Source: Thuidium tamariscinum (Eukaryota; Streptophyta; Bryopsida; Hypnales; Thuidiaceae). Taken from it: 64,000 bases of DNA. The notes beneath the pieces were generated by a model, which was not told the DNA's origin, did not search any database, and saw nothing but the letters and a program-made list of their open reading frames with translations. Location of the stretch: contig OX344753.2 of assembly GCA_947034885.2 (NCBI GenBank), positions 14,198,001 to 14,262,000 on the forward strand, read 5' to 3'. The position numbers and the translations under genes are program-made. Positions 1-64,000 of the stretch are shown one piece after another (positions within the stretch are counted from its first letter, which is position 1; each line of letters begins with the position of its first letter).

Positions 1-78
1 TGTAGGAAAATGAAAGCTAAATATGGAGTAAGCTCAATAGCTCATATCTCTTCCAGTAAGCCATGTGACAGTATTTCA

Positions 79-324
79 GGGCCGGGGTGAACTGACCCCT
101 CGCTCAGCCACTCGGGAAAACGTCAAAACGCTGAAATTTTTTATTTTTTACTCCCAATATAATTTGCAAATTCTGAATTCATATTTGCAACCAGAGGTCC
201 CCAATTGACTGGGAGGGACGGACTCTCTAAATTACTCGGGCACAAAAACAGGGGGCTTTTATTTTTCCTGGCACCCCTGGAAGGACTTGGTGTGGCCGAG
301 CGAGGGGGCAGTTCACCCGGACCT
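79..324. mobile_element. MITE-like element with about 30-bp terminal inverted repeats
   Basis: The segment begins with a GC-rich run around GGGTGAACTGACCCC and ends with its imperfect reverse complement (GGGGGCAGTTCACCC). The paired arms are about 30 bp with a few mismatches and surround an AT-rich core of roughly 180 bp with no coding potential. A clear target-site duplication was not seen. The family is not recognised. It lies about 400 bp upstream of the first GDSL promoter. Confidence 0.6.
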
Positions 325-736
325 ACTTCGGAAGCAGGATTCAAGTAACTTAGTGTGTACAGAATCACACTCCCGTCCGTCGTCAATCCAGACAACCTTC
401 GGACCCATCAACAAAGTCGCAGACTCCAGCGTGGTGGACCCACAAAATAAAAGGCGCAAAAACCTGCTCCTCTAAGTGGTGTGGTCAACGTTTTCATTCG
501 CCGCTCAAATGAAAGTTCAATGATGACGAGACTGGAAACAAAACAAAAAGCTCTTTTCACTCGTTCTCCTCCCTCAATGTCGTCGAACTGACGATCACCG
601 CACTTTTTTTAACATTTAATAAAGCGACAATACCTCGACCGTATGTCACTTTGTCAACTCGGAGGATAGGACTACGTTTATCAAAGTAACCGTGTTCGCA
701 GCTGGTGCCACGGTTGGTGCTTCCAGGCTCGATGGG

Positions 737-743
737 TATAAAT
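737..743 (+). promoter_or_regulatory. TATA box of GDSL copy A
   Basis: TATAAAT lies about 270 bp upstream of the start codon of GDSL copy A. The same box in a similar context (TATAAAT next to a CACTTCAATCTCATTCAACT-like block) is found upstream of copy C. It is degenerate in fragment D and missing in copy B. Conservation between paralogues supports it as the core promoter. Confidence 0.6.
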
Positions 744-1008
744 CGGCTCCGCACTCGCACTTCAATCTCATTCAACTCTCTCCTCCAACACTCGAGCTTT
801 ATCACCGCGGACGGACCAACTGCGACTCCGGCCACCGGAATACTAGATCGATCGGTTGGGGACTCATCTCTTCTTACATGTGTGGACGGCTTCTCGGGAA
901 CTGAACAACACTGGATTGATTGAAAAGCTTTTGGAATCGAATCGAGAAACTTGCTTTGCTAGCGGGTGGATTAGAAATTTGGCTTCGGGACTGGATACGA
1001 CATCAAGA

Positions 1009-2561
1009 ATGGCGTCCACGTCGAGACTGGGGATGCTCTTCTGGGGTGTCCTCGTCGCTGCTTGCTTCCTGCAATCGATGCAAGTGGCTTCGGCCAAAGA
1101 GGCCTTGCCCGAGTGCAAGTTCCCGGCGGTGTATGCGTTCGGGGATTCGCTGACCGACACCGGAAACTCCATCGCGGCCTTCCCCAACCAGTTCGCCCAC
1201 GCCGAGCTCGATCCCCATGGCAATCTGTTTCCGGGCCATGCCGCGGATCGATACACCGACGGCAAATTGTTGCTCGACTTCCTTGGTACGAATCTGGCTC
1301 ATTCAAATTTCTATCCTGAAACCCTCAAATGAAATGCCAACTAATCCAGCATGAAATTAACTATGCATAATCCATGGCATGGAAGCTAGCCAACACCACC
1401 ATCCAAGAATTGAAGCGAATTTGCAGATTCCCAGTCACTATCAAATAGGGATTGATTTACAGTCTGTGTCATCACTACGTGATGAAATGTATTCAGTTGC
1501 CCTAGGATTAATTAATGGTTCGTCGTAGACTGTCAACTGATTGGATTTGCTGTTGGCTCTGTTAAATGGCAGCTTTCGGAGTGCGCTTGCGGCCCATCTA
1601 CCCCGTCCTGCGAGGCACGGGTGGAGTCTTCACCTACGGCACCAACTTCGCGGCTTATGGCGCGCCGGCAAGGAGCGTGAAGGTGTGGCGCAGGGACTCG
1701 GGATTCAACAGTCCGTTCTCGCTGGATGTGCAGCAGCAGTGGTACGAGCGCTACAAAGTGCGCGTGTGGTTCTACGAGAGCCCCAAATTCCACACGCCCA
1801 ATCTCAACCAAAGCCTGCCCAAGCTGGACACCGTGAGCGAGTCGTTGTTCCTGGTGTGGTCCGGCTACCAGGACTACTTCTCCAGCCTGTACGACAAGAC
1901 GCTCACTCCGCGCCAGACGCGCTACATCGTGCCCAAGGTGGTGGAAGCCATTGAAACGCACATCAAGGCGCTGCTCACGCCCGTGCTGTACACGCCTCCG
2001 GCGACGGCCACGCTGCAGATGCCCACGGCTCGCACCATATTGGTGGTGAACTTGCCTCCCTTGGGCTGCATGCCTGCCATGCTGTCGATGTATGGGGGCC
2101 CGCACGCCAAGTACGACAGCCATGGCTGCCTGAGCGACCTCAACAAGATCTCGCACCACCACAACCAGCTGCTGGGCGAGAAGATGGAGGAGCTGCGGGC
2201 CAAGTACCCGCAGGCGCAGCTGGTGTATGGCGACGCTCACGGCGTGTTCACGGACATCCTGAAGGAGCCGAAGAAGTACAACGTAACGGCGCCGCTGCAG
2301 GCCTGCTGCGGAGCGGGTGGTGCATACAACTTCAACAAGGAGGTGACTTGCGGGCACTCGGGCCTGGTGGACAACCAGTTCGTGAATTTGACGTCGTCGT
2401 TCTGCAAGGATCCCGCGGCGCATCTGAGCTGGGACGGCATCCACACATCCAACACGTTCAACAAGGCCGCCGTGACGGCTTTCTTGCTGGGCAAGCACAT
2501 CACTCCCAAGGGCGGGCTCAACTGCTCCCCCGACTTCTCGCACTTTGATGACCCCCAGTAA
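1009..2561 (+). CDS. Secreted GDSL esterase/lipase, copy A (two exons)
   Basis: Exons are 1009-1285 and 1573-2561. The GT-AG intron of 287 bp splits an Ala codon, giving 421 residues. The start was chosen at MASTSRLG because it begins a clean signal peptide (cut near residue 29, QVASA/KEALP). Block I is FGDSLTDTGN with nucleophile Ser47. The block V catalytic pair is Asp380 and His383 in SWDGIHTS, and a conserved VVNLPPLGCMPA segment lies between. Block III reads WSGYQDY (residues 188-194): the Asn expected in GxND, an oxyanion-hole residue in the SGNH fold, is Gln. GDSL enzymes hydrolyse lipids, wax or cutin esters and acylated sugars in the wall or apoplast; the substrate here is unknown. 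Copies B and C are near-identical paralogues and the family is plainly intact. The intron 5' end could be misread as coding for a few residues. Confidence 0.93.
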
Positions 2562-5500
2562 TTAGTTCAGTCCAGAGGGGGCTCCGTTGGCCACATGTAC
2601 AGTATGGTGGCTCCGATCCCATTACTTCGAATGATCGAGCAGCTTCACTTGTAGAATAGTGCTTTAATGGTTAGTGATTCCACATTCTTGTTGAGATTGA
2701 TCTCAACGCAGCAGCATTCTTATTCTTGATGAATTTCGTTGGAATCGAAATTCGTTAATAATTTCGTGGATCCTGAAGTTGGGTTCACTTCAATTCGCAA
2801 TTTTGCTCATCTGTTCATGGTGCTCGTCCGAGTAAATTTCATCGATTACTCAATCATTGAACACGGCGTCTGTCACGGATTGTATTGGTGGGCAAGGACA
2901 TGAGCACATAGATGAGATCTTTAACGCCAAGGGATATGCACACCGACCCACGGCGACGCCTATGATATGTACGTTTTAGCATCTTATTGGACCTGCAAAT
3001 TATAATTCCAAGCCTCCCTAGATTCCCATCGTTATATATCTTTTGCAGTGCTGAAGTGTGGTCATTTAATTTATTCATTGACACAATGCAGAGAGTGAAA
3101 TTTGCGACATTCAATTAATTGCACGACGCTTTAAACACGAGGACTGGTGTAGATCTAAGTGTCCTGCCGGGCGTTTTAGGACGTCTCAATTTCGTGAATT
3201 TCTGCCAATTTTATTACACGAATTTGACTTTAGCTAGATTGGAGGTTGCAAGTCAAAGGACTTCTATGGCTATGAACATCCATTCCGTATATACGGCTGG
3301 TGATATCTAGTCTAGTCGACCCCGCATGCATGCAGGGCGAAGTTCAAATGATGTTTCAAGTTGGAGCGACTATGGAGTATACGATCGTGCTTTCTGTTCA
3401 ACGTACTATCATATCAACTGCTCCTTGAGTCGATTCTCACACCTAGTAAGTTTATTTCACAATCTTGTTAAGATTGCTGAGTGGGGCATTACGCAAGGTG
3501 CGCTTCGTTTTTCATGAGTAGAATTAGGGTTTCTGCCGGCCGGTTCAGGGGTTTATTTGAGGAGCTGCTTGTGGAGGATGTCCGGGGCTCCGTGATGTGA
3601 GGACGTGTACTCTCGACTTTCTCGCCTAATACGTACTTGGCTAGCAATGACGACACAATCCAAGACTCACCGCAGTAGTCATGCATTTGAGCATTTCTGG
3701 AGATGGATGAGAAGGAAAGACCAACGGGAATGACGAGGAGCAGTGTGCACATTAGAGAGCGATCTAGGCCATTAGGGTTAAATTATGTGCAAACAATTTA
3801 ACCAGTGATGTGAGAGTGTAACCCCATAATGGAAGAGATGTATCGATAGATGTGATCAACTGATGACAGTCCTTAAGCTAAACTGAGTGATAATATGTCA
3901 TTCTTCCATAACAGGCGCCCAGTCATGTTGAGCTTGATGCCTTGATCTCATGGGATCGTTTGGATTGCGACTAATAAGCTAACTTTAGGCCCTTGATCAA
4001 AACTACAAACCGGCTATAGGGAACCAGATGAAATTGTAATTTTCTTTTGAATATATACCTACCGCACTCTGTTAATATTTGCGAGTGTTCTTGGTCTGAC
4101 AAGGCGATGATTCTAGAATTTGGCACTCTTTCAGGCGACAATTTGAAACCGTAGATCTCTGCCGCCAGTCCTAATAGTTTTGGCTCCGATGTTCAACACA
4201 TTCACGGTTCGAAACGACATTGTGACGAATATGGTATTAGCCAAGCTGGATTGTATTCGTGACGATCGGAATTCCACTCCGACCACTGATTCGATGGCAC
4301 TGTTCCAGTAAGAATGGGGATCTCATGGTTGATTTAGGGACTGAAGTTTACCGTATATATGTCTCAGAGTGTTCGATCATAAAGAGAACAAATGGAGAAC
4401 TTCAGGAGAACCAAATTATGGAATATTAGTTAGCAACTCCATCCAAACTCCATTAGAACCTCCGTTATGGGAAGACATTAGAAAAGATGTAGAAACATTA
4501 ATAGAAATTTTTTTACGCAAAAATCATTAGAACTCCATTGGAAACACCATGAGAAGGAATGTCCATGTACGTTGTTTTGGTCTTGTCTTCAGAAAAAGTG
4601 GAACTCAAGCTTCTGAATCTATCTGTGGGAATCTGCGAGAGCAGCCTCCTTAGGGAGCAGGTTCGATCTGGATCTCCATCCCAAGCTTTGATTTGATCAA
4701 AGCTTTTCAGTGCTTGTCCTGGTGATAGATAGAGGAGGCGTGCACATCAACTTGCTAAATGTCGGATAACCGTTATATATATGTACTGGAAGTTTAATGA
4801 TGAAGAGAAGTGCTAATGCTCACGAAGTATTTGCGACATTGCTATTCTGGGGAATTTGGGGATCATGCACTCACTCCACTCAGGGCTCATGCAAAATCCC
4901 AATACTCACCATGGCAACTTCATCAACCATTTCGGAAATTATCCAATATACCCGGTTTATTCACACGAAAGGAACTGAAAGCGTGGTCATCGAGCTGGCT
5001 GAGATGACTCACTTCAGTCCGGTGCATGCATGCATGCATGCCATTGCAGGCTTAGTTCGTCAAGCTCCGACAAATAATCCCTGCTACTATCCAAGTTAAC
5101 TCTCAGCGAGCCAGGACTATCCTCTCGATCAACTCCCATAAGCCTACGTACTGACGTGCAGCTACTTAACTAAGACATGTAGTTATTAAAAGTCGGACTA
5201 GCTCCACGAATCCCAATCGCACCCATCCCCCTCGAAGGGCTCGGCAACCTCCATCCTGACCACCTAGTCAGTCGATATATCTGTAGACAGAGGTCGTCCA
5301 TGCCGCGGCAGTTGGGATGAAATGGACGGATTCAAACACAGTGCAGAGTAAACACCACACGAACACTGGAAGACGACGAAATCACGAGGAAAGAACACAC
5401 ATGCATCACACACGCTGAACGCACATAATTGAATATATCAAGATTCCCCACTCGATCCCGCCACACGAATGTACGTACGTACGCGCTGCAGGATGCAAAT

Positions 5501-5642
5501 CATGCAACGAGCCTTGTTGCTGCTGATTCATGTAATTTCCGATCCATCCCCCGGCCAGAAGGCAGCCCCAGACATGCACAAAGAGATGCAGACCCTGAAG
5601 AGTGTATTCGATCAGCAGCCAGCGGGGCCTAGAACTTCTCGT
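2562..5642. other. Gene-free interval with duplicated GDSL 3' flank
   Basis: About 2562-3250 is the 3' flank of GDSL copy A and is recognisably repeated, inverted, downstream of copy B (about 12590-13307) and in part downstream of copy C (about 47000-47372). It therefore marks the extent of the duplicated unit. The rest, to the 3' end of the BURP gene, is moderately AT-rich spacer. It includes a short (CATG)n tract near 5023-5042. No credible reading frame was found. Confidence 0.6.
4241..4965 (+). repeat. Diverged intergenic duplicate of 21.4-21.7 kb
   Basis: Two stretches here match the 21.4-21.7 kb region. The part at 4257-4350 (GTGACGATC..GAATTC..TCCG.CCACTGATTC) resembles 21577-21670 in the same orientation. 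The part at about 4905-4960 (GGCAACTTCATCAACCATTT) resembles 21395-21450 in the opposite orientation. They are non-coding and old, and look like remnants of a rearranged segmental duplication. Confidence 0.45.
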
Positions 5643-7077
5643 TCACCCCATCTGAACGTCAGTGTCGCCAGTGGTGGGGACGAACACAAGGTCCGAATCG
5701 ACGAGCCAGTGACAGGCTTCGTCCCCGCGCGGAATGTTGAGCGCGTTGAAGGCCGGGTGGGTGCTGAGCCACAGCGAAGTGTCTATGTGGCACACGCCCA
5801 CGGCCTGGATGTCGGCGTTGGAGGCGCTCGGCTGGAGCGTGGCGGTGATCACTTTGGTGCCCGTCACGCGGTGGCAGTAGTAAAGGGCCGACGGAAAGTT
5901 CACGACGTGGCACACCACGATCTTCTGGCCCTCGGCCACAGAGCCTTTGTGGAAGTTCGTGATGGTGACGGGTGCCTTCGAGTTCGTGGCGCCGGTGGCG
6001 AGCGCCGGCGTGTTGCTGGTGGACAACACCTTCACCTTGGAGCCCAGTTCGGACGACACGAACTTGGCCACGGCGTCACTGGAGGCGGCGCAGCTCATCT
6101 CCTCTCCCGGCAGTGCCCCGTAGCCGCACAAGTATGCGGCGGTGGCGGTGGCCGTGGCCAGGTCGCTGTTGGGAGCCACGCCGAAGTGCCGCACGAGCGC
6201 CGCGGCGTTGGAGGAGGTGATTGCGGGCAACTGGGTGGCGGACGCCGCTGTTAGGAAGGTCCGCTTGGGGGCGTCGTTGCGGAGGTTTGCGTCAAGTGTC
6301 ATCGTGCCACCCACCACCAGCGCGGACTCCAGGAAAAAGTCCTTGTGCATGTCATTGATGGTGCTGATCGAGTGGTCTCGCTGGACGCCGGAGGCCTTAG
6401 AGGATGCGAGCTGCAGGGTGCTCTCGGTGCACACCAGACCGTTGGAGCTGCAAATTGCAGCTACTTTGGCAGCGTCTGTTCGATCGGCGGTGGAGACGGG
6501 CCTCGCTCCAGTCACCTGCGAGTGTATGAGAATGAACATCGCGATTGGTCAGTGAAATGGAATACACGGACGTCAAATGAGTTGGCTTCACGAGTCAATC
6601 AGTCGATTGACTAGGGGCTTACTTTTAATTCCTGTAAACATCTCCACCAGTTGTTAATGACCCCAAGCGTACAATCATGCATGGCACATGCCAGTGAGAG
6701 CAATTAAATCGACTGAACAAACTCACGATATGACTGGTTCGTGAAAGATCAGTTTAGTTTCCTCTACAATTGGTCAATCGAGAACATGCATGGCTTGCTA
6801 GCTACGTGAAATGAGAGCATGCAGCTACCATCTGAACCCTCAAGAGCATGCAAGGTGCAGCTAGCTACTCATCAATTAAGTAACAGGCATGCATGAATCC
6901 TAGCAAGTTAAAACTCCTACAAGTCAAAGACTGGGACAAAATTAATTAAACGAATTCAAATGATCGACTATGGTATGGTATTCATTGCATGATCGACTAG
7001 TCAGTACTTACAGTCGTGACCGCGGCCATGATGAAGAGCGTTCGCAAGACGACCATCAAGCTCCACTGCTCCGCCAT
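5643..7077 (-). CDS. BURP-domain secreted protein (two exons)
   Basis: Exon 1 is 7012-7077 and encodes a 22-residue signal segment (MAEQWSLMVVLRTLFIMAA). Exon 2 is 5643-6515. The intron has a GTAAGT donor and CAG acceptor, both in phase 0, giving 312 residues. The C-terminal half is a BURP domain. It opens with FFLESALVVGGTMTL and carries four Cys-His pairs spaced CH-X10-CH-X26-CH-X24-CH (first pair in VVCHVVNFPS, last in DEACHWLV), close to the family rule CHX10CHX25-27CHX25-26CH. BURP proteins are plant-specific secreted or wall-associated proteins linked to development and stress; some have polygalacturonase-subunit or cyclopeptide-forming roles. The short variable region between signal and domain lacks clear repeats, so the subfamily is not assigned. 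The catalytic or structural Cys-His pattern is complete and the gene looks intact. Confidence 0.92.
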
Positions 7078-7267
7078 GCTGGGGATGAAGGACCGAAACG
7101 ATCGGTGTATGAAGCAGCAACAGACGAGGAATGATCGAAGGCAAGCAGACTGAAGCGCACACCGACCAAGTCAGTGCACTAAGAAGAAGAGTAGAAGACT
7201 AGTGATCGAAGATAGTGGATATGCAATGGAGGAAGGCAATATGTTTGGGAATGCAGCGAGGCCCTGA

Positions 7268-7275
7268 ATTTATAG
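7268..7275 (-). promoter_or_regulatory. Probable TATA box of the BURP gene
   Basis: The minus strand reads CTATAAAT about 190 bp upstream of the BURP start codon, a normal plant TATA-to-ATG distance. No other TATA-like site is as well placed. Confidence 0.5.
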
Positions 7276-7329
7276 GTAACTTGATTGACCGCCCTCGTTT
7301 TTTTTATTCATAATTGTTTAGATCTCATT

Positions 7330-8722
7330 TCTCTCAAGTGGCTTACTCTTAGCTAGCTCGACCTACCAGCTTGTCAAGGTCGTCCTGGCTTTCGGAATGG
7401 ATCATTCATGCCCGCCCCCACTAGCTAGCGTGATGCGTCCTTCCTTACCTTGCAGGCGTTTGGTTTCAAGATCATGCACGGATCGTTGATCGATGATTCT
7501 GGGCCAGCCCTGGCTCGCTTAATTGGACCAGTTCCAAATTGACAACGACTCTATCTGGGAACGATCTGTTAGTAGCGAGCTGAGTGCCTGGACCCCAGGA
7601 GTTTGATTGCTGCGCAGGCACGATAGAATCGCATCGTGGTGTAGCTAAAGAAGCAACCCCCTTGCGCCTGCTGCCTGGAAGGTTGTCCCCATGAAAGTGA
7701 CCTTGATGCATTTATTTTTCCACTGCATGCCACTGGACGTGGGTCATGGGGAGCAGCCACCCACTTGCTGTTCCTAATGTGAGTTCTGGCCGACCTGTCT
7801 CAGTTTCGAATCTTCCTGCTTGACTCTTTGGGCTTGGCTGCTTGGGATATTATCCATTTGTGACCTGGCTGAGCTGGGCATAGAGTTTTACCCTTAGTTT
7901 GAAATTACTTTGAATTCACGGCTCGCTCCCTGATGGAGGTAGAAACGCCCAATCGATCACTTCATGTCTAGCAAGCTGCAGGACCACACAATTTGTCTTG
8001 CACGGACGGATCAGAGCACTGAGTGACTCTTTTTTTCGTCCAAATACATAGAATCCGCCAGCTATGGTGACTAATGACTGCCAAAATTCAATTTGATGTC
8101 GACGTTAAGGTGGCCACACAGTCACACACTGGCATACGCACATGTATGTATTTTTCGCTGTAGATAGATAATTATTTCGATCGGACGGATCAAAAGTCAC
8201 GCTTGGGTTTACGGAGTAACTTGCCATGGTCAGCAGTCAGCTACTCGCCTACTCCGCTAGAAAAATTGTTCAATTGGATAATCCGATTCCCAGGCTAAAA
8301 CACATACATAGCCAGGTAGCTTCTGTTTCATTTTTTGGAATGCTAAACGAGTTATGGCTCATGTATGTTCAGTCCGTGACACTCCAAATGGCCCATTCGA
8401 TCAAACCCCATGTCCCCAGTTCCCCACCCGAGGTCCAGATTAGCAAAACTTGGATTGGATTGGATTTCACGTAGTTACGGGTGTTGCAAACACTCACGCA
8501 GCAGTGCACTACTAATGTACCAACAACTCGATCGACTAACAGCCGAGACGGTCTCAAGCAAACTTCTACACCCGAAATGAAATCCGAAATCCAATTAATT
8601 AAGATGTGCATATGATCAAAAAAACATCTGAATGATCGTCTGTGAGTTCACTCGATACTTGAGGTAAATATAATTAATTAATTAATGTGCGTATTGGATA
8701 CCTTTGCGCATCATTTGGCTGG
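7330..8722. other. Gene-free interval upstream of the BURP gene
   Basis: The sequence is mixed-composition spacer with scattered CATGCATG and GATCGATC words and a short TAAT microsatellite at 8671-8686. Reading frames present are short, without recognisable domains, and overlap one another on both strands. I see nothing else in it. Confidence 0.5.
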
Positions 8723-9454
8723 GGGGCAATTGCATGAAACACTTGTACTATTTTTCGTCACATATCTCTTGCTGATCTCTTTTTTGACCATAACTTTTGC
8801 ATTTTTGCTCCAAATGACTTGAGATTTCTAGAGAAGGTACTCATAACTATCATACAGCTTACATGAATTTTTGATAATTTCAAAAATAATTTGATACAAA
8901 AATAGTACTAGTGATTGAATGTCACATATGACAATTTGGAGGTTTTTAGTACTATGGAATATTTTTTTTTAATTATTTTGAGATGAAATTTGGATGAGAT
9001 GTTCTTCTAATAGACTTCTAGCTTTCTACACAAGGATTTTCAAAAATAGTTAATTTTATGTCATGTGGAGGTCTACAAAGAGAGCTTCATTCTGCTTGTA
9101 TTTTGAAACATATAAAATATTATTTTGGTAGGTTCTTTGGTGAATGACCATCTCCATAAAGTTGTTACAAATGGACACTTTTTATTTTTTGTATTTACTT
9201 ATTTTTACTATTTTTCCCTAATTAAAAGATGAAGGTATATATTTTCTTGAGGTTTGGCACTTTTCCAGTTCTCCTACTTAGAAAATTTTCTTATACAATT
9301 CCTTTTGTAGTTACCTTTGTCTTAAAGGTGTATACATAAGTCATATTTTTAAAAAATTTTAAAAATTAATTTTCTAATTAAATAGTACTCCAGAAAAAGT
9401 CAGGAGTACTATTGCAAAACGCAACAAATAGTACAGGTCTTTCGTGCAATCACC
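8723..9454. mobile_element. Copy 1 of the GCAAGAAACACTTGTAC MITE family
   Basis: The element is about 730 bp of AT-rich non-coding DNA. The left end carries ATGAAACACTTGTACTATTT and the right end its imperfect reverse complement (AAATAGTACAGGTCTTTCGT). The interior (CTGATCT..TTTGACCATAACTTTTGCAT, then CAAATGACTTGAGATTTCTA) is shared in order with the copies near 15.4, 19.5 and 60.9 kb. It encodes nothing and is a non-autonomous DNA transposon. Confidence 0.75.
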
Positions 9455-10329
9455 TTGGGCGAAGACGCAAGCATTTCGATCAATGATAACTGTAGCATTG
9501 TTCGAGGGCGTTCGAATATATTTAGATGTGCTGAATCATCTTCAACTTCTAGCTGATTGATTCAGGCACTACCGTAGTTCTTGGCCGTGTAGCCCCCGGT
9601 CAGTCCCGAGGGCTTGAAAACATTCGAAACGCATGTCAGGGGGCGTCCTACTGCGGTCCCCTTCTGTTTGATAAAAACTCATTCAAGTGATTATTTATTT
9701 CCATTCTCTGTGATTGAGAGTGGTGTGGTTGGGTGAAATTTACTTCCCATTGTTGAGTGAGTGCTATATTGCTATTTAATTGATCAAACAATCGCTTATA
9801 CAACATGCTCAAATGGAAATCACCCATGCACAAATTCAAAATCTTGGTTGAATGTTGGTCACCAAATTAATTAAATGATTATTGTAAGGATTGCACACCA
9901 TTTACATATATTGTAAATTTGCACATGAATTACTTTTATCTTTTAGATTTTAGATTTTATGGTCCCCAAAATTCTATAACTATGTTTGATCAAACACCAC
10001 TCCAAGACTGTTATTTCTAAATTGCAAAGAGCAAAACTTTGAAACATTTGTTTCTTTCAACACTAGGATTTTCTTAGGGTAAGCAATTGTGTTTGTCAAG
10101 CCATAATCACTCCCTTAGTAAACAACATCTCATCTGAAAAATCCAAACAAGAATCAAACATTGCTTCAATTAATGTTCTCAAATTTGTTCTCATATAAGA
10201 AGGCATCCTCCGATACTCCTATAATCTTGAGTCATAGTGGTAGAGGGGGAGAAGATTTGAAAATTGTATGAAAGTTCTAAACCTTAACCTCTAAAGTACA
10301 GTGGGGTACCAATCAAAATGTCGTTTTTG
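9455..10329. other. AT-rich spacer
   Basis: No gene, RNA or element could be supported. A small hairpin-like CCCCGGTCAGTCCCGAGGG lies near 9595-9613. The remainder is AT-rich and unstructured. Confidence 0.4.
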
Positions 10330-11050
10330 AATTCGCAATGAGAAAAATTTCAGTACTGCCAACTTTGAAAGCCTACCGAGAGCTCAGAAATTGATATTTT
10401 ACCACGAAATTTGTACCACAACATCATCTTTAAAAGTTTAAGTTAATTATATGTATGCCAAATTTCAAGGCCAAAAGATTCACCGAAAAAAAGTTATTCA
10501 AAATCTACCAACATGGGTAGTGGTGAAAAATATAAATTCACTACTTTCAACTTTGACACCTTCCTAAGGATTGAGTTTTTTTTCTTTTTCTATGAAATTT
10601 TTGTCATGAAACAATCTCTATGTTTTTAATATGTATAAAAAATTTCAAGGTAAAAAAATTTGCTTTTAAGAAGATATTTGAAATCTCCCAACATGTGTAG
10701 TTTTGAGAAAATTTTCACAATTGCCAACTTTGACACCTTCCCAAGGGCTGAAAAATTGGTTTCTTACCATGAATTTTTTTGTGAAGTCATCTCTATGTTG
10801 ATAATATGTGCTATAAATTTCAAATTCAAAAGAATTACCAAAAAAAAGATATACAAAATCTCCCAACATGTGTAGTTGTGAGGAGGAGTTTTTGAGCCCT
10901 TAGTATAGTGTTATTTTGTGGAGCAAAGTTTGACACGAATGTAAAAACTCAACCTCACAACTACACATGTTGAGAGATTTTGAATATCTTTTTTTGGGTA
11001 AGTGTTTTGAACTTGAAATCTAGAACATATATTATCAACATAAAGTTCAA
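10330..11050. repeat. Three tandem units of about 178 bp followed by an inverted copy
   Basis: Units end in AACATGNGTAGTNNTGA near 10510, 10690 and 10866, a period of 175-180 bp. They share CCAACTTTGACACCTTCC near their starts and AATATGTNNNNNAAATTTCAA in the middle. At 10950-11045 the final part of the third unit returns on the opposite strand (ACTACACATGTTGAGAGATT). This makes an imperfect hairpin with a loop of roughly 70 bp. The block is non-coding. It may be the terminal part of an unrecognised element. Confidence 0.65.
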
Positions 11051-12063
11051 CTTTGGTGAAATAAACAAATTTGTGTAGAGAACCTTGGCGAAATGGTATG
11101 GAACATGGAGGTGTACTGGGCGACAAAAAGGTAACGAGGCATTAGATCGATGCAGTCTGCAAATGACAGATTTGAAGAAAGAAGTCTCAAACTCTAAATA
11201 AGAATCATTGAGGAAACTCACAAAATATGCCGTGATCTAAATCTGCACCCACCCCAAACCCCCTCCGATGCTCAAGTCAAGAAATTTCTAATGGCACTTC
11301 AACTCCATTGCACTTGTATGTTAGTTTAGAGGAATGCAAATGTAAGAGAATCATGACGAGCAATTAACAAGGGAACACCATATTCTTTTCAGTTTAAGGT
11401 CACATCCACACACACAGAACTTCCAATGTCAAATGTCCATAAACTGCCTTTGCAAGTGTAGTTTAGGAACTTACAGTCAATTTGAGAATTATAGGGGGGG
11501 CTGAATCGCATTTGCAACATCCGTAAACATCTTCTGTCAGAGGAAAGCTACGTTATCTGCACACAACATGAAACTAGGTCCACATTCACCTGCACCCCCA
11601 AAAAAAACCCCTCCAATGCTACAGTAAGAAACCTAGTCGGATGAAGATATAAACATGAGAGAAGACACATATGGAAGAAAAACAACTTATATACATGTGG
11701 AGTGTTACCTTCACAAACGCAACATACAAACATATAAGCCCTTCCAACTTCCAAAACTTACAGATGACATTATACAACACATATTCCAACAGAGAACCTT
11801 GCATTGCCATGCACTTGTATAGAAGATACTTCAAGTGATATGTAAACAATACTTTGAAAAAAACTGTGAACTTGAGTCACAGAAAGGGAAAGACATATGT
11901 GTGCTGGAATAAAGTTAAAATTCACCAGCCTTAATATCCTACAAAAAAAAACTAATACCAGCCAAGACGTAGCTACTAGCTAAAACCTCCAACTACTTGC
12001 TGCCTGCACACAAAATCTAAACTACAACATGATTGCTACAGCCATCACATTGCTTTAGTGTAA
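11051..12063. other. Spacer next to the hAT remnant with a faint duplicated segment
   Basis: Two loosely similar stretches (CTGCACCCACCCCAAACCCC near 11247 and CTGCACCCCCAAAAAAAACC near 11589), each followed by CTCC.ATGCT, suggest an old 340-bp duplication. No coding capacity is convincing. The interval probably belongs to the 3' portion of the hAT element that follows. Confidence 0.4.
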
Positions 12064-12393
12064 CTAAACACTTGACAAATACCTGCCGCGAGCTCCAGCA
12101 ACGAACCAATCGTCGAACACCTTTTGATAAGGAAAGTTTTCAAGCGTGAAAACTCATTGAGAGAACATTCCGACCACTACCTGCAGATTCTCCTCTAGAT
12201 TGTTACGGAGCTTGGATTTAAGGAATCCAACACTTGAAAACAGTCTCTCGTCTTCTACAGACCCCAAGACGTGTACTACGGCCATCTCCGCAAGCTTCAG
12301 AAACTCACCAAAATTCTGTGTCAAAGTATTGCTGCTATCGAGGACACGCCAAATCAACTGTTTGGTAAACTCAACTGATTGAAGATTGATGAT
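12064..12393 (-). pseudogene. hAT transposase, C-terminal dimerisation region only
   Basis: The minus strand encodes a stretch with FLKLAEMAVVHVLGSVEDER, then LFSSVGFLKSKLRNNLEENL and MFSQ, the typical end of plant hAT transposases (the hAT C-terminal dimerisation domain, with SVEDERLFS as its hallmark). After one in-frame TGA at 12154-12156, where family members usually have Arg, the frame continues with VFTLENFPYQKVFDDWF up to a TAG at 12064-12066. CGA to TGA is the change expected from deamination of methylated CpG. The N-terminal zinc finger and catalytic residues are absent, so this is a dead fragment of a plain DNA transposon. Confidence 0.8.
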
Positions 12394-13307
12394 TGAAGAT
12401 TCAATGCTCTAAGAAACACGGGTGTTGGGAACTTACGTCAGCCCTTCATGGAAACCTGTATAACTGCTCATATTTTAAGTGGATGATTGGAACCCTGAGA
12501 GCTTCCGCAAATTCACCATATCTTGCATATATTTCTTGCCAGAACTTCTCAACATCATGAAACATCCAGTGTAACGGTCATTCGGCCTGAAGTGGAACGT
12601 CAAATTCGTAAAAGGAAGTGTAACTTCGAATTCGTGAAATTGGCAGAAATTCACGAAATTGAAATGTCTTCAATTGCAAACGCCCGGCTGGACACTTAGA
12701 TCTACACCAGTCTTCGTAACTGAATGTCGCAATTTTGGCGCTCTGAATTGCGTCAATTGAATGGATATGACCGCAGTGGCTTCAACCATTTCAAGTGGAA
12801 AATGTCGGTCAGAATCTGAGGAGGCTTGGAATTTGTGCCCTTTCAGTTGGAAATATTTACAGGTCTAATAAGGTGCTAAAATATACTTATTATCATTGAC
12901 GTCGCGGTGGTTCGGGGTATCCCTTGGGGGTGAACCATGTATTTGCTCATCAATATCCTGGCCCACCAATACGAATCGTGACAGTCGCTGTGTTCAATGA
13001 TCGAGGAACCGAGGAAATTTACACTCGGACGAATCCCATAAGCAGATGACGAGCAAAATTGCCAATTGAAGAAAACTTGTGAACCCAACTTCAGGATTCA
13101 CGAATTTCTTGACTGAATTTCGATTAATTCCGACGAATTTCATCAAGAATAAGAATGCTGCGTTGAGATTAATCTCAACAAGAAAGTGGAATCACTAACC
13201 ATTAAAGCACTATTCTACAAGTGAAGCTGCTCGATCATTCGAAGTAATGGGATCGGAGCTACCATACTGTACATGTGACCAACGGAGCCCCCTCTGGACT
13301 GAACTAA
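12394..13307. other. 3' flank of GDSL copy B, shared with copy A
   Basis: About 12590-13307 is an inverted match to the 3' flank of copy A (2562-3250). It includes the run complementary to GAATGATCGAGCAGCTTCAC and the AGATCTACACC block. Divergence is higher than in the coding exons. No separate gene is present. Confidence 0.6.
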
Positions 13308-14894
13308 CTACTGGGGGTCATCAAAGTGCGAGAAGTCGGGGGAGCAGTTGAGCCCGCCCTTGGGGGTGATGTGCTTGCCCAGCAAGAAAGCCGTCACGGC
13401 GGTCTTGTTGAACGTGTTGGACGTGTGGATGCCGTCCCAGCTCAGATGCGCCGCGGGATCCTTGCAGAACGACGACGTCAAATTCACGAACTGGTTGTCC
13501 ACCAGGCCCGAGTGCCCGCAAGTCACCTCCTTGTTGAAGTTGTATGCGCCACCCGCTCCGCAGCACGCCTGCAGGGGCGCTGTCACGTTGTACTTCTTCG
13601 GCTCCTTCAGGATGTCCGTGTACACACCATGAGCATCGCCGTACACCAGCTGCGCCTGCGGGTACTTGGCCCTCAGCTCCTCCATCTTCTCGCCCAGCAG
13701 CTGGTTGTGGTGGTGCGTGATCTTGTTGAGGTCGCTCAGGCAGCCGTGGCTGTCGTACTTGGCTTGCGGGCCACCGTACATCGACAGCATGGCGGGCATA
13801 CAACCCAACGGAGGCAGGTTCACCACCACAATGGTGCGGGCCGTGGGCATCTGCAGCGTGGCCGTCGCCGGAGGCGTGTACAGCACGGGCGTGAGCAGGG
13901 CCTTGATGTGCGTTTCAATGGCTTCCACCACCTTGGGCACGATGTAGCGCGTCTGGCGCGGCGTGAGCGTCTTGTCATACAGGCTTGAGAAGTAGTCCTG
14001 GTAACCGGACCACACCAGGAACAACGACTCGCTCACGGTGTCCAGCTTGGGCAGGCTTTGGTTGAGCCCGGGCGCGTGGAATTTGGGGCTTTCGTAGAAC
14101 CACACGCGCACTTTGTAGCCCTCGTACCACTGCTGCTGCACGTCCAGCGAGAAGGGACTGTTGAATCCCGAGTCCCTGCGCCACACCTTCACGCTCCTTG
14201 CAGGCGCGCCGTAAGCCGCGAAGTTGGTGCCGTAGGTGAAGTCTGCACCCGTGCCTCGCAGGACGGGGTAGATGGGTCGCAAGCGCACTCCGAAAGCTGC
14301 CATTCAACAGAGCCAACAGAAAATCCAATCAGTTCACAGTCTACGACGAACCATTAAGTAATACCGGGGCAACTGGATACATCTCATCACGTAGCGATGA
14401 CACAGATTGTAAATCAATCCCTATTTGATAGTGACTGGGAATCTGCAAATTCGCTTCTTTGATGGTGGTGCTGGCTAGCTTCCATGCCAGTGTGTATTAT
14501 CAATTACTTGCTGGATTAGTTGGTATTTGAAGGTTGTGTGTCATATTATTTCGTGCTGGATTAGTCGGTATTCAATTTAGGGTTGCAGGATAGAATTGGA
14601 ATGAGCTGGGTTCGTACCAAGGAAGTCGAGCAACAATTTGCCGTCGGTGTATCGATCCGCGGCATGGCCTGGAAACAGATTGCCATGGGGATCGAGCTCG
14701 GCGTGGGCGAACTGGTCGGGGAAGGCCGCGATGGAGTTTCCAGTGTCGGTCAGCGAGTCTCCGAACGCAAACACCGCCGGGAACTTGCACTCGGGCAAGG
14801 CCTCTTTGGCCGAAGCCACTTGCATCGATTGCAGTAGGCAAGCAGCGACGAGGACACCCCAGTAGAGCATCCCCAGTCTCGACGTGGTCGCCAT
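13308..14894 (-). CDS. Secreted GDSL esterase/lipase, copy B (two exons)
   Basis: Exons are 14618-14894 and 13308-14296 with a 321-bp GT-AG intron at exactly the same codon as in copy A, again giving 421 residues. The signal peptide (MATTSRLGMLYWGVLV...) and block I FGDSLTDTGN (Ser47) are present. So are VVNLPPLGCMPA and the catalytic Asp380/His383, and block III again has Gln for Asn (SGYQDY). It differs from copy A by a small number of substitutions (for example FHAPGLNQ against FHTPNLNQ). Homology to the copy A 5' region stops at about 15098, just beyond GGACCAACTGCGACTC, so the TATA-bearing promoter of A and C is not present. B may therefore be expressed differently or be silent. It lies on the opposite strand to A, 11 kb away. 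Confidence 0.92.
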
Positions 14895-15098
14895 TCTTGA
14901 TGTCGTATCCAGTCCCGAAGCCAAATTTCGAATCCACCCGCTAGCAAAGCAAGTTTCTCGATTCGATTCCAAAAGCTTTTCAGTCAATCCAGTGTTGTTC
15001 ACTTCCCGAGAAGCCGTCCACACATGTAAGAAGAAGAGTCGAGTCCCCAGCCGATCGATCTCGTATTCCGGTGGCCAGAGTCGCAGTTGGTCCACATG

Positions 15099-15372
15099 CA
15101 TGGAGGTTTCATTTCAGCAGGAAATACGTTAAAAAGTATTGAAAACACCACACCGAAGAGGATGATTTCGCTTCTTTTGGGGGGGGGCCGCCACGCTCGG
15201 GACTTCTCGTGGGTGCGACTTTGCGGTTGGGTCCAGCGATCTCATAACAAATTCAGGGTTTTAGCCAAATGTTCAGTTTTGGAAGATTTTTTAAAATTTA
15301 CACAAAGGACATGAAAAAATCAAGTAGAAAATGACCGAAATTTAGCCAGTTTGGGATCACTGGTTGGGTCCG
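15099..15372. other. Upstream of GDSL copy B, non-homologous to the other copies
   Basis: The sequence begins where homology with the promoters of copies A and C ends. It contains a short G run near 15179-15186. No TATA box in the position used by the paralogues was found. Confidence 0.45.
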
Positions 15373-16092
15373 GGGTGAACTCATAAAACACTTGTACTAT
15401 TTTCTGTCACACGGCATGTGCTGATCTGTTTTTTGGCCATAAGTTTTCTGTTTTGACTCTAAATGACTCGAAATTCATAGGGAAGGTACTCATGACTATC
15501 ATACACCTTCACTAATTTTTTCATAATTTTCAAAAATATTTGAAGATTAAAATAGTACTAGTGATTGAATGTCACATTTGGCAGTTTAGGGGTTTTTAGT
15601 CACTAAGGAGTACTTTTTTTTCATAATTTTGAGCTAAAATTTGGAAGAATTGGTCTTCTAGGTGACTTATAGCTTTCTAGAGAAGGGATTTTAAAAAAAG
15701 TTATTTTGGTGTGGTGTACAAGTCCACAAAGTGGACCTCCTTCTACGTTTTTCTGGAAACATGTAAAAAATGATTTTGGTGATTTTTTTGATGAATAACC
15801 ATCTCTATAAAGTTTTTTCAAATGGCCAATTTTTATTTTATTTTATTTTTTAAAATCCTATTTTTTACTAATTAAAACATCAAAGTATGTATTTTCTTGA
15901 GGTTTGGCAAATCTCAAGTTCTCCTACTTAGAGATTTTTTTAACAAATTTCCTTCGGTGGTTTTCTTCATCTTAAAGGTTTTTACTTTAGTCATATTTTT
16001 TTTAATTTAAAATTATTTATCTAATTTTAAAGTACTCCCAAAGAAAATTAGCAAAACACAACAAATAGTACAAGTGTTTCGTGAATTCACCC
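15373..16092. mobile_element. Copy 2 of the GCAAGAAACACTTGTAC MITE family, with 4-bp duplication TCCG
   Basis: Ends are GGGTGAACTCATAAAACACT on the left and the complement-related AGTGTTTCGTGAATTCACCC on the right. TCCG flanks both sides (15369-15372 and 16093-16096), a clean 4-bp target-site duplication. The interior is collinear with the copies at 8.7, 19.5 and 60.9 kb. It is non-coding. Confidence 0.8.
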
Positions 16093-16627
16093 TCCGCTCT
16101 GGACTTACGACGAATGGATGTGTAAACCTCTGTAGGTGCAATTACTACCCATCTTTGGAAAAATCTAAGGCCGTTGATCTTGGTTAAAAAAGTTCTCACA
16201 CTCCAACACCATTGATCTCCAATTTGAAAAATAAAAAAATAAACAATCACCATAGATTGTCATTGTGAGAGGCAATCTTGGTTGTCACTTTGGAATATGG
16301 ATATGGATACAGATATAGAAGACAAATATAGGTATGGATATGGACATGAAATATGTACACTATACATATGCCATATTATACATAATATTATACAAAAATG
16401 GCATATATCCCACATGGATTGCTAGCTAGACTACTTCAAAAAAATGCAAGGCAATAACCAAATGCAATGTGGCTTGGGGGTAATTAAACCAAAATTAATT
16501 ACTAATTGAAAACTACTTAAAACCTCTCATCTATCACTATCCTATCTACTCAAAAGGTCAGTAGGATCATACTTTGAAGTAGACACTAACTTAAACTAAT
16601 CACTACACTAATATTGCTTTTGTAGTA
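16093..16627. other. AT-rich spacer between two MITEs
   Basis: It includes a short run of GATATGGATACAGATATAGA-type repeats near 16300-16345. No gene or RNA was found. Confidence 0.4.
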
Positions 16628-17357
16628 GGGTCGTTGCAAGAAACACTTACCAGGTTTGGCTCAAAATGGCTCAAAATCAATGAGTCCTGTGAATCCTATG
16701 ACCCTTTCAAGTAAATTTTTTTTTAAATTTAAAAAAATATGGATAATTTGAAGAGCAATGAGAATATTATGTCTCTTGAAATTCAGACCTAAGAAAAATT
16801 TTCTCTAAATGTTATAGACAATGGAAAATACAATGAAAATAGCTCTTTTTTCACTAATTTGGTAAAAATAGTAAAAAAATTCAAATAATGAAAATGAAAA
16901 ATCCATTTTTTCTTCAAGTAAGAGTCTTTCCTTTCCAACAAATTTCATCTTTGGAAAAAATAAATTCTATTCTCTACACTTGCGCAAAGTCATCCACTTT
17001 GACGACGTGTGGAGGTTGAACAGTATAGTATTTTCAAAAAATCTCTTTGTGGTCTTGTGTTACTTTAGGTGAGGTCCTTGCATGCCAATTTTCAGCTCAA
17101 AATTTGCATTTTTGGGTCAAAAATAGGACTAAAAACCCCCAAAATGGCCAAGGTAGACAGCCAATCGGGGGCAGTTTAAAAATAGTAAACTAATTTTGAA
17201 AAAATTAAAAAAATTAAAAAACAAAGAAAACTTTTTTGTGCACCTTCAATCCAAATTTCAAGTTGATAAAGAAAACGATGCAAAAGTTATGAGCAAAAAA
17301 CTACATGTTGGAGGTCAAGGGGACAGAAAATAGAACAAGTGTTTCTTGCAATCACCC
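16628..17357. mobile_element. MITE subfamily 2 (GGCTCAAAATGGCTC), copy 1, 4-bp duplication AGTA
   Basis: Left end GGGTCGTTGCAAGAAACACT and right end GTGTTTCTTGCAATCACCC are inverted repeats related to those of the 8.7-kb family. AGTA flanks both sides. The interior (TTGGCTCAAAATGGCTCAAA, later GACACCCAATCGGGGGCA-like) differs from subfamily 1 but is collinear with 42681-43408. Shared ends with different interiors point to mobilisation by one transposase. Confidence 0.8.
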
Positions 17358-18342
17358 AGTATCACATGCTTTTTTGGAACTATGATAGTATGATATTTAA
17401 GTTCTAAAACTTTCTTAACCCTAAAATAATTCATGGTACATTTCTAATTCTCTATGCACAAATTCAATACCCATTGGTAGAAGAAAATTGAAATAAAAAA
17501 TCATTGGCTTTGACACTAACTCTAAAGTAAATATCTTTCACAACAACAAAAAATTTGAAATAAAATATTACAACCTTTAACTTTGTTGTTTCAACCTAAT
17601 TTAACTAATTTAACTAATTCTGGACTTTAAGTAAAATTACCAACATTTTTCATAATCAAAAATGTATTGGGAAGTAGCTTAGTAGCTTAGAGTTGTCAAA
17701 AAAATTTGTTTTATTTTTGACTCAAAGTGATGATTTTATCATATTTTAAAACTCAAAAGTCTATCTTTAGACTTCATTCTGACTTAATACTCAACATTTG
17801 GACTTTGTATTTCATGTTTTCATCATTTTTTAATTTCATATTAATTTTTCAACATTTTTGAGTCATCTTCCATCTTGTTACTAATTAGGTGATGCAATAT
17901 TATTTCTAGACTATGGATTTATCCATAATCAATTAAATAACAATTTTTTCATCCAATATTCATGATTATAAGTTGTAGAATGAAAAGTCATTGCCTAATT
18001 CATAGTCTACAAACTCAAAGCCATGAATAAGAAAATAATAGTGAAATTAGTGTCCTAAACTTTGCTACCCAAAAAAACTCATAGAAAAATAATATGAAAA
18101 TAAAAGTTGAATAGCCAATAAAACTAAATTTTTTTGCAAGATTATTCAAAACGCACATATTAAATGCATGAATAAAGGATAATGAAGAGGTATTAAAGTA
18201 ATACTTCAAAGCATGATTAAGTATGCTTTCATTTTTCAAAACAAACCTCATCTCTGTATCTAAAAGAATATAAAAAAATCACAAGGCCCTAAACACCTTT
18301 GAAGCATGTCTAATGCCTTGATACATATGAAATGACAATCCC
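17358..18342. other. AT-rich spacer with a stray copy of the large element's terminal motif
   Basis: At 17911-17939 the sequence ACTATGGATTTATCCATAAT followed by CAATTAAAT matches the terminal repeat of the 13-kb element (right end at 39115-39162) with about three differences. It could be a solo end of a related, lost element. Otherwise no feature is visible. Confidence 0.45.
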
Positions 18343-18351
18343 CATCACATC

Positions 18352-18667
18352 AGGGTTGTCATAACGGGCGAGTTAGGGTCACCGGACATCCCGAACGGAC
18401 GGACGGTCCAGACAGACCGGACGGCTTTATTTTAGTAAGTAGTGGAATTTTTTAGGGTTGACACGTCACCTCATAAACCCTGACGATCGTGTCCCCGCCT
18501 TGACAATCGCGTCCGCGCCCTGCATGTTCTGGAATCTACATGGCAGCCACGTGGCCTATTTTTCCATTATCAAAAAGTCAACTATGTGTTGACTCTACCG
18601 GACGGGCGAGAGCTCTACCGGACGGACGGACGGGCGAACCGGACGTCCGCCCGGTATGATAACCATG
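18352..18667. mobile_element. 316-bp MITE with 9-bp target-site duplication (Mutator-like)
   Basis: CATCACATC occurs directly before (18343-18351) and after (18668-18676) the element. The ends are inverted: GGTTGTCATAACGGGCG on the left and CGCCCGGTATGATAACC on the right. Just inside them the element is rich in CGGACGGACGG runs, unlike the AT-rich surroundings, so these may be transposase-binding subterminal repeats. A 9-bp duplication is typical of Mutator-like elements. It contains no coding sequence. Confidence 0.82.
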
Positions 18668-18676
18668 CATCACATC

Positions 18677-19539
18677 CTAAAAAAAGCATTGTCCAAATAT
18701 GCTTTCATTATAGAAGTCAATATCCATTATCTATTTCAACTAGAAAGAGTGTTCAATAATTCACAACACCTCTAGCATCTTTGAATTGTGCTTAATTTTC
18801 AAAGTCCCAAGGCCTTTTTTCCATCAATAAATCCTCAAAATTTCCATTTCTATAGCAAAGAGCAAAAAAAATTTCATATTTTTTAATTGCAAATCTAACC
18901 TTAGGATCTTGTACTAAACTAGTAGAAGAATGTGCCATGGAAGAAGTTTCAAAAACCTTGACCAAGTATATATTGCAAGATTTTTGCATTGAAAGTGAAG
19001 GAAAAAAAAAATTTTGTCCCTTGATCAACTATATTTTTTGGCTTTGAACCTTTAAAATTAAAATATTGCTTTACTAATTTTGAATTTCTAATTTTTTATC
19101 ATGAAGAATTGAGTTGGGGATCTAGGAATTTCCTTTTAAAAAAACACACTTAGTTTTCACTCATTAAATTTTTAAGTAGAAGTAGGTTCAAAATTGAAGG
19201 TAAAACTAATTCATTAATAGTTCTAATATGGAATTAGAACACACTAATCTCAATAGTGAGATTGTTCTAGAAAATGATTACAACCTTGTGAAGTGTAAAA
19301 AGAAATATCAAAAATGAATTTTTATGGTTAAAAATCATATTTAGACTATAGAACAAGATGTTGAAAAAATAGGCAATACAAAGGTGGCCAATGAATTAAT
19401 TATGCATCTTCTCCCTTTGAAAAATCAACAATAGAATAGTTATATTACAGGTCAAACTTCTATAGATAACCTTCTCATTATGTACAAAATTTCAAGGATG
19501 AACATATATTTTTTGTCTTAAATAGAAAGACCCTTCAAA
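18677..19539. other. AT-rich spacer
   Basis: No domain-bearing frame, RNA gene or clear repeat was found here. Confidence 0.4.
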
Positions 19540-20101
19540 GGTGAATGCAAGAAACACTTGTACTATTTTTCGTCACAAGCTAAGTGCTGATCTATTTTTT
19601 GGCCATAACTTTTGTATTTTTACTTGAAATGACTAAAGATTTCTAGAAGAGGTACTCATGTCTATCATACACCTTACATAATTTTTTCATAATTTTTAAA
19701 ATTATTTTAATACTAAAATAGTACTAGTGATTAAATGTCACAAATGAGAATTTGGAGGTTTTTAGTACTAAAGAGTACCTTTTTTTAATGATTTTAAGAT
19801 GAAATTTGGATGAGATGGTCTTCTAGTAGATTTACATCTCTCCACTTGAGGGATTTTGAAAAAAGTTATTTTTGTGTGGCGTGGAAGTCTACAAAGTGAG
19901 CTTCTTTCTACTTGAATTTTGAAACATATAAAATATTATTTTGGTGGTTTTTTTGGTGAATGACCATCTCTACAGAATTGTTGCAAATGGCCACTTTTTA
20001 TTTTCTGAATTTACTTATTTTTACTATTTTTACCAAATTAAAACATGAAGGTATGTATTTTCTTGAGGTTTGGTGTTTTTTAAATTCTCCTACTTAGAGA
20101 T
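19540..20101. mobile_element. Copy 3 of the GCAAGAAACACTTGTAC MITE family, right end missing
   Basis: The left end (GGTGAATGCAAGAAACACTT) and about 560 bp of the collinear interior are present, very similar to the copy at 60.9 kb. Similarity stops after CTCCTACTTAGAGA, so the right terminal repeat is deleted and the copy cannot transpose. Confidence 0.75.
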
Positions 20102-20249
20102 GAAAGGTATTGAAAGGCCCTTTGGAGATAGTAGGATTTGAAAATTTAAAATACATTAAATACATTTCCATGGTCATAGGTTCACAATCATGAAGCTGAA
20201 ATTTTACTATAAATAGATTTTTTTTAAATGACTTCACTTTTTTTTCTCT

Positions 20250-21210
20250 TGGCTTAAAAAATTCAAAGCTTTTTTTGGTTAATTCTCTGGGCTCACAAAA
20301 TCTATGCTCACAGCTCGCAAGCTCATGCTTTTAGGCTCACAAACTAGGGTCATTGATTTTCTTTAAATATTTTTTTGAGGAACACTTCTTTGAGATTTTC
20401 TTCAAGGTTTTTGACAATTCAATGTTAAAGAAAGTATTCCTTTTAAAAAACCCTCAAATAAAGACATTAAGAAAAACATTTGAACATTTTCTTTGAACAT
20501 TTGATTGAATTTCTTTATTTGAGATTTTTTTAATGGAACACTTTCTTTCACATTAAAATCTTCCAAAAACATTTTCTTTGAGGATTTTCAACATTTAGAT
20601 TTTTTTTGAACAAATTCATTTAGGATTTTATCTTTAAACATTATGATTTCTTTTTAAGAATTTTGAATATCTTTGATTTTCTTTGAACATTTTATATGAC
20701 TCTTTGAACATTTTCCATGTACATTATGAATATTTTCTTTAAGAATTTGATCAAAGAAAATCAAAATTTCTTTCTTTAAGAATTTCAAACATTCTCTATG
20801 AACATTTTTTTTGAAAGAATTTTTTTCTTGAGATTGAAATCTCAAAATAAGAGATACATTAAAATCTTTCTTTGAATCTTATCTAGCTTTGAGATTTTCA
20901 AGGAAATTCTTCCTTAAAAAAAAACGTTCTTTGAATCTCAAACATCTCAAAGAAAGATGTTTGAGTCTTTGAGATATCAATATCAAAGAAAATGTTTAAA
21001 AATCACCATTCAAAGAAATTTCAAAAAAATGTTTTCCCCATTGAATCTCTTTGTTTAAGATTGAACATGTTTTTTGAAATTGAATCTCAAACATTTCAAA
21101 GAAAATGTTCAGAAATGTCTGAAAATTTCTTTGAGATTGAATCTCAAACAAAATGTTTGAAATTGTTTGAAAACCGGATGTTTGAAATCCTCAAATTCTG
21201 ATCATCTCTA
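20250..21210. repeat. Low-complexity TTTCTTTGAACATTT block with an orientation switch
   Basis: Degenerate words of the type TTTCTTTGAACATTTT fill 20400-20820. From about 20930 on, the complementary form (TCAAAGAAAATGTTC and CTCAAACATTTCAAAGAAA) prevails. The two halves can pair imperfectly. Reading frames here are made of the repeat and are rich in Lys, Phe, Glu and Ser, so they are artefacts and not genes. Confidence 0.6.
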
Positions 21211-22364
21211 GGTAACGTTCAATGGCAAAGCCCACTCAGGCACCTTTTGATTTCGAGCTCGTTTTTGACATATGCTTCAGTTCAATTCCCAGAGGAATAT
21301 TTACAACTCGAAGTCTGTCGGCAGTGACGATTCCTCTCCTTTCAGCCATACGTTGCACTTGACATGACAAGCAGACTCATGCCCAAGGAAGATAGACCCG
21401 GGGGTAAATTGGATAATTTCCGAAATGGTTGATGAAGTTGCCATCGTGACTGCAATCCCACATTTCTAGCTCCTCCGACACTGCGCACATTCATGAACAG
21501 ACAGAGTTTACTCAAGACTCGCCGCAGTATCTTCACTTTAATCATACAGGCTAACAAAAATGGTCAATCATAGCCAGTATGGATATATTGGTGACGATCA
21601 GGAATTCATTCCGGCCACTGATTCAATCGCTCTGTTCTGATCAAAACGGGGTTCTTGGACCTTCAGTTTAGGGACCAAAACATATTCAGCTAGCTTCAGT
21701 TGGTACGAGCATTAAATTAGCTCGAATATGTTGTCTGCAGTGTGCCAAACCTCTGTTTTATTTCCTTTCGAATAGGGACAGCTAACTATTGTTCTTGCAT
21801 GTAATCATGTATACGTTTGGAGCAGAGAAAATTGCAGCTTCTGGGAGAGATATATGCTTGTGATGTGATTTCCATAGGACTTGATCCCAACTGGCCAGGG
21901 GGGAAAGAAAATTAGAGTACATATCATAAATGAGCACTGCACTGACTCATGTCTAGTGTGCACTCACAACCAGCTAGCGCTGCAGGAATTGAGAGTGTTT
22001 GCAATGCAGTAAATAGGACTTCAATAATGCAAGAGACAATTCAACAAACAAAATGATTCAATTAATGAAAAAATATATGTGTCGCACACTCTAGCTGATG
22101 CTGGATATGCATGTAGCTAAATAGCGCAAGAATGAATTAGACCTCAGATACTTCAATGGGCAATTCTTGTGGACACACGCACTACCTTAGGCTGCTGCGT
22201 GACTGTCTGCAGATGAAAAACCATCACAAGAATGTTCACTTACAACCATTTAAAATGAAATAGAATTGAATCAGTCACAAATCAGGGATGGGGTCGATTA
22301 GTCGGTAGCTTGACCCAGCACCAACAAGCTACATCTGCCATTCAATCTTTGTTTTCCCTCGTCT
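21211..22364. other. Gene-free interval downstream of the Cys-rich repeat gene
   Basis: Segments at 21395-21450 and 21577-21670 resemble parts of the 4.2-5.0 kb spacer. The rest is unique spacer and presumably includes the 3' untranslated region of the minus-strand gene that ends at 22365. Confidence 0.45.
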
Positions 22365-24616
22365 TTACTTGGGAGGGCCCGATGAAGAACACCATCCACT
22401 GCGAGCAATTAAGGAAATTGTAATAAATGTTAAAACGATGAATGATAGGGAAAATCTATCGAGAGCTAAAAATGTTGGCTAATTAAAATAAAAAACATGC
22501 TGGAAATAAGTAACATGAACATCAATATGAACAGCATTGGTAAGAGAGATGAAATGATCATGACGAGCTGAATGTGTGATGACATCGTGTGCATTTCAAC
22601 ATGAAAACAAGTTAGACTGAGACAGTAAGTTTACTTACGCGACACAACTCTTCTCAGGGGTATTGGCAGTTTCACAGTCCTGGTCAGATCCACACGGACA
22701 ACAAGTTCCCGCTTTGCAGACATGAAATCCGTTTTCCTTATCTTCGCACGAATTCGCACAGGCACCGCAATTATAAATGTCGTCGGCAATCGGGACCTCG
22801 CAGCCATCTTCAGCGTCGCCATTGCAATCCATATATCCGTCCTTGCAGGTAAAGTCGCACTTTCCACCAGCGCAGTACGGAATGGCATTCGGAGGACAGG
22901 GGCACGTGTTGTTACAATCCCCACAGTTCATAACGTCGGTTTGGAACGTCGTGATGTCGACCTCGCAGCCGTCCGCCGCCTCGCCATTGCAGTCCTTAAA
23001 CCCGTCCTTACAAGTGTACCCACAAGATCCAGCAGCGCAAGTCGGTACAGTGTTATCAGGACAGTCGCATTTGTTTTCACAACCGCCACAGTTCAGGGGG
23101 TCTGTTTCCAAAGGGACCTCGCAGCCATCAGCAGCATCGCCATTGCAATTTTCGAATCCGGTCTCGCAGGTAAACCCGCACACTCCATCAGTACAAGTAG
23201 GAGTGGCATTTGCAGGAGTGGGGCACTTGTTTCCACAAGCTCCACAGTTCAACGTGTCGACTTGCAGAGTCGCGTCGGTGACTTCGCACCCATCCGCCAA
23301 CAAGCCATTGCAATCATTGAATCCGTCGTTGCAGCACTTGATGCCACAAGTACCACTCGAGCACAGCGGTTGCGCATTAGGAATGCTGCACGCCACCCCA
23401 CAAGCACCGCAGTTCAAAACGTCCGTAGCGAGGATGATTTCACAGCCGTCTTTTGCCAAGCCATTGCAATCCGTGTATCCGTCCTTGCAGGTATAACCGC
23501 ATCTCCCAGCAGCACAGGTGGGATTGGCATGTGGAGGACAGACGCACTGATGACCGCAAGTGCCGCAGTTCAAGATGTCGGTGTTGAGCCCAACTTCGCA
23601 GCCATTTCCGTCCTTTCTGTCGCAATTGCCGAAGCCTTTGTAGCACTGAATCCCGCACTTGCCGTAGCAGCACACGCCATCCGCGTTGGCCGCTTTGGCG
23701 CATTGCACTCCGCATGCGCCACAGTTCTTAATGTCGACTTTTAGCTGCGCCTCGCACCCGTCCGAAGCGAGGTTGTTGTTGCAATCCTTCCACCCAGTCT
23801 GGCAAACACCGGTACACGTGCTGTTAAAGCACTTGGGACCGAGAGTGTTAGCGTACTGGGGACACTTCTTCCCGCAGTACCCACAATTGTTGATGTCCAC
23901 CTGAACGCAAGTCTCGCACCCGTTCTGGTCCTTGAGGTCGCAATTCTTGTACGCCTTGGTGCACGTAAACCCGCACTTGAAATTAGAGCAGGCGGGAGAA
24001 GAGTGAGGCGGTGCGCTGCACTTGACGCCGCAGTTGCCGCAGTTGTTCACATCGGTCTTGATGTATGTCAAACAGCGGCCCTTGTGGTTGTCGCCACAGT
24101 TCTTGTATCCAGTGGGGCAGGTTGCCGGTTGTCCATAACTATAACCAGCTGCACATCAAAAACGGAATATGATTAGTCAGTGCAATGAACAATTATTTCA
24201 ATTCAAAGACGTTACATTGGCGCATTTGAAAACGAAATCTGAACAAAGAACAGCACAGCGGTTCATTTCAGACACTGAAATCTCACATCTTTTCTAGAGA
24301 TCGACTTGAGCTCTGGGGTTTTGCTTGAGGGCAACCAAAAACCCATGGCTCTGCTAAGTTGAAGGTCACATTCTGGCACCGAATTTTTAACAGTTAGGTT
24401 TATGGAAGCATTAACATGCAGAGTGATGTAAACGTAACTATCCAATTCAAACTAAGACAATCATGCAACCAGTAGATGGAGATGAAAATATTAAAGATCC
24501 TCAGCAAATATGAAAGATCCTCAATAAATACCTGTTTGTTGAGAGCAGCAGATCAGCTGCACCGCCAGAATGAGGAGTGCAGAACTGACTGTTGCAGAAT
24601 GCAAAATAGACCCCAT
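22365..24616 (-). CDS. Secreted STIG1-like Cys-rich multi-repeat protein (three exons)
   Basis: Exons are 24532-24616, 22639-24148 and 22365-22398, giving 542 residues. Exon 1 encodes a signal peptide (MGSILHSATVSSALLILAVQ). The join restores the frame (..CCSQQT-AGYSYG..). The body has nine NCGxC modules spaced about 48 residues. Each unit reads roughly TD..NCGACG..C......C..G.CG..C..G..DCNG.A.DGCEV. The first intron has a GTATTT donor. The second has GTAAGT, and its last exon adds AGWCSSSGPPK; without splicing the frame would stop at 22635, so the last exon is less certain. NCGACG plus paired Cys is the hallmark of Stig1-type plant proteins. The DCNG..DGCE unit also strongly resembles repeats common in myxobacterial surface proteins. 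It is probably a disulfide-rich apoplastic or wall protein, with function unknown. Confidence 0.85.
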
Positions 24617-24876
24617 GATTGAGCAAGCTCCAAGCTTACTAGCAAGTAGCTCAGTCAGACAGTTTTGCTAGAAAGATCGATAGAAACATGCAAACTGCAA
24701 GACAGTATGAAATCTGACTGGTGATTGATATGAGTCATGAACTTCAGCCTGTGAAGATCGAGTCAAGAATGAAGACAAAGAAAGTCCCTCATGGAAATTG
24801 TTGAAGCAGCTAGAGCTGCTGCTTCACGAAAGCTTCAACTGATCCTTGCTCACTCATTTTTTCTTCTTCTCTGCAG

Positions 24877-24884
24877 TTTATATA
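24877..24884 (-). promoter_or_regulatory. TATA box of the Cys-rich repeat gene
   Basis: The minus strand reads TATATAAA about 265 bp upstream of the start codon. It is flanked by two ACTGCAG/CTGCAGT words that form a short inverted pair around it. Confidence 0.55.
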
Positions 24885-25620
24885 CTGTCCACTGCAGTCT
24901 CAACTGGCATGAACTGGCTATGGGAGGCTCTGACTTTGGGTCCTTTAGCTACCTGCTTCGCACATGCTCTGAATAATAGCCGATATCCAGAGTATGTAGA
25001 TCGGTAATCGAGAAATCTTTAGAAAGTCCGCACTGGGCGCGCACTGCCACCGAACCAGTATGACAAATAGCAAAAGGTTTGGGCTGCCGAAGGTTTGCTT
25101 CCTTGTGGCGACTGTTGGGAGATCTAAACTTACTCGAATTTTTCCTGTTTTAATACGTACGTTCACTATGAATTTTTTTTTAAATGCGAAGGTGTACTTA
25201 CAGAGACACTAAAGATTAAACATGCGCAGTGCTTCACAATTCGTGCGCAATTATTTTATTGCATCTCGCAGCTATTGTCGCTGCCCTCTACAAACTTCAC
25301 CGACTCTGGTCAACGTAGTGAGCTGCATTTCAGCGAACATTCTTTGACTTCAAAATTTATCGTTGACGTCGAGAAAATTGGTCGCACCGACCCCTCGCTG
25401 CCTCGCTGGCCAATGTAACCTGTCGTCAAGTTGCATCGTTATTGTTGTGGGGAGTCACATTTGCAAAAATGGCCTGTTTCATTGCATCACAATTATTTTG
25501 TGAAATGGCTTGTTTAATTGCGCTAAAATTGTACTCCCTCTCTCAAAATAAATCCATGGTTACTGAATTTTACTTGTCTCAATTTAAATTGATGTTTCAA
25601 TGTTCATAGAATTTTTTTTT
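24885..25620. other. Spacer upstream of the Cys-rich repeat gene
   Basis: Mixed-composition spacer, turning AT-rich before the MITE at 25621. It contains no supported gene. Confidence 0.4.
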
Positions 25621-25845
25621 AACCCCTAAACGACGAGCCGGTGGCCGCAGAATTGAAGAATTTTGATACCATGGAAATCATTGGTTCAAAAAAATCTAAA
25701 AACACACGTTGGAAGTCAAAGCATTGTAGAAGATCTTCCTTTTCCACCCCTAATTCTGAGGATGAATGATTGCAATTCTGTCCTATATAGAAAGATTCCC
25801 TGAAGTTCATCGACCAGAAAATGGCTTCAGCATCATTTAAGGGTT
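25621..25845. mobile_element. 225-bp MITE, AACCCCTAAACGACG family, copy 1
   Basis: The ends AACCCCTAAACGACG and (reverse complement of the right end) AACCCTTAAATGATG are inverted repeats. The whole element matches 55862-56076 in the opposite orientation. The match includes GACTTCCAAC and GCATTGTAGAAGATCTTCCT-type blocks. It is non-coding and lies 170 bp outside the left end of the 13-kb element. Confidence 0.75.
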
Positions 25846-26016
25846 AAAAGTGTTGGCTGCACTTGATGGTGTTTATGATTGAACTGAGATTACAAAGTTG
25901 ATCAAAGTTGAATCACCTAAGTGAATCAAATTGGAATCACAAGGTTTGATCTATTTTACTCCAAAAACACTTAGAAGAGCTTGTAGTAGAAGTTCACAAA
26001 ATAGCATTGAACTAAC

Positions 26017-26045
26017 ATTTAACTAATTATGGACAAATCCATAGT
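26017..26045 (+). repeat. Left terminal inverted repeat of the 13-kb element
   Basis: ATTTAACTAATTATGGACAA followed by ATCCATAGT. The first 20 bases are identical to the reverse complement of the right end, and the last nine match its ATTCATAGT with one difference. Confidence 0.72.
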
Positions 26046-26607
26046 CCAGAAATAAATCGGCCGTCAGCCGATATAGTCGAATGCATAGTTTTGTGTGCCA
26101 CAAGCAATGAACCAAAATGGCTGCAAGCACTAAAGAAACCAAAGTATCACAACACCTGGCCCATAAAAGAGTTGAGAGATAATAGTTTATGAACATTTAT
26201 TGTTAAATAAACACGTGTGTTGTGTCCTAATTTGTGACAAAGTATCGGCTGGCGCCTGATACTGGCAGCCGATTCCTAACATCACACTAGAGCACCTAGA
26301 CCTCTGAAAGTGTCCTAAGTGCATAAAGTGCTACGGCATTCATTTGTAAGATGAAGCGCGACAAATTGTCGACCTTAAACCCTAAACCCTAGTCCATCCG
26401 ACCCAAGTAATAAAATTGCGCGTATCAGCAGTCAGCCGATATCCCCCCCCCCGAAAACTCCAGAGAGCAGGTCCTGTAGTGAAGAGGCAATGGACTCGAT
26501 AGGACTGGCTCTGAAATGAGTTGTTCCAATTTCTGAAAAAGGGTCTTGTAGCCTCCCCGATTCCACTACCGTTGTATCGGCTGGCGGCCGACACAATGTT
26601 TGCTGAA

Positions 26608-27258
26608 TCACCAGAATATCCCCTGCCAATTCGGCTTTCCATACTTGATAGATTGTGCAACCTCATAGTGCAGTTGTCCCGGTCTCTGTGCGCCTTTGAT
26701 GTATTCTGAGATTGATTGATATTGGTGCATTGGATAAATGAATGGAATAATATCATTTGAAATGTTTGGAATAACTCTACTAGTGTTTGGGAAATTGAGA
26801 TCTCCCTTGAATGGTCTCGGAATATAGCACGCCGTATCCGGCGTCCTCCTGAGCGCCAGCGGGCACACATCGACGATGAGCACTTGGTCCGTGAAGCATG
26901 TAATCCTGGATGGTCTCTTAGTATGTAGTATTGAGAGCATTTTGTAGCACCACGGGAACTTGAGGCTATCTACACAGTACTCTCTGCCATAAACGAATGC
27001 TATGTTGTCTCTGATTTGTTTTGGAAGCAAGTGCGCAAGCAGAGGCCTAAGCTGAAGTATTGGCAACCTTGACCAAATTCCTAAGTGAAACTTTTGAAAC
27101 AATGTGCTGAACATATGAACTAGCCCAGGCCTTTTAATGACGTTTCTGTGTGGGTCTGCCTTGTCCACCTTGATATTCGGGTCGAGATAACAAAGTAGTC
27201 CCGTGACTCCTAGAACCACACATTTCTTGAAGGACTGTGTATGGCCCACGTTGGACTC
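26608..27258 (-). CDS. Degenerate FCP1/NIF-like HAD protein, gene 2 (partial model)
   Basis: An exon starts at a good acceptor (TCTCTTCAG/GAGTCC, 27258) and runs to a TGA at 26608. It encodes the pattern of an FCP1-homology (NLI-interacting factor) domain. VVLGVTGLLCYL stands in the place of the DLDxTL nucleophile loop, followed by IKRPGLVHMFSTLFQKFHLG, IWSRLP and FVYGREYC. A second-lobe segment, VLIVDVCPLALRRTPDTACY, then IPRPFKGD, follows. The nucleophile Asp is Gly and the next Asp is Thr, so phosphatase activity is not expected. First exon(s) were not found. A palindrome (27333) lies in the presumed upstream intron and another (26575) just past the stop. Further 3' exons around 26430-26550 are possible. 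The role is unknown, perhaps as a binding scaffold. Confidence 0.62.
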   Translation of the reverse strand, partial: ESNVGHTQSFKKCVVLGVTGLLCYLDPNIKVDKADPHRNVIKRPGLVHMFSTLFQKFHLGIWSRLPILQLRPLLAHLLPKQIRDNIAFVYGREYCVDSLKFPWCYKMLSILHTKRPSRITCFTDQVLIVDVCPLALRRTPDTACYIPRPFKGDLNFPNTSRVIPNISNDIIPFIYPMHQYQSISEYIKGAQRPGQLHYEVAQSIKYGKPNWQGIFW

Positions 27259-27720
27259 CTGAAGAGAAGATAAGTTAGTGGACACATGACTCCACAACAA
27301 AAGCATCCGATGAAAGAAGAGCATGCATTAGGTATCGGCCGGCAGCCGATACTAGAGCCTGACCCCATACAGCAGGAAGCATTAATTGTTGAGAGAGACA
27401 TGTGCTAGAAAGACAGTAGAGATGAGTGAGTGCCTGCCCCTACATTATTGCAATCAGTCGATTTCCAAGTCCAAGACCTAATGATGCAACTCTCAAAGGA
27501 AACATTGGAATGCTTTGAGAGTGAGCCATGCGCACGCTTTAGAAGAACTCTGACTATAATGTCTTGATTACAAAAGAATGTTTAATCCATACAGAAGAAA
27601 AAAATGTCCCTAGAAGATTTTGTCTATCCGTGCTGTATCTACAGAGAGTATGTACAATGTACACAAGAGTGTGTCGGCTGGCAGCCGATACACTACGCCT
27701 CCTCCATCCATTCGCGTGGG

Positions 27721-28562
27721 CTATGCCATTCCCAAGGCCTTTAGCTCCTCCTGTGAATATGGCACCTCGAATCCCTTCTGATAGTGCGGTGTCACATTCA
27801 CGTACTAATTATGCATCGGGGTTCCCGGCATACATCGTGCAAGCCCAACGGACGAGTTCCTCTCACAGAACTATGCGACCGTGAGTCCCGAAGACAAGAG
27901 CCGTTCAATGAACGGGATCAGTGTCGCCTGGAGAAATGGCAGTTTCCCTGCCTTGAGTGATTTCTCCGAGTACATGGTGACGGGGGGCGGATGAATCGCA
28001 TTATAGGGCAGATTCAAGACGTTCCTATATGGCTCCGAGTCCACGATCAATGAGTTGTTGATCGTGGCGCCCATATCGTACAGGGAGGATGCTCCGAGAA
28101 TTCTTGCGAGACGCTTCAGAAAAATTGGTCGCGATGCATTCTGAGGGTCCCGATAAGTACTCTCGTCGCAGAACTCCTGTCCAAAGGCCAGGTAATCCTC
28201 TCCGATCTCGGGCGCCTTCCATCTAAGGCTATGGAGGCGCTGCTCGAGAGTGTTCTTGGTTAAGATTGACCAGTAGACAATCACAATGTCTTGACCCTTA
28301 CAAAAGAGGATGAACTCCCGGAGACCTGGTCTCTCTCTGACTGTCGACCTCTGAGTCATACTCTTCCCTTTGACAATGAGTGGCTCATAGAAAAGTAGAG
28401 TTCCCTGAACTTCAAGGAAAAGAAACAACTTCGGAGTCGCTACCTGAGCAGGGCCAGCACTGTCGGGAGTCCGTGGTCTGTCTTGTATTTCTGGCTGGAC
28501 ATTCTCATTCCCAGCTTCAGATAGGGTGTCGGAGGAATTGTCAGACTTGTGATAGTCATCAT
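27721..28562 (-). CDS. Degenerate FCP1/NIF-like HAD protein, gene 1 (partial model)
   Basis: The main exon begins at an AATGCAG acceptor (28562) or slightly upstream and ends at 27880. A last exon, 27721-27804, is in phase and adds YVNVTPHYQKGFEVPYSQEE and LKALGMA. The domain is an FCP1/NIF-type HAD. It has KLFLFLEVQGTLLFY, then RERPGLREFILFCKGQDIVI, VYWSILTKNTLEQRL, and later LIVDSEPYRNVLNLPYNAIH. The last matches the DDSP..NPxNAI segment of plant family members. The loop DLDGT has become LEVQGT: both catalytic aspartates are gone, while the fold-determining segments remain. An acidic Ser-rich stretch precedes the domain. The 5' exon was not identified. It lies directly downstream of the ParB-like gene on the same strand, with two palindromes in the gap. 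Confidence 0.68.
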
Positions 28563-28825
28563 CTGCATTGCCACACGAAATACATAGAACATGAGATGGT
28601 ATGAACTTAGTTAGATGACAAAACATTTGTGCACTATATCGGCTGGCAGCCGACAAAACATTTTTGCACTGTATCGGCTGGCAGCCGACATAGTCGAGAG
28701 GAAGTCTAGTCTGCCCCCAAAACGGCTCCTACTGACATGTCTACGCATGAGTCTGAGCCAAGCAGTTCTATTTATGAAGGAACTATGTATGATACTCCAC
28801 AAACATCGCGGAGCATGTCTACTGC

Positions 28826-31800
28826 CTACGAACCTCCAATCTGCGTCCTCTTCTGAGATCGGACGGGAGACATCTCTTCGTTGGGGAAGTCCTGCGTCCG
28901 CGCCGCCGCGCCAGCGTCCTTGTCGTTTGATCTTTTCCGCTTGAAGAAGACCCGAGTTGAGCGGCGCGAGTCCGCCGACTCCGACTCCTTTTCTAGCAGT
29001 GCCCCCTTGCTCCTTCCCCGTCTTGGTTCCGGCGGAGAAGTGTCCATGGGTGTCGGCTGGCCGCCGACACGAATGTCGGCCATAGTCGTCGGTCGCCCAA
29101 GTGCAGTGACTCCCACCTGAGGCTCCGTCGCCGCGACGACCACCTGAGGCAGAGGTAGCCTACTTATCTCCTCCGACGGTGGCTCGGCGCGCAGATCCAC
29201 GACCATTGCGTGCGAGGAGTTTCTGTGTGGGAGCAGCATGGGGTGGTCCAGATGTTGAGTCGGGGGTGGATTGAGCGAAGGCCTCGGAGACGAAGGACGT
29301 GGTTGCCGTTCCCTTCGAATGAGTGGTGCTTCCGGGGAGCTCTCTGAGTCTGAGTCAGTATCAACCGTCACAAGTGGTGGTTGCTCCTGAGACTGACCCT
29401 GTGGCCGCTGAGTTTGAGCTGCGGCCCCCGGATCCCGGGGCAGAACGAGGGTGGACAACGGCCGCGGTTGCTGAGGAGATTGCGCCCGTGCCGGTTGCCC
29501 CTCGTGGTCTGTCACCGCCAGCGTCACCTGAGAAGGTCCCAGGGCATCCGAGGAGAGAAGGTTCATTCCCCTGACACGTTCCTTGGCCTTCTCCAATCCC
29601 TCCTCCTCCCGAACAAACTCCATGACAGCCCGTCCATTCCTCTGCAAAGCCATGGAGTGCAAGTCAGCCATCAATTGTATCGGCTGCCAGCCGACAGAAA
29701 GTGACTTCCTGAGAACAATGCAAGTATGAGGATGGGATAAGAAAACGTACCAGAGCGATCTCCGTGATGTTACTGCCTCCCCAAATGTTGATGACGGTGG
29801 CATCCTTGGCTTTGAGGGTCGGTAGCATGAGTTTCTCGAGGAGCCCATGGCCGACCCCGCACATCCCGCCATTCCAGTCGACCTCCCCCTCGACGTCGAA
29901 ATTGAACAAGTCGAGCGCCTTGTGGACCCCAGTGAAGCGCTTGAAGATCGGGAAAACACTGAGCCTGTCCTCGGGCTTCGGGAAGGTCAAGGAGAGAGTG
30001 ACCAGAGGCCTGGACTCAATCTCTGCCTTCAGAAAGCCTCCTCAGGGAGATGGCTGGTAGTACACCGCATGGTAGTACCAATCGGTCGAGGATGAGTTCG
30101 CGGTCGAGGCGACTGAATCCCTGAACCGCGAGTTCCCGATGAGGAGCATTGGCAGGGGGATGTAAGGGTCTCTGTCTTCATCAACTTCCCCGTCGGAAAT
30201 TTCAGCTGCCAACGATAGATCGAGCAGCTCGTTCCTGTTCACCCCTAGAGCTTCCCCCATTTCTGTATACCCGAAAACGACGATGAATTTCTTGTCCTCG
30301 GGTTCCAGCTTCATCGTCCCCTTCGATTGGCGAACGAAGTCCACCACGTCTGCAATACTGTCCCCAACATGGCATTCGTATTGCAGTTCGCTTGACTTGC
30401 CTACCGTGGTAGGCACTGGGACTTTGACGTAGCTTGCCAAAGTCGTGAAGAAGACCCCCGGCGCCTTGCCATCCGTGGACTTGTCCGTGGTTGGATTCAT
30501 GGGGTTGACTCGGCCCTTCAACCAGTTGCTTGCGTCCGTGAACTTCATCATGTCCTTCCAGACATTCCGGACTACGGCCGCTGAGTACCCTTCCTTTTCA
30601 GCCAGCTCCTTCCAAACCTCATCCGTATATGGGATCCAGCCTGCGTCCTTGCAAGGAAGAGGGTACTTCTTCCTGGTCCACATGATCTCGTTCATGACGA
30701 TCCTGTCGAGCTTCTTGTCCTTGCACCAATCGAAGAGAGTGATCTTCCCTGAGGACTTGGCCTTGGCGGTGTTTTTGATGCTGACGCGAAGTGCCACAAT
30801 CTCTCGTCCCAACTCGCAGAGATCTGAATCACGAAGCCCCAGCGTTGGCGTGAGATCCGTCTTGGTGATGTGCGTGAGCGGCTTCCGGTTGACGAGGAGA
30901 TTGGGCACCGTTCCATCATCGCCAATGAGTTCGCCGTTCTCCCACGCATCGAAGACCTCCGTCCACAGCTCCCAGGTGCCCTCCTTGATGAAGATGAGTG
31001 GCAACTTGGAGGACACCTTCTCCTCCACGAAGTGCGCCATCACCTTCAGCTTCGCAGCCTGAGTTCAACCACAATGCTTAGAACAGAGCACAAAGGTATC
31101 GGCTGGCCGCCGATACATAATGTAATGAGCTAATGCAAATAGAAAGAAAGGATGCGAGGGTAGTACCTCGAATGCTGCTGTCGGCTTGCCTCCTCCACGG
31201 TGCGGCTCTGGGCATCTCGCCTTCACCCACGCCGCTCTTCCCATCTCTGCGCAGGATCTGAAGTTCTCCTTTGCCACCTTCTCAGCGATGTTGAGATTGA
31301 GGGCATTGGAGACTCTGACGAGTGTGTCCGGGTCTCTGCTGAACACCGGAATCACCTCGAACTCCAGGAGGTCCGTTTTGGCTTCAGAGCCGTCGGGATA
31401 CTGCTCGGCCAGTTCTCGGCAGGCCGTCATCGTGTGTTGCCCTCCAATGATGTACCAGTGGACATCCGGCGCCTTCCACCACGGCATTGAGACGCCGTTG
31501 ACAACAGTGAGTTCCTCCTGCCCGGGACACTTGTCCATCACTGCGTCCAGCCCTTTGTCCTTGGGCGTTGGAGCCCGCTTCAGTGGAACCCCATGAATTT
31601 CCGGCTTCTTCCTGATGGACCCATATCCCTTATACATGGTCTTCACCTGAAATGATAGAAGGGCCAAAACATTAATGACCAGTTACACATGTCGGCTGCC
31701 AGCCGATACAAGAAATCAAATGACTTTGATCAACGAACGATGTTAGTGAACATCCAATTACCTGTCCAAGCCGATCCTTCGCAATCTTCCGGTACTTCAG

Positions 31801-32574
31801 CTCGTCCGGTGCAATGTGCAATTTGCTCGAGTGAATGACCCCCGGAAGACGCTGCTTCTTGTAAGGAAACGCGTGCAGGAGCCCCGTCTCCAGCGCCTGG
31901 TAAATGGCGTTCACCTCGTTCTCTTTGGTCTTCGTGGTGAGGTGATTTCCACGGCGGAGTGCTTCGTCCAATGTGAGCTTGAGCGGCTTCGACGGGTCAT
32001 CCTTGCCCTTTCCTCTCCGCTTTGGTTTGGTCGGGGACGCTGGTTCCTCAAGATCAGCTTCAGCGACCTCAGCCACTGTCGCCGCCACCAGCTTCCTCTC
32101 CACTGGTACCTTCTTCTTCCCCTTCTCCAGCTCCCGAGCGACGAACGCATTGTGCTCATCGCGCTCTTGCTTCAGGCACTCCCACCCCTGGATGAGCTCC
32201 TCTGCAGACGACGGTGTGTTGCCGCCAAATGTCATGCCCATGGACATGGACTTCTGTCCACAAACCTCCTCCGTGCACTTGTTTACCGGCAACTCCACGG
32301 CGAAGTAGTCAGGGACTCCGACCGTGCTTGCTATTGGCATCAAGCATATCATGACATGCACGCACTCGCCAGCAGCCCTGACGGACAACACACTTCCCTT
32401 GCCAGGGGTCATGTTCCCCTTCAACTTGAAGGAGCATGCGATGTCCACTTTTTTGTCGGGTGCCTGCCTCCAACACAGGCCCCATTCCTGGATGGCCTCG
32501 ATCCCTCGCCATGTTGCTCGTGGTGGAATCCCGTCACCCAAAATCCCAGAGTTCGGGATTTGCTCACCCAGCAT
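28826..32574 (-). CDS. Element protein with ParB/sulfiredoxin-like domain (four exons)
   Basis: Exons are 31762-32574, 31167-31646, 29751-31058 and 28826-29641. All junctions are GT-AG and phase 0, and each intron holds one palindrome. The product is about 1,138 codons long and is interrupted once by an in-frame stop in the third exon. Residues 1-230 are unassigned, with a Lys/Arg-rich, NLS-like stretch (PTKPKRRGKGKDD). Residues about 230-420 resemble a ParB-N/sulfiredoxin-like domain: HIAPDELKYRKIAKDRLGQ, then a DVHWYIIGGQHTMTACREL core near residue 339 in place of GERRxxA, followed by VSNALNLNIAEK. The third exon has a basic, possibly helical DNA-binding region. The C-terminal 250 residues are Pro/Ser/Gln-rich and disordered. 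ParB-like domains bind DNA palindromes or act as CTPases/nucleases in bacteria; the role here is inferred. A 5' UTR intron is likely, since an acceptor lies just upstream of the start. Confidence 0.72.
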
Positions 32575-34171
32575 TCAGGCCAGGAGAGTCGGTTTCCTAC
32601 AAAAAAATACATTTCAATTCTCAGTAAGTTGTCACTATGTAACTCCACTTTCTGCATCTAGTGTATCGGCTGGCAGCCGATACAGCCACAGTCCCTTAAC
32701 CCTAGCATCCCAAGTCATTTACAGATCATCGTAAGACCACTGTCCCAGATTTATATCGGCTGCCAGCCGACATCGCATGAGCTCAGGAGATACCTGAGTG
32801 CTCCCATGTCTGTCGGCTGCCAGCCGATACAGCAACCTACAGGTGCCCCAGACTCTCAATGGCTGCACTCAAAATAATCGACAAATGATAATGTATCGGC
32901 TGGCAGCCGATACATGTAATGAAAAAGTACCTCTCTATTGCCAAACCGGAGGATGCCATCGCCAAAGGACTGACGCTTGTCGGCTGCTCAGAAGGACTTG
33001 TCGGCTGCTGAAGAAAACGCCGGCCGCGCACTCCTTCTTTGTCGGCTGCCCAGATACTCTTGTCGGCTGCTCCTCTGCTCTGCGTCTGGGTGTCAGTTGC
33101 AAGCTGGAAGGCAAGAGGGAGAGGGAGGGAGAGAGGGAGAGCGAGAGAGGGAGAGAGCGAGAGTGAGAGCAGGAGCGCAAATGGCAAATGAGAGAAAATG
33201 AAAGTGGCCTGGGGGTATACCCTCGGCTGCCAGCCGAGGGGCGCAATTATGACAAACCGAGTCCGTTCATCCTAGGATTTCATCCATCGCCGCTTTTCAT
33301 CCAAGGATTTCATCCATCGCCCGGATTCCATCCACTACCGTGTACTCCACATCCAGCGAGGTACATGCAGGTGACGAACACTCATTGCTCAGCTGCGTAC
33401 GTTTCCACCCACGATCTCTTGATGCACGGACTTGTCACTCTTGCAATCACCACAACTTCATCCTCTTTCAGATTCAAATTTCAGGCGCCAAGTTCAGTCA
33501 CAAGCATGCTCACCTAGGATTTGATCTTGGAGGACTTCATTTTCCATTTTCATTTCCCACACACACACACTCAGAGCGTCCAAGAACCGTGAGGGAATTG
33601 CAGTGGCTTATTGTTTAGGAAGGATGCAACGTTAGAGAGGGAATTTAGTAGACCTCAGCCCAGCGCAGAGCTTAGGTATTCAATAGTCCTCGGGTTCAGG
33701 AAGCGCTGAGGGACAGATGTTATTTGGCGTTCAAGCTTACGTAGGAAATGCAATAGGATTTCAACTGCTGGGAGACAGTTTTGAAGTGCAGGAGGATTTC
33801 AATTGCAGTAGGATTTCAATTGCATTTTCGAGAATTAGTTGCCTGTCATAGGTTCTTGATTTCCTATTTGGTTGCGTTTGTGCTTCCATTTCCTGATTCA
33901 GCCTGGTCCGAGCATCTGTGGACAGTGCATAGATCATAGGATTTGAAAAATCTAGCTTCGTGCGTGATCTCCGGAGTTCCAGTTGTACGGTTTTGCCCCT
34001 GTGCTAGACCGTACGGACAGTGGTATCGGTTGCCAGCCGATACCGATTTCCGTATCTGCTAGGTCGTCAAACATTTGATACACAAACGTATCGGCTGCCA
34101 GCCGATAGGGTCATCACGGGTTTGACGGAAGCAGAAATTCCCAGTCTGGGTTCTCACCCCGATTTCGAATC
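32575..34171. promoter_or_regulatory. Divergent control region between the ParB-like and DUF7869-like genes
   Basis: This 1.6-kb interval separates two genes that point away from each other. It holds seven complete palindromes, a row of half-sites (32979-33070), a GAGAGG-rich purine tract at about 33112-33173 and a twice-repeated GATTTCATCCATCGCC (near 33278 and 33308). A twice-repeated AGGATTTCAATTGCA lies near 33790-33815. The right part may contain the 5' UTR of the + strand gene and the left part a 5' UTR intron of the - strand gene. No TATA box stands out. Confidence 0.55.
32979..33070 (+). repeat. Array of four direct half-palindromes, TGTCGGCTGC
   Basis: TGTCGGCTGC occurs at 32979, 32999, 33040 and 33061, always in the same orientation and each without its complementary arm. 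Elsewhere in the element the motif is nearly always a complete palindrome. The spacing (20, 41 and 21 bp) is close to multiples of two helical turns, so the sites would lie on one face of the DNA. Confidence 0.75.
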
Positions 34172-37100
34172 ATGAGTGGCTCTGATGAATGGACCTCGGG
34201 TGCCAGTCCTATTGAGGCGTTCACAAGAAATGGCGGGTCCGGAAGACTGAAACTGCAGAAGGGAGTTGTTGTGGCTCTCACACTGGAAGGATTATACTAC
34301 GCTGGAAGGGCGGTCGTAGAAAGGGTGGTCTGCCGCGATCCATACCTCGTGCGCGTTCATGTCCTAGATGTTCCAAACAACCTCGATATGCCTCTTCCGT
34401 TTCCGGAGGGAGACATGGTTTTCCTCAGACACTGCCCGGGAAGCTCAATCGTGTGGGAGGCAGGCAACGTTTATCCGCACGCAGACGCGGAATGGTCTTC
34501 TGCTGCTGCTATCGGCCGGCAGCCGACACAAGTGCTCACTGATGAAAAACCCATACAGCAATTTCTGTCACTCACTATCAATATGGATGTCTCACTTCTC
34601 CAAACTCTGGGCGACACTCTGTTCTATGCTGGTGTAGGGACAATTGTAGAGTGCTCCCCGAAGGGGTACTGGGGAGGCTTCCGCATTCCACACAGCTTCT
34701 TCCTCGTTGTGAAGCTCCTACACGTCGTCGATGACTTCAAGAATCACACTGCCTATTGCGAGATTCCTGATTTCATCTCACTCAAACGTTGTGTAGGATA
34801 CAAAATACTCTGGAGTGGATACAAGGTCAGACCAATCCAGACATCAGTCCCCTTGGCCAACGTTGTCGGCTGCCAGCCGACAGGAGCACCTGCGACCAAT
34901 TTCATGCAGCCTCAGGTCGATGGGAATTGTGAGAGTGGTGGAAGTTCGAACAATGTGCAGATAGAACTCGGTGATCCGGGACCACAGCGGCTACTTCCTA
35001 CTGCATCAGACGAAGACGAGCGAGATGATAGACTCTATTCGTCAGACGAGGACAGCCGCGGGTCTGCACACGACCAGCGCAATGTTCATGGTTACAGCAC
35101 CTCTAGCACTGCCGCGTCCGACGCAAGTGTTGCTGACAGCATAGATCATTCGGATGCGTTCAAAGATGGTACTCAGAGGGGTGACAATGCCGATCCGGTT
35201 GGAGTGCAAGATGGACTTCCAATCCCAAATAGACCGCTCTGGAGAAATCAATACTGTCAACTTCTCAATGACGACTTCTCGGTACTGGGAAGAGCCATGA
35301 TACAAGTTTGCCTACCAGATGAGGCTTGCGATGATGGCGTCCTGGGCGACACGGATGTTGGGGTCATGTTCGTATCGGACAGTCACGAACTGCAAATGAC
35401 AACCATGCGCTGGAAGCTCACACACACAAGATTGGAGGGGGGAAGGCTACTATCAGAAATTGTCACGCTTTGCTCACAGGCTGCTCTGTTGAAGGAGGCA
35501 GACGATGATGGAATGTAGGGGGTACCGAGGAATCCATACCGCTCTGTGCGCAGAAGGGTCATTCCCAAGGATCAAGAGAGCCACTCCAGGCTGCAAATCA
35601 AGACCTCGGAGGCCGAGGTACGTAAGGTCAGCTCACAGAAGTGCTGTAAGCTCAGATGCTGCCAGACCTTTCCCTGGGAGGACACCAGGTCTATACGACG
35701 AAAGTTCTTCGCTTGCACATTCGAGAGTAGGAGGGAGGTAGCGTATGCGGTGCAGAGTCAACTTCATGCAGGGAGTATTCCAGGAAAAAAATTCATCACT
35801 CTTGCTAATAGAGACGTCTGCGAGAACGCATGGTATATCATTCACGGGGTATCCAGGTCGGCCTATCACGTTTACAAGGCTGCGGCCGCCGGAGGATCCG
35901 TCAACGGGTCGCATGGAAATGCGGGGGCTCGACGGCCACGGCCACAAACAATACAAGCTCAAGCGACACTCAAAACGATCATCGATGAGAATGCAAACAA
36001 GATGCCGAATGAGTTTAGAATGGTTGGAAATAAACGCGTCGACAATCTCAAGGTCCTACCCTCTGCAATGAATTGGGATCACATACGCGAACAAGTCAAT
36101 TATGTAAGTCCAATATCTGCCTCCTCGTCTACAGTGTAAATGTCACTCTGTCGGCTGCCAGCCGATACATTCAAGGCTAGACCTAGAATCGAGCAGTCAT
36201 AGATCTTTCCTTTCTGTAGGCCGACACTCGCAGTTCTGTCGGCTGCCAGCCGATACAACTCTATCGTCTTACATGGATACTCATCCATGTAGTCATGTTC
36301 TTCAGGTCAATGGAATATGCAATATGGAGCCGGTATCCCAGTCTGCTATCAGCCGACTTCGAAATGCTCATTTCAAAAACGTAGAGGTCAAGGCAGTAGG
36401 GAGCAATTTCTCAAAATGCACAGAGTGTGACTTCCTCGTAGAGTTCATTGCAAAGTATCCCAGAGGTTGTGATGAGTGGCAGGCACTCGTCGACGACAGA
36501 GAGAGACATCTCAATTACCAGCGCGCTTGTAGAAATGTATACAGCGGATGGACCGTGCAGTCGGTGCAGAATCCATCAGAGTTCCTCTGCATTATTCATG
36601 ACAAAATGGACACCACAAAGACTGCCATTCCCAGGATGCAGCGCATCACAAAGGCCACCGCAAGACTAGGACAAATTCCAATCTCATGTACTGGATTGCT
36701 GACACATGGACATGGAGATGGCGCATACGCGCATTACTCAACATCGCTCTGGCCGGGGGATTCAAATTTTACTATTTCATCCATCTGCAGGGTACTCAGG
36801 GCCCTAGAACTACCTCCTGTAAGGGAATCAAAGATACTCTTCTCCACTCCACCGCTAAACAGCTTCTTCGAGGCTCTACTGCATGGAAAATCGAGATGCA
36901 GCTCATCAATCCCGCAGTCATCGGACAAGGTCACAGACGCACCAACGCCAGGGCGACCTCAGGTACCACTGCCCAAAAAACTCTTCTTGCAACTCGACTA
37001 TTCGGCCAAGGACAACAAGAACAGATTCCTCATGGCTTTCTGCTCACTGCTCACTGCCAGGCGCATATTCAAGGAAGTCTCAGTCGGATTCCTCATTGTC

Positions 37101-38321
37101 GGACATACGCACGAGGACATTGACGCGCACTTCAATTACCTCTCCAAACTCATCAAGAGGAAGAACACTTACGTTCTCGCGGATCTCATGAAGGCGTTCA
37201 TGGACTCACAGAAAACGGTAGCCTTCATTCCGGAGTTCGTGCAAGAGGTGGCGGACTTCAAATCATACTTCATAGGATTCCATCATGAGGGGGTCAACAA
37301 AATCATAGGGCTAGGAGATAAACACCTATTCAAGTTCTACGTCGTAGAGGATGGGGTCGATCGGGGATGGCCGGTCATGAGGTACAAGGTCAGGGCCACG
37401 GATTCTTCATGGCTCCCTCCTGGACCACCCGTCAAAATGTGGACAGCGGATGAAAATGGGAAACCCAACATTCCTCAGGGGGAACCTCGACCTGTGCCTT
37501 TCAAGGCACTCTGGGGGAATGTAGACATTAATCCAAGAAAGAGAAACGCGGAAAAGGAAGTCGCAAGGGCCACAGAGTGCAATGAGAAACAGACATTCAT
37601 TAAAAACGGAATCGCCAAATTCATTGAATTCTGGAAATCGAGAATGGCCAGAGACAGACGATACGCACAGGAAATGACAGGCTGTGTGGCTTATTGGGAA
37701 AGAATTCAAGCAGAGATCAATTCACCGCTGCCACAAACTCCTACAGTGCTTCAAGAAGGATTATGGCCGCTCTCGGACTGGACAAGGGATCACGCATCCA
37801 CATCGTTAGACAAGGGGGCGCTCGAAAATTATTTAACGGACACCACTCCGGAGGACGAAGGGGACCCCACTCCATACTGCGGACCTGCCAAGGACAGGCC
37901 AAGATTGAGATTCAATCCATTCAGGGATGTCCTCCTCGGAGACTTTGTGCTCTGTCGACCATGTCACAACAACCACCTGCTTGGCTGGCTGGGACGGGTA
38001 CTCGAATGTGTAGACATGACTCCGGGGCCAACCTATGGAAACTTTAAAATCGAGTGGTGGACTCCCATGAAAGCAAAAAGGGAGTCCAAAGCGCTTATCG
38101 CAAGGGAGTGCTGGACTCGAAGATGGCACAAGGAACTCTGTCTTCCGCAGATGGTACATGTCAACATTGTCTTGTACTCGCACAGAATGCCCTCGCATGC
38201 AAAGAAAGGACCTCCCACGTCTCATGTCATCCCGGAGGCATCCGTTGCTGCTGCTATTGCGAATCTAGAGGCCGCGGGTGCAACTCTCGACAGAGATGCA
38301 GACGATGCCGGAGACGATTAA
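34172..38321 (+). CDS. DUF7869-like protein, probable transposase of the element (two exons)
   Basis: Exons are 34172-36103 and 36306-38321, with a GTAAGT donor and TTCAG acceptor in phase 0. The product is about 1,315 codons long, interrupted once by an in-frame stop in exon 1. The N-terminal 330 residues hold two related modules of about 100 residues (G.VVALTLEGLYYAGRAVVE and TLGDTLFYAGVGTIVE) and perhaps a third. A Cys-rich segment (CCKLRCCQTFPW) and an HGNAG motif follow. Exon 2 has a CxxC (SKCTEC) and three acidic motifs in the order of an RNase H-like core: IIHDKMDTTKTAIPR (36595-36640), LFLQLDYSAKDNKNR (36982-37026) and VGHTHEDIDAHF (37096-37131). A C-terminal GDFVLCRP..WLGRVLE domain resembles those on plant DUF7869 proteins. 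DUF7869 is a family name recalled from its signature; the transposase role is inferred. Confidence 0.78.
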
Positions 38322-39114
38322 GGATACATCGACTCGGACTTATTGGCTGCCAGTCGATACACCATTTGTGCTCTCCAGTTATGTCAACAACACATTGCAA
38401 CACGGATTCGTCTTCTCCGTGCAGGTGTCGGCTGCCAGCCGATACGACGGGCTTGGCTACATCACGGTCGCATGGTTCGTCAGCAGAATGTTCACTTTAA
38501 GATCATTACGTGCAGGTCCCCAATGTTTACTCATTTTAGGATGTGCATTCTTATCTTCTTCGGTGGGGCTTTATGTTATTTTACGGAAAGCCTTTATATT
38601 TCATAGGATGGCACTACATGTCTTATGACTAGGCTATTCACATTTTACGTATTTGTCGGCTGGCTGCCGACAGGGCTAGGCGGAGGACGTTACTCTCTCA
38701 AGCGATACTTTGTCCTCTTCGGTTGTTAGATCCTTGCATTTAGCACTTGCTGCGAGTTTATGTACTTTCTTTACATATTTATTTGAATCTCCTATGGGGA
38801 CCATTTTGCAACTGTTTTATCTTCAGTGCACAAACGGTGCAGGAAATTCTCTACATGTCATGCTCGTTGTCCTGTTTTACTCTTCTGGCGCACTGTACTT
38901 TGATCTCTTATCGGCTGCCAGCCTATACATGTCATTGGCCACGGGATGGGTGCACGGTTATAGGCACCGCTTCTGATACTCCACTAAAAAAGCTCCAACA
39001 ATCAACAATCCTCTCCTTTCTTATGCAACTGCTCGTTCTCAACAAGGTGTGGGTGGGCTGCCGACACTTTTCCATCATTTCAAGCGTCTTTTCCACGTTC
39101 TCAGGTGGCTTGCG
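38322..39114. other. Right subterminal region of the 13-kb element
   Basis: It contains four palindromes (38341, 38426, 38654, 38909) and a lone half-site (GGCTGCCGACAC near 39057). It has no credible gene and presumably includes the 3' UTR of the DUF7869-like gene. With the four sites at 26055-26593 on the left, it makes both subterminal zones palindrome-rich. Confidence 0.6.
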
Positions 39115-39162
39115 ACTATGAATTTGTCCATAATTCATGCAATTGTCCATAATTAGTTAAAT
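39115..39162 (-). repeat. Right terminal inverted repeat of the 13-kb element
   Basis: Read on the minus strand this is ATTTAACTAATTATGGACAA, then a second partial copy (GAATTATGGACAAATTCATA). The right end therefore carries a short internal tandem duplication of the AATTATGGACAA core that the left end lacks. Confidence 0.72.
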
Positions 39163-42004
39163 ATAGGTTATTGATCAAAGATTCAATGTTGACTAATACT
39201 AAATTGTTCTCTAGGTTGAATCACAAGAACTAATCATAGTTGAATGCATAGGATGTAATTGAAGTTCACTACATTAAACTTCGTAGTAGATTGATTGGAA
39301 TTCATTGGATTGGAGCTAATTGCAAAATAGGAGAAAATTGACAATTTTGTCACCTATTTTCAACATGTTCCACTTGATTTTTAATTTCAAACTTTCACTC
39401 CCACTAGGATTGATTAGAAGCTACAAGAACTACAATTCAAATTTTGGCTCAAATAGAAACACCAAAACACATTAATCTATCCTTTTTTAGGGAATTATGG
39501 ATTTATCTTCAAACAAAGGGAGTAACATTTAGGTGCACATACATGTAGTGCTTGAAAATATGGATTCATTAGTATATTTGTCTTCATGCTGTTCAAAACG
39601 AGTAGTGAATGAAAAATGGTTTGTTATGTAAAAGGCAATTTAGTGACTTGATTACTAAAATAGGCCACGAGCCTTTACCACCCTAATTTGCAATTTGAAC
39701 ATTTTGGGTCAACTTCAAGAGTCCAAGAGAGTAACTTATTTTCTAAAAGTACGTAATTGTTTCAAGCATCAAAACCAAGCGAAATTATAATTTTCAAGTT
39801 AATTAATCCTTGAAGTACCATTGGATTTAGAGGAGTCACGAAATAGAGAACAAATTGGATTTTGGGCAAGTAACTACAGGCTCAATTTCTATTGTGATTT
39901 TTTGAAATTTTTTTTGAAAACAAAAAAACTTAATTATTTTTCTTTATAGAAAAATAGTTTTTTCCAATTCAAGCTTAAGAGCAAAAGTTATGCCTACATA
40001 AGCTCAAAACAGGGGAGGCTAGGCAACAAAAAAAACTTTAATTTTTAATTTTTAAATATTGATTTCTTATAGATTATATTTTTTCTTAATTGAAAAGCTT
40101 TGATTCATTTCATTTGAATAAGTTATGTAAAAATTATGAACAATCTTATTTATTGGACAATCTAAGCATCTTCATCAAAAAATAACTTGTAGGATTCATT
40201 TTTTAATGTAATTTTTATAATTTAAAAGAAATTCCTACATGGTTTAGTTTGCTTTTTAGAAGAATGACATTATTGGAAATTTGAAATTAGTACATTTCAA
40301 TTGCATCTTCGAAATATTAATAATTTATATTTTCCTCCCATCTCATATGTACCTACTTCTACTTAATAATTTTATTAAGAATATAAATTAAATTTTTTTT
40401 AGCTTCATTTTTTTCCGAGACTCTCAACTCAATTTCCCTTTGTGAAGATTTAAAACTCAAAACTATGTGATGCAAGAAAATAAGTTTTAAAAGTTCAAAA
40501 TCAAATAATCTAATTCTACAATGGGCAAAAACACTTGTTTTCTTCACATTCAACACAAATATCTTGAAATCTATGCGGTCAAACTTTTTGACATTTATTC
40601 CACACATTTCTATGCTACTGGTGGTTATTTAAGTGTAAGATCCTACAGTTAAATGTCAAGAAATAAGAATTTTCAAATATTTTATTTATTGCAATAGAAA
40701 TGGTATTTTTGAGTGTTTTTTGGCAAAAAAATTGCCTTGGTCCTTTAGAAGTTGAAATTGTGGATTTTACAAATTTTGGAAGTGTTTTGCCCTAAAATTA
40801 TAAAACCATCTATAGTGTAAAGTCATAAATATCCCCAAAACAACCCATAATTGCCTTTCCATGTATCTAATGGTACTTTAGTACTTAAATACTAACCACT
40901 AAATGATTGATACATTACTCTTTCATGGCATTAACATCTAAAGGACTTAGGCCATTTTCTATCAAAAAGCATTGAAAACTACCACTTCAATTATGTTCAT
41001 GAGTTTATCCTAGGAAAAAATAAAAATTTGATTTTAAATTTAAATATAACATCATGTATTCAACTTATTTGAAATCATCTAGTAAGAATTTCATAAAGTT
41101 TGACCTTATAGATTGAAAGATATAAACAATCAAAGTTATTCTTTCAAAAAAATGCTAAAACTATCCAAAAAAATATGATTTATAAATTTTTCATTATTAG
41201 TACAAATAGAATAAATCAAAGCTTCACATGTAGAAAAAAATATTATCTTAGGATAGAAAATTAAAATTCTAATACTATCTTTTTGTAAAAAAAAAAATTG
41301 TTGCTTGCTAAGTTTAGTTTTTGAGCCTCTTAATTTTTGCTCTCAGGCACCAAATAAAATAAAAAAATCATATTTCCATTAAGCTAATCAATTTGCCTAT
41401 CTTACGAGAAAGTTTCAAAAAGTTTTACCAAAAATTGAGGTCAAAGGAACTTGTCTAAAATCCATTTTGCCCTTTGAGGGACAACAATCTTTTAGGGGTT
41501 AAGGGACCAATTTTGTCAAAGAAAAAAGAATGGTCCATGTTCTTCTAAACAAAATTGGAGTCAAAATAGGATGATGGAATTGGACAATGAATGAAATTGG
41601 GTTGCTCTACTTTAATGCAAATTGAAAAGCAAATGCTATAATGTGTATCTTATGTTAAAATTGTAAAGATCTTGCATCTCCAAATTACAAATACATAAGA
41701 TAATCAGTCACCGGCTCAAATTTCAATTTGGACCCCATGTAAGCTTAGCAAAAATACCTCTTTTGCCCCACAAGCTATCCTTCAAAAACTTTGCGTATTA
41801 TGCAACTTACAACACCCCACATATGCAACTAGTATATTATGATCACTCATAATGCATTTTAGTCTAATTTCAAGATATGCAATTTGCTTTGATATAGAGA
41901 ACTTTTGTTGCACTTTTAATAAAGAATCCACAATTTTGAAAATGTAACCACACATGTGAAATCATTGATATGAATATTTTTTAGAAAAATGATAGCATTT
42001 AAAA
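39163..42004. other. AT-rich spacer
   Basis: The interval is uniformly AT-rich, about 2.8 kb, with frequent homopolymer runs. No reading frame with a recognisable domain, no RNA gene and no clear inverted or direct repeat could be supported. Confidence 0.45.
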
Positions 42005-42680
42005 CTTTAATATAGGATCATTGCAAGAAAGGATGTACAAAGAGCGTAGCATTTTTGTAGTACTTATTTCTCACTCTTAGAGTACTTTAAAAAAGAAGTG
42101 AAAGGTATGTTTCATATATACACTTTTAAGAAGAAATGACCCTTGAAATGAAATTAAAGCATACAAATATATTCGAAGTAGGAAAACTAGAAAGGTACAA
42201 AATCTGTTGCCAAAATAGTCACTTTCATTGTAGTTTCATATTTAAAATTATAGAAAATATAATTTTTTTAAATAAATAAAATTAATAGTTTGGAAAGAAT
42301 TGATGGTGATGGAATTTCACCAAAAGAATGGTCTTTTAGAACCATCTTCAATGTTTCAAAGTTGTAGGCAATGGAAGTGTTGTTTGTATACACATAGAGG
42401 ACATAAAATAACATTTTTCCACATTTTTTTTGGTAGATATATGCTTCTATACTATGCAAATTTCAACTCTAGATCATTAAAATTGGGAATTCATAATGTA
42501 GTAAAAACCTTTAAACTTTAAGCTAACAAAAATGATTTTTAATTACAATGATTTTCTTAATTTCTAAAAAATAAAGGATCTTATTACCATAAAGTTGGAC
42601 ATGTTCAATAGAAATTTCATGTTCATTGGACTTGTGCTTTAAAAATTATATGGAGTGGCAAACAAGGAGAGAGTGTACGA
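42005..42680. mobile_element. Older MITE copy related to 53.6-54.3 kb
   Basis: It begins with GATCATTGCAAGAAAGGATG. Its interior (GATGGTGATGGAATTTCACC, then CATAGAGGACATAAAATAAC) is collinear with 53619-54349. The right end is diverged or was lost where the next element (42681) lies directly against it. Non-coding. Confidence 0.6.
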
Positions 42681-43408
42681 GGGTTGTGGCAAGAAACGCT
42701 TACCAGTTTTGGCTCAAAATGGCTCAAAATTAGTGAGTCCTGTGAGTCCTGTGATCCTTTGAAATAAATTTTTTTTAAATTGAAAAAAATATGGATAATT
42801 TGAAGAGCAATGAGAATATTATGTCTCTTGAAATTCAGACCTAAGAATTTTTTTCTCTAAATGTTATAGACAATGGAAAATACAATGAAAATAACCCTTT
42901 TTTCACTAATTTGGTAAAAATAGTAAAAAAATTCAAAAAATGAAAATAAAAAACCCATTTTTTCTCCAAGTAAAGGTATTCATTTTCCAACAAATTTCAT
43001 CTTTGGAAAAAATTAATTCTATTCTCTACACTTGCGCAAAGTCAGCCACTTTGACAACATGTGGAGGTTGAACAGTATAGTATTTTCAAAAAATCTCTTT
43101 GTAGTCTTGTGTAACTTTAGGTGAGGTCCTTGCATTCCAATTTTTAGCTCAAAATTTGTATTTTGGGGTCAAAAATAGGACTAGAACCCCCCAAAATGGC
43201 CAAAATAGACACCCAATCGGGGGCAATTTAAAAATAGTAAACTAATATTGAAAAAATTGAAAAAATTACACAAAATGTAAAACTTTTGTAGGCACCTTCA
43301 TTTCAAGTTTCAAGTCAAATGAACAAAAGATGCAAAAGTTATGAGCAAAAAATACCTCCTAAAGGTCAAGGGGACAAAAAAAAGGACAAGTGTTTCTTGC
43401 CACGACCC
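42681..43408. mobile_element. MITE subfamily 2 (GGCTCAAAATGGCTC), copy 2
   Basis: Left end GGGTTGTGGCAAGAAACGCT and right end AGTGTTTCTTGCCACGACCC are inverted repeats. The interior is highly similar to 16628-17357 over its whole length. No coding sequence is present. Confidence 0.8.
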
Positions 43409-43432
43409 ACTCATGTGATAAGAAATACTACC

Positions 43433-44163
43433 GGGTCATTGCAAGAAACACCTGTCCTATTTCATGTCACAATTTGAACCACTTTTTTGTTGTCTTCAAT
43501 AACTTTTGGAGATTAAGTCCAATGAAAATGAAATTTTTATTGAACATACCTAACTTGAAGTTTATTAGATCCCTTATTTTTCAGAAATTAAAAAAAATCA
43601 TTTTATATTTAAAAAACATTTTCGTTGAGCGTCACAAAATTACGTTTATGGTTATCATTACATTCACAGTGTCTAAATTTAATGATTTCAAGACGAAACT
43701 TTCATGGTCTATTTGCATAGGTGTAAAACCTATGAATTCCAAAAAAAAATCTAAAAATATATTTTTTTATGTCCTCCACATGAGTACAAATTTTTTTTCG
43801 TGGCACGCAAATTTTGAACATTGATGATGGTTCTAAGATCGTTCCTTTGGTCAAATCTCATCTAAATCAACTTTCCTCAAATGGCCAATTTTTATTTTTT
43901 CTTAAAATTGATTTTCCTATTTTTTACAAATTAAAATGTCGAAGTACTAATTTTCATGAGATTTTGCATTTTTCTGGATTTCCTACTTAGAGATTTTTCC
44001 TATGCTTTTTCCTTTCTAGGGTATATTCTTCTTAAAGGTTTATACATGAAACATATTTTTCACTTTTTTTAAAACTTGTTTTTCTAATTTTAAAGTACTC
44101 CCAAAAAAAAAGACTACGTTGCAAAACGCTACACTTTTTGGTAGGTGTTTCTTGCAACGACCC
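43433..44163. mobile_element. MITE of the GCAAGAAACACCTGTCC group, 4-bp duplication TACC
   Basis: Ends GGGTCATTGCAAGAAACACC and GGTGTTTCTTGCAACGACCC are inverted. TACC is present on both sides (43429-43432 and 44164-44167). The frame that runs through part of it has no domain and is chance. Third element in a head-to-tail run starting at 42005. Confidence 0.82.
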
Positions 44164-44486
44164 TACCATACTTTCTTGCAAAGACCCATTCTAAGTTTTT
44201 CAAAGAATTATATATATATAACATGCCAAACTATCTAAATTTGGAGGATATTTAATAAAAATTTAAGATTTTTTCCAACATTGCAAATGAATTTCAATTC
44301 TGATTGGAAGGAACTTGTATAAATTTTAAAAGTTATGCATACTTATTGTTTTTCATATATATTGTGAAGTTTTCTTTAATGAATATGCAATCCAACATTT
44401 TCTACATCTCATTTTACTAATTGAGTCTTCACCTAAATTTTTGATCATTCTATTTTTTAAAGATTTTAACAAAAGCCTCCCTCTAA

Positions 44487-44895
44487 GAGCATCCCTATGC
44501 CAGACCCTTCAAATAGGGGCACCAAATGGGGTTTGACATGGGCTGATGGCTAATGAAGGTGCTTCATGCCCCATGCCTACACTCTTAATTCACTAACTAA
44601 ACACGTCTCCCAAGCCAAAGAACTACTTTTATGAAGCCAGGTGAAAGATGTCAGGCCAAGTGTTGGGCCTCTGAGCTCTGAATGGCTGAACATTCCCCAA
44701 GAGTGTGCCAGAATTGTGGAAATCAAGATATAGTGAGCCACGAGGAACAAACACAAAAGTTCAGTGCCATAGTTACTTTGAAGTGTTTGCTGGCTATATT
44801 TTTTGTTTGGAGTGCCTGACATGGGGCAGTTTCACAGGGCAAACATGCTACATTATCATTTTTCAGCCCTTTAGCGTGCAAGCATGGGGATGCTC
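44487..44895. mobile_element. 409-bp PIF/Harbinger-like MITE with TAA duplication
   Basis: Left end GAGCATCCCTATGC and right end GCATGGGGATGCTC are inverted with one mismatch. Both are bordered by TAA (44484-44486 and 44896-44898). A three-base TAA/TTA duplication is typical of PIF/Harbinger elements. The interior is non-coding. Confidence 0.75.
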
Positions 44896-44898
44896 TAA

Positions 44899-46999
44899 GC
44901 CATTTAAATGTTGACCATCCATGTGTGTAATACTAGAGTTGTATACCTGGGATTGACAATTGGCTACATGTGTCAATTAGGTGTATCAAATCCTACATTA
45001 TAGCCTTACACATCCAACAACATATATTAGTATTAACTACTGTAATACTCAGTTCAAGATCAATCTCCAACCGTATCGTTCAGAGCGTCCGGTCTTATTA
45101 ATTTGAATGGGCTGTTGCAAAGTACCAAAATTCTGACGTTCTAGTGCACAAACCTCTAGAACCACTTATGACGGAGTCCTGGAATAAACCCAATTTTTAA
45201 TAAGTGTCAAGTCCTCTCCACGGAAATACACCATTTTATCATAATTATACGAGTTTTTTTTATTGAAAACATTCAAGCTTGATTTATCCAGCGATTTCTC
45301 TTCTAGCTCCTTACTCCTTAGATAGGATCCAAAATACATAACATTCAATAGCCCATAGAAGGACTACCTTTCCCTTTGTGAAGTCCCCATCACCTAATTT
45401 CATCTGACATTTCTTGAAGTTTACAACTTTAGTTACTGAATGGTGTGGAATATTTCACAACAATTCATCTGCTGAATGGAATGGTGTGGGATATTCCACA
45501 CCATTTCATCCGCTAGGAGGCAATGTGATAGGCTGCTACTAAATGTTATGTACAGGTCTATAAATTCTTGTCCTAATTATCCTCCTCAGTAACTAACCAA
45601 AAATGGTGCCATCTCTAGCTAAGCTTGCGACGGTTTACAATTCTTGCTAGCGTAAGGGAGGAGGCTCAAAAAGCGACCATTTAAGCGATGATGTGCCTTT
45701 TTCGTGTATCTCCTGAGATGAAAATATTTTTATCTTATTTTTCAATCAAAGAAAAATAGATGAGGAATCTAATACAAGTCGTTTCATATTTTTTGAAACA
45801 TTATTGAATTAGTTATGAATTTTCAAACACAATTTGGTGTAGGTCCCTATTTGTGATCATAGGCCCTTAGAAACTCATCAAAGCATCCATGCATATTTTG
45901 AAAAAAATCAAGGCTTGTTCAAAAACTAGCATTGCTACATGTGTAAAGCAATTGAAATGGTTTTTAAAAGTGTCCCTTTCAAAATTTGAAATGAATGCTT
46001 AATTTAATCATTATTCAAATTCTTCAATACTTATAAAAAGGTAGTTGAACAACAAATTCTAATTTTGAATTAAAGTAGTAGACATCTAACCACTTAATTA
46101 GAAATGAACCAAGTATGGTTCTTAACCCTGAAGCGCTCTGATGTTCATATTCTAGACAATGAACAAAAGGCTTCAAGGCACTGTTTCATCCAATTAACTT
46201 CTCATTTATCAAATGTAACACTTGAATCTAGAAAAGACAACCTTCCTTAATAATCAAATTCATTAAATTCTGGTATTTAAATGATATATTTGTACAAAGC
46301 TACAAGCAAAAATGCGCAAAAATTCAAAAAAGGATTGAGACCTTTCACAATTAAATCAACCATTGAAGAAGTTTAAATACATCTCATCAAGCTCCATTGT
46401 AATCTAGAGTTCATTTTTCCACAGTTCACATGTCCATTTCAGGGCCCTACAAGATGGTTGCAAAAGCCCGCTCGGTTTTAGAACCCTCTCCTATAATTGC
46501 CGAGACGGACGCTTCGTCGCGCAATATCAACCGCTCCTTTCAAGAGAAAAAAATAATTATGCCTGTCGATTATATTGCAAAGGCTGCAATTGGAAAATAT
46601 ATGATCACTCTCTGCAGTAGTACGAGAACACAAGATCCCCTGACAAGGTTTACAAATATAACAAGTGACTGTCCGATCCCTCCCACGTGAAGAATCTTGA
46701 CTAGTTTCATGAAGAATTATCAACGTGAATTTCACAACCTAGAAATTGATCCTCAACTTGCCAAAATTAATGGTATGATTTCATATAAATGATACTGCAA
46801 TAACATCTGATCGATCCCCTGTACTTGGTCGACCTGGTCGGGTGCAATCTAAACGCTCCGTTGAGATCAAACTCAACAAGAATGTGCGTCTAGCCGTCTA
46901 CGTGAAAGAACAAATTGCTCAGTCCAGCTAAAAGTGGCCTAATTAATCAAAGTTTCCGAGAGGGTGAAATCAGCGAAGCACTCGAGGTATGCCCTGAGG
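44899..46999. other. Spacer left of GDSL copy C
   Basis: A small hairpin lies at about 45440-45515 (GGTGTGGAATATT..AATATCCCACACC-type pairing). Otherwise it is AT-rich spacer. Frames around 46430-46735 overlap on both strands and have no known domain. Confidence 0.4.
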
Positions 47000-47372
47000 T
47001 TACGAAATAATTTCTCTCATGAGCTTCCCACCAAATAATACAATCCGTGACAGCCGCTTTGTTCAATGACTGAGTAATCGACGAAAATTATAATCGGAAG
47101 AACGCCATCGGCTGATGATTAATGCAATTGCTTATTGAAGTGAACCCAACTTCAGGATCCACGAAATTATTGACAAATTTCGATTCCGACGAAATTCATC
47201 AAGAATAAGAATGCTGCTGCATGCGTTGAGATCAGTCTCAACAAGAATGTGGAATCACTGACCATTGAAACACTATGCTACAAGTGAAGCTGCTCGATCA
47301 TTCGAAGTAATGGGATCGTCCGGAGCGACCAAACTGTAAATGGCCAACGGAGCCCCCTCTGGACTCAACCAT

Positions 47373-48921
47373 TTACCGGGGATCATCAAAGTGCGAGAAG
47401 TCGGGGGAGCAGTTGAGCCCGCCCTTGGGAGTGACGTGCTTGCCCAGCAAGAAAGCCGTCACGGCGGCCTTGTTGAACGTGTTGGACGTGTGGATGCCGT
47501 CCCAGCTGAGATGCGCCGCGGGATCCTTGCAGAACGACGAAGTCAAATTCACGAACTGGTTGTCCACCAAACCCGAGTGCCCGCAAGTCACCTCCTTGTT
47601 GAAGTTGTATGCGCCACCCGCCCCGCAGCAAGCCTGCAGCGGCGCCGTCACGTTGTACTTCTTCGGCTCCTTCAGGATGTCCGTGTACACACCATGAGCA
47701 TCGCCGTACACCAGCTGCGCCTGCGGGTACTTGGCCCGCAGCTCCTCCATCTTCTCGCCCAGCAGCTGGTTGTGGTGGTGCGAGATCTTGTTGAGGTCGC
47801 TCAGGCAGCCATGGCTGTCGTACTTGGCATGCGGGCCCCCATACATCGACAGCATGGCAGGCATGCAGCCCAAGGGAGGCAAGTTCACCACCAATATGGT
47901 GCGAGCTGTGGGCATCTGCAGCGTGGCGGTCGCCGGAGGCGTGTACAACACGGGTGTGAGCAGCGCCTTGATGTGCGTTTCAATGGCTTCCACCACCTTG
48001 GGCACGATGTAGCGCGTCTGGCGCGGCGTGAGCGTCTTGTCATACAGGCTGGAGAAGTAGTCTTGGTAGCCGGACCACACCAGGAACAGCGACTCGCTCA
48101 CGGTGTCCAGCTTGGGCAGGCTTTGGTTGAGCCCGGGCGAGTGGAAGATGGGGCTCTCGTAGAACCACACACGCACTTTGTAGCGCTCGTACCACTGCTG
48201 CTGCACGTCCAGCGAGAACGGACTGTTGAATCCCGAGTCCCTGCGCCACACCTTCACGCTCCTTGCCGGCGCGCCATAAGCCGCGAAGTTGGTGCCGTAG
48301 GAGAAGTCTCCACCCGTGCCTCGTAGCACGGGGTAGATGGGCCGCAGGCGCACTCCGAAAGCTGCCATTTAACAGAGCCAACAGCAAATCCAATCAGTTG
48401 ACAGTCTACGACGAACCATTAATTAATCCTAGGGCAACTGAATACATTTCATCACGTAGTGATGACACAGACTGTAAATCAATCCCTAATTGATAGTGAC
48501 TGGGAATCTGCAAATTCGCTTCTTTGATGGTGGTGTCGGCTAGCTTCCATGCCATGGATTATGCACAGTTAATTTCATGCTGGATTAGTTGGTATTTCTT
48601 TTTGAGGGTTGCAGGATATAAATTTGAATGAGCCAGGTTCGTACCAAGGAAGTCGAGCAACAATTTGCCGTCGGTGTATCGATCCGCGGCATCGCCCGGA
48701 AACAGATTGCCATTGGGATCGAGCTCGGCGTGGGCGAACTGGTCGGGGAAGGCCGCGATGGAGTTTCCGGTGTCGGTCAGTGAGTCCCCGAACGCAAACA
48801 CCGCCGGGAACTTGCACTCGGGCAAGGCCTCTTTGGCCGAAGCCACTTGCATCGATTGCAGGAAGCAAGCAGCGACGAGGACACCCCAGCAGAGCATCCC
48901 CAGTCTCGACGTGGACGCCAT
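47373..48921 (-). CDS. Secreted GDSL esterase/lipase, copy C (two exons)
   Basis: Exons are 48645-48921 and 47373-48361, with a 283-bp intron at the same codon as in copies A and B. The product has 421 residues. It has the same signal peptide type (MASTSRLGMLCWGVLV...), FGDSLTDTGN with Ser47, SGYQDY with Gln192 in place of Asn, and WDGIHTS with the Asp/His pair. It ends in DDPR where A and B end in DDPQ. The TATA box and about 500 bp of upstream sequence are related to copy A, so A and C probably share regulation while B does not. Part of the 3' flank (to about 47000) is also shared. The coding sequence is intact with no sign of decay. Confidence 0.92.
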
Positions 48922-49183
48922 TCTTGACGTCGTCGCTAATTATAACGAAGCCAAATCTCTAATCCTCCCGCTCCAAAATGAAAGCAAGTTTCTTCAATTC
49001 GATTCCAATAGCTGTCCAGTGCTGTTCAATTCCCGAGAAGTCGTCCACGGATATAAGAAGAGCTACCAACCAATCGATCTGGTGGAGCCGCGCGCACTTG
49101 GTCCGTCCGCCGTGTTAGAGCTCGAGTGTTGGAGGAGAGAGTACGTTACAAAGTTGAATGAGATTGAAGTTCGAGTGCAGCCC

Positions 49184-49190
49184 ATTTATA
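49184..49190 (-). promoter_or_regulatory. TATA box of GDSL copy C
   Basis: The minus strand reads TATAAAT in a context (CGATTGGTATAAATGGGCTG) parallel to copy A (GATGGGTATAAATCGGCTCC). It is about 265 bp from the start codon, as in A. Confidence 0.6.
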
Positions 49191-49329
49191 CCAATCGAAG
49201 GAAGCACGACGTGAGGGACTGGGTGCGAACACGGTGACTTGAGCTTGGTCTGAGCCTCCGAGTTGACATCGTATTTCCAAGTACTGTCGCTTTATTGAAT
49301 TCTAAAATCGTGTGATGACTGATGAGGGA

Positions 49330-49781
49330 GGACTTCAACGCTACTGACGGAGGAGAACGAGTAAAAGCGCTTCGGTTTCGTCATCGTGGGCCCGCCGCGC
49401 TTGAGGGCCCTGAGGCTGCTGCCTGAGTTGTCGCCTCCGCTCGCCCCGGAAGCTAAGCTAAGTTACAGGCGACTCTTTCACGGGGTGGCCGACGTTTGGA
49501 TGTGCGACTTTTTGATGTGAGACTAACCCTGCCTCACTTTTCAAGCCTGTGCGTGAGTGCTTGCTGCTGCAAATAGATATATGAATGAAAGTAATAACAT
49601 TTTTACTTTTTCAAATCAAAAAATCAAAAAATTTCAATCTTGATTGATAATTTGTAATTATTGTGAATCTTTTAAGAAAAAAAGAAGGAAATTTGGGAAT
49701 CAAATACAAAATTATCTTGAAAAATCTAACATTTTCACCATAGATGTATACATATTATATTCAAGTAGAACACCATGGCTT
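49330..49781. other. Spacer between GDSL copy C promoter and fold-back
   Basis: The first part (to about 49450) is GC-rich and may still belong to the duplicated GDSL promoter block. The rest is AT-rich and featureless. Confidence 0.4.
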
Positions 49782-50530
49782 AACTCCTAAAGCCCTAAGC
49801 TGTGTTTTTTGGTAACATAACGATTTCGGGCAGCTCACTACAAATGGAGTTTTAATTTTTTTTCTTTGAAATTTTCACACGAGATGTGTTCGAGGAATAG
49901 CTTTAAGGTCCAACAATTTTCATAACTTTTGACTTTGTGGTTAAAAGTTATGGCATGATATGTCATTTTGTTTGCTCAGAGGGCAGCCCGAGCAATTGAA
50001 AAAACTTCTTTAAGAAAAACTTTTTTGAAAATTGAAATTTCGAATTGATTCTTTAGGTTTAATAGACATGAGAATCTTTTAATCATTCCATTTGGATTAA
50101 TCAGTCAAAAGTTGTGAGGAATTGTAGTTTGTAGGAAGGTATGGTTTTCAAAAATTTTGAAAATCAAACCTACCCGCAAACTAAAATTGCTCATAACTTT
50201 TGACTCATTAATCCAAATAGTATGAAACAAAGCTTTCCATGTCTATAAAAACCTGAAGAATCAATTTGAAATTTCACTTTTGAAAAAAAAGTTTTTAAGG
50301 AAGTTTTTTCAGCTGCTCGGGCTGCCCTCCGAGTAAAGAAAACGACATATCATGCCATAACTTTTTAAGCACAAAGTCAAAAGTTACGGAAATTGTTGGG
50401 CCTTAAAGCTACTCCTTGGGCACATCTTGAGTAAAAATTTGAGCGGAAAAAAGTAAAAACTCCATTCGTAGTGAGCTGCCCAAAAAATTTATAATGCCAA
50501 AAAACGCATCTCAGGGCTTTAGGGATTAAT
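49782..50530. repeat. 750-bp fold-back (long inverted repeat, almost no loop)
   Basis: Left arm from CCTAAAGCCCTAAGCTGTGT and right arm ending ACGCATCTCAGGGCTTTAGG are imperfect reverse complements along their full length of about 365 bp. Paired landmarks include CAGAGGGCAGCCCGAGCA with TGCTCGGGCTGCCCTCCG, and CATGATATGTCATTTTG with CGACATATCATG. The axis is near 50155 in TTTTCAAAAATTTTGAAAA. A transcript would form a long hairpin and could feed small-RNA production. No protein is encoded. Confidence 0.85.
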
Positions 50531-53500
50531 TAGATTACACAAGCAACTATATCACAATCATAGTCAATTAGATTTACAATGATTAATTCATAACAAGTGG
50601 TTGTATTAACAATTTTGATAATTAAATCAACCAGTATACACTCGACTAATTGCTTAACAAATTACAATCAATTCAACTATTTTAAACACAGCAAGCTTGC
50701 ATTAGAGAAATTTTGAGCTCTCAAGAGGGCCGTTAGGAATTGACATGCAAAGCTATTTATTGAAGGCTAAAGATGATAGCCTTAGTACACAATATGTGTC
50801 GCTACCTTGTGTGAATATTCATCAAGTACTTATGAATTTGTTAAATAAAGAATTCACTTATTGTACCAAGGACTTGAATGACAAAAAGTACCTATTGTTC
50901 CATTGTCCAATAAGAGGTATTTCATGGTGCAAACATCATGAGCATGAAGTACCAATGATCTTATTAAAAAAGAAAGTCTCACTCATTGTACTAAAAACAC
51001 ATGAGCCATTAGTACTTATTTGCACCAAATTTGTCCTTCTCCAAATAAAATAATCCCTCAATGTACTTAAAATTTGAACAACAAGAAGTACCTAATGTCC
51101 CATTATCCAATTAAAAAATATGTACCTTTATAAACATCATAATGTCAAAATGGGTGGAAATAGGGGAAAAAAGTTCTCCTTTATTTGACAAGTGCGCATT
51201 TAAATCCAATTGAGGACCCCAATTGAAGACATTCTAGAGGCCTTTTGGAGAGTTCAAAATTTCTCTAATGTCTAATAATTACTCACACAAATAATATGTC
51301 TGAAGATATGATGAATTATCACTCAACAATTTGATTCACAATTTTACAATTGACTTAATTTATACAATTTATAATTCAATTCTCACACATTTAAGATACC
51401 TTCCTGGACAACTAGCTTACTTCACTTACACAAATATTCTCACAATAAATTGATTTCACAAACTCAAGTTGACTTAGGTTGAACAAAAGTAATTTCTCCA
51501 AATTATTTATCATACACAAACTTCAACCAAATAAATTAATGATAGACAATAGTTACTATCTTTGAGGTTGGAAATCAGAACCTTTTTGTTTACAAAAAAA
51601 CAATTTAACAAAAATACAATTTATAGATTAATGGCAACAAATTGTTTTTAACAAAATTGACACTTGAATACTATAGACTCTAAACAAGAGTGCATGAGTG
51701 AGAGAGAGAAAGAACTATTAGACATTTTGACTTATATGTCAAAAAGACTTGAGGTTAAAGTTCATCAAAAAATGTCCTTTGCTATTTGTCCTACTTCATA
51801 TCCTAATCTATTAGCCCTATTCAAATCTTCTACATGCCTTTTAGCCTTCTATATGAAGTTTGTATTTGTCTACTTAACACACTACAAAGGAAAATAGACT
51901 AATTTTGCACACTATATATTCAAGCAAGACCGAATAGCTAAAAAATTTGAAAATTTTGGAGACTACATTGGTCTATATGGATTTCTTTGCTTTAGTGATA
52001 TTATGTAGAGTCCTCTTTTGAAGTGTTTGTATGCTCTATTATCACGAAGATTTGGTGCGCTCTTCCTATCTTGAATGGCATGGCTTACATTTTTTACTTC
52101 TAGAATATAGAAAAAAATCCTACAATATTATATTAAGATTTGCAACTAATGGAAAAAAATTTCTTGCATGTAGGGCATGGTAATTATTGAAGATGAAGTT
52201 ATATTCCATATATATTAGGAGAAGTTCAATGCAGTAAAAGAGTGCAATTACACCAAAAGCTGAGGATTAGGAGTAAGTCTAGTTTTTTCATCAATTTTTG
52301 ATGTTTACAAGATGCTTGATTCAAGTGCCTTCTCAATTTTCTTAACTAAATTGTCGATGCTTAAGACTTTTAGGACAAGGGCATTACCGCATTGGCTTGT
52401 TGTTTGTATTTTGATGAGTGGAAGAAAGACTACGCATTTATTGTATTGTTTTGGCAAAATCAAGAATTTTAACCCCTAGACGACAAAAGAACCTACTTTG
52501 GAATTTGGACTTTTCAATAACTCAGGCATGTTCTAATGGCTCTATTGACTTCATAATTTGAAAATTTTCATGTATTCTTTAGGATGGATTCTCATCATTA
52601 TAATCTATATGTGAAGCTTTGTTTCATGTCACTCTCATAAATATTGCAAAAGTTATAATTTTTAAAAATTTCAATGTCAAACCAAGCACCAAAAAATATT
52701 TTCTAATTGAAAAAATAAAAATTATTTTTTGTAATTGTATAGATTGATACCTAATCCAAAAAATTGAACCATTCAAATCCAAATAATGACGTCAAAGTTA
52801 CAAAGAGTTTTATTTTGTAGACAATGAAGGTAGAAAAAACATATAAAGTTGTCTTTTGCTTTCAATTTAAAAAAATTTCAAATAAAAATGAATATAAAGG
52901 ATATTTATTGTTTACTAGAATATTTTCACCATTGAAGATAGTATTTCTCAGATTCTTACAAAAGTTATTAGCATACTAGTTTTCACTTTCATTTATAATC
53001 ACCTTCCACTCTATAGTTTAAAAAAAATGAATATGAAAGTTTTATTGGTTAAATTATTTTACATATTTTTCAACCCATTTTATAACATATTGACCTAAAT
53101 GCTCAAGCTACACTATATAAGTGTTTTTGCCTAAAAATGTAGAAAGACAAAACTTCACCTTTTAGGACTAGAAAAGCTTAAATTTTGAAGTTAAGGGTCA
53201 TTGAAATAATTATTGCAATTGGTGAAGACATTCATTCTAAAATTTTAGAATAATGTACTCAAACAAGTTAACCAAAAGATTTTGTGGTTGAAATTGTTAA
53301 AATATAATATTGACAAAGATTTTGACCTTGCTTTAGACATGAGTATTTTCAAGCCTTTTTGGGCCTATAAATATGTTATTTTTTTAGGAGTTAATACATT
53401 GAGGGCCATTGTTGATTTAAGGGGCGAGCAAAACATTTTCTAGCACCAAACTAAACATGGGAAAAAAATAACAAATCATGATGCATTCTAAAGATCAAAC

Positions 53501-53618
53501 CATACTAATGAAATTGACATGAAAATATGGGCTTCTTCAGTAAGTTTTTTTGGTGATTGAAGATTCTCTTGTTAGAAGATTTTTGTATTTTGAGTCCATA
53601 TTTTGTTAGTTTTTTCAA
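50531..53618. other. AT-rich spacer
   Basis: About 3 kb without a supported gene. A single terminus-like AACCCCTAGACGAC at about 52471 recalls the MITE family at 25.6 and 55.9 kb, but no partner end was found. The frames at 50745-51053 and 51664-51897 have no domain. Confidence 0.4.
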
Positions 53619-54349
53619 GGGTCATTGCAAGAAAAGGCGTCCATTTTTGTAGCGTTTTGGATTTGGATGCTTTTTTTTCAGGAGTATTATTTAATTAAAA
53701 AAATAATTTTTAAAAAACATGAAAAATATGTGGAATGCATATACCTTAAAGAAGAAGGTACCCTATGAAGAAAAAGATTTGGAAAATTCTTTAAATAGGA
53801 GAATTAGAAAAGTGCCAAAACTCATGAAAATGGGCATATTTAGATTTAAATTTGTAAGAAATAGGAAAATTTATTTTTCTTAAATATAAAAATTGTCCAT
53901 TTGGGTAGAATTGATGGTGATGAGATTTTACCAAAAAAATTATCTTAGTACCATCATCAATGTTCAAAAATTGCATGCAATGGGAGTATTGTTTACATGC
54001 ATGTGGAGGATATAAAATAATGTATTTTTAGATTTCCTTTGGTAGGAATATGATTTTCTACTATGCAAATGCACCATGAAAATTTGAGCTTTAGATCATA
54101 AAATTTTGGGACTCCGAATGTAATAAAAAACCTAAACCTCAATTTGTGACAAATTAAGAAAAATGATTTTTAAATATAAAATGATTTTTTTTAATTTTTG
54201 AAAAATAAGGGATGTGAAAACCATCAAGTTAGAGAGTTCCACTAATTATTTCATATCGTTATATCTTTAGATTCAAAAGTTATAGCAAAAAAGAACGACG
54301 TCACTCCAATTGTGACAAAGAATAGGACTGGCGTTTCTTGCAATCACCC
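53619..54349. mobile_element. MITE of the GCAAGAAAC group, related to 42.0 kb
   Basis: Left end GGGTCATTGCAAGAAAAGGC and right end GGCGTTTCTTGCAATCACCC are inverted repeats. The interior matches the older copy at 42005. No clear 4-bp duplication. Non-coding. Confidence 0.75.
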
Positions 54350-55508
54350 TTTAACTTTGAAGAAAAGTGTTTTTAGCCCTTTCTAGAGGTGAAATTTTGT
54401 CTTTGTATGTTTTTAGGAAAAACAACATATGTCCTAAACTTATGGAATTTAGTTAATATTTAAGAAAACGAATTGGAAATACACGTGAAAAAATTCAACC
54501 AAGAAAATTTTGATATTCATCTTAAAAATAATATAATAAAGTGGAAGGTAGTATGTACATGATAAAAACAACAACTAAGCTATTTATTAATAATTCCTAA
54601 TGATGAGAATGTTCTAGTAGTTCAGTAATATTTGGTATGCTATATTTTAGATTTATATGGTACTTTTTGAAAATGAATTCAAAAAACAACATTTATTTAT
54701 TCTTTACTAATTTCCTACCTTCATTGCCAACAAAATAAAGCTCTTCAATCATAACTTTCACTTCATTATTCAAATTTGATGGTTCAAATGTTTTTTTGCA
54801 AGTATCCATCTATACAATAAAATTAAATAAATAACTTTTTTAGAATGTATTCCTACCTCCAAGCTTTGACATTGTAATAAATAAATTCCTTTTCATCTTT
54901 GTAATATTTCTTGGAATGATGTGAAACAAGCTTCACATGTAGATTAGAATGATATGCATCCATCCTAAAAATTCAAGAAGAAAATTCCAAATTATGAAAT
55001 CAATGGAGCTTGTCCAAGTTCTCAAAAATCCTCCTCAATCTTATTGGGGCTTAAATGAATTTTCTTGAAGATTCCTCAATGAATGTTGGTAGGATGAAGT
55101 GCAATCTTCACAACATTTATTGACCACTACTAGGATGGTTACTAACTAAGTGCTTGGGGTAGGGATTAAAAATGTATGAAAACAACCATGTAAATAAGAA
55201 CAGTGTGACCATAAGGCTCTATCTTAGGTGAATAATAATATTAGTTTTATTGCTAAAAAATACTAAAATACTAAATAGAAGGAAAATTAAACAAAATGAT
55301 TAAAATGAAATAAATAATGAACTTAACGAAGTTTGCTTAGGCAACCCTCCTTAGTTAGCTAGGGGTTGTCTAGGTTCTAGGCAGCCTCTTCCCTTTGACC
55401 AAAGAAGAGTTTGTTCCTTGCAATCAAATGTTTGTCTATGTCATTGTGTTGCAGTGAAAATAGGATTATACATAAGATTTGGAAATAGAGATTGTAGAAT
55501 GTTAATTT
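54350..55508. other. AT-rich spacer
   Basis: No gene, RNA or complete element was found. Confidence 0.4.
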
Positions 55509-55760
55509 GTTAAATCACACCATCGAAGGTGGGCCCAGCGGGATAAATCTCATTTTATTAAGGATTGACAAGAGTTTGGGGTTTATATTTGTGTTGGGTT
55601 TTTGGATATATTTAGAGTCCTCCTATCTAATTTGGGGTCTCTAATTCTGAATCTAAATTCTCAATTTGAAAAAAATAAAAAATGAGAAAAATAAAAAAAT
55701 AAACATTTTTTCTTGGGTTAATCCAGCCTGAGGGGCCCACCTTCAATGGTATGATTTAAC
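55509..55760. mobile_element. 252-bp MITE with 28-bp inverted ends
   Basis: GTTAAATCACACCATCGAAG followed by GTGGGCCC on the left pairs, with about three mismatches, with GGGCCCACCTTCAATGGTAT followed by GATTTAAC on the right. The core is AT-rich and non-coding. Only this copy was noticed. Confidence 0.7.
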
Positions 55761-55861
55761 GTTGCACGTAAAGATTCAAAACCCACCATAATCGATGCCA
55801 TGGACTCTATCCAAAAGGACAGAGCCAATAAAAACGGTAGTCAATATGTGGATATAGGCTT

Positions 55862-56076
55862 AACCCTTAAACAACGCCAAAGCCATTTTCTGGTCGATGA
55901 ATCTTTCTATGTAGGACAGAATTGCAATCATTCATCCTCGGAATTAGGGGTGGTAAAGGAAGATCTTCTACAGTGCTTTGACTTCCAACATGTGTTTTTA
56001 GATTTTTTTGAACCAATGATTCTCACGGTATCAAAATTCCTCAATTCCACGGCCACCGGCTCGTCGTTTAGGGCTT
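55862..56076. mobile_element. 215-bp MITE, AACCCTTAAACAACG family, copy 2
   Basis: It is the inverted counterpart of 25621-25845, with ends AACCCTTAAACAACG and CGTCGTTTAGGGCTT. The two copies differ at roughly one base in ten. It lies about 100 bp from the MITE at 55509. Confidence 0.75.
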
Positions 56077-56502
56077 AAACCCTGAACCCTAAAAGAAGGC
56101 GGCGTCAACGCACTTTGAGCACCATTGAGAAAAACAGTCCACGAGGAGACGAAGTTGGCAGCCGACACATCTTTCCGTGGAGAGAGAATGGACAGAATCT
56201 CAAAGTGTCCACATGCTCTGCTGGACTCAACGCCGCCTCCAACCGTCCAAAACTCGTCACTCTTTGAATTTCGCCCCCGTGCAATAAGAAGAGCCTCTTG
56301 AGGCAACTGCATCGCAGCGTTCAGCGGTACCCAAACCTAACTCTCGATGTACACAACTCCGCTTCCTGTCCGACGTCGACGGACCCCTTTCTGCAAAGTA
56401 ATTTCAACAAAATACTCCGTAACGTAGTACATTTTCAACTCCGAGGCCGGGATATACATATCCGTGTTGACACCGGTCTCTAATTAATCTCGTGCTTCCA
56501 TG

Positions 56503-56896
56503 CAGGTTCGATTGGTGTAAATCGGCTCAGCACTCGCACTTCAATCTCATTCAACTTCGCAACTCTCTCCTCCAACACTTCGAGCTCTATTCTATCTATA
56601 TATCACGGCGGACGGACCATCTGGGCCTCCACCAGATTAATCGGCAAGCTTGGGACTCTACTGATATATCTAGACAACTTCTCGATCGGGAACTGAACAA
56701 CCCATGAAAGCTCTTGGAATCGAATCGAGAAACTTAATTGCTACCGGCTGGATTAGAGATTTGGCTTCGGGACTGGCGACGACGTCAAGAATGGCGTCCA
56801 CGTCGATGCTCTGTTGGGGTGTCCTCATTCCTGCTTGCTTCCGATGCGAGTGACTTCGGCTAAAGAGGCCTTGCCCGAGTGCAAGTTCCCGGCGGT
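56503..56896 (+). pseudogene. Fragment D: GDSL 5' region and start of exon 1
   Basis: The block reproduces the promoter and 5' UTR of copy A (CACTTCAATCTCATTCAACT and flanks) and then the start of exon 1 from ATG 56791. The TATA box is degraded to TGTAAAT. The signal-peptide region has lost bases (a deletion after TCGATGCT and others), so the frame does not reach CKFPAV intact. Homology ends after AAGTTCCCGGCGGT, before the GDSL motif. This is a fourth, dead copy of a host gene, cut off by the repeat that follows at 56935. Confidence 0.8.
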
Positions 56897-56934
56897 CAAA
56901 CTAACAAACAAAACAAACTAACGTAAGTTATGGA

Positions 56935-57120
56935 TTGCTGGTTGGCACAAATCCCCACCTGCGGACAAAATTAACTGAAAGAAAACATGGAGCCCTCTTT
57001 TCCATCTCGTGGGCACAGAACAAAATTGAACCCTGTCGGTGGACACCATACCTTTCCCAGTCCAAAGACCTCCGCTCTGATCGAGGTGTACTCATGGGCA
57101 GACCACCACAAGCAAACCCT
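56935..57120 (+). repeat. Dispersed repeat copy 1, matched at 62610-62780
   Basis: The sequence GTTGGCACAAATCCCCACCT through GACCACCACAAGCAAACCCT is about 90% identical to 62610-62780 in the same orientation, apart from small indels (for example GATCGAGGTGTA against GAGGTGCA). The family is not recognised. Its left edge is close to the break in GDSL fragment D, so its insertion may have caused the truncation. Confidence 0.65.
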
Positions 57121-60100
57121 CATGTTCCGAATGACAACACATACACTGATTGTCAAAACTGAGTACAAAACTGAAGTATTTTCATTCAAACAACCATACC
57201 AAGAGCATCAATGGATAAAGATCAAAAGTGTAGGTTGTAGTGTGCGATATAGTAACTCCACGTTACCATGGAAGTGTGAAGAAAAAATGAGTTGTGATTT
57301 TAAGGAAAATTAGTTTCAAATTTGGTTCGCCATGTCTAAAACTTGATTTAGAATTATTTTAATTTTTGAAATTTTTTCTTAGGACTCCAAAAATACTTTT
57401 TTTTGCATTGGCATGTTAATATACATCATATCATTTCAAATTGTTGTACTCAAAATTTGAAGGAAATTCTCATTTATAGATTTTAAATTTTTTACAATTA
57501 GAGAAATATGCAAATGATGGTGGTTCTCACGATATTTGAATTTTTTTTGAACTGAGAATATGGAACTGCATTAGCCATTATAGAGAGAGTATATATTGCA
57601 ACATGGGCCATTGTTATATCTCATTACCCTTGCATTTGAACTATTGGTTGAATTAGGCAATGTGTTGACTTATATTTTACAACCATATAAGGCTTTTTAG
57701 ATTCAACTCTTTCGTGCAAACATTATAAGTCATGCTACATATGATTCATCAAACCAATCCAAAAGATCTAAAATGCAGCTTGAATTCACACGCTTTTTCC
57801 TTTTCTTTTTTAGTAATTTCGAAGCAGCTGGCAAGACTGTCCCCTCCTGAAATTATTATAAGTCTGAGCAGCCCGTGACAACATGCGTAAAATTTGGCAG
57901 GCTCACGGGTTAATTGATCCTGGATGAAAGACTGATTCACCTTCGACTGCGTCAAAATGAGGACTGATGGGAGCCCTGGCTCCTGGACCCATGATCGATG
58001 CCAGTAACGGCGCAGCCCAATGGAATCCTTCATACGTGGTAACGAAGTGACCGTCGTTGGGCATGACCCCGTGACAATTACTGTGATTCATTGTGACCTT
58101 GCATGCGATTAATTGGCCCAACCACTGCTGCTGCTGACACTTGGTCGAGCCGCTCACAGGTCTGCTGATCGATGTGACCTGCGGGCCAGGGCTGTCAATG
58201 GAATTGTCTGATCCCGGAACCCTGTAAGTTGTTAATTGGATGTTTTTGCCTGCACATTTTCCATGCATGCGATGACGTACTGGCAGCAATCGGAAGGAAG
58301 GAGTGTTTTTCTTCACAATTTGAAGTACTGTCTCGCTGCCACTCGATCAAGATTGCCTTTGATTTTGGGCCCGACAATGTAACAAAGAGCCGAAAATGAT
58401 GGAGCTAGTGGGGCATGCTTGCTTGTGCAGATAATATATCTCGTTTGCTACTCTAACCATTAATGGAGACCCGCTACCAACTATGTATGGATGAAGGATG
58501 ATTGCCTGGGTGTTCTGACTATCTGGGAAATTCTACTTTACCAGTTGAGATTTCAGACAGTTTCTTGATTCCGTAGAAACTTTTAGTAAATAATTGTGAT
58601 TTGTTTAGACTGAAAGTGCGCTATTAAGTTAACGATATTGACGTTATAATGACTTTATAAGCTTGTGATTGCTTTAATTGATTGTACTCTCGGAAAATAC
58701 AATGCTGTGTTGCAAGGATCTTTCCGTGTAAGGCAGATGAAGGTGTCGAAGACTTAAATTATATTGTTGGCCGATTCTTGGCACAATCACATTATATTTG
58801 AATTCCATCATTCTAACGAAATTTATCGAACTTAATCATTCCTGTCAAGTGTCAACTGATGATCGAGCTGAAGATAGCCATTCGGGCAAGCCATCCCGAT
58901 CAGATCGCTACGAGAGGCGTTAAATTGGCGCGATTCAGGCGTTTAAAATGGTGACGTACTAAAAGGGCTAAAATCCGTGTCTGGTTACGATTTATGTTTC
59001 GTCGGGAAGGTGCCAAAGTATTGGAAAACCTCTAGTTTGACGAAGTTGACGTACTTGCATTTTCGTGAGATCGCTGAATTGGACAAAAGCTAAGGTCTCC
59101 CTGGACTGATCGCGAAACTGTCCCGGAAACTGTGATCATGTGCTGGATTTATTTTCTACTTTCAAGAGCTCTTCAAAGATGGGCACTTCAGATCCTCGCA
59201 ATTTGATCTGGAGCTCTAAAACACCCCATGTTAACGTACAATACCATCAGCACTTGATGCTTCATGCATGCAAGCTCTTAACAAAAGTGGAACAAGTCTT
59301 TCCTAGACAGTCAAAAAGAAAGGGACTTTCTTTTTGCAATCGCATTTCAAACATTCTATCTTGTTTGAGACAGCTGAGTAATCACCCTGAGGGCCGGTGA
59401 GGAGCGTGCCTACAACTTGAAAATGAACTTTGAATCCTTTCACTTTGTGTTTTTCCATTTTTCTACTAATTATTCATCCCAAAGAAATTTATGTTTGTTT
59501 TCCTGAGATGAAATCATATGATTTCTATAAGTGATAATTTAAGTTTCAGATTTCCTCTTAAGAATTTAACAGATATTTTGTTAAAATGGCTGTAACCCTA
59601 CGCCATTTTTCCATTCATTTTCTAGGACAAGTAAAGATTTCAAATCTCACTGTTTTGAATCTATCTTTGACTACACGGTTTAAACTTGAAAATGCTAAGT
59701 TTGTGGTATATTGCCATTTTAATGAAATATCCTATATTTCAAATTATTGTACATAATCTTTATGACAGGTAAAGTGAAGAGTTTGTGAATCAAATTCAAA
59801 TTAGCTCACCAAATGACAAAACATAACTAGCTATAAATTTGATTTATTCCATTTCAATAGTTTGGCATTTACATAGTCGGGCTCAATCTTCTCTAATTCA
59901 AAAAAGATCATTTCAATTTATTCCTTCAATTCATAATTTCATATGGTATTAGAATAATTAGAGATTTTGACTATTCAAGAATGAATCAAGGTTAGAATTT
60001 AAAACTTTATTTTGTATCTTAAACTGGAAAATTATGTTTAAAGAAGAAACAACAAATGCAATGCAATCATTTAACTCCTAAATGTCCAAAGAGGGTTGAC

Positions 60101-60895
60101 TCTCTTTTAAATCACTTCCATATTATTTTTTTTGAAATAAAAGTATTATCATTTTTAGAATCACTTTTGTAAAATCTCACCCCAAGATCTTTTTCACTAC
60201 CATCAAATTAGTCTACTTCCAATTTTTAGAGACTTTGGAAGACTATCTTAAGAGCTTTGCAATCAAGTTAGGTATATTTGAAAAACAAAAATTTCATTCG
60301 ACTGTATCTATTTACTATACATGCTCAAACCAATCATCCCCTTGCCAACTTGCACTCTCAAATTAATTTATTTCTTAAGGTGAGCTTTCACTGGCATTTG
60401 GCTATATTTCTTTTCTTAAACATCAAACATCAATTTTGTTAAAGGAGCACTATTCAAATGTCAAGAATTACAATATGTAGGAAGTTAGAATATGAAAGGT
60501 TGTCTAAAACCTAGAATAAGTGATGGATTCAAGTTGTAAAACACCCAAGCATTTTGAAAGGTGCCAAAGTATTGGAATACTCCCTTTTAGCAAATTTGAT
60601 AGTAGCTAGCATCAACAAATTTAGCAATTCTTTCTGCCAAGATGAATACTTTTTTGGCTATAGAAAGACAGCATAACAAAATACATGAAAAGAAACAACT
60701 CATGGATGATTTGCAAGACCATTAAAGTTGGACATCAAGTCAACAATCATTAAATGGTTGATAAAATATTAACTTAGACATTGGATAATTTATTTGAATG
60801 TTCAACATCTTTAGTGTAAAATTCTTAAGAAATAAAACACTTACAAGCTTTTGATTTGTATAAAAACTTATTAATATTTCAATCAATCTATGACT
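57121..60895. other. Spacer with one GC-richer patch
   Basis: 57.9-58.4 kb is GC-richer. It has a minus-strand frame of about 137 codons (57903-58316) without a family I recognise and without a clean start or splice context, so no gene is called. The remainder is AT-rich spacer. Confidence 0.4.
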
Positions 60896-61627
60896 GGGTG
60901 AATGCAAGAAACACTTGTACTATTTTCCGTCACAAGTTAAGTGCTGATCTGTTTTTTGGCCATAACTTTTGCATTTTTGCTTGAAATGACTCAAGATTTC
61001 TAAATAAGGTACTCATGTCTATCATACACCTTACATAATTTTTTCATAATTTTCAAAAATAGTTTAATACTAAAATAGTACTAGTGATTAAATGTCACAA
61101 ATGAGAATTTGGAGGTTTTTAGTACTAAAGAGTACCTTTTCTCAATGATTTTGAGATGAAATTTGGATGAGATGGTCTTCTAGTAGATTTACATCTTTCC
61201 ACTCGAGGGATTTTGAAAAAAGTTATTTTTATGTGGTGTGAAAGTCTACAAAGTGAGCTTCTTTCTGCTTGAATTTTGAAACATATAAAATATTATTTTG
61301 GTGTTTTTTTTGGTGAATGACCATCTCCATAGAATTGTTGCAAATGGACACTTTTTATTTTTTGTATTTACTTATTTTACTATTTTTCCTCAATTAAAAC
61401 ATGAAGATATGTATTTTCTTGAGGTTTGGTGCTTTTTAAATTCTCCTACTTAGAGAATTTTTCTACCAATTTCCTTCACTGAAAACCTTCATATTAGAGG
61501 TCTATACATTATTCACATTTTTCAAAAAAAAATTTAATTAATTTTCTAATTTTAAAGTACTCTAGAAAAATTCATGAGTATTGTAGTAAAATGCAACAAA
61601 TAGTACAGGTGTTTCTTGCATTCACCT
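60896..61627. mobile_element. Copy 4 of the GCAAGAAACACTTGTAC MITE family, 4-bp duplication GACT
   Basis: Left end GGGTGAATGCAAGAAACACT and right end GGTGTTTCTTGCATTCACCT are inverted repeats. GACT is found on both sides (60892-60895 and 61628-61631). This is the best-preserved copy. Its interior is very close to 19540-20101. Confidence 0.85.
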
Positions 61628-62609
61628 GACTATGCAAACAAAATTCAAATTTTATATATTAAAAAAGTTTACTTCTTAAGATTCAATGATAAAGAAATTG
61701 TAATGTCTTATTTAAATCATTTTTATTCTTATAAAAAGATTAAAATTTTCCTTTCTTCATTACAAACACAAGAAACTTATTGTCTTAAAAATGATGTGAC
61801 ATCCAAAAAATATGATTCAGACAGAATGAACCAAATCTTAGAAGAAGTTGAATTCAAAATGTTTCTTTGTAGTCCTACTCATCATAGATTGTAACAAACC
61901 AAAAGTTTGCACTACACTTCGCAACTAATCATGTGCTTCTCCAATAAAGAAACCACATTCAACTCTCTCAAACAAAATCTTTTTGATCATACATAACAAC
62001 CTCTCTACACACTAACAAGCTTCTATGTCCTCAACTACAAACCACCTACACATAATTTGACTAATAGTCACTACTTCAACCTAAAACAATAGATTGGTCT
62101 CCAAGCAAATCATTTCCTCTTGCAACAATGGAAATCATCTACTATAAAAAATTCAAAAGTATTCATTGGAGGTCACACTACTATGCAAGACTTCTACCCT
62201 TTTTTATAAAACTCCGAGGATGAACAATTGCACTTCTATTTTGCATAAGAGGATTCTCTAGCATCCATCTGACACTTAGTGTCCACTACAACATTACACT
62301 AAATCTCTCTCAAATACTTGAGACAATCAAGGTAGCCACACTGCTCCTGAAGCCTTACAAAGGGAGGTGAAATTGAGAAAACCTGGCGTGATTCTACTCT
62401 CCCTTCTCCTCAACCAATAAAGTAACGATAGAAAGGTGCACACATTGTCTCTCCAAAGCTAACATAGACTCAATAGTTTGAGTCAGTGGAAATGGTCACT
62501 TCCACTCGTCCCTCGAAAGCAGGGCGGTGTAAACAGGTACTGAAAATTAACCTAATCTACAGTGGAGGGTTAAAATTTAATCCTAAAAACATACACTTTC
62601 CTTGTGGTA
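61628..62609. other. Spacer
   Basis: AT-rich at first and less so from about 62200. No supported gene or repeat. Confidence 0.4.
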
Positions 62610-62780
62610 ATGCTCGTTGGCACAAGTCGCCACCTACGGATGAAACTGAAAGAAAACATGGAGCCCTCTTCTCCATCTCATGGGCACAGAAAAAAATCGG
62701 TGGACACCATACCTTTCCCAGTCCAAAGACCTCCGCTCTGAGGTGCACTCATGGGCAGACCACCACAAGCAAACCCTCTT
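62610..62780 (+). repeat. Dispersed repeat copy 2, matched at 56935-57120
   Basis: Same sequence block as at 56.9 kb, from GTTGGCACAAGTCGCCACCT to CACCACAAGCAAACCCTC. Similarity ends at the same right-hand point in both copies, suggesting a defined repeat end or a shared internal exon-like unit. Confidence 0.65.
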
Positions 62781-64000
62781 CAAACTCCACTGCACGAGGT
62801 GGAAGAACACCAACTCCGGCAGATGCCATTGAAGAGAAATCAATTGTATATTACAAGCTATTCAGACAAATTGCTCCCTCACCTTATGCCTTCCATTACA
62901 GTCCACACGAAAAAAGGAACACCCTTCGAGCATTCCAGCATGTGAGCATAGGTGGAGCACCCTAATGGCAGTGGAAGCACGTTCCACCGCAACCTATAAC
63001 CTACCAGGAAAAAATAGCACATGGACTAGTTCTAGAACGCAGAATGTTCTTCCTCTAAAAGGAATTCCTATCGTCCAAGCCCTCCTGGACCATAATCAGA
63101 GAAGCTCATTTCAGTCGCAGAATCAACACTAATTCCACTCCAATATTATTCTCAAAACCTACTCCTACAGGTTCTAAAAACAGGTCCACGCCGCAAGCAG
63201 CGGGAGGCAGGGATCCCAATCCAACCAACAGACCAATCCGAGCCGAAAGCCTGATGTCAAAAATCAGAAGCACAAAGCCGCGACCATATAAAAACACATC
63301 ACGAGCCGGAGTGAGGAACGATGACGCTCTCTACCACGAGATCTATCGTCAGGAACCTAACAAGAGGGAAACCACGTGTTGCGAGTTCCCCGATGTTACG
63401 AATATTCTCCTGGTAGCTGTCATGAAAGCCTCCGACAGGCCTCCTCTCCACACTCCTTCATCACCCAGGGAACCCGTCTCCAGGACAGAGCTCCACGACA
63501 CTCGTCCGGGTCTTGCGAAAGCGGCCGTGATCCATCGAAAATTGCATCCCATCCCCTCCTTACCTTGCTCCCACAGGCCCGGCGGGAGCTCCACTGGGGT
63601 TGTTCACTCTGTCGATTCCACTTCGGACGTTGTATTGTTCATGCACCCTCACCCGATTCTCTGCCCACCACTGCTCAGCCTCCCTTTCACTAAACCGTTT
63701 GCGACTGCAACGTCCACGCCAAAACCAACTCAGCAAGGGCTCACACCAAACATCATTCCCAGGACCCAAAACCACACGCGTTTCGCCCAACGATAATCCG
63801 AAAAATCAAACAAACATGGCACAGACGAAAGCAGACGAATGGACTCGTAGCACGTCACATCAAACAGCAGAAACCACACCTGAAACGAACGCGCTTCAAA
63901 TCTTTTCCACCTCCTGGAAGGGCAGTCAACGTGATGTACACGCCGGGCTCATCCTGCTCTACCCACTCCGACTCCGGTTCTCTTCCGTTTTCGGTCGACA
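62781..64000. other. GC-richer block at the window edge, unidentified
   Basis: Composition rises to around 50% GC and stays there to the window end. Frames exist on both strands, the longest at 63254-63796 (+, 180 codons, Pro/Ser/Thr-rich). None has a motif I recognise. It could be the start of a mobile element or of a gene that continues outside the window. Confidence 0.35.

Follow-up and report, generated by a model that had tools for sequence, protein, structure and literature searches.

The palindromes examined here belong to one transposon family, F1, and in a sister family that shares its gene set a different palindrome occupies the corresponding places. Judging from the sequences, we consider it fairly probable that the palindromes are binding sites of a protein encoded by the element, most likely the product of gene A, and that this protein marks its own element, probably against silencing. 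The element and its sites lie as follows in the window, by which we mean the whole 64,000-nucleotide stretch of DNA that was analyzed:

26010..39169, no strand assigned: DNA transposon of family F1, 13,160 bp, with an ATTG 4-bp duplication on both flanks
26010..26034, + strand: left terminal repeat, AACTAACATTTAACTAATTATGGAC
39145..39169, - strand: right terminal repeat, reading GTCCATAATTAGTTAAATATAGGTT on the + strand; the inverse of the left repeat, with a few mismatches near the tip
26055..38927, no strand assigned: 27 palindromic sites TRTCGGCTGSCAGCCGAYA, found by pattern match and arm scan
Site starts, first half: 26055, 26243, 26423, 26575, 27333, 27672, 28637, 28672, 29051, 29678, 31097, 31690, 32664, 32754
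Site starts, second half: 32811, 32894, 33221, 34024, 34089, 34510, 34864, 36149, 36237, 38341, 38426, 38654, 38909

The ends of F1 and its duplication were set by comparison with other copies in the genome. A perfect 4-bp duplication flanks 7 of the 8 F1 copies for which both ends were found, the window copy included, and in the eighth it is one base off; this count leaves out a ninth pair of F1 ends, for which the fetched piece lacked the left end. The Sola superfamily has a 4-bp target site duplication, and duplications of this type are present in the seven perfect F1 copies and in one F2 copy. CACTA (En/Spm) elements have CACTA termini and TnpA-binding subterminal repeats. CACTA termini were not found in F1, which ends in AAC...GTT. 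F1 is like CACTA elements in having many short sites for a (putative) element protein, but the CACTA sites are subterminal, whereas F1 combines AAC...GTT ends with 4-bp duplications.

The gene for a DUF7869 protein lies on one strand of F1, and gene A and two relatives of NIF phosphatases lie on the other:

26608..27324, - strand: NIF1, NLI-interacting-factor phosphatase relative (PF03031, E=5.9e-7)
27871..28656, - strand, 5' limit uncertain: NIF2, NLI-interacting-factor phosphatase relative (tblastn E=9e-14 to its F2 counterpart)
28826..32574, - strand: gene A, about 1,140 codons in four coding exons (32574-31762, 31646-31167, 31058-29751, 29641-28826)
31647..31761, - strand: gene A intron 1, containing site 31690
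31059..31166, - strand: gene A intron 2, containing site 31097
29642..29750, - strand: gene A intron 3, containing site 29678
34172..38321, + strand: gene C, DUF7869 protein, presumed transposase (PF25273, E=1.5e-37; from sequence and homologues)
about 36104-36307, + strand: gene C intron, containing sites 36149 and 36237
38341..38359, + strand: site 20 bp past the gene C stop; its F2 counterpart lies about 30 bp past the stop

The gene A model was built from GT...AG introns read from the sequence and from homologues P0001-P0006 and P0127; exon 2 encodes YIIGGQHTxxAxxL, and exon 3 has one in-frame TGA. In gene C, the 5' exon (34172-36103) has one in-frame TAG and the 3' exon ends at 38321. When profile searches were performed, DUF7869 was the sole Pfam family for the transposase-like exon, NIF2 gave no NIF Pfam match of its own, and no Pfam family reached the cut-off for gene A. 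The gene C exon was not found in the viral contigs scanned for it, and a literature search for "transposon" and "DUF7869" together returned no paper.

A pattern search of the window at ≤3 mismatches found 26 sites, every one within 26055-38927, with 0 expected from 100 shuffles; the arm scan added a 27th at 33221, CCTCGGCTGCCAGCCGAGG. Outside F1, no site in the window matched at ≥16 of 19 positions, and there were only half-site fragments (15048, 47107, and 56159). The preliminary description of one palindrome repeated about 27 times through one element, with only fragments beyond it, is therefore borne out. Its statement that most copies keep perfect arm complementarity holds only with the outer R/Y position left out of account and fails when all nine pairs are scored, as these are complementary in only 5 of the 27 sites; ten further sites fail at pair 2/18 alone. 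The combinations at this pair (A-T 11, A-C 6, G-T 6, and G-C 3; n=26) equal the prediction for independence of the two halves. The double change at 33221, which had been taken as a sign of selection for dyad symmetry, is real, but as an argument it is weak on its own, and outer-pair complementarity is not kept. Because another F1 copy has this variant too (CCTCGGCTGCCAGTCGAGG in L017/L018), it is inherited within the family. Four direct half-sites, TTGTCGGCTGC, which had been overlooked, form an array between the divergent genes at 32977, 32998, 33039, and 33060 (+ strand, 32977..33072; spacings of 21, 41, and 21 bp). Copy L017 matches three of the four, one of those three being mutated.

The placement of the sites follows the genes. 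Coding exons make up 67% of F1 yet contain 3 of its 26 scored sites (p=7e-9), and the other 23 fall outside them. Each modelled F1 intron has one or two sites; this intron placement had also escaped earlier notice. Full sites and half-sites crowd between the divergent genes.

F2 is a sister family in the same genome with the gene order of F1. Its palindrome is ATCSGGAGATCTCCSGAT, present in 46 copies in the F2 element, and the matching of sites to families is complete in these two elements: the F1 element has 26 F1 sites and 0 F2 sites, and the F2 element has 46 F2 sites and 0 F1 sites. Coding exons of F2 (limits approximate) hold 3 of the 46 sites. The same gene C intron contains two sites in F1 and two in F2, the gene A introns contain at least one site in both families, and the presumed last gene A exon contains one in F1 and two in F2. 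Site units in F2 have grown in tandem with periods of 48 and 76 bp. Identity between F1 and F2 is 47% in the 3' exon and 41% in part of the 5' exon of gene C, 23% in gene A, and 23-26% in the NIF proteins, and the inverted repeats stay alike (ATTTAACTA.TT.TGGAC). Because F2 keeps the F1 gene layout but has a different palindrome, these data suggest a separate DNA address tag for each family, which one of its own proteins would read. A decayed third family, F3, shows 61% identity in the 3' exon and has sites such as TATTGGCTACTAGCCAATA. We do not claim CTA S TAG as a new F3 core, because C-to-T decay of CTG S CAG accounts for it.

The exact 19-mer has 131 matches in the 363-Mb genome, and the reversed-pattern control has 0. 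A genome-wide search had been proposed with two mismatches allowed; when it was run with exact matches, 44 of the 50 F1 sites listed had a transposase of their own family no more than 25 kb away, leaving 6 orphans (42 same-family transposase matches were used, and the 25-kb zones cover ≤0.6% of the genome). Similarly, 65 of the 75 F2 sites listed were near a transposase of their own family, with 10 orphans, and no listed site of either family (0/50 for F1 and 0/75 for F2) was near the transposase of the other. Scatter independent of these genes was not seen among the listed sites of this genome, and since these sites accompany the elements, a scattered short repeat was rejected as an explanation. 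The genomic distribution is thus as expected for a dedicated site system serving an element-encoded protein, as had been proposed, and F2, with the same genes and a different palindrome, supports such a system more strongly than the evidence first available. In a prokaryote collection of a stated 257 billion bases, the degenerate site occurred in 14 stretches, once in each, and two viral contigs had one each; therefore, no site cluster was returned from the prokaryotic or viral data.

Homologues in other assemblies encode site peptides where the reading enters the same introns. For gene A, these are present in P0001, P0003, and P0006, all three of the homologues that read past that splice site, and P0127 has them in two gene A introns; P0007 has one in the gene C intron. 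The relatives with site peptides in the same introns have 44-66% protein identity. Such peptides predict TATCGGCGGNCCGCCGATA palindromes in the introns of homologous Physcomitrium patens and Ceratodon purpureus elements, and from the peptides we infer that a third palindrome type exists. This type is absent from the genome studied here, and an F2-type peptide was found in 0 of 127 homologues. When 20 F1 copies were aligned (the window's own copy being entered twice), non-coding sites were barely better kept than adjacent non-coding DNA (divergence of 3.6% versus 4.8%; CpG kept at 92% versus 89%), and the sole coding site in the aligned stretch was kept worse than coding DNA (7.1% versus 3.8%). 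A search for better conservation of the sites between copies of F1 was thus negative. Because site divergence within F1 is close to that of neighboring DNA, selection is visible only between families.

Distribution of the sites over introns, intergenic stretches, leader, and trailer would mark the whole element. A dimer could read each site via two independent half-sites (outer TRTCGG half, family-specific core). Gene A is the likeliest candidate reader because it is more diverged between families than the other large protein; the NIF proteins, which are as diverged as gene A, count against this assignment. Binding would prevent silencing of the element, or otherwise set its chromatin, in the manner of the VANC proteins of Arabidopsis. 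In favor of this reading we counted family matching, placement, corresponding positions, intron site peptides, the half-site array, independence at pair 2/18, F1/F2 divergence, and F2 tandem growth, and against it the orphan sites, weak conservation within F1, the lack of a known DNA-binding family in gene A, the low quality of its predicted structures, and a third palindrome type that is deduced from peptides.

Other readings of the sites were weighed against marking by an element protein. The DUF7869 transposase, or its N-terminal part, might bind them for transposition, for example to bring together the two termini of so long an element, and have no silencing role. Every element must have this protein, and gene C homologues bear site peptides in the intron adjoining the DUF7869 exon. 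However, transposases need end sites, the sites here lie along the body and track introns and intergenic gaps rather than the ends, and F1 and F2 have similar inverted repeats but different palindromes; we regard this reading as unlikely. That the element has recruited a host transcription factor is less likely still, since a sister family in the same host has another core at corresponding positions and just 6 of 50 listed sites are away from a transposase, even though full and half-sites crowd between divergent genes and the core, GCCGAC/GCCGCC, is reminiscent of plant AP2/ERF sites.

We give very little weight to RNA hairpins that act in splicing, 3' end formation, or decay of transcripts. 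Sites do occur in the introns of both transcription units and directly past the gene C stop, but intergenic stretches hold them too, an array of unpaired half-sites exists, and pair 2/18 is non-complementary in 12 of 26 sites, with A-C as frequent as G-T. Very small repeats that move or amplify, and that have built up in harmless places, could account for the avoidance of coding exons and for the tandem 48-bp and 76-bp units of F2; yet the listed sites are seldom away from these elements, F2 has a different sequence at corresponding places, and peptides encoded by the site recur in these introns in relatives whose proteins are 44-66% identical, which makes this explanation highly improbable as well.

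Bacterial ParB-parS systems have palindromic sites, as F1 does, and gene A has a GGQH-type motif by eye; unlike these systems, F1 has no recognized ParA-like gene, and neither profile searches nor a fold comparison made with a low-confidence model linked gene A to ParB. Profile searches of gene A returned no ParB family at E up to 10, with HMMER filters that discard most weak matches, and the weak matches obtained were unrelated: a single PDB chain, that of a MarR regulator (E 0.8), and four Pfam families, the best of them at E 0.091. NCBIfam gave no match, and no known DNA-binding family was found. Both predicted structures were of low quality, with pLDDT values of 54.6 and 43; in the model at 54.6, the succession of strands and helices near YIIGGQHT agrees by eye with a ParB-like fold, and a VIA-align 2 fold search had no ParB chain among the 50 matches listed. 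The identification of gene A as ParB was thus not confirmed by profile or fold, the likeness being by eye only. We consider doubtful a reading in which these moss giant transposons have a eukaryotic counterpart of ParB-parS, where a ParB-type gene A protein would load at family-specific parS-like palindromes over non-coding DNA and spread, providing a private chromatin address that shields the element from silencing and from sister families. The end of gene A exon 3 (...VINIWGGGNVTEI...) looks methyltransferase-like by eye only, and we do not claim such a domain; homologue P0001, which spans the last part of exon 3, has no precomputed Pfam domain.

VANDALs are Mutator-like elements, and for those of Arabidopsis the marking of a transposon's own DNA against silencing is known in molecular detail; an unrelated element, probably of a moss, seems to have reached a comparable solution in which the sites are palindromic and longer. 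As described for VANDAL/VANC, family-specific motifs of 8-9 bases lie in introns, intergenic regions, and terminal non-coding parts, the VANC targets have grown as tandem repeats, and VANC, an accessory protein with DUF1985/DUF287, diverges faster than the transposase (PMC5735166). F1 and F2 likewise have family-specific motifs in non-coding parts, F2 has tandem growth, and the accessory protein, gene A, is more diverged than the transposase. They differ in their 18-19-bp palindromes, in DUF7869, which was the only Pfam family found in place of a Mutator-like transposase, and in an unrelated gene A. Neither DUF1985 nor DUF287 was found in gene A (exons 1, 2, and 3 to the in-frame stop at E≤10, exon 4 at E≤0.1) or in three A2 members at E up to 10.

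In the brown alga Ectocarpus, the account of Sola1-1_Ec32 describes a giant DNA transposon in which a long accessory gene, coding for 1104 aa, lies opposite that of the transposase; it reports a ParB-like domain in the accessory protein and proposes that proteins of this kind bind the transposon encoding them (PMC12477816). F1 similarly has the long gene A opposite its transposase (about 1,140 codons versus 1104 aa), whereas the DNA methyltransferase domain of the algal protein was not recognized in gene A. Words starting with "palindrom" occur 0 times in the main text of that paper, and a literature search judged by titles, which leaves absence unproven, found none on such palindromes in moss transposons. 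The families studied here suggest which cis sites to seek beside the algal accessory proteins proposed to bind their own transposon. With two families in one genome that share gene order and site positions and differ in site sequence, nature has provided a specificity swap, which makes binding directly testable, and the protein-site pairs could serve as orthogonal DNA-addressing tools.

Comparison with other copies in the genome (363 Mb, with the window at C5:14198001-14262000) set the limits of the element at 26010-39169. Its ends, AACTAACATTTAACTAATTATGGAC and GTCCATAATTAGTTAAATATAGGTT, are mutually inverse with few mismatches. Nine copies of its family, F1, were examined, including the one in the window; both ends were found in eight of them, of which seven have a perfect flanking 4-bp duplication and one is off by one base, and the left end of the ninth lies outside the piece fetched. 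The window copy, with one in-frame stop in gene A and one in gene C, carries the following features.

26608-27324, minus strand, relative of NLI-interacting-factor (NIF) phosphatases
27871-28656, minus strand, second NIF phosphatase relative
Minus strand, gene A, four exons with GT...AG introns
Plus strand, gene C (presumed transposase), 3' exon matching Pfam DUF7869 (E=1.5e-37)
32977-33072, direct array of four half-sites TTGTCGGCTGC at spacings of 21, 41, and 21 bp

A genome search with the transposase-like exon, which scores best candidates only and so yields lower bounds, found at least 69 matches. At least 20 are full-length (the window's own and 19 at 93-98% identity), and there are fragments besides; a second group of at least 10 shows 48-52% identity, and a few decayed matches show 61-64%. 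Among annotated proteins, the best matches to the transposase belong to Ceratodon purpureus and Physcomitrium patens, at 67-71% identity.

The preliminary description reported a 19-bp palindrome repeated about 27 times and confined to one element, and both points were confirmed. With up to 3 mismatches allowed, the window has 26 matches from 26055 to 38927 (0 expected), and CCTCGGCTGCCAGCCGAGG at position 33221 is a 27th site; at ≥16/19, 26 sites lie inside the element and 0 in the other 50,840 bases. The complementarity of the arms that it also described is strong in the palindrome core but does not extend to the outer R/Y pair (A-T 11, A-C 6, G-T 6, and G-C 3 over 26 sites of the element). 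Since this pair varies freely, each half of the palindrome seems to be read separately. The spacings in the half-site array correspond to about two and four DNA turns. By our own gene models, coding exons make up 8,808 of the 13,160 bp yet contain 3 of 26 sites (p=7e-9). Every modelled intron is occupied: the three of gene A hold a site apiece, and that of gene C holds two.

The second group of transposase-exon matches represents a sister family, F2, from which two copies were fetched (C3 and C11). The C3 copy spans 21,993 bp, with inverted repeats ATGCCATATTTAACTACTTTTGG and the duplication CGGG. Searches with tblastn placed gene A (22.8%, E=5e-13; 22.5%, E=9e-9), both NIF genes (E=9e-14 and 1e-6), and gene C (47%) in this copy, in the same order and orientation as in F1. 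It carries 46 sites of a different type, ATCSGGAGATCTCCSGAT, and no F1 site at 16/19. Outside the placeable exons, whose limits are approximate, lie 43 of the 46. As in F1, the gene A introns hold sites and the gene C intron holds two; a site follows the gene C stop by ∼30 bp (20 bp in F1), and the presumed last gene A exon has two sites (one in F1). Some of the sites have expanded in tandem, into an array of 14 48-bp units ahead of gene C and another of five 76-bp units within a gene A intron. The C11 copy has the same site type (29 at ≥14/18), and gene A is largely absent from the piece fetched. A ∼176-bp tandem repeat occupies the F2 spacer between genes A and C (L051:4779-5887), and in a decayed element of a third family, F3, the gene C intron contains six site-like units that recur every 25 bp (L056:7294-7437). 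The usual catalytic motif of NIF phosphatases is DxDx(T/V); by eye, it is apparently missing from the two F1 relatives, which are possibly catalytically dead, and one F2 counterpart, unlike these, reads ILDMNGVL.

In the genome, most of the exact sites listed lie near a transposase of their own family. Of 131 exact F1 sites, the first 50 listed were set against 42 F1 and 10 F2 transposase matches; for 44 an F1 transposase lies no more than 25 kb away, none is near an F2 transposase, and 6 are orphans. Among the F2 exact sites listed, 65 of 75 are near an F2 transposase, 0 near F1, and 10 are orphans. The lone exact sites at C1:4546723 (F2 type) and C2:38613693 (F1 type), far from all transposase matches, are either remnants or chance occurrences.

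In an alignment of 20 F1 copies, with the window's copy entered twice, sites had decayed by 3.6% and their surroundings by 4.8%; the single coding site in the aligned stretch showed 7.1% decay versus 3.8% for coding DNA. Sites thus decay almost like their surroundings, as expected of dead copies, and the lack of any sign of within-family selection counts against the site-system reading.

Public homologues, often single-exon translations, sometimes continue into the following intron. Three gene A homologues (P0001, P0003, and P0006; 44-61% identity) extend beyond the third splice site, and all three have site peptides there (VGRQPI and YRLPADI; VSAGSR; VSCQPT). P0127 (66% identity, covering 26% of the query) has three encoded sites, two of them in gene A intron 1 and the third in intron 2, and P0007 has site peptides within the gene C intron. 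A scan of 127 proteins used peptide patterns composed after examples had been seen. Four proteins carried F1-type peptides (7 in all, against 0.18 expected from shuffled sequences) and 12 carried peptides of a CGG-N-CCG type (14 in all, against 0.35), whereas F2-type peptides were absent (0.15 expected). The CGG-N-CCG type falls in the gene C intron in 9 of 12 proteins (e.g. YRRSAD); several variants, YQQSAD among them, require point changes to fit. In Physcomitrium P0016, VGGPPI corresponds by eye to IGRQPT in gene C of the window. As DNA, these peptides would correspond to TATCGGCGGNCCGCCGATA, with both arms changed together; no such site occurs in the T. tamariscinum genome.

The preliminary description proposed a dedicated site system for an element-encoded protein, a reading that the sequence comparisons support: F2 keeps the gene order and swaps the palindrome, and this swap makes the system testable. 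The simplest account would be an element-encoded dimer, matched to its own family, that reads two half-sites per palindrome, because the sites show dyad symmetry, halves that vary independently, arrays of half-sites, cores specific to each family, and placement in non-coding gaps. Work on Arabidopsis VANDAL transposons shows that motifs bound by the element's own protein lead to methylation loss, and describes a VANC protein more diverged than its transposase (PMC5735166). The moss system may work alike, with protein-bound sites bringing methylation loss on the element, but it is not a member of the VANDAL/VANC system: Pfam scans recognized neither defining part tested, a DUF1985/DUF287 VANC protein or a Mutator-like transposase. 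Gene A is the favored candidate reader because its identity between F1 and F2 is 23%, against 47% for gene C, a much greater divergence that parallels that of VANC relative to its transposase. The NIF proteins, as diverged between the families as gene A, are alternative candidates.

Gene A contains a motif, YIIGGQHTxxAxxL, that resembles ParB by eye. A ParB identity was unconfirmed, with no ParB match in profile searches or for the exon 2 model (pLDDT 54.6); the exon 3 model, led by P0001, had a pLDDT of 43. The Ectocarpus Sola1 element has a ParB-like accessory protein opposite the transposase (PMC12477816).

Elsewhere in the window, three near-identical 331-codon frames dispersed over 47 kb (1566-2561, plus strand; 13308-14303 and 47373-48368, minus strand) resemble plant GDSL esterases/lipases by eye, and another long frame, at 22635-24071 (minus strand), is rich in cysteine and repeats the unit NCGxCGxxC.
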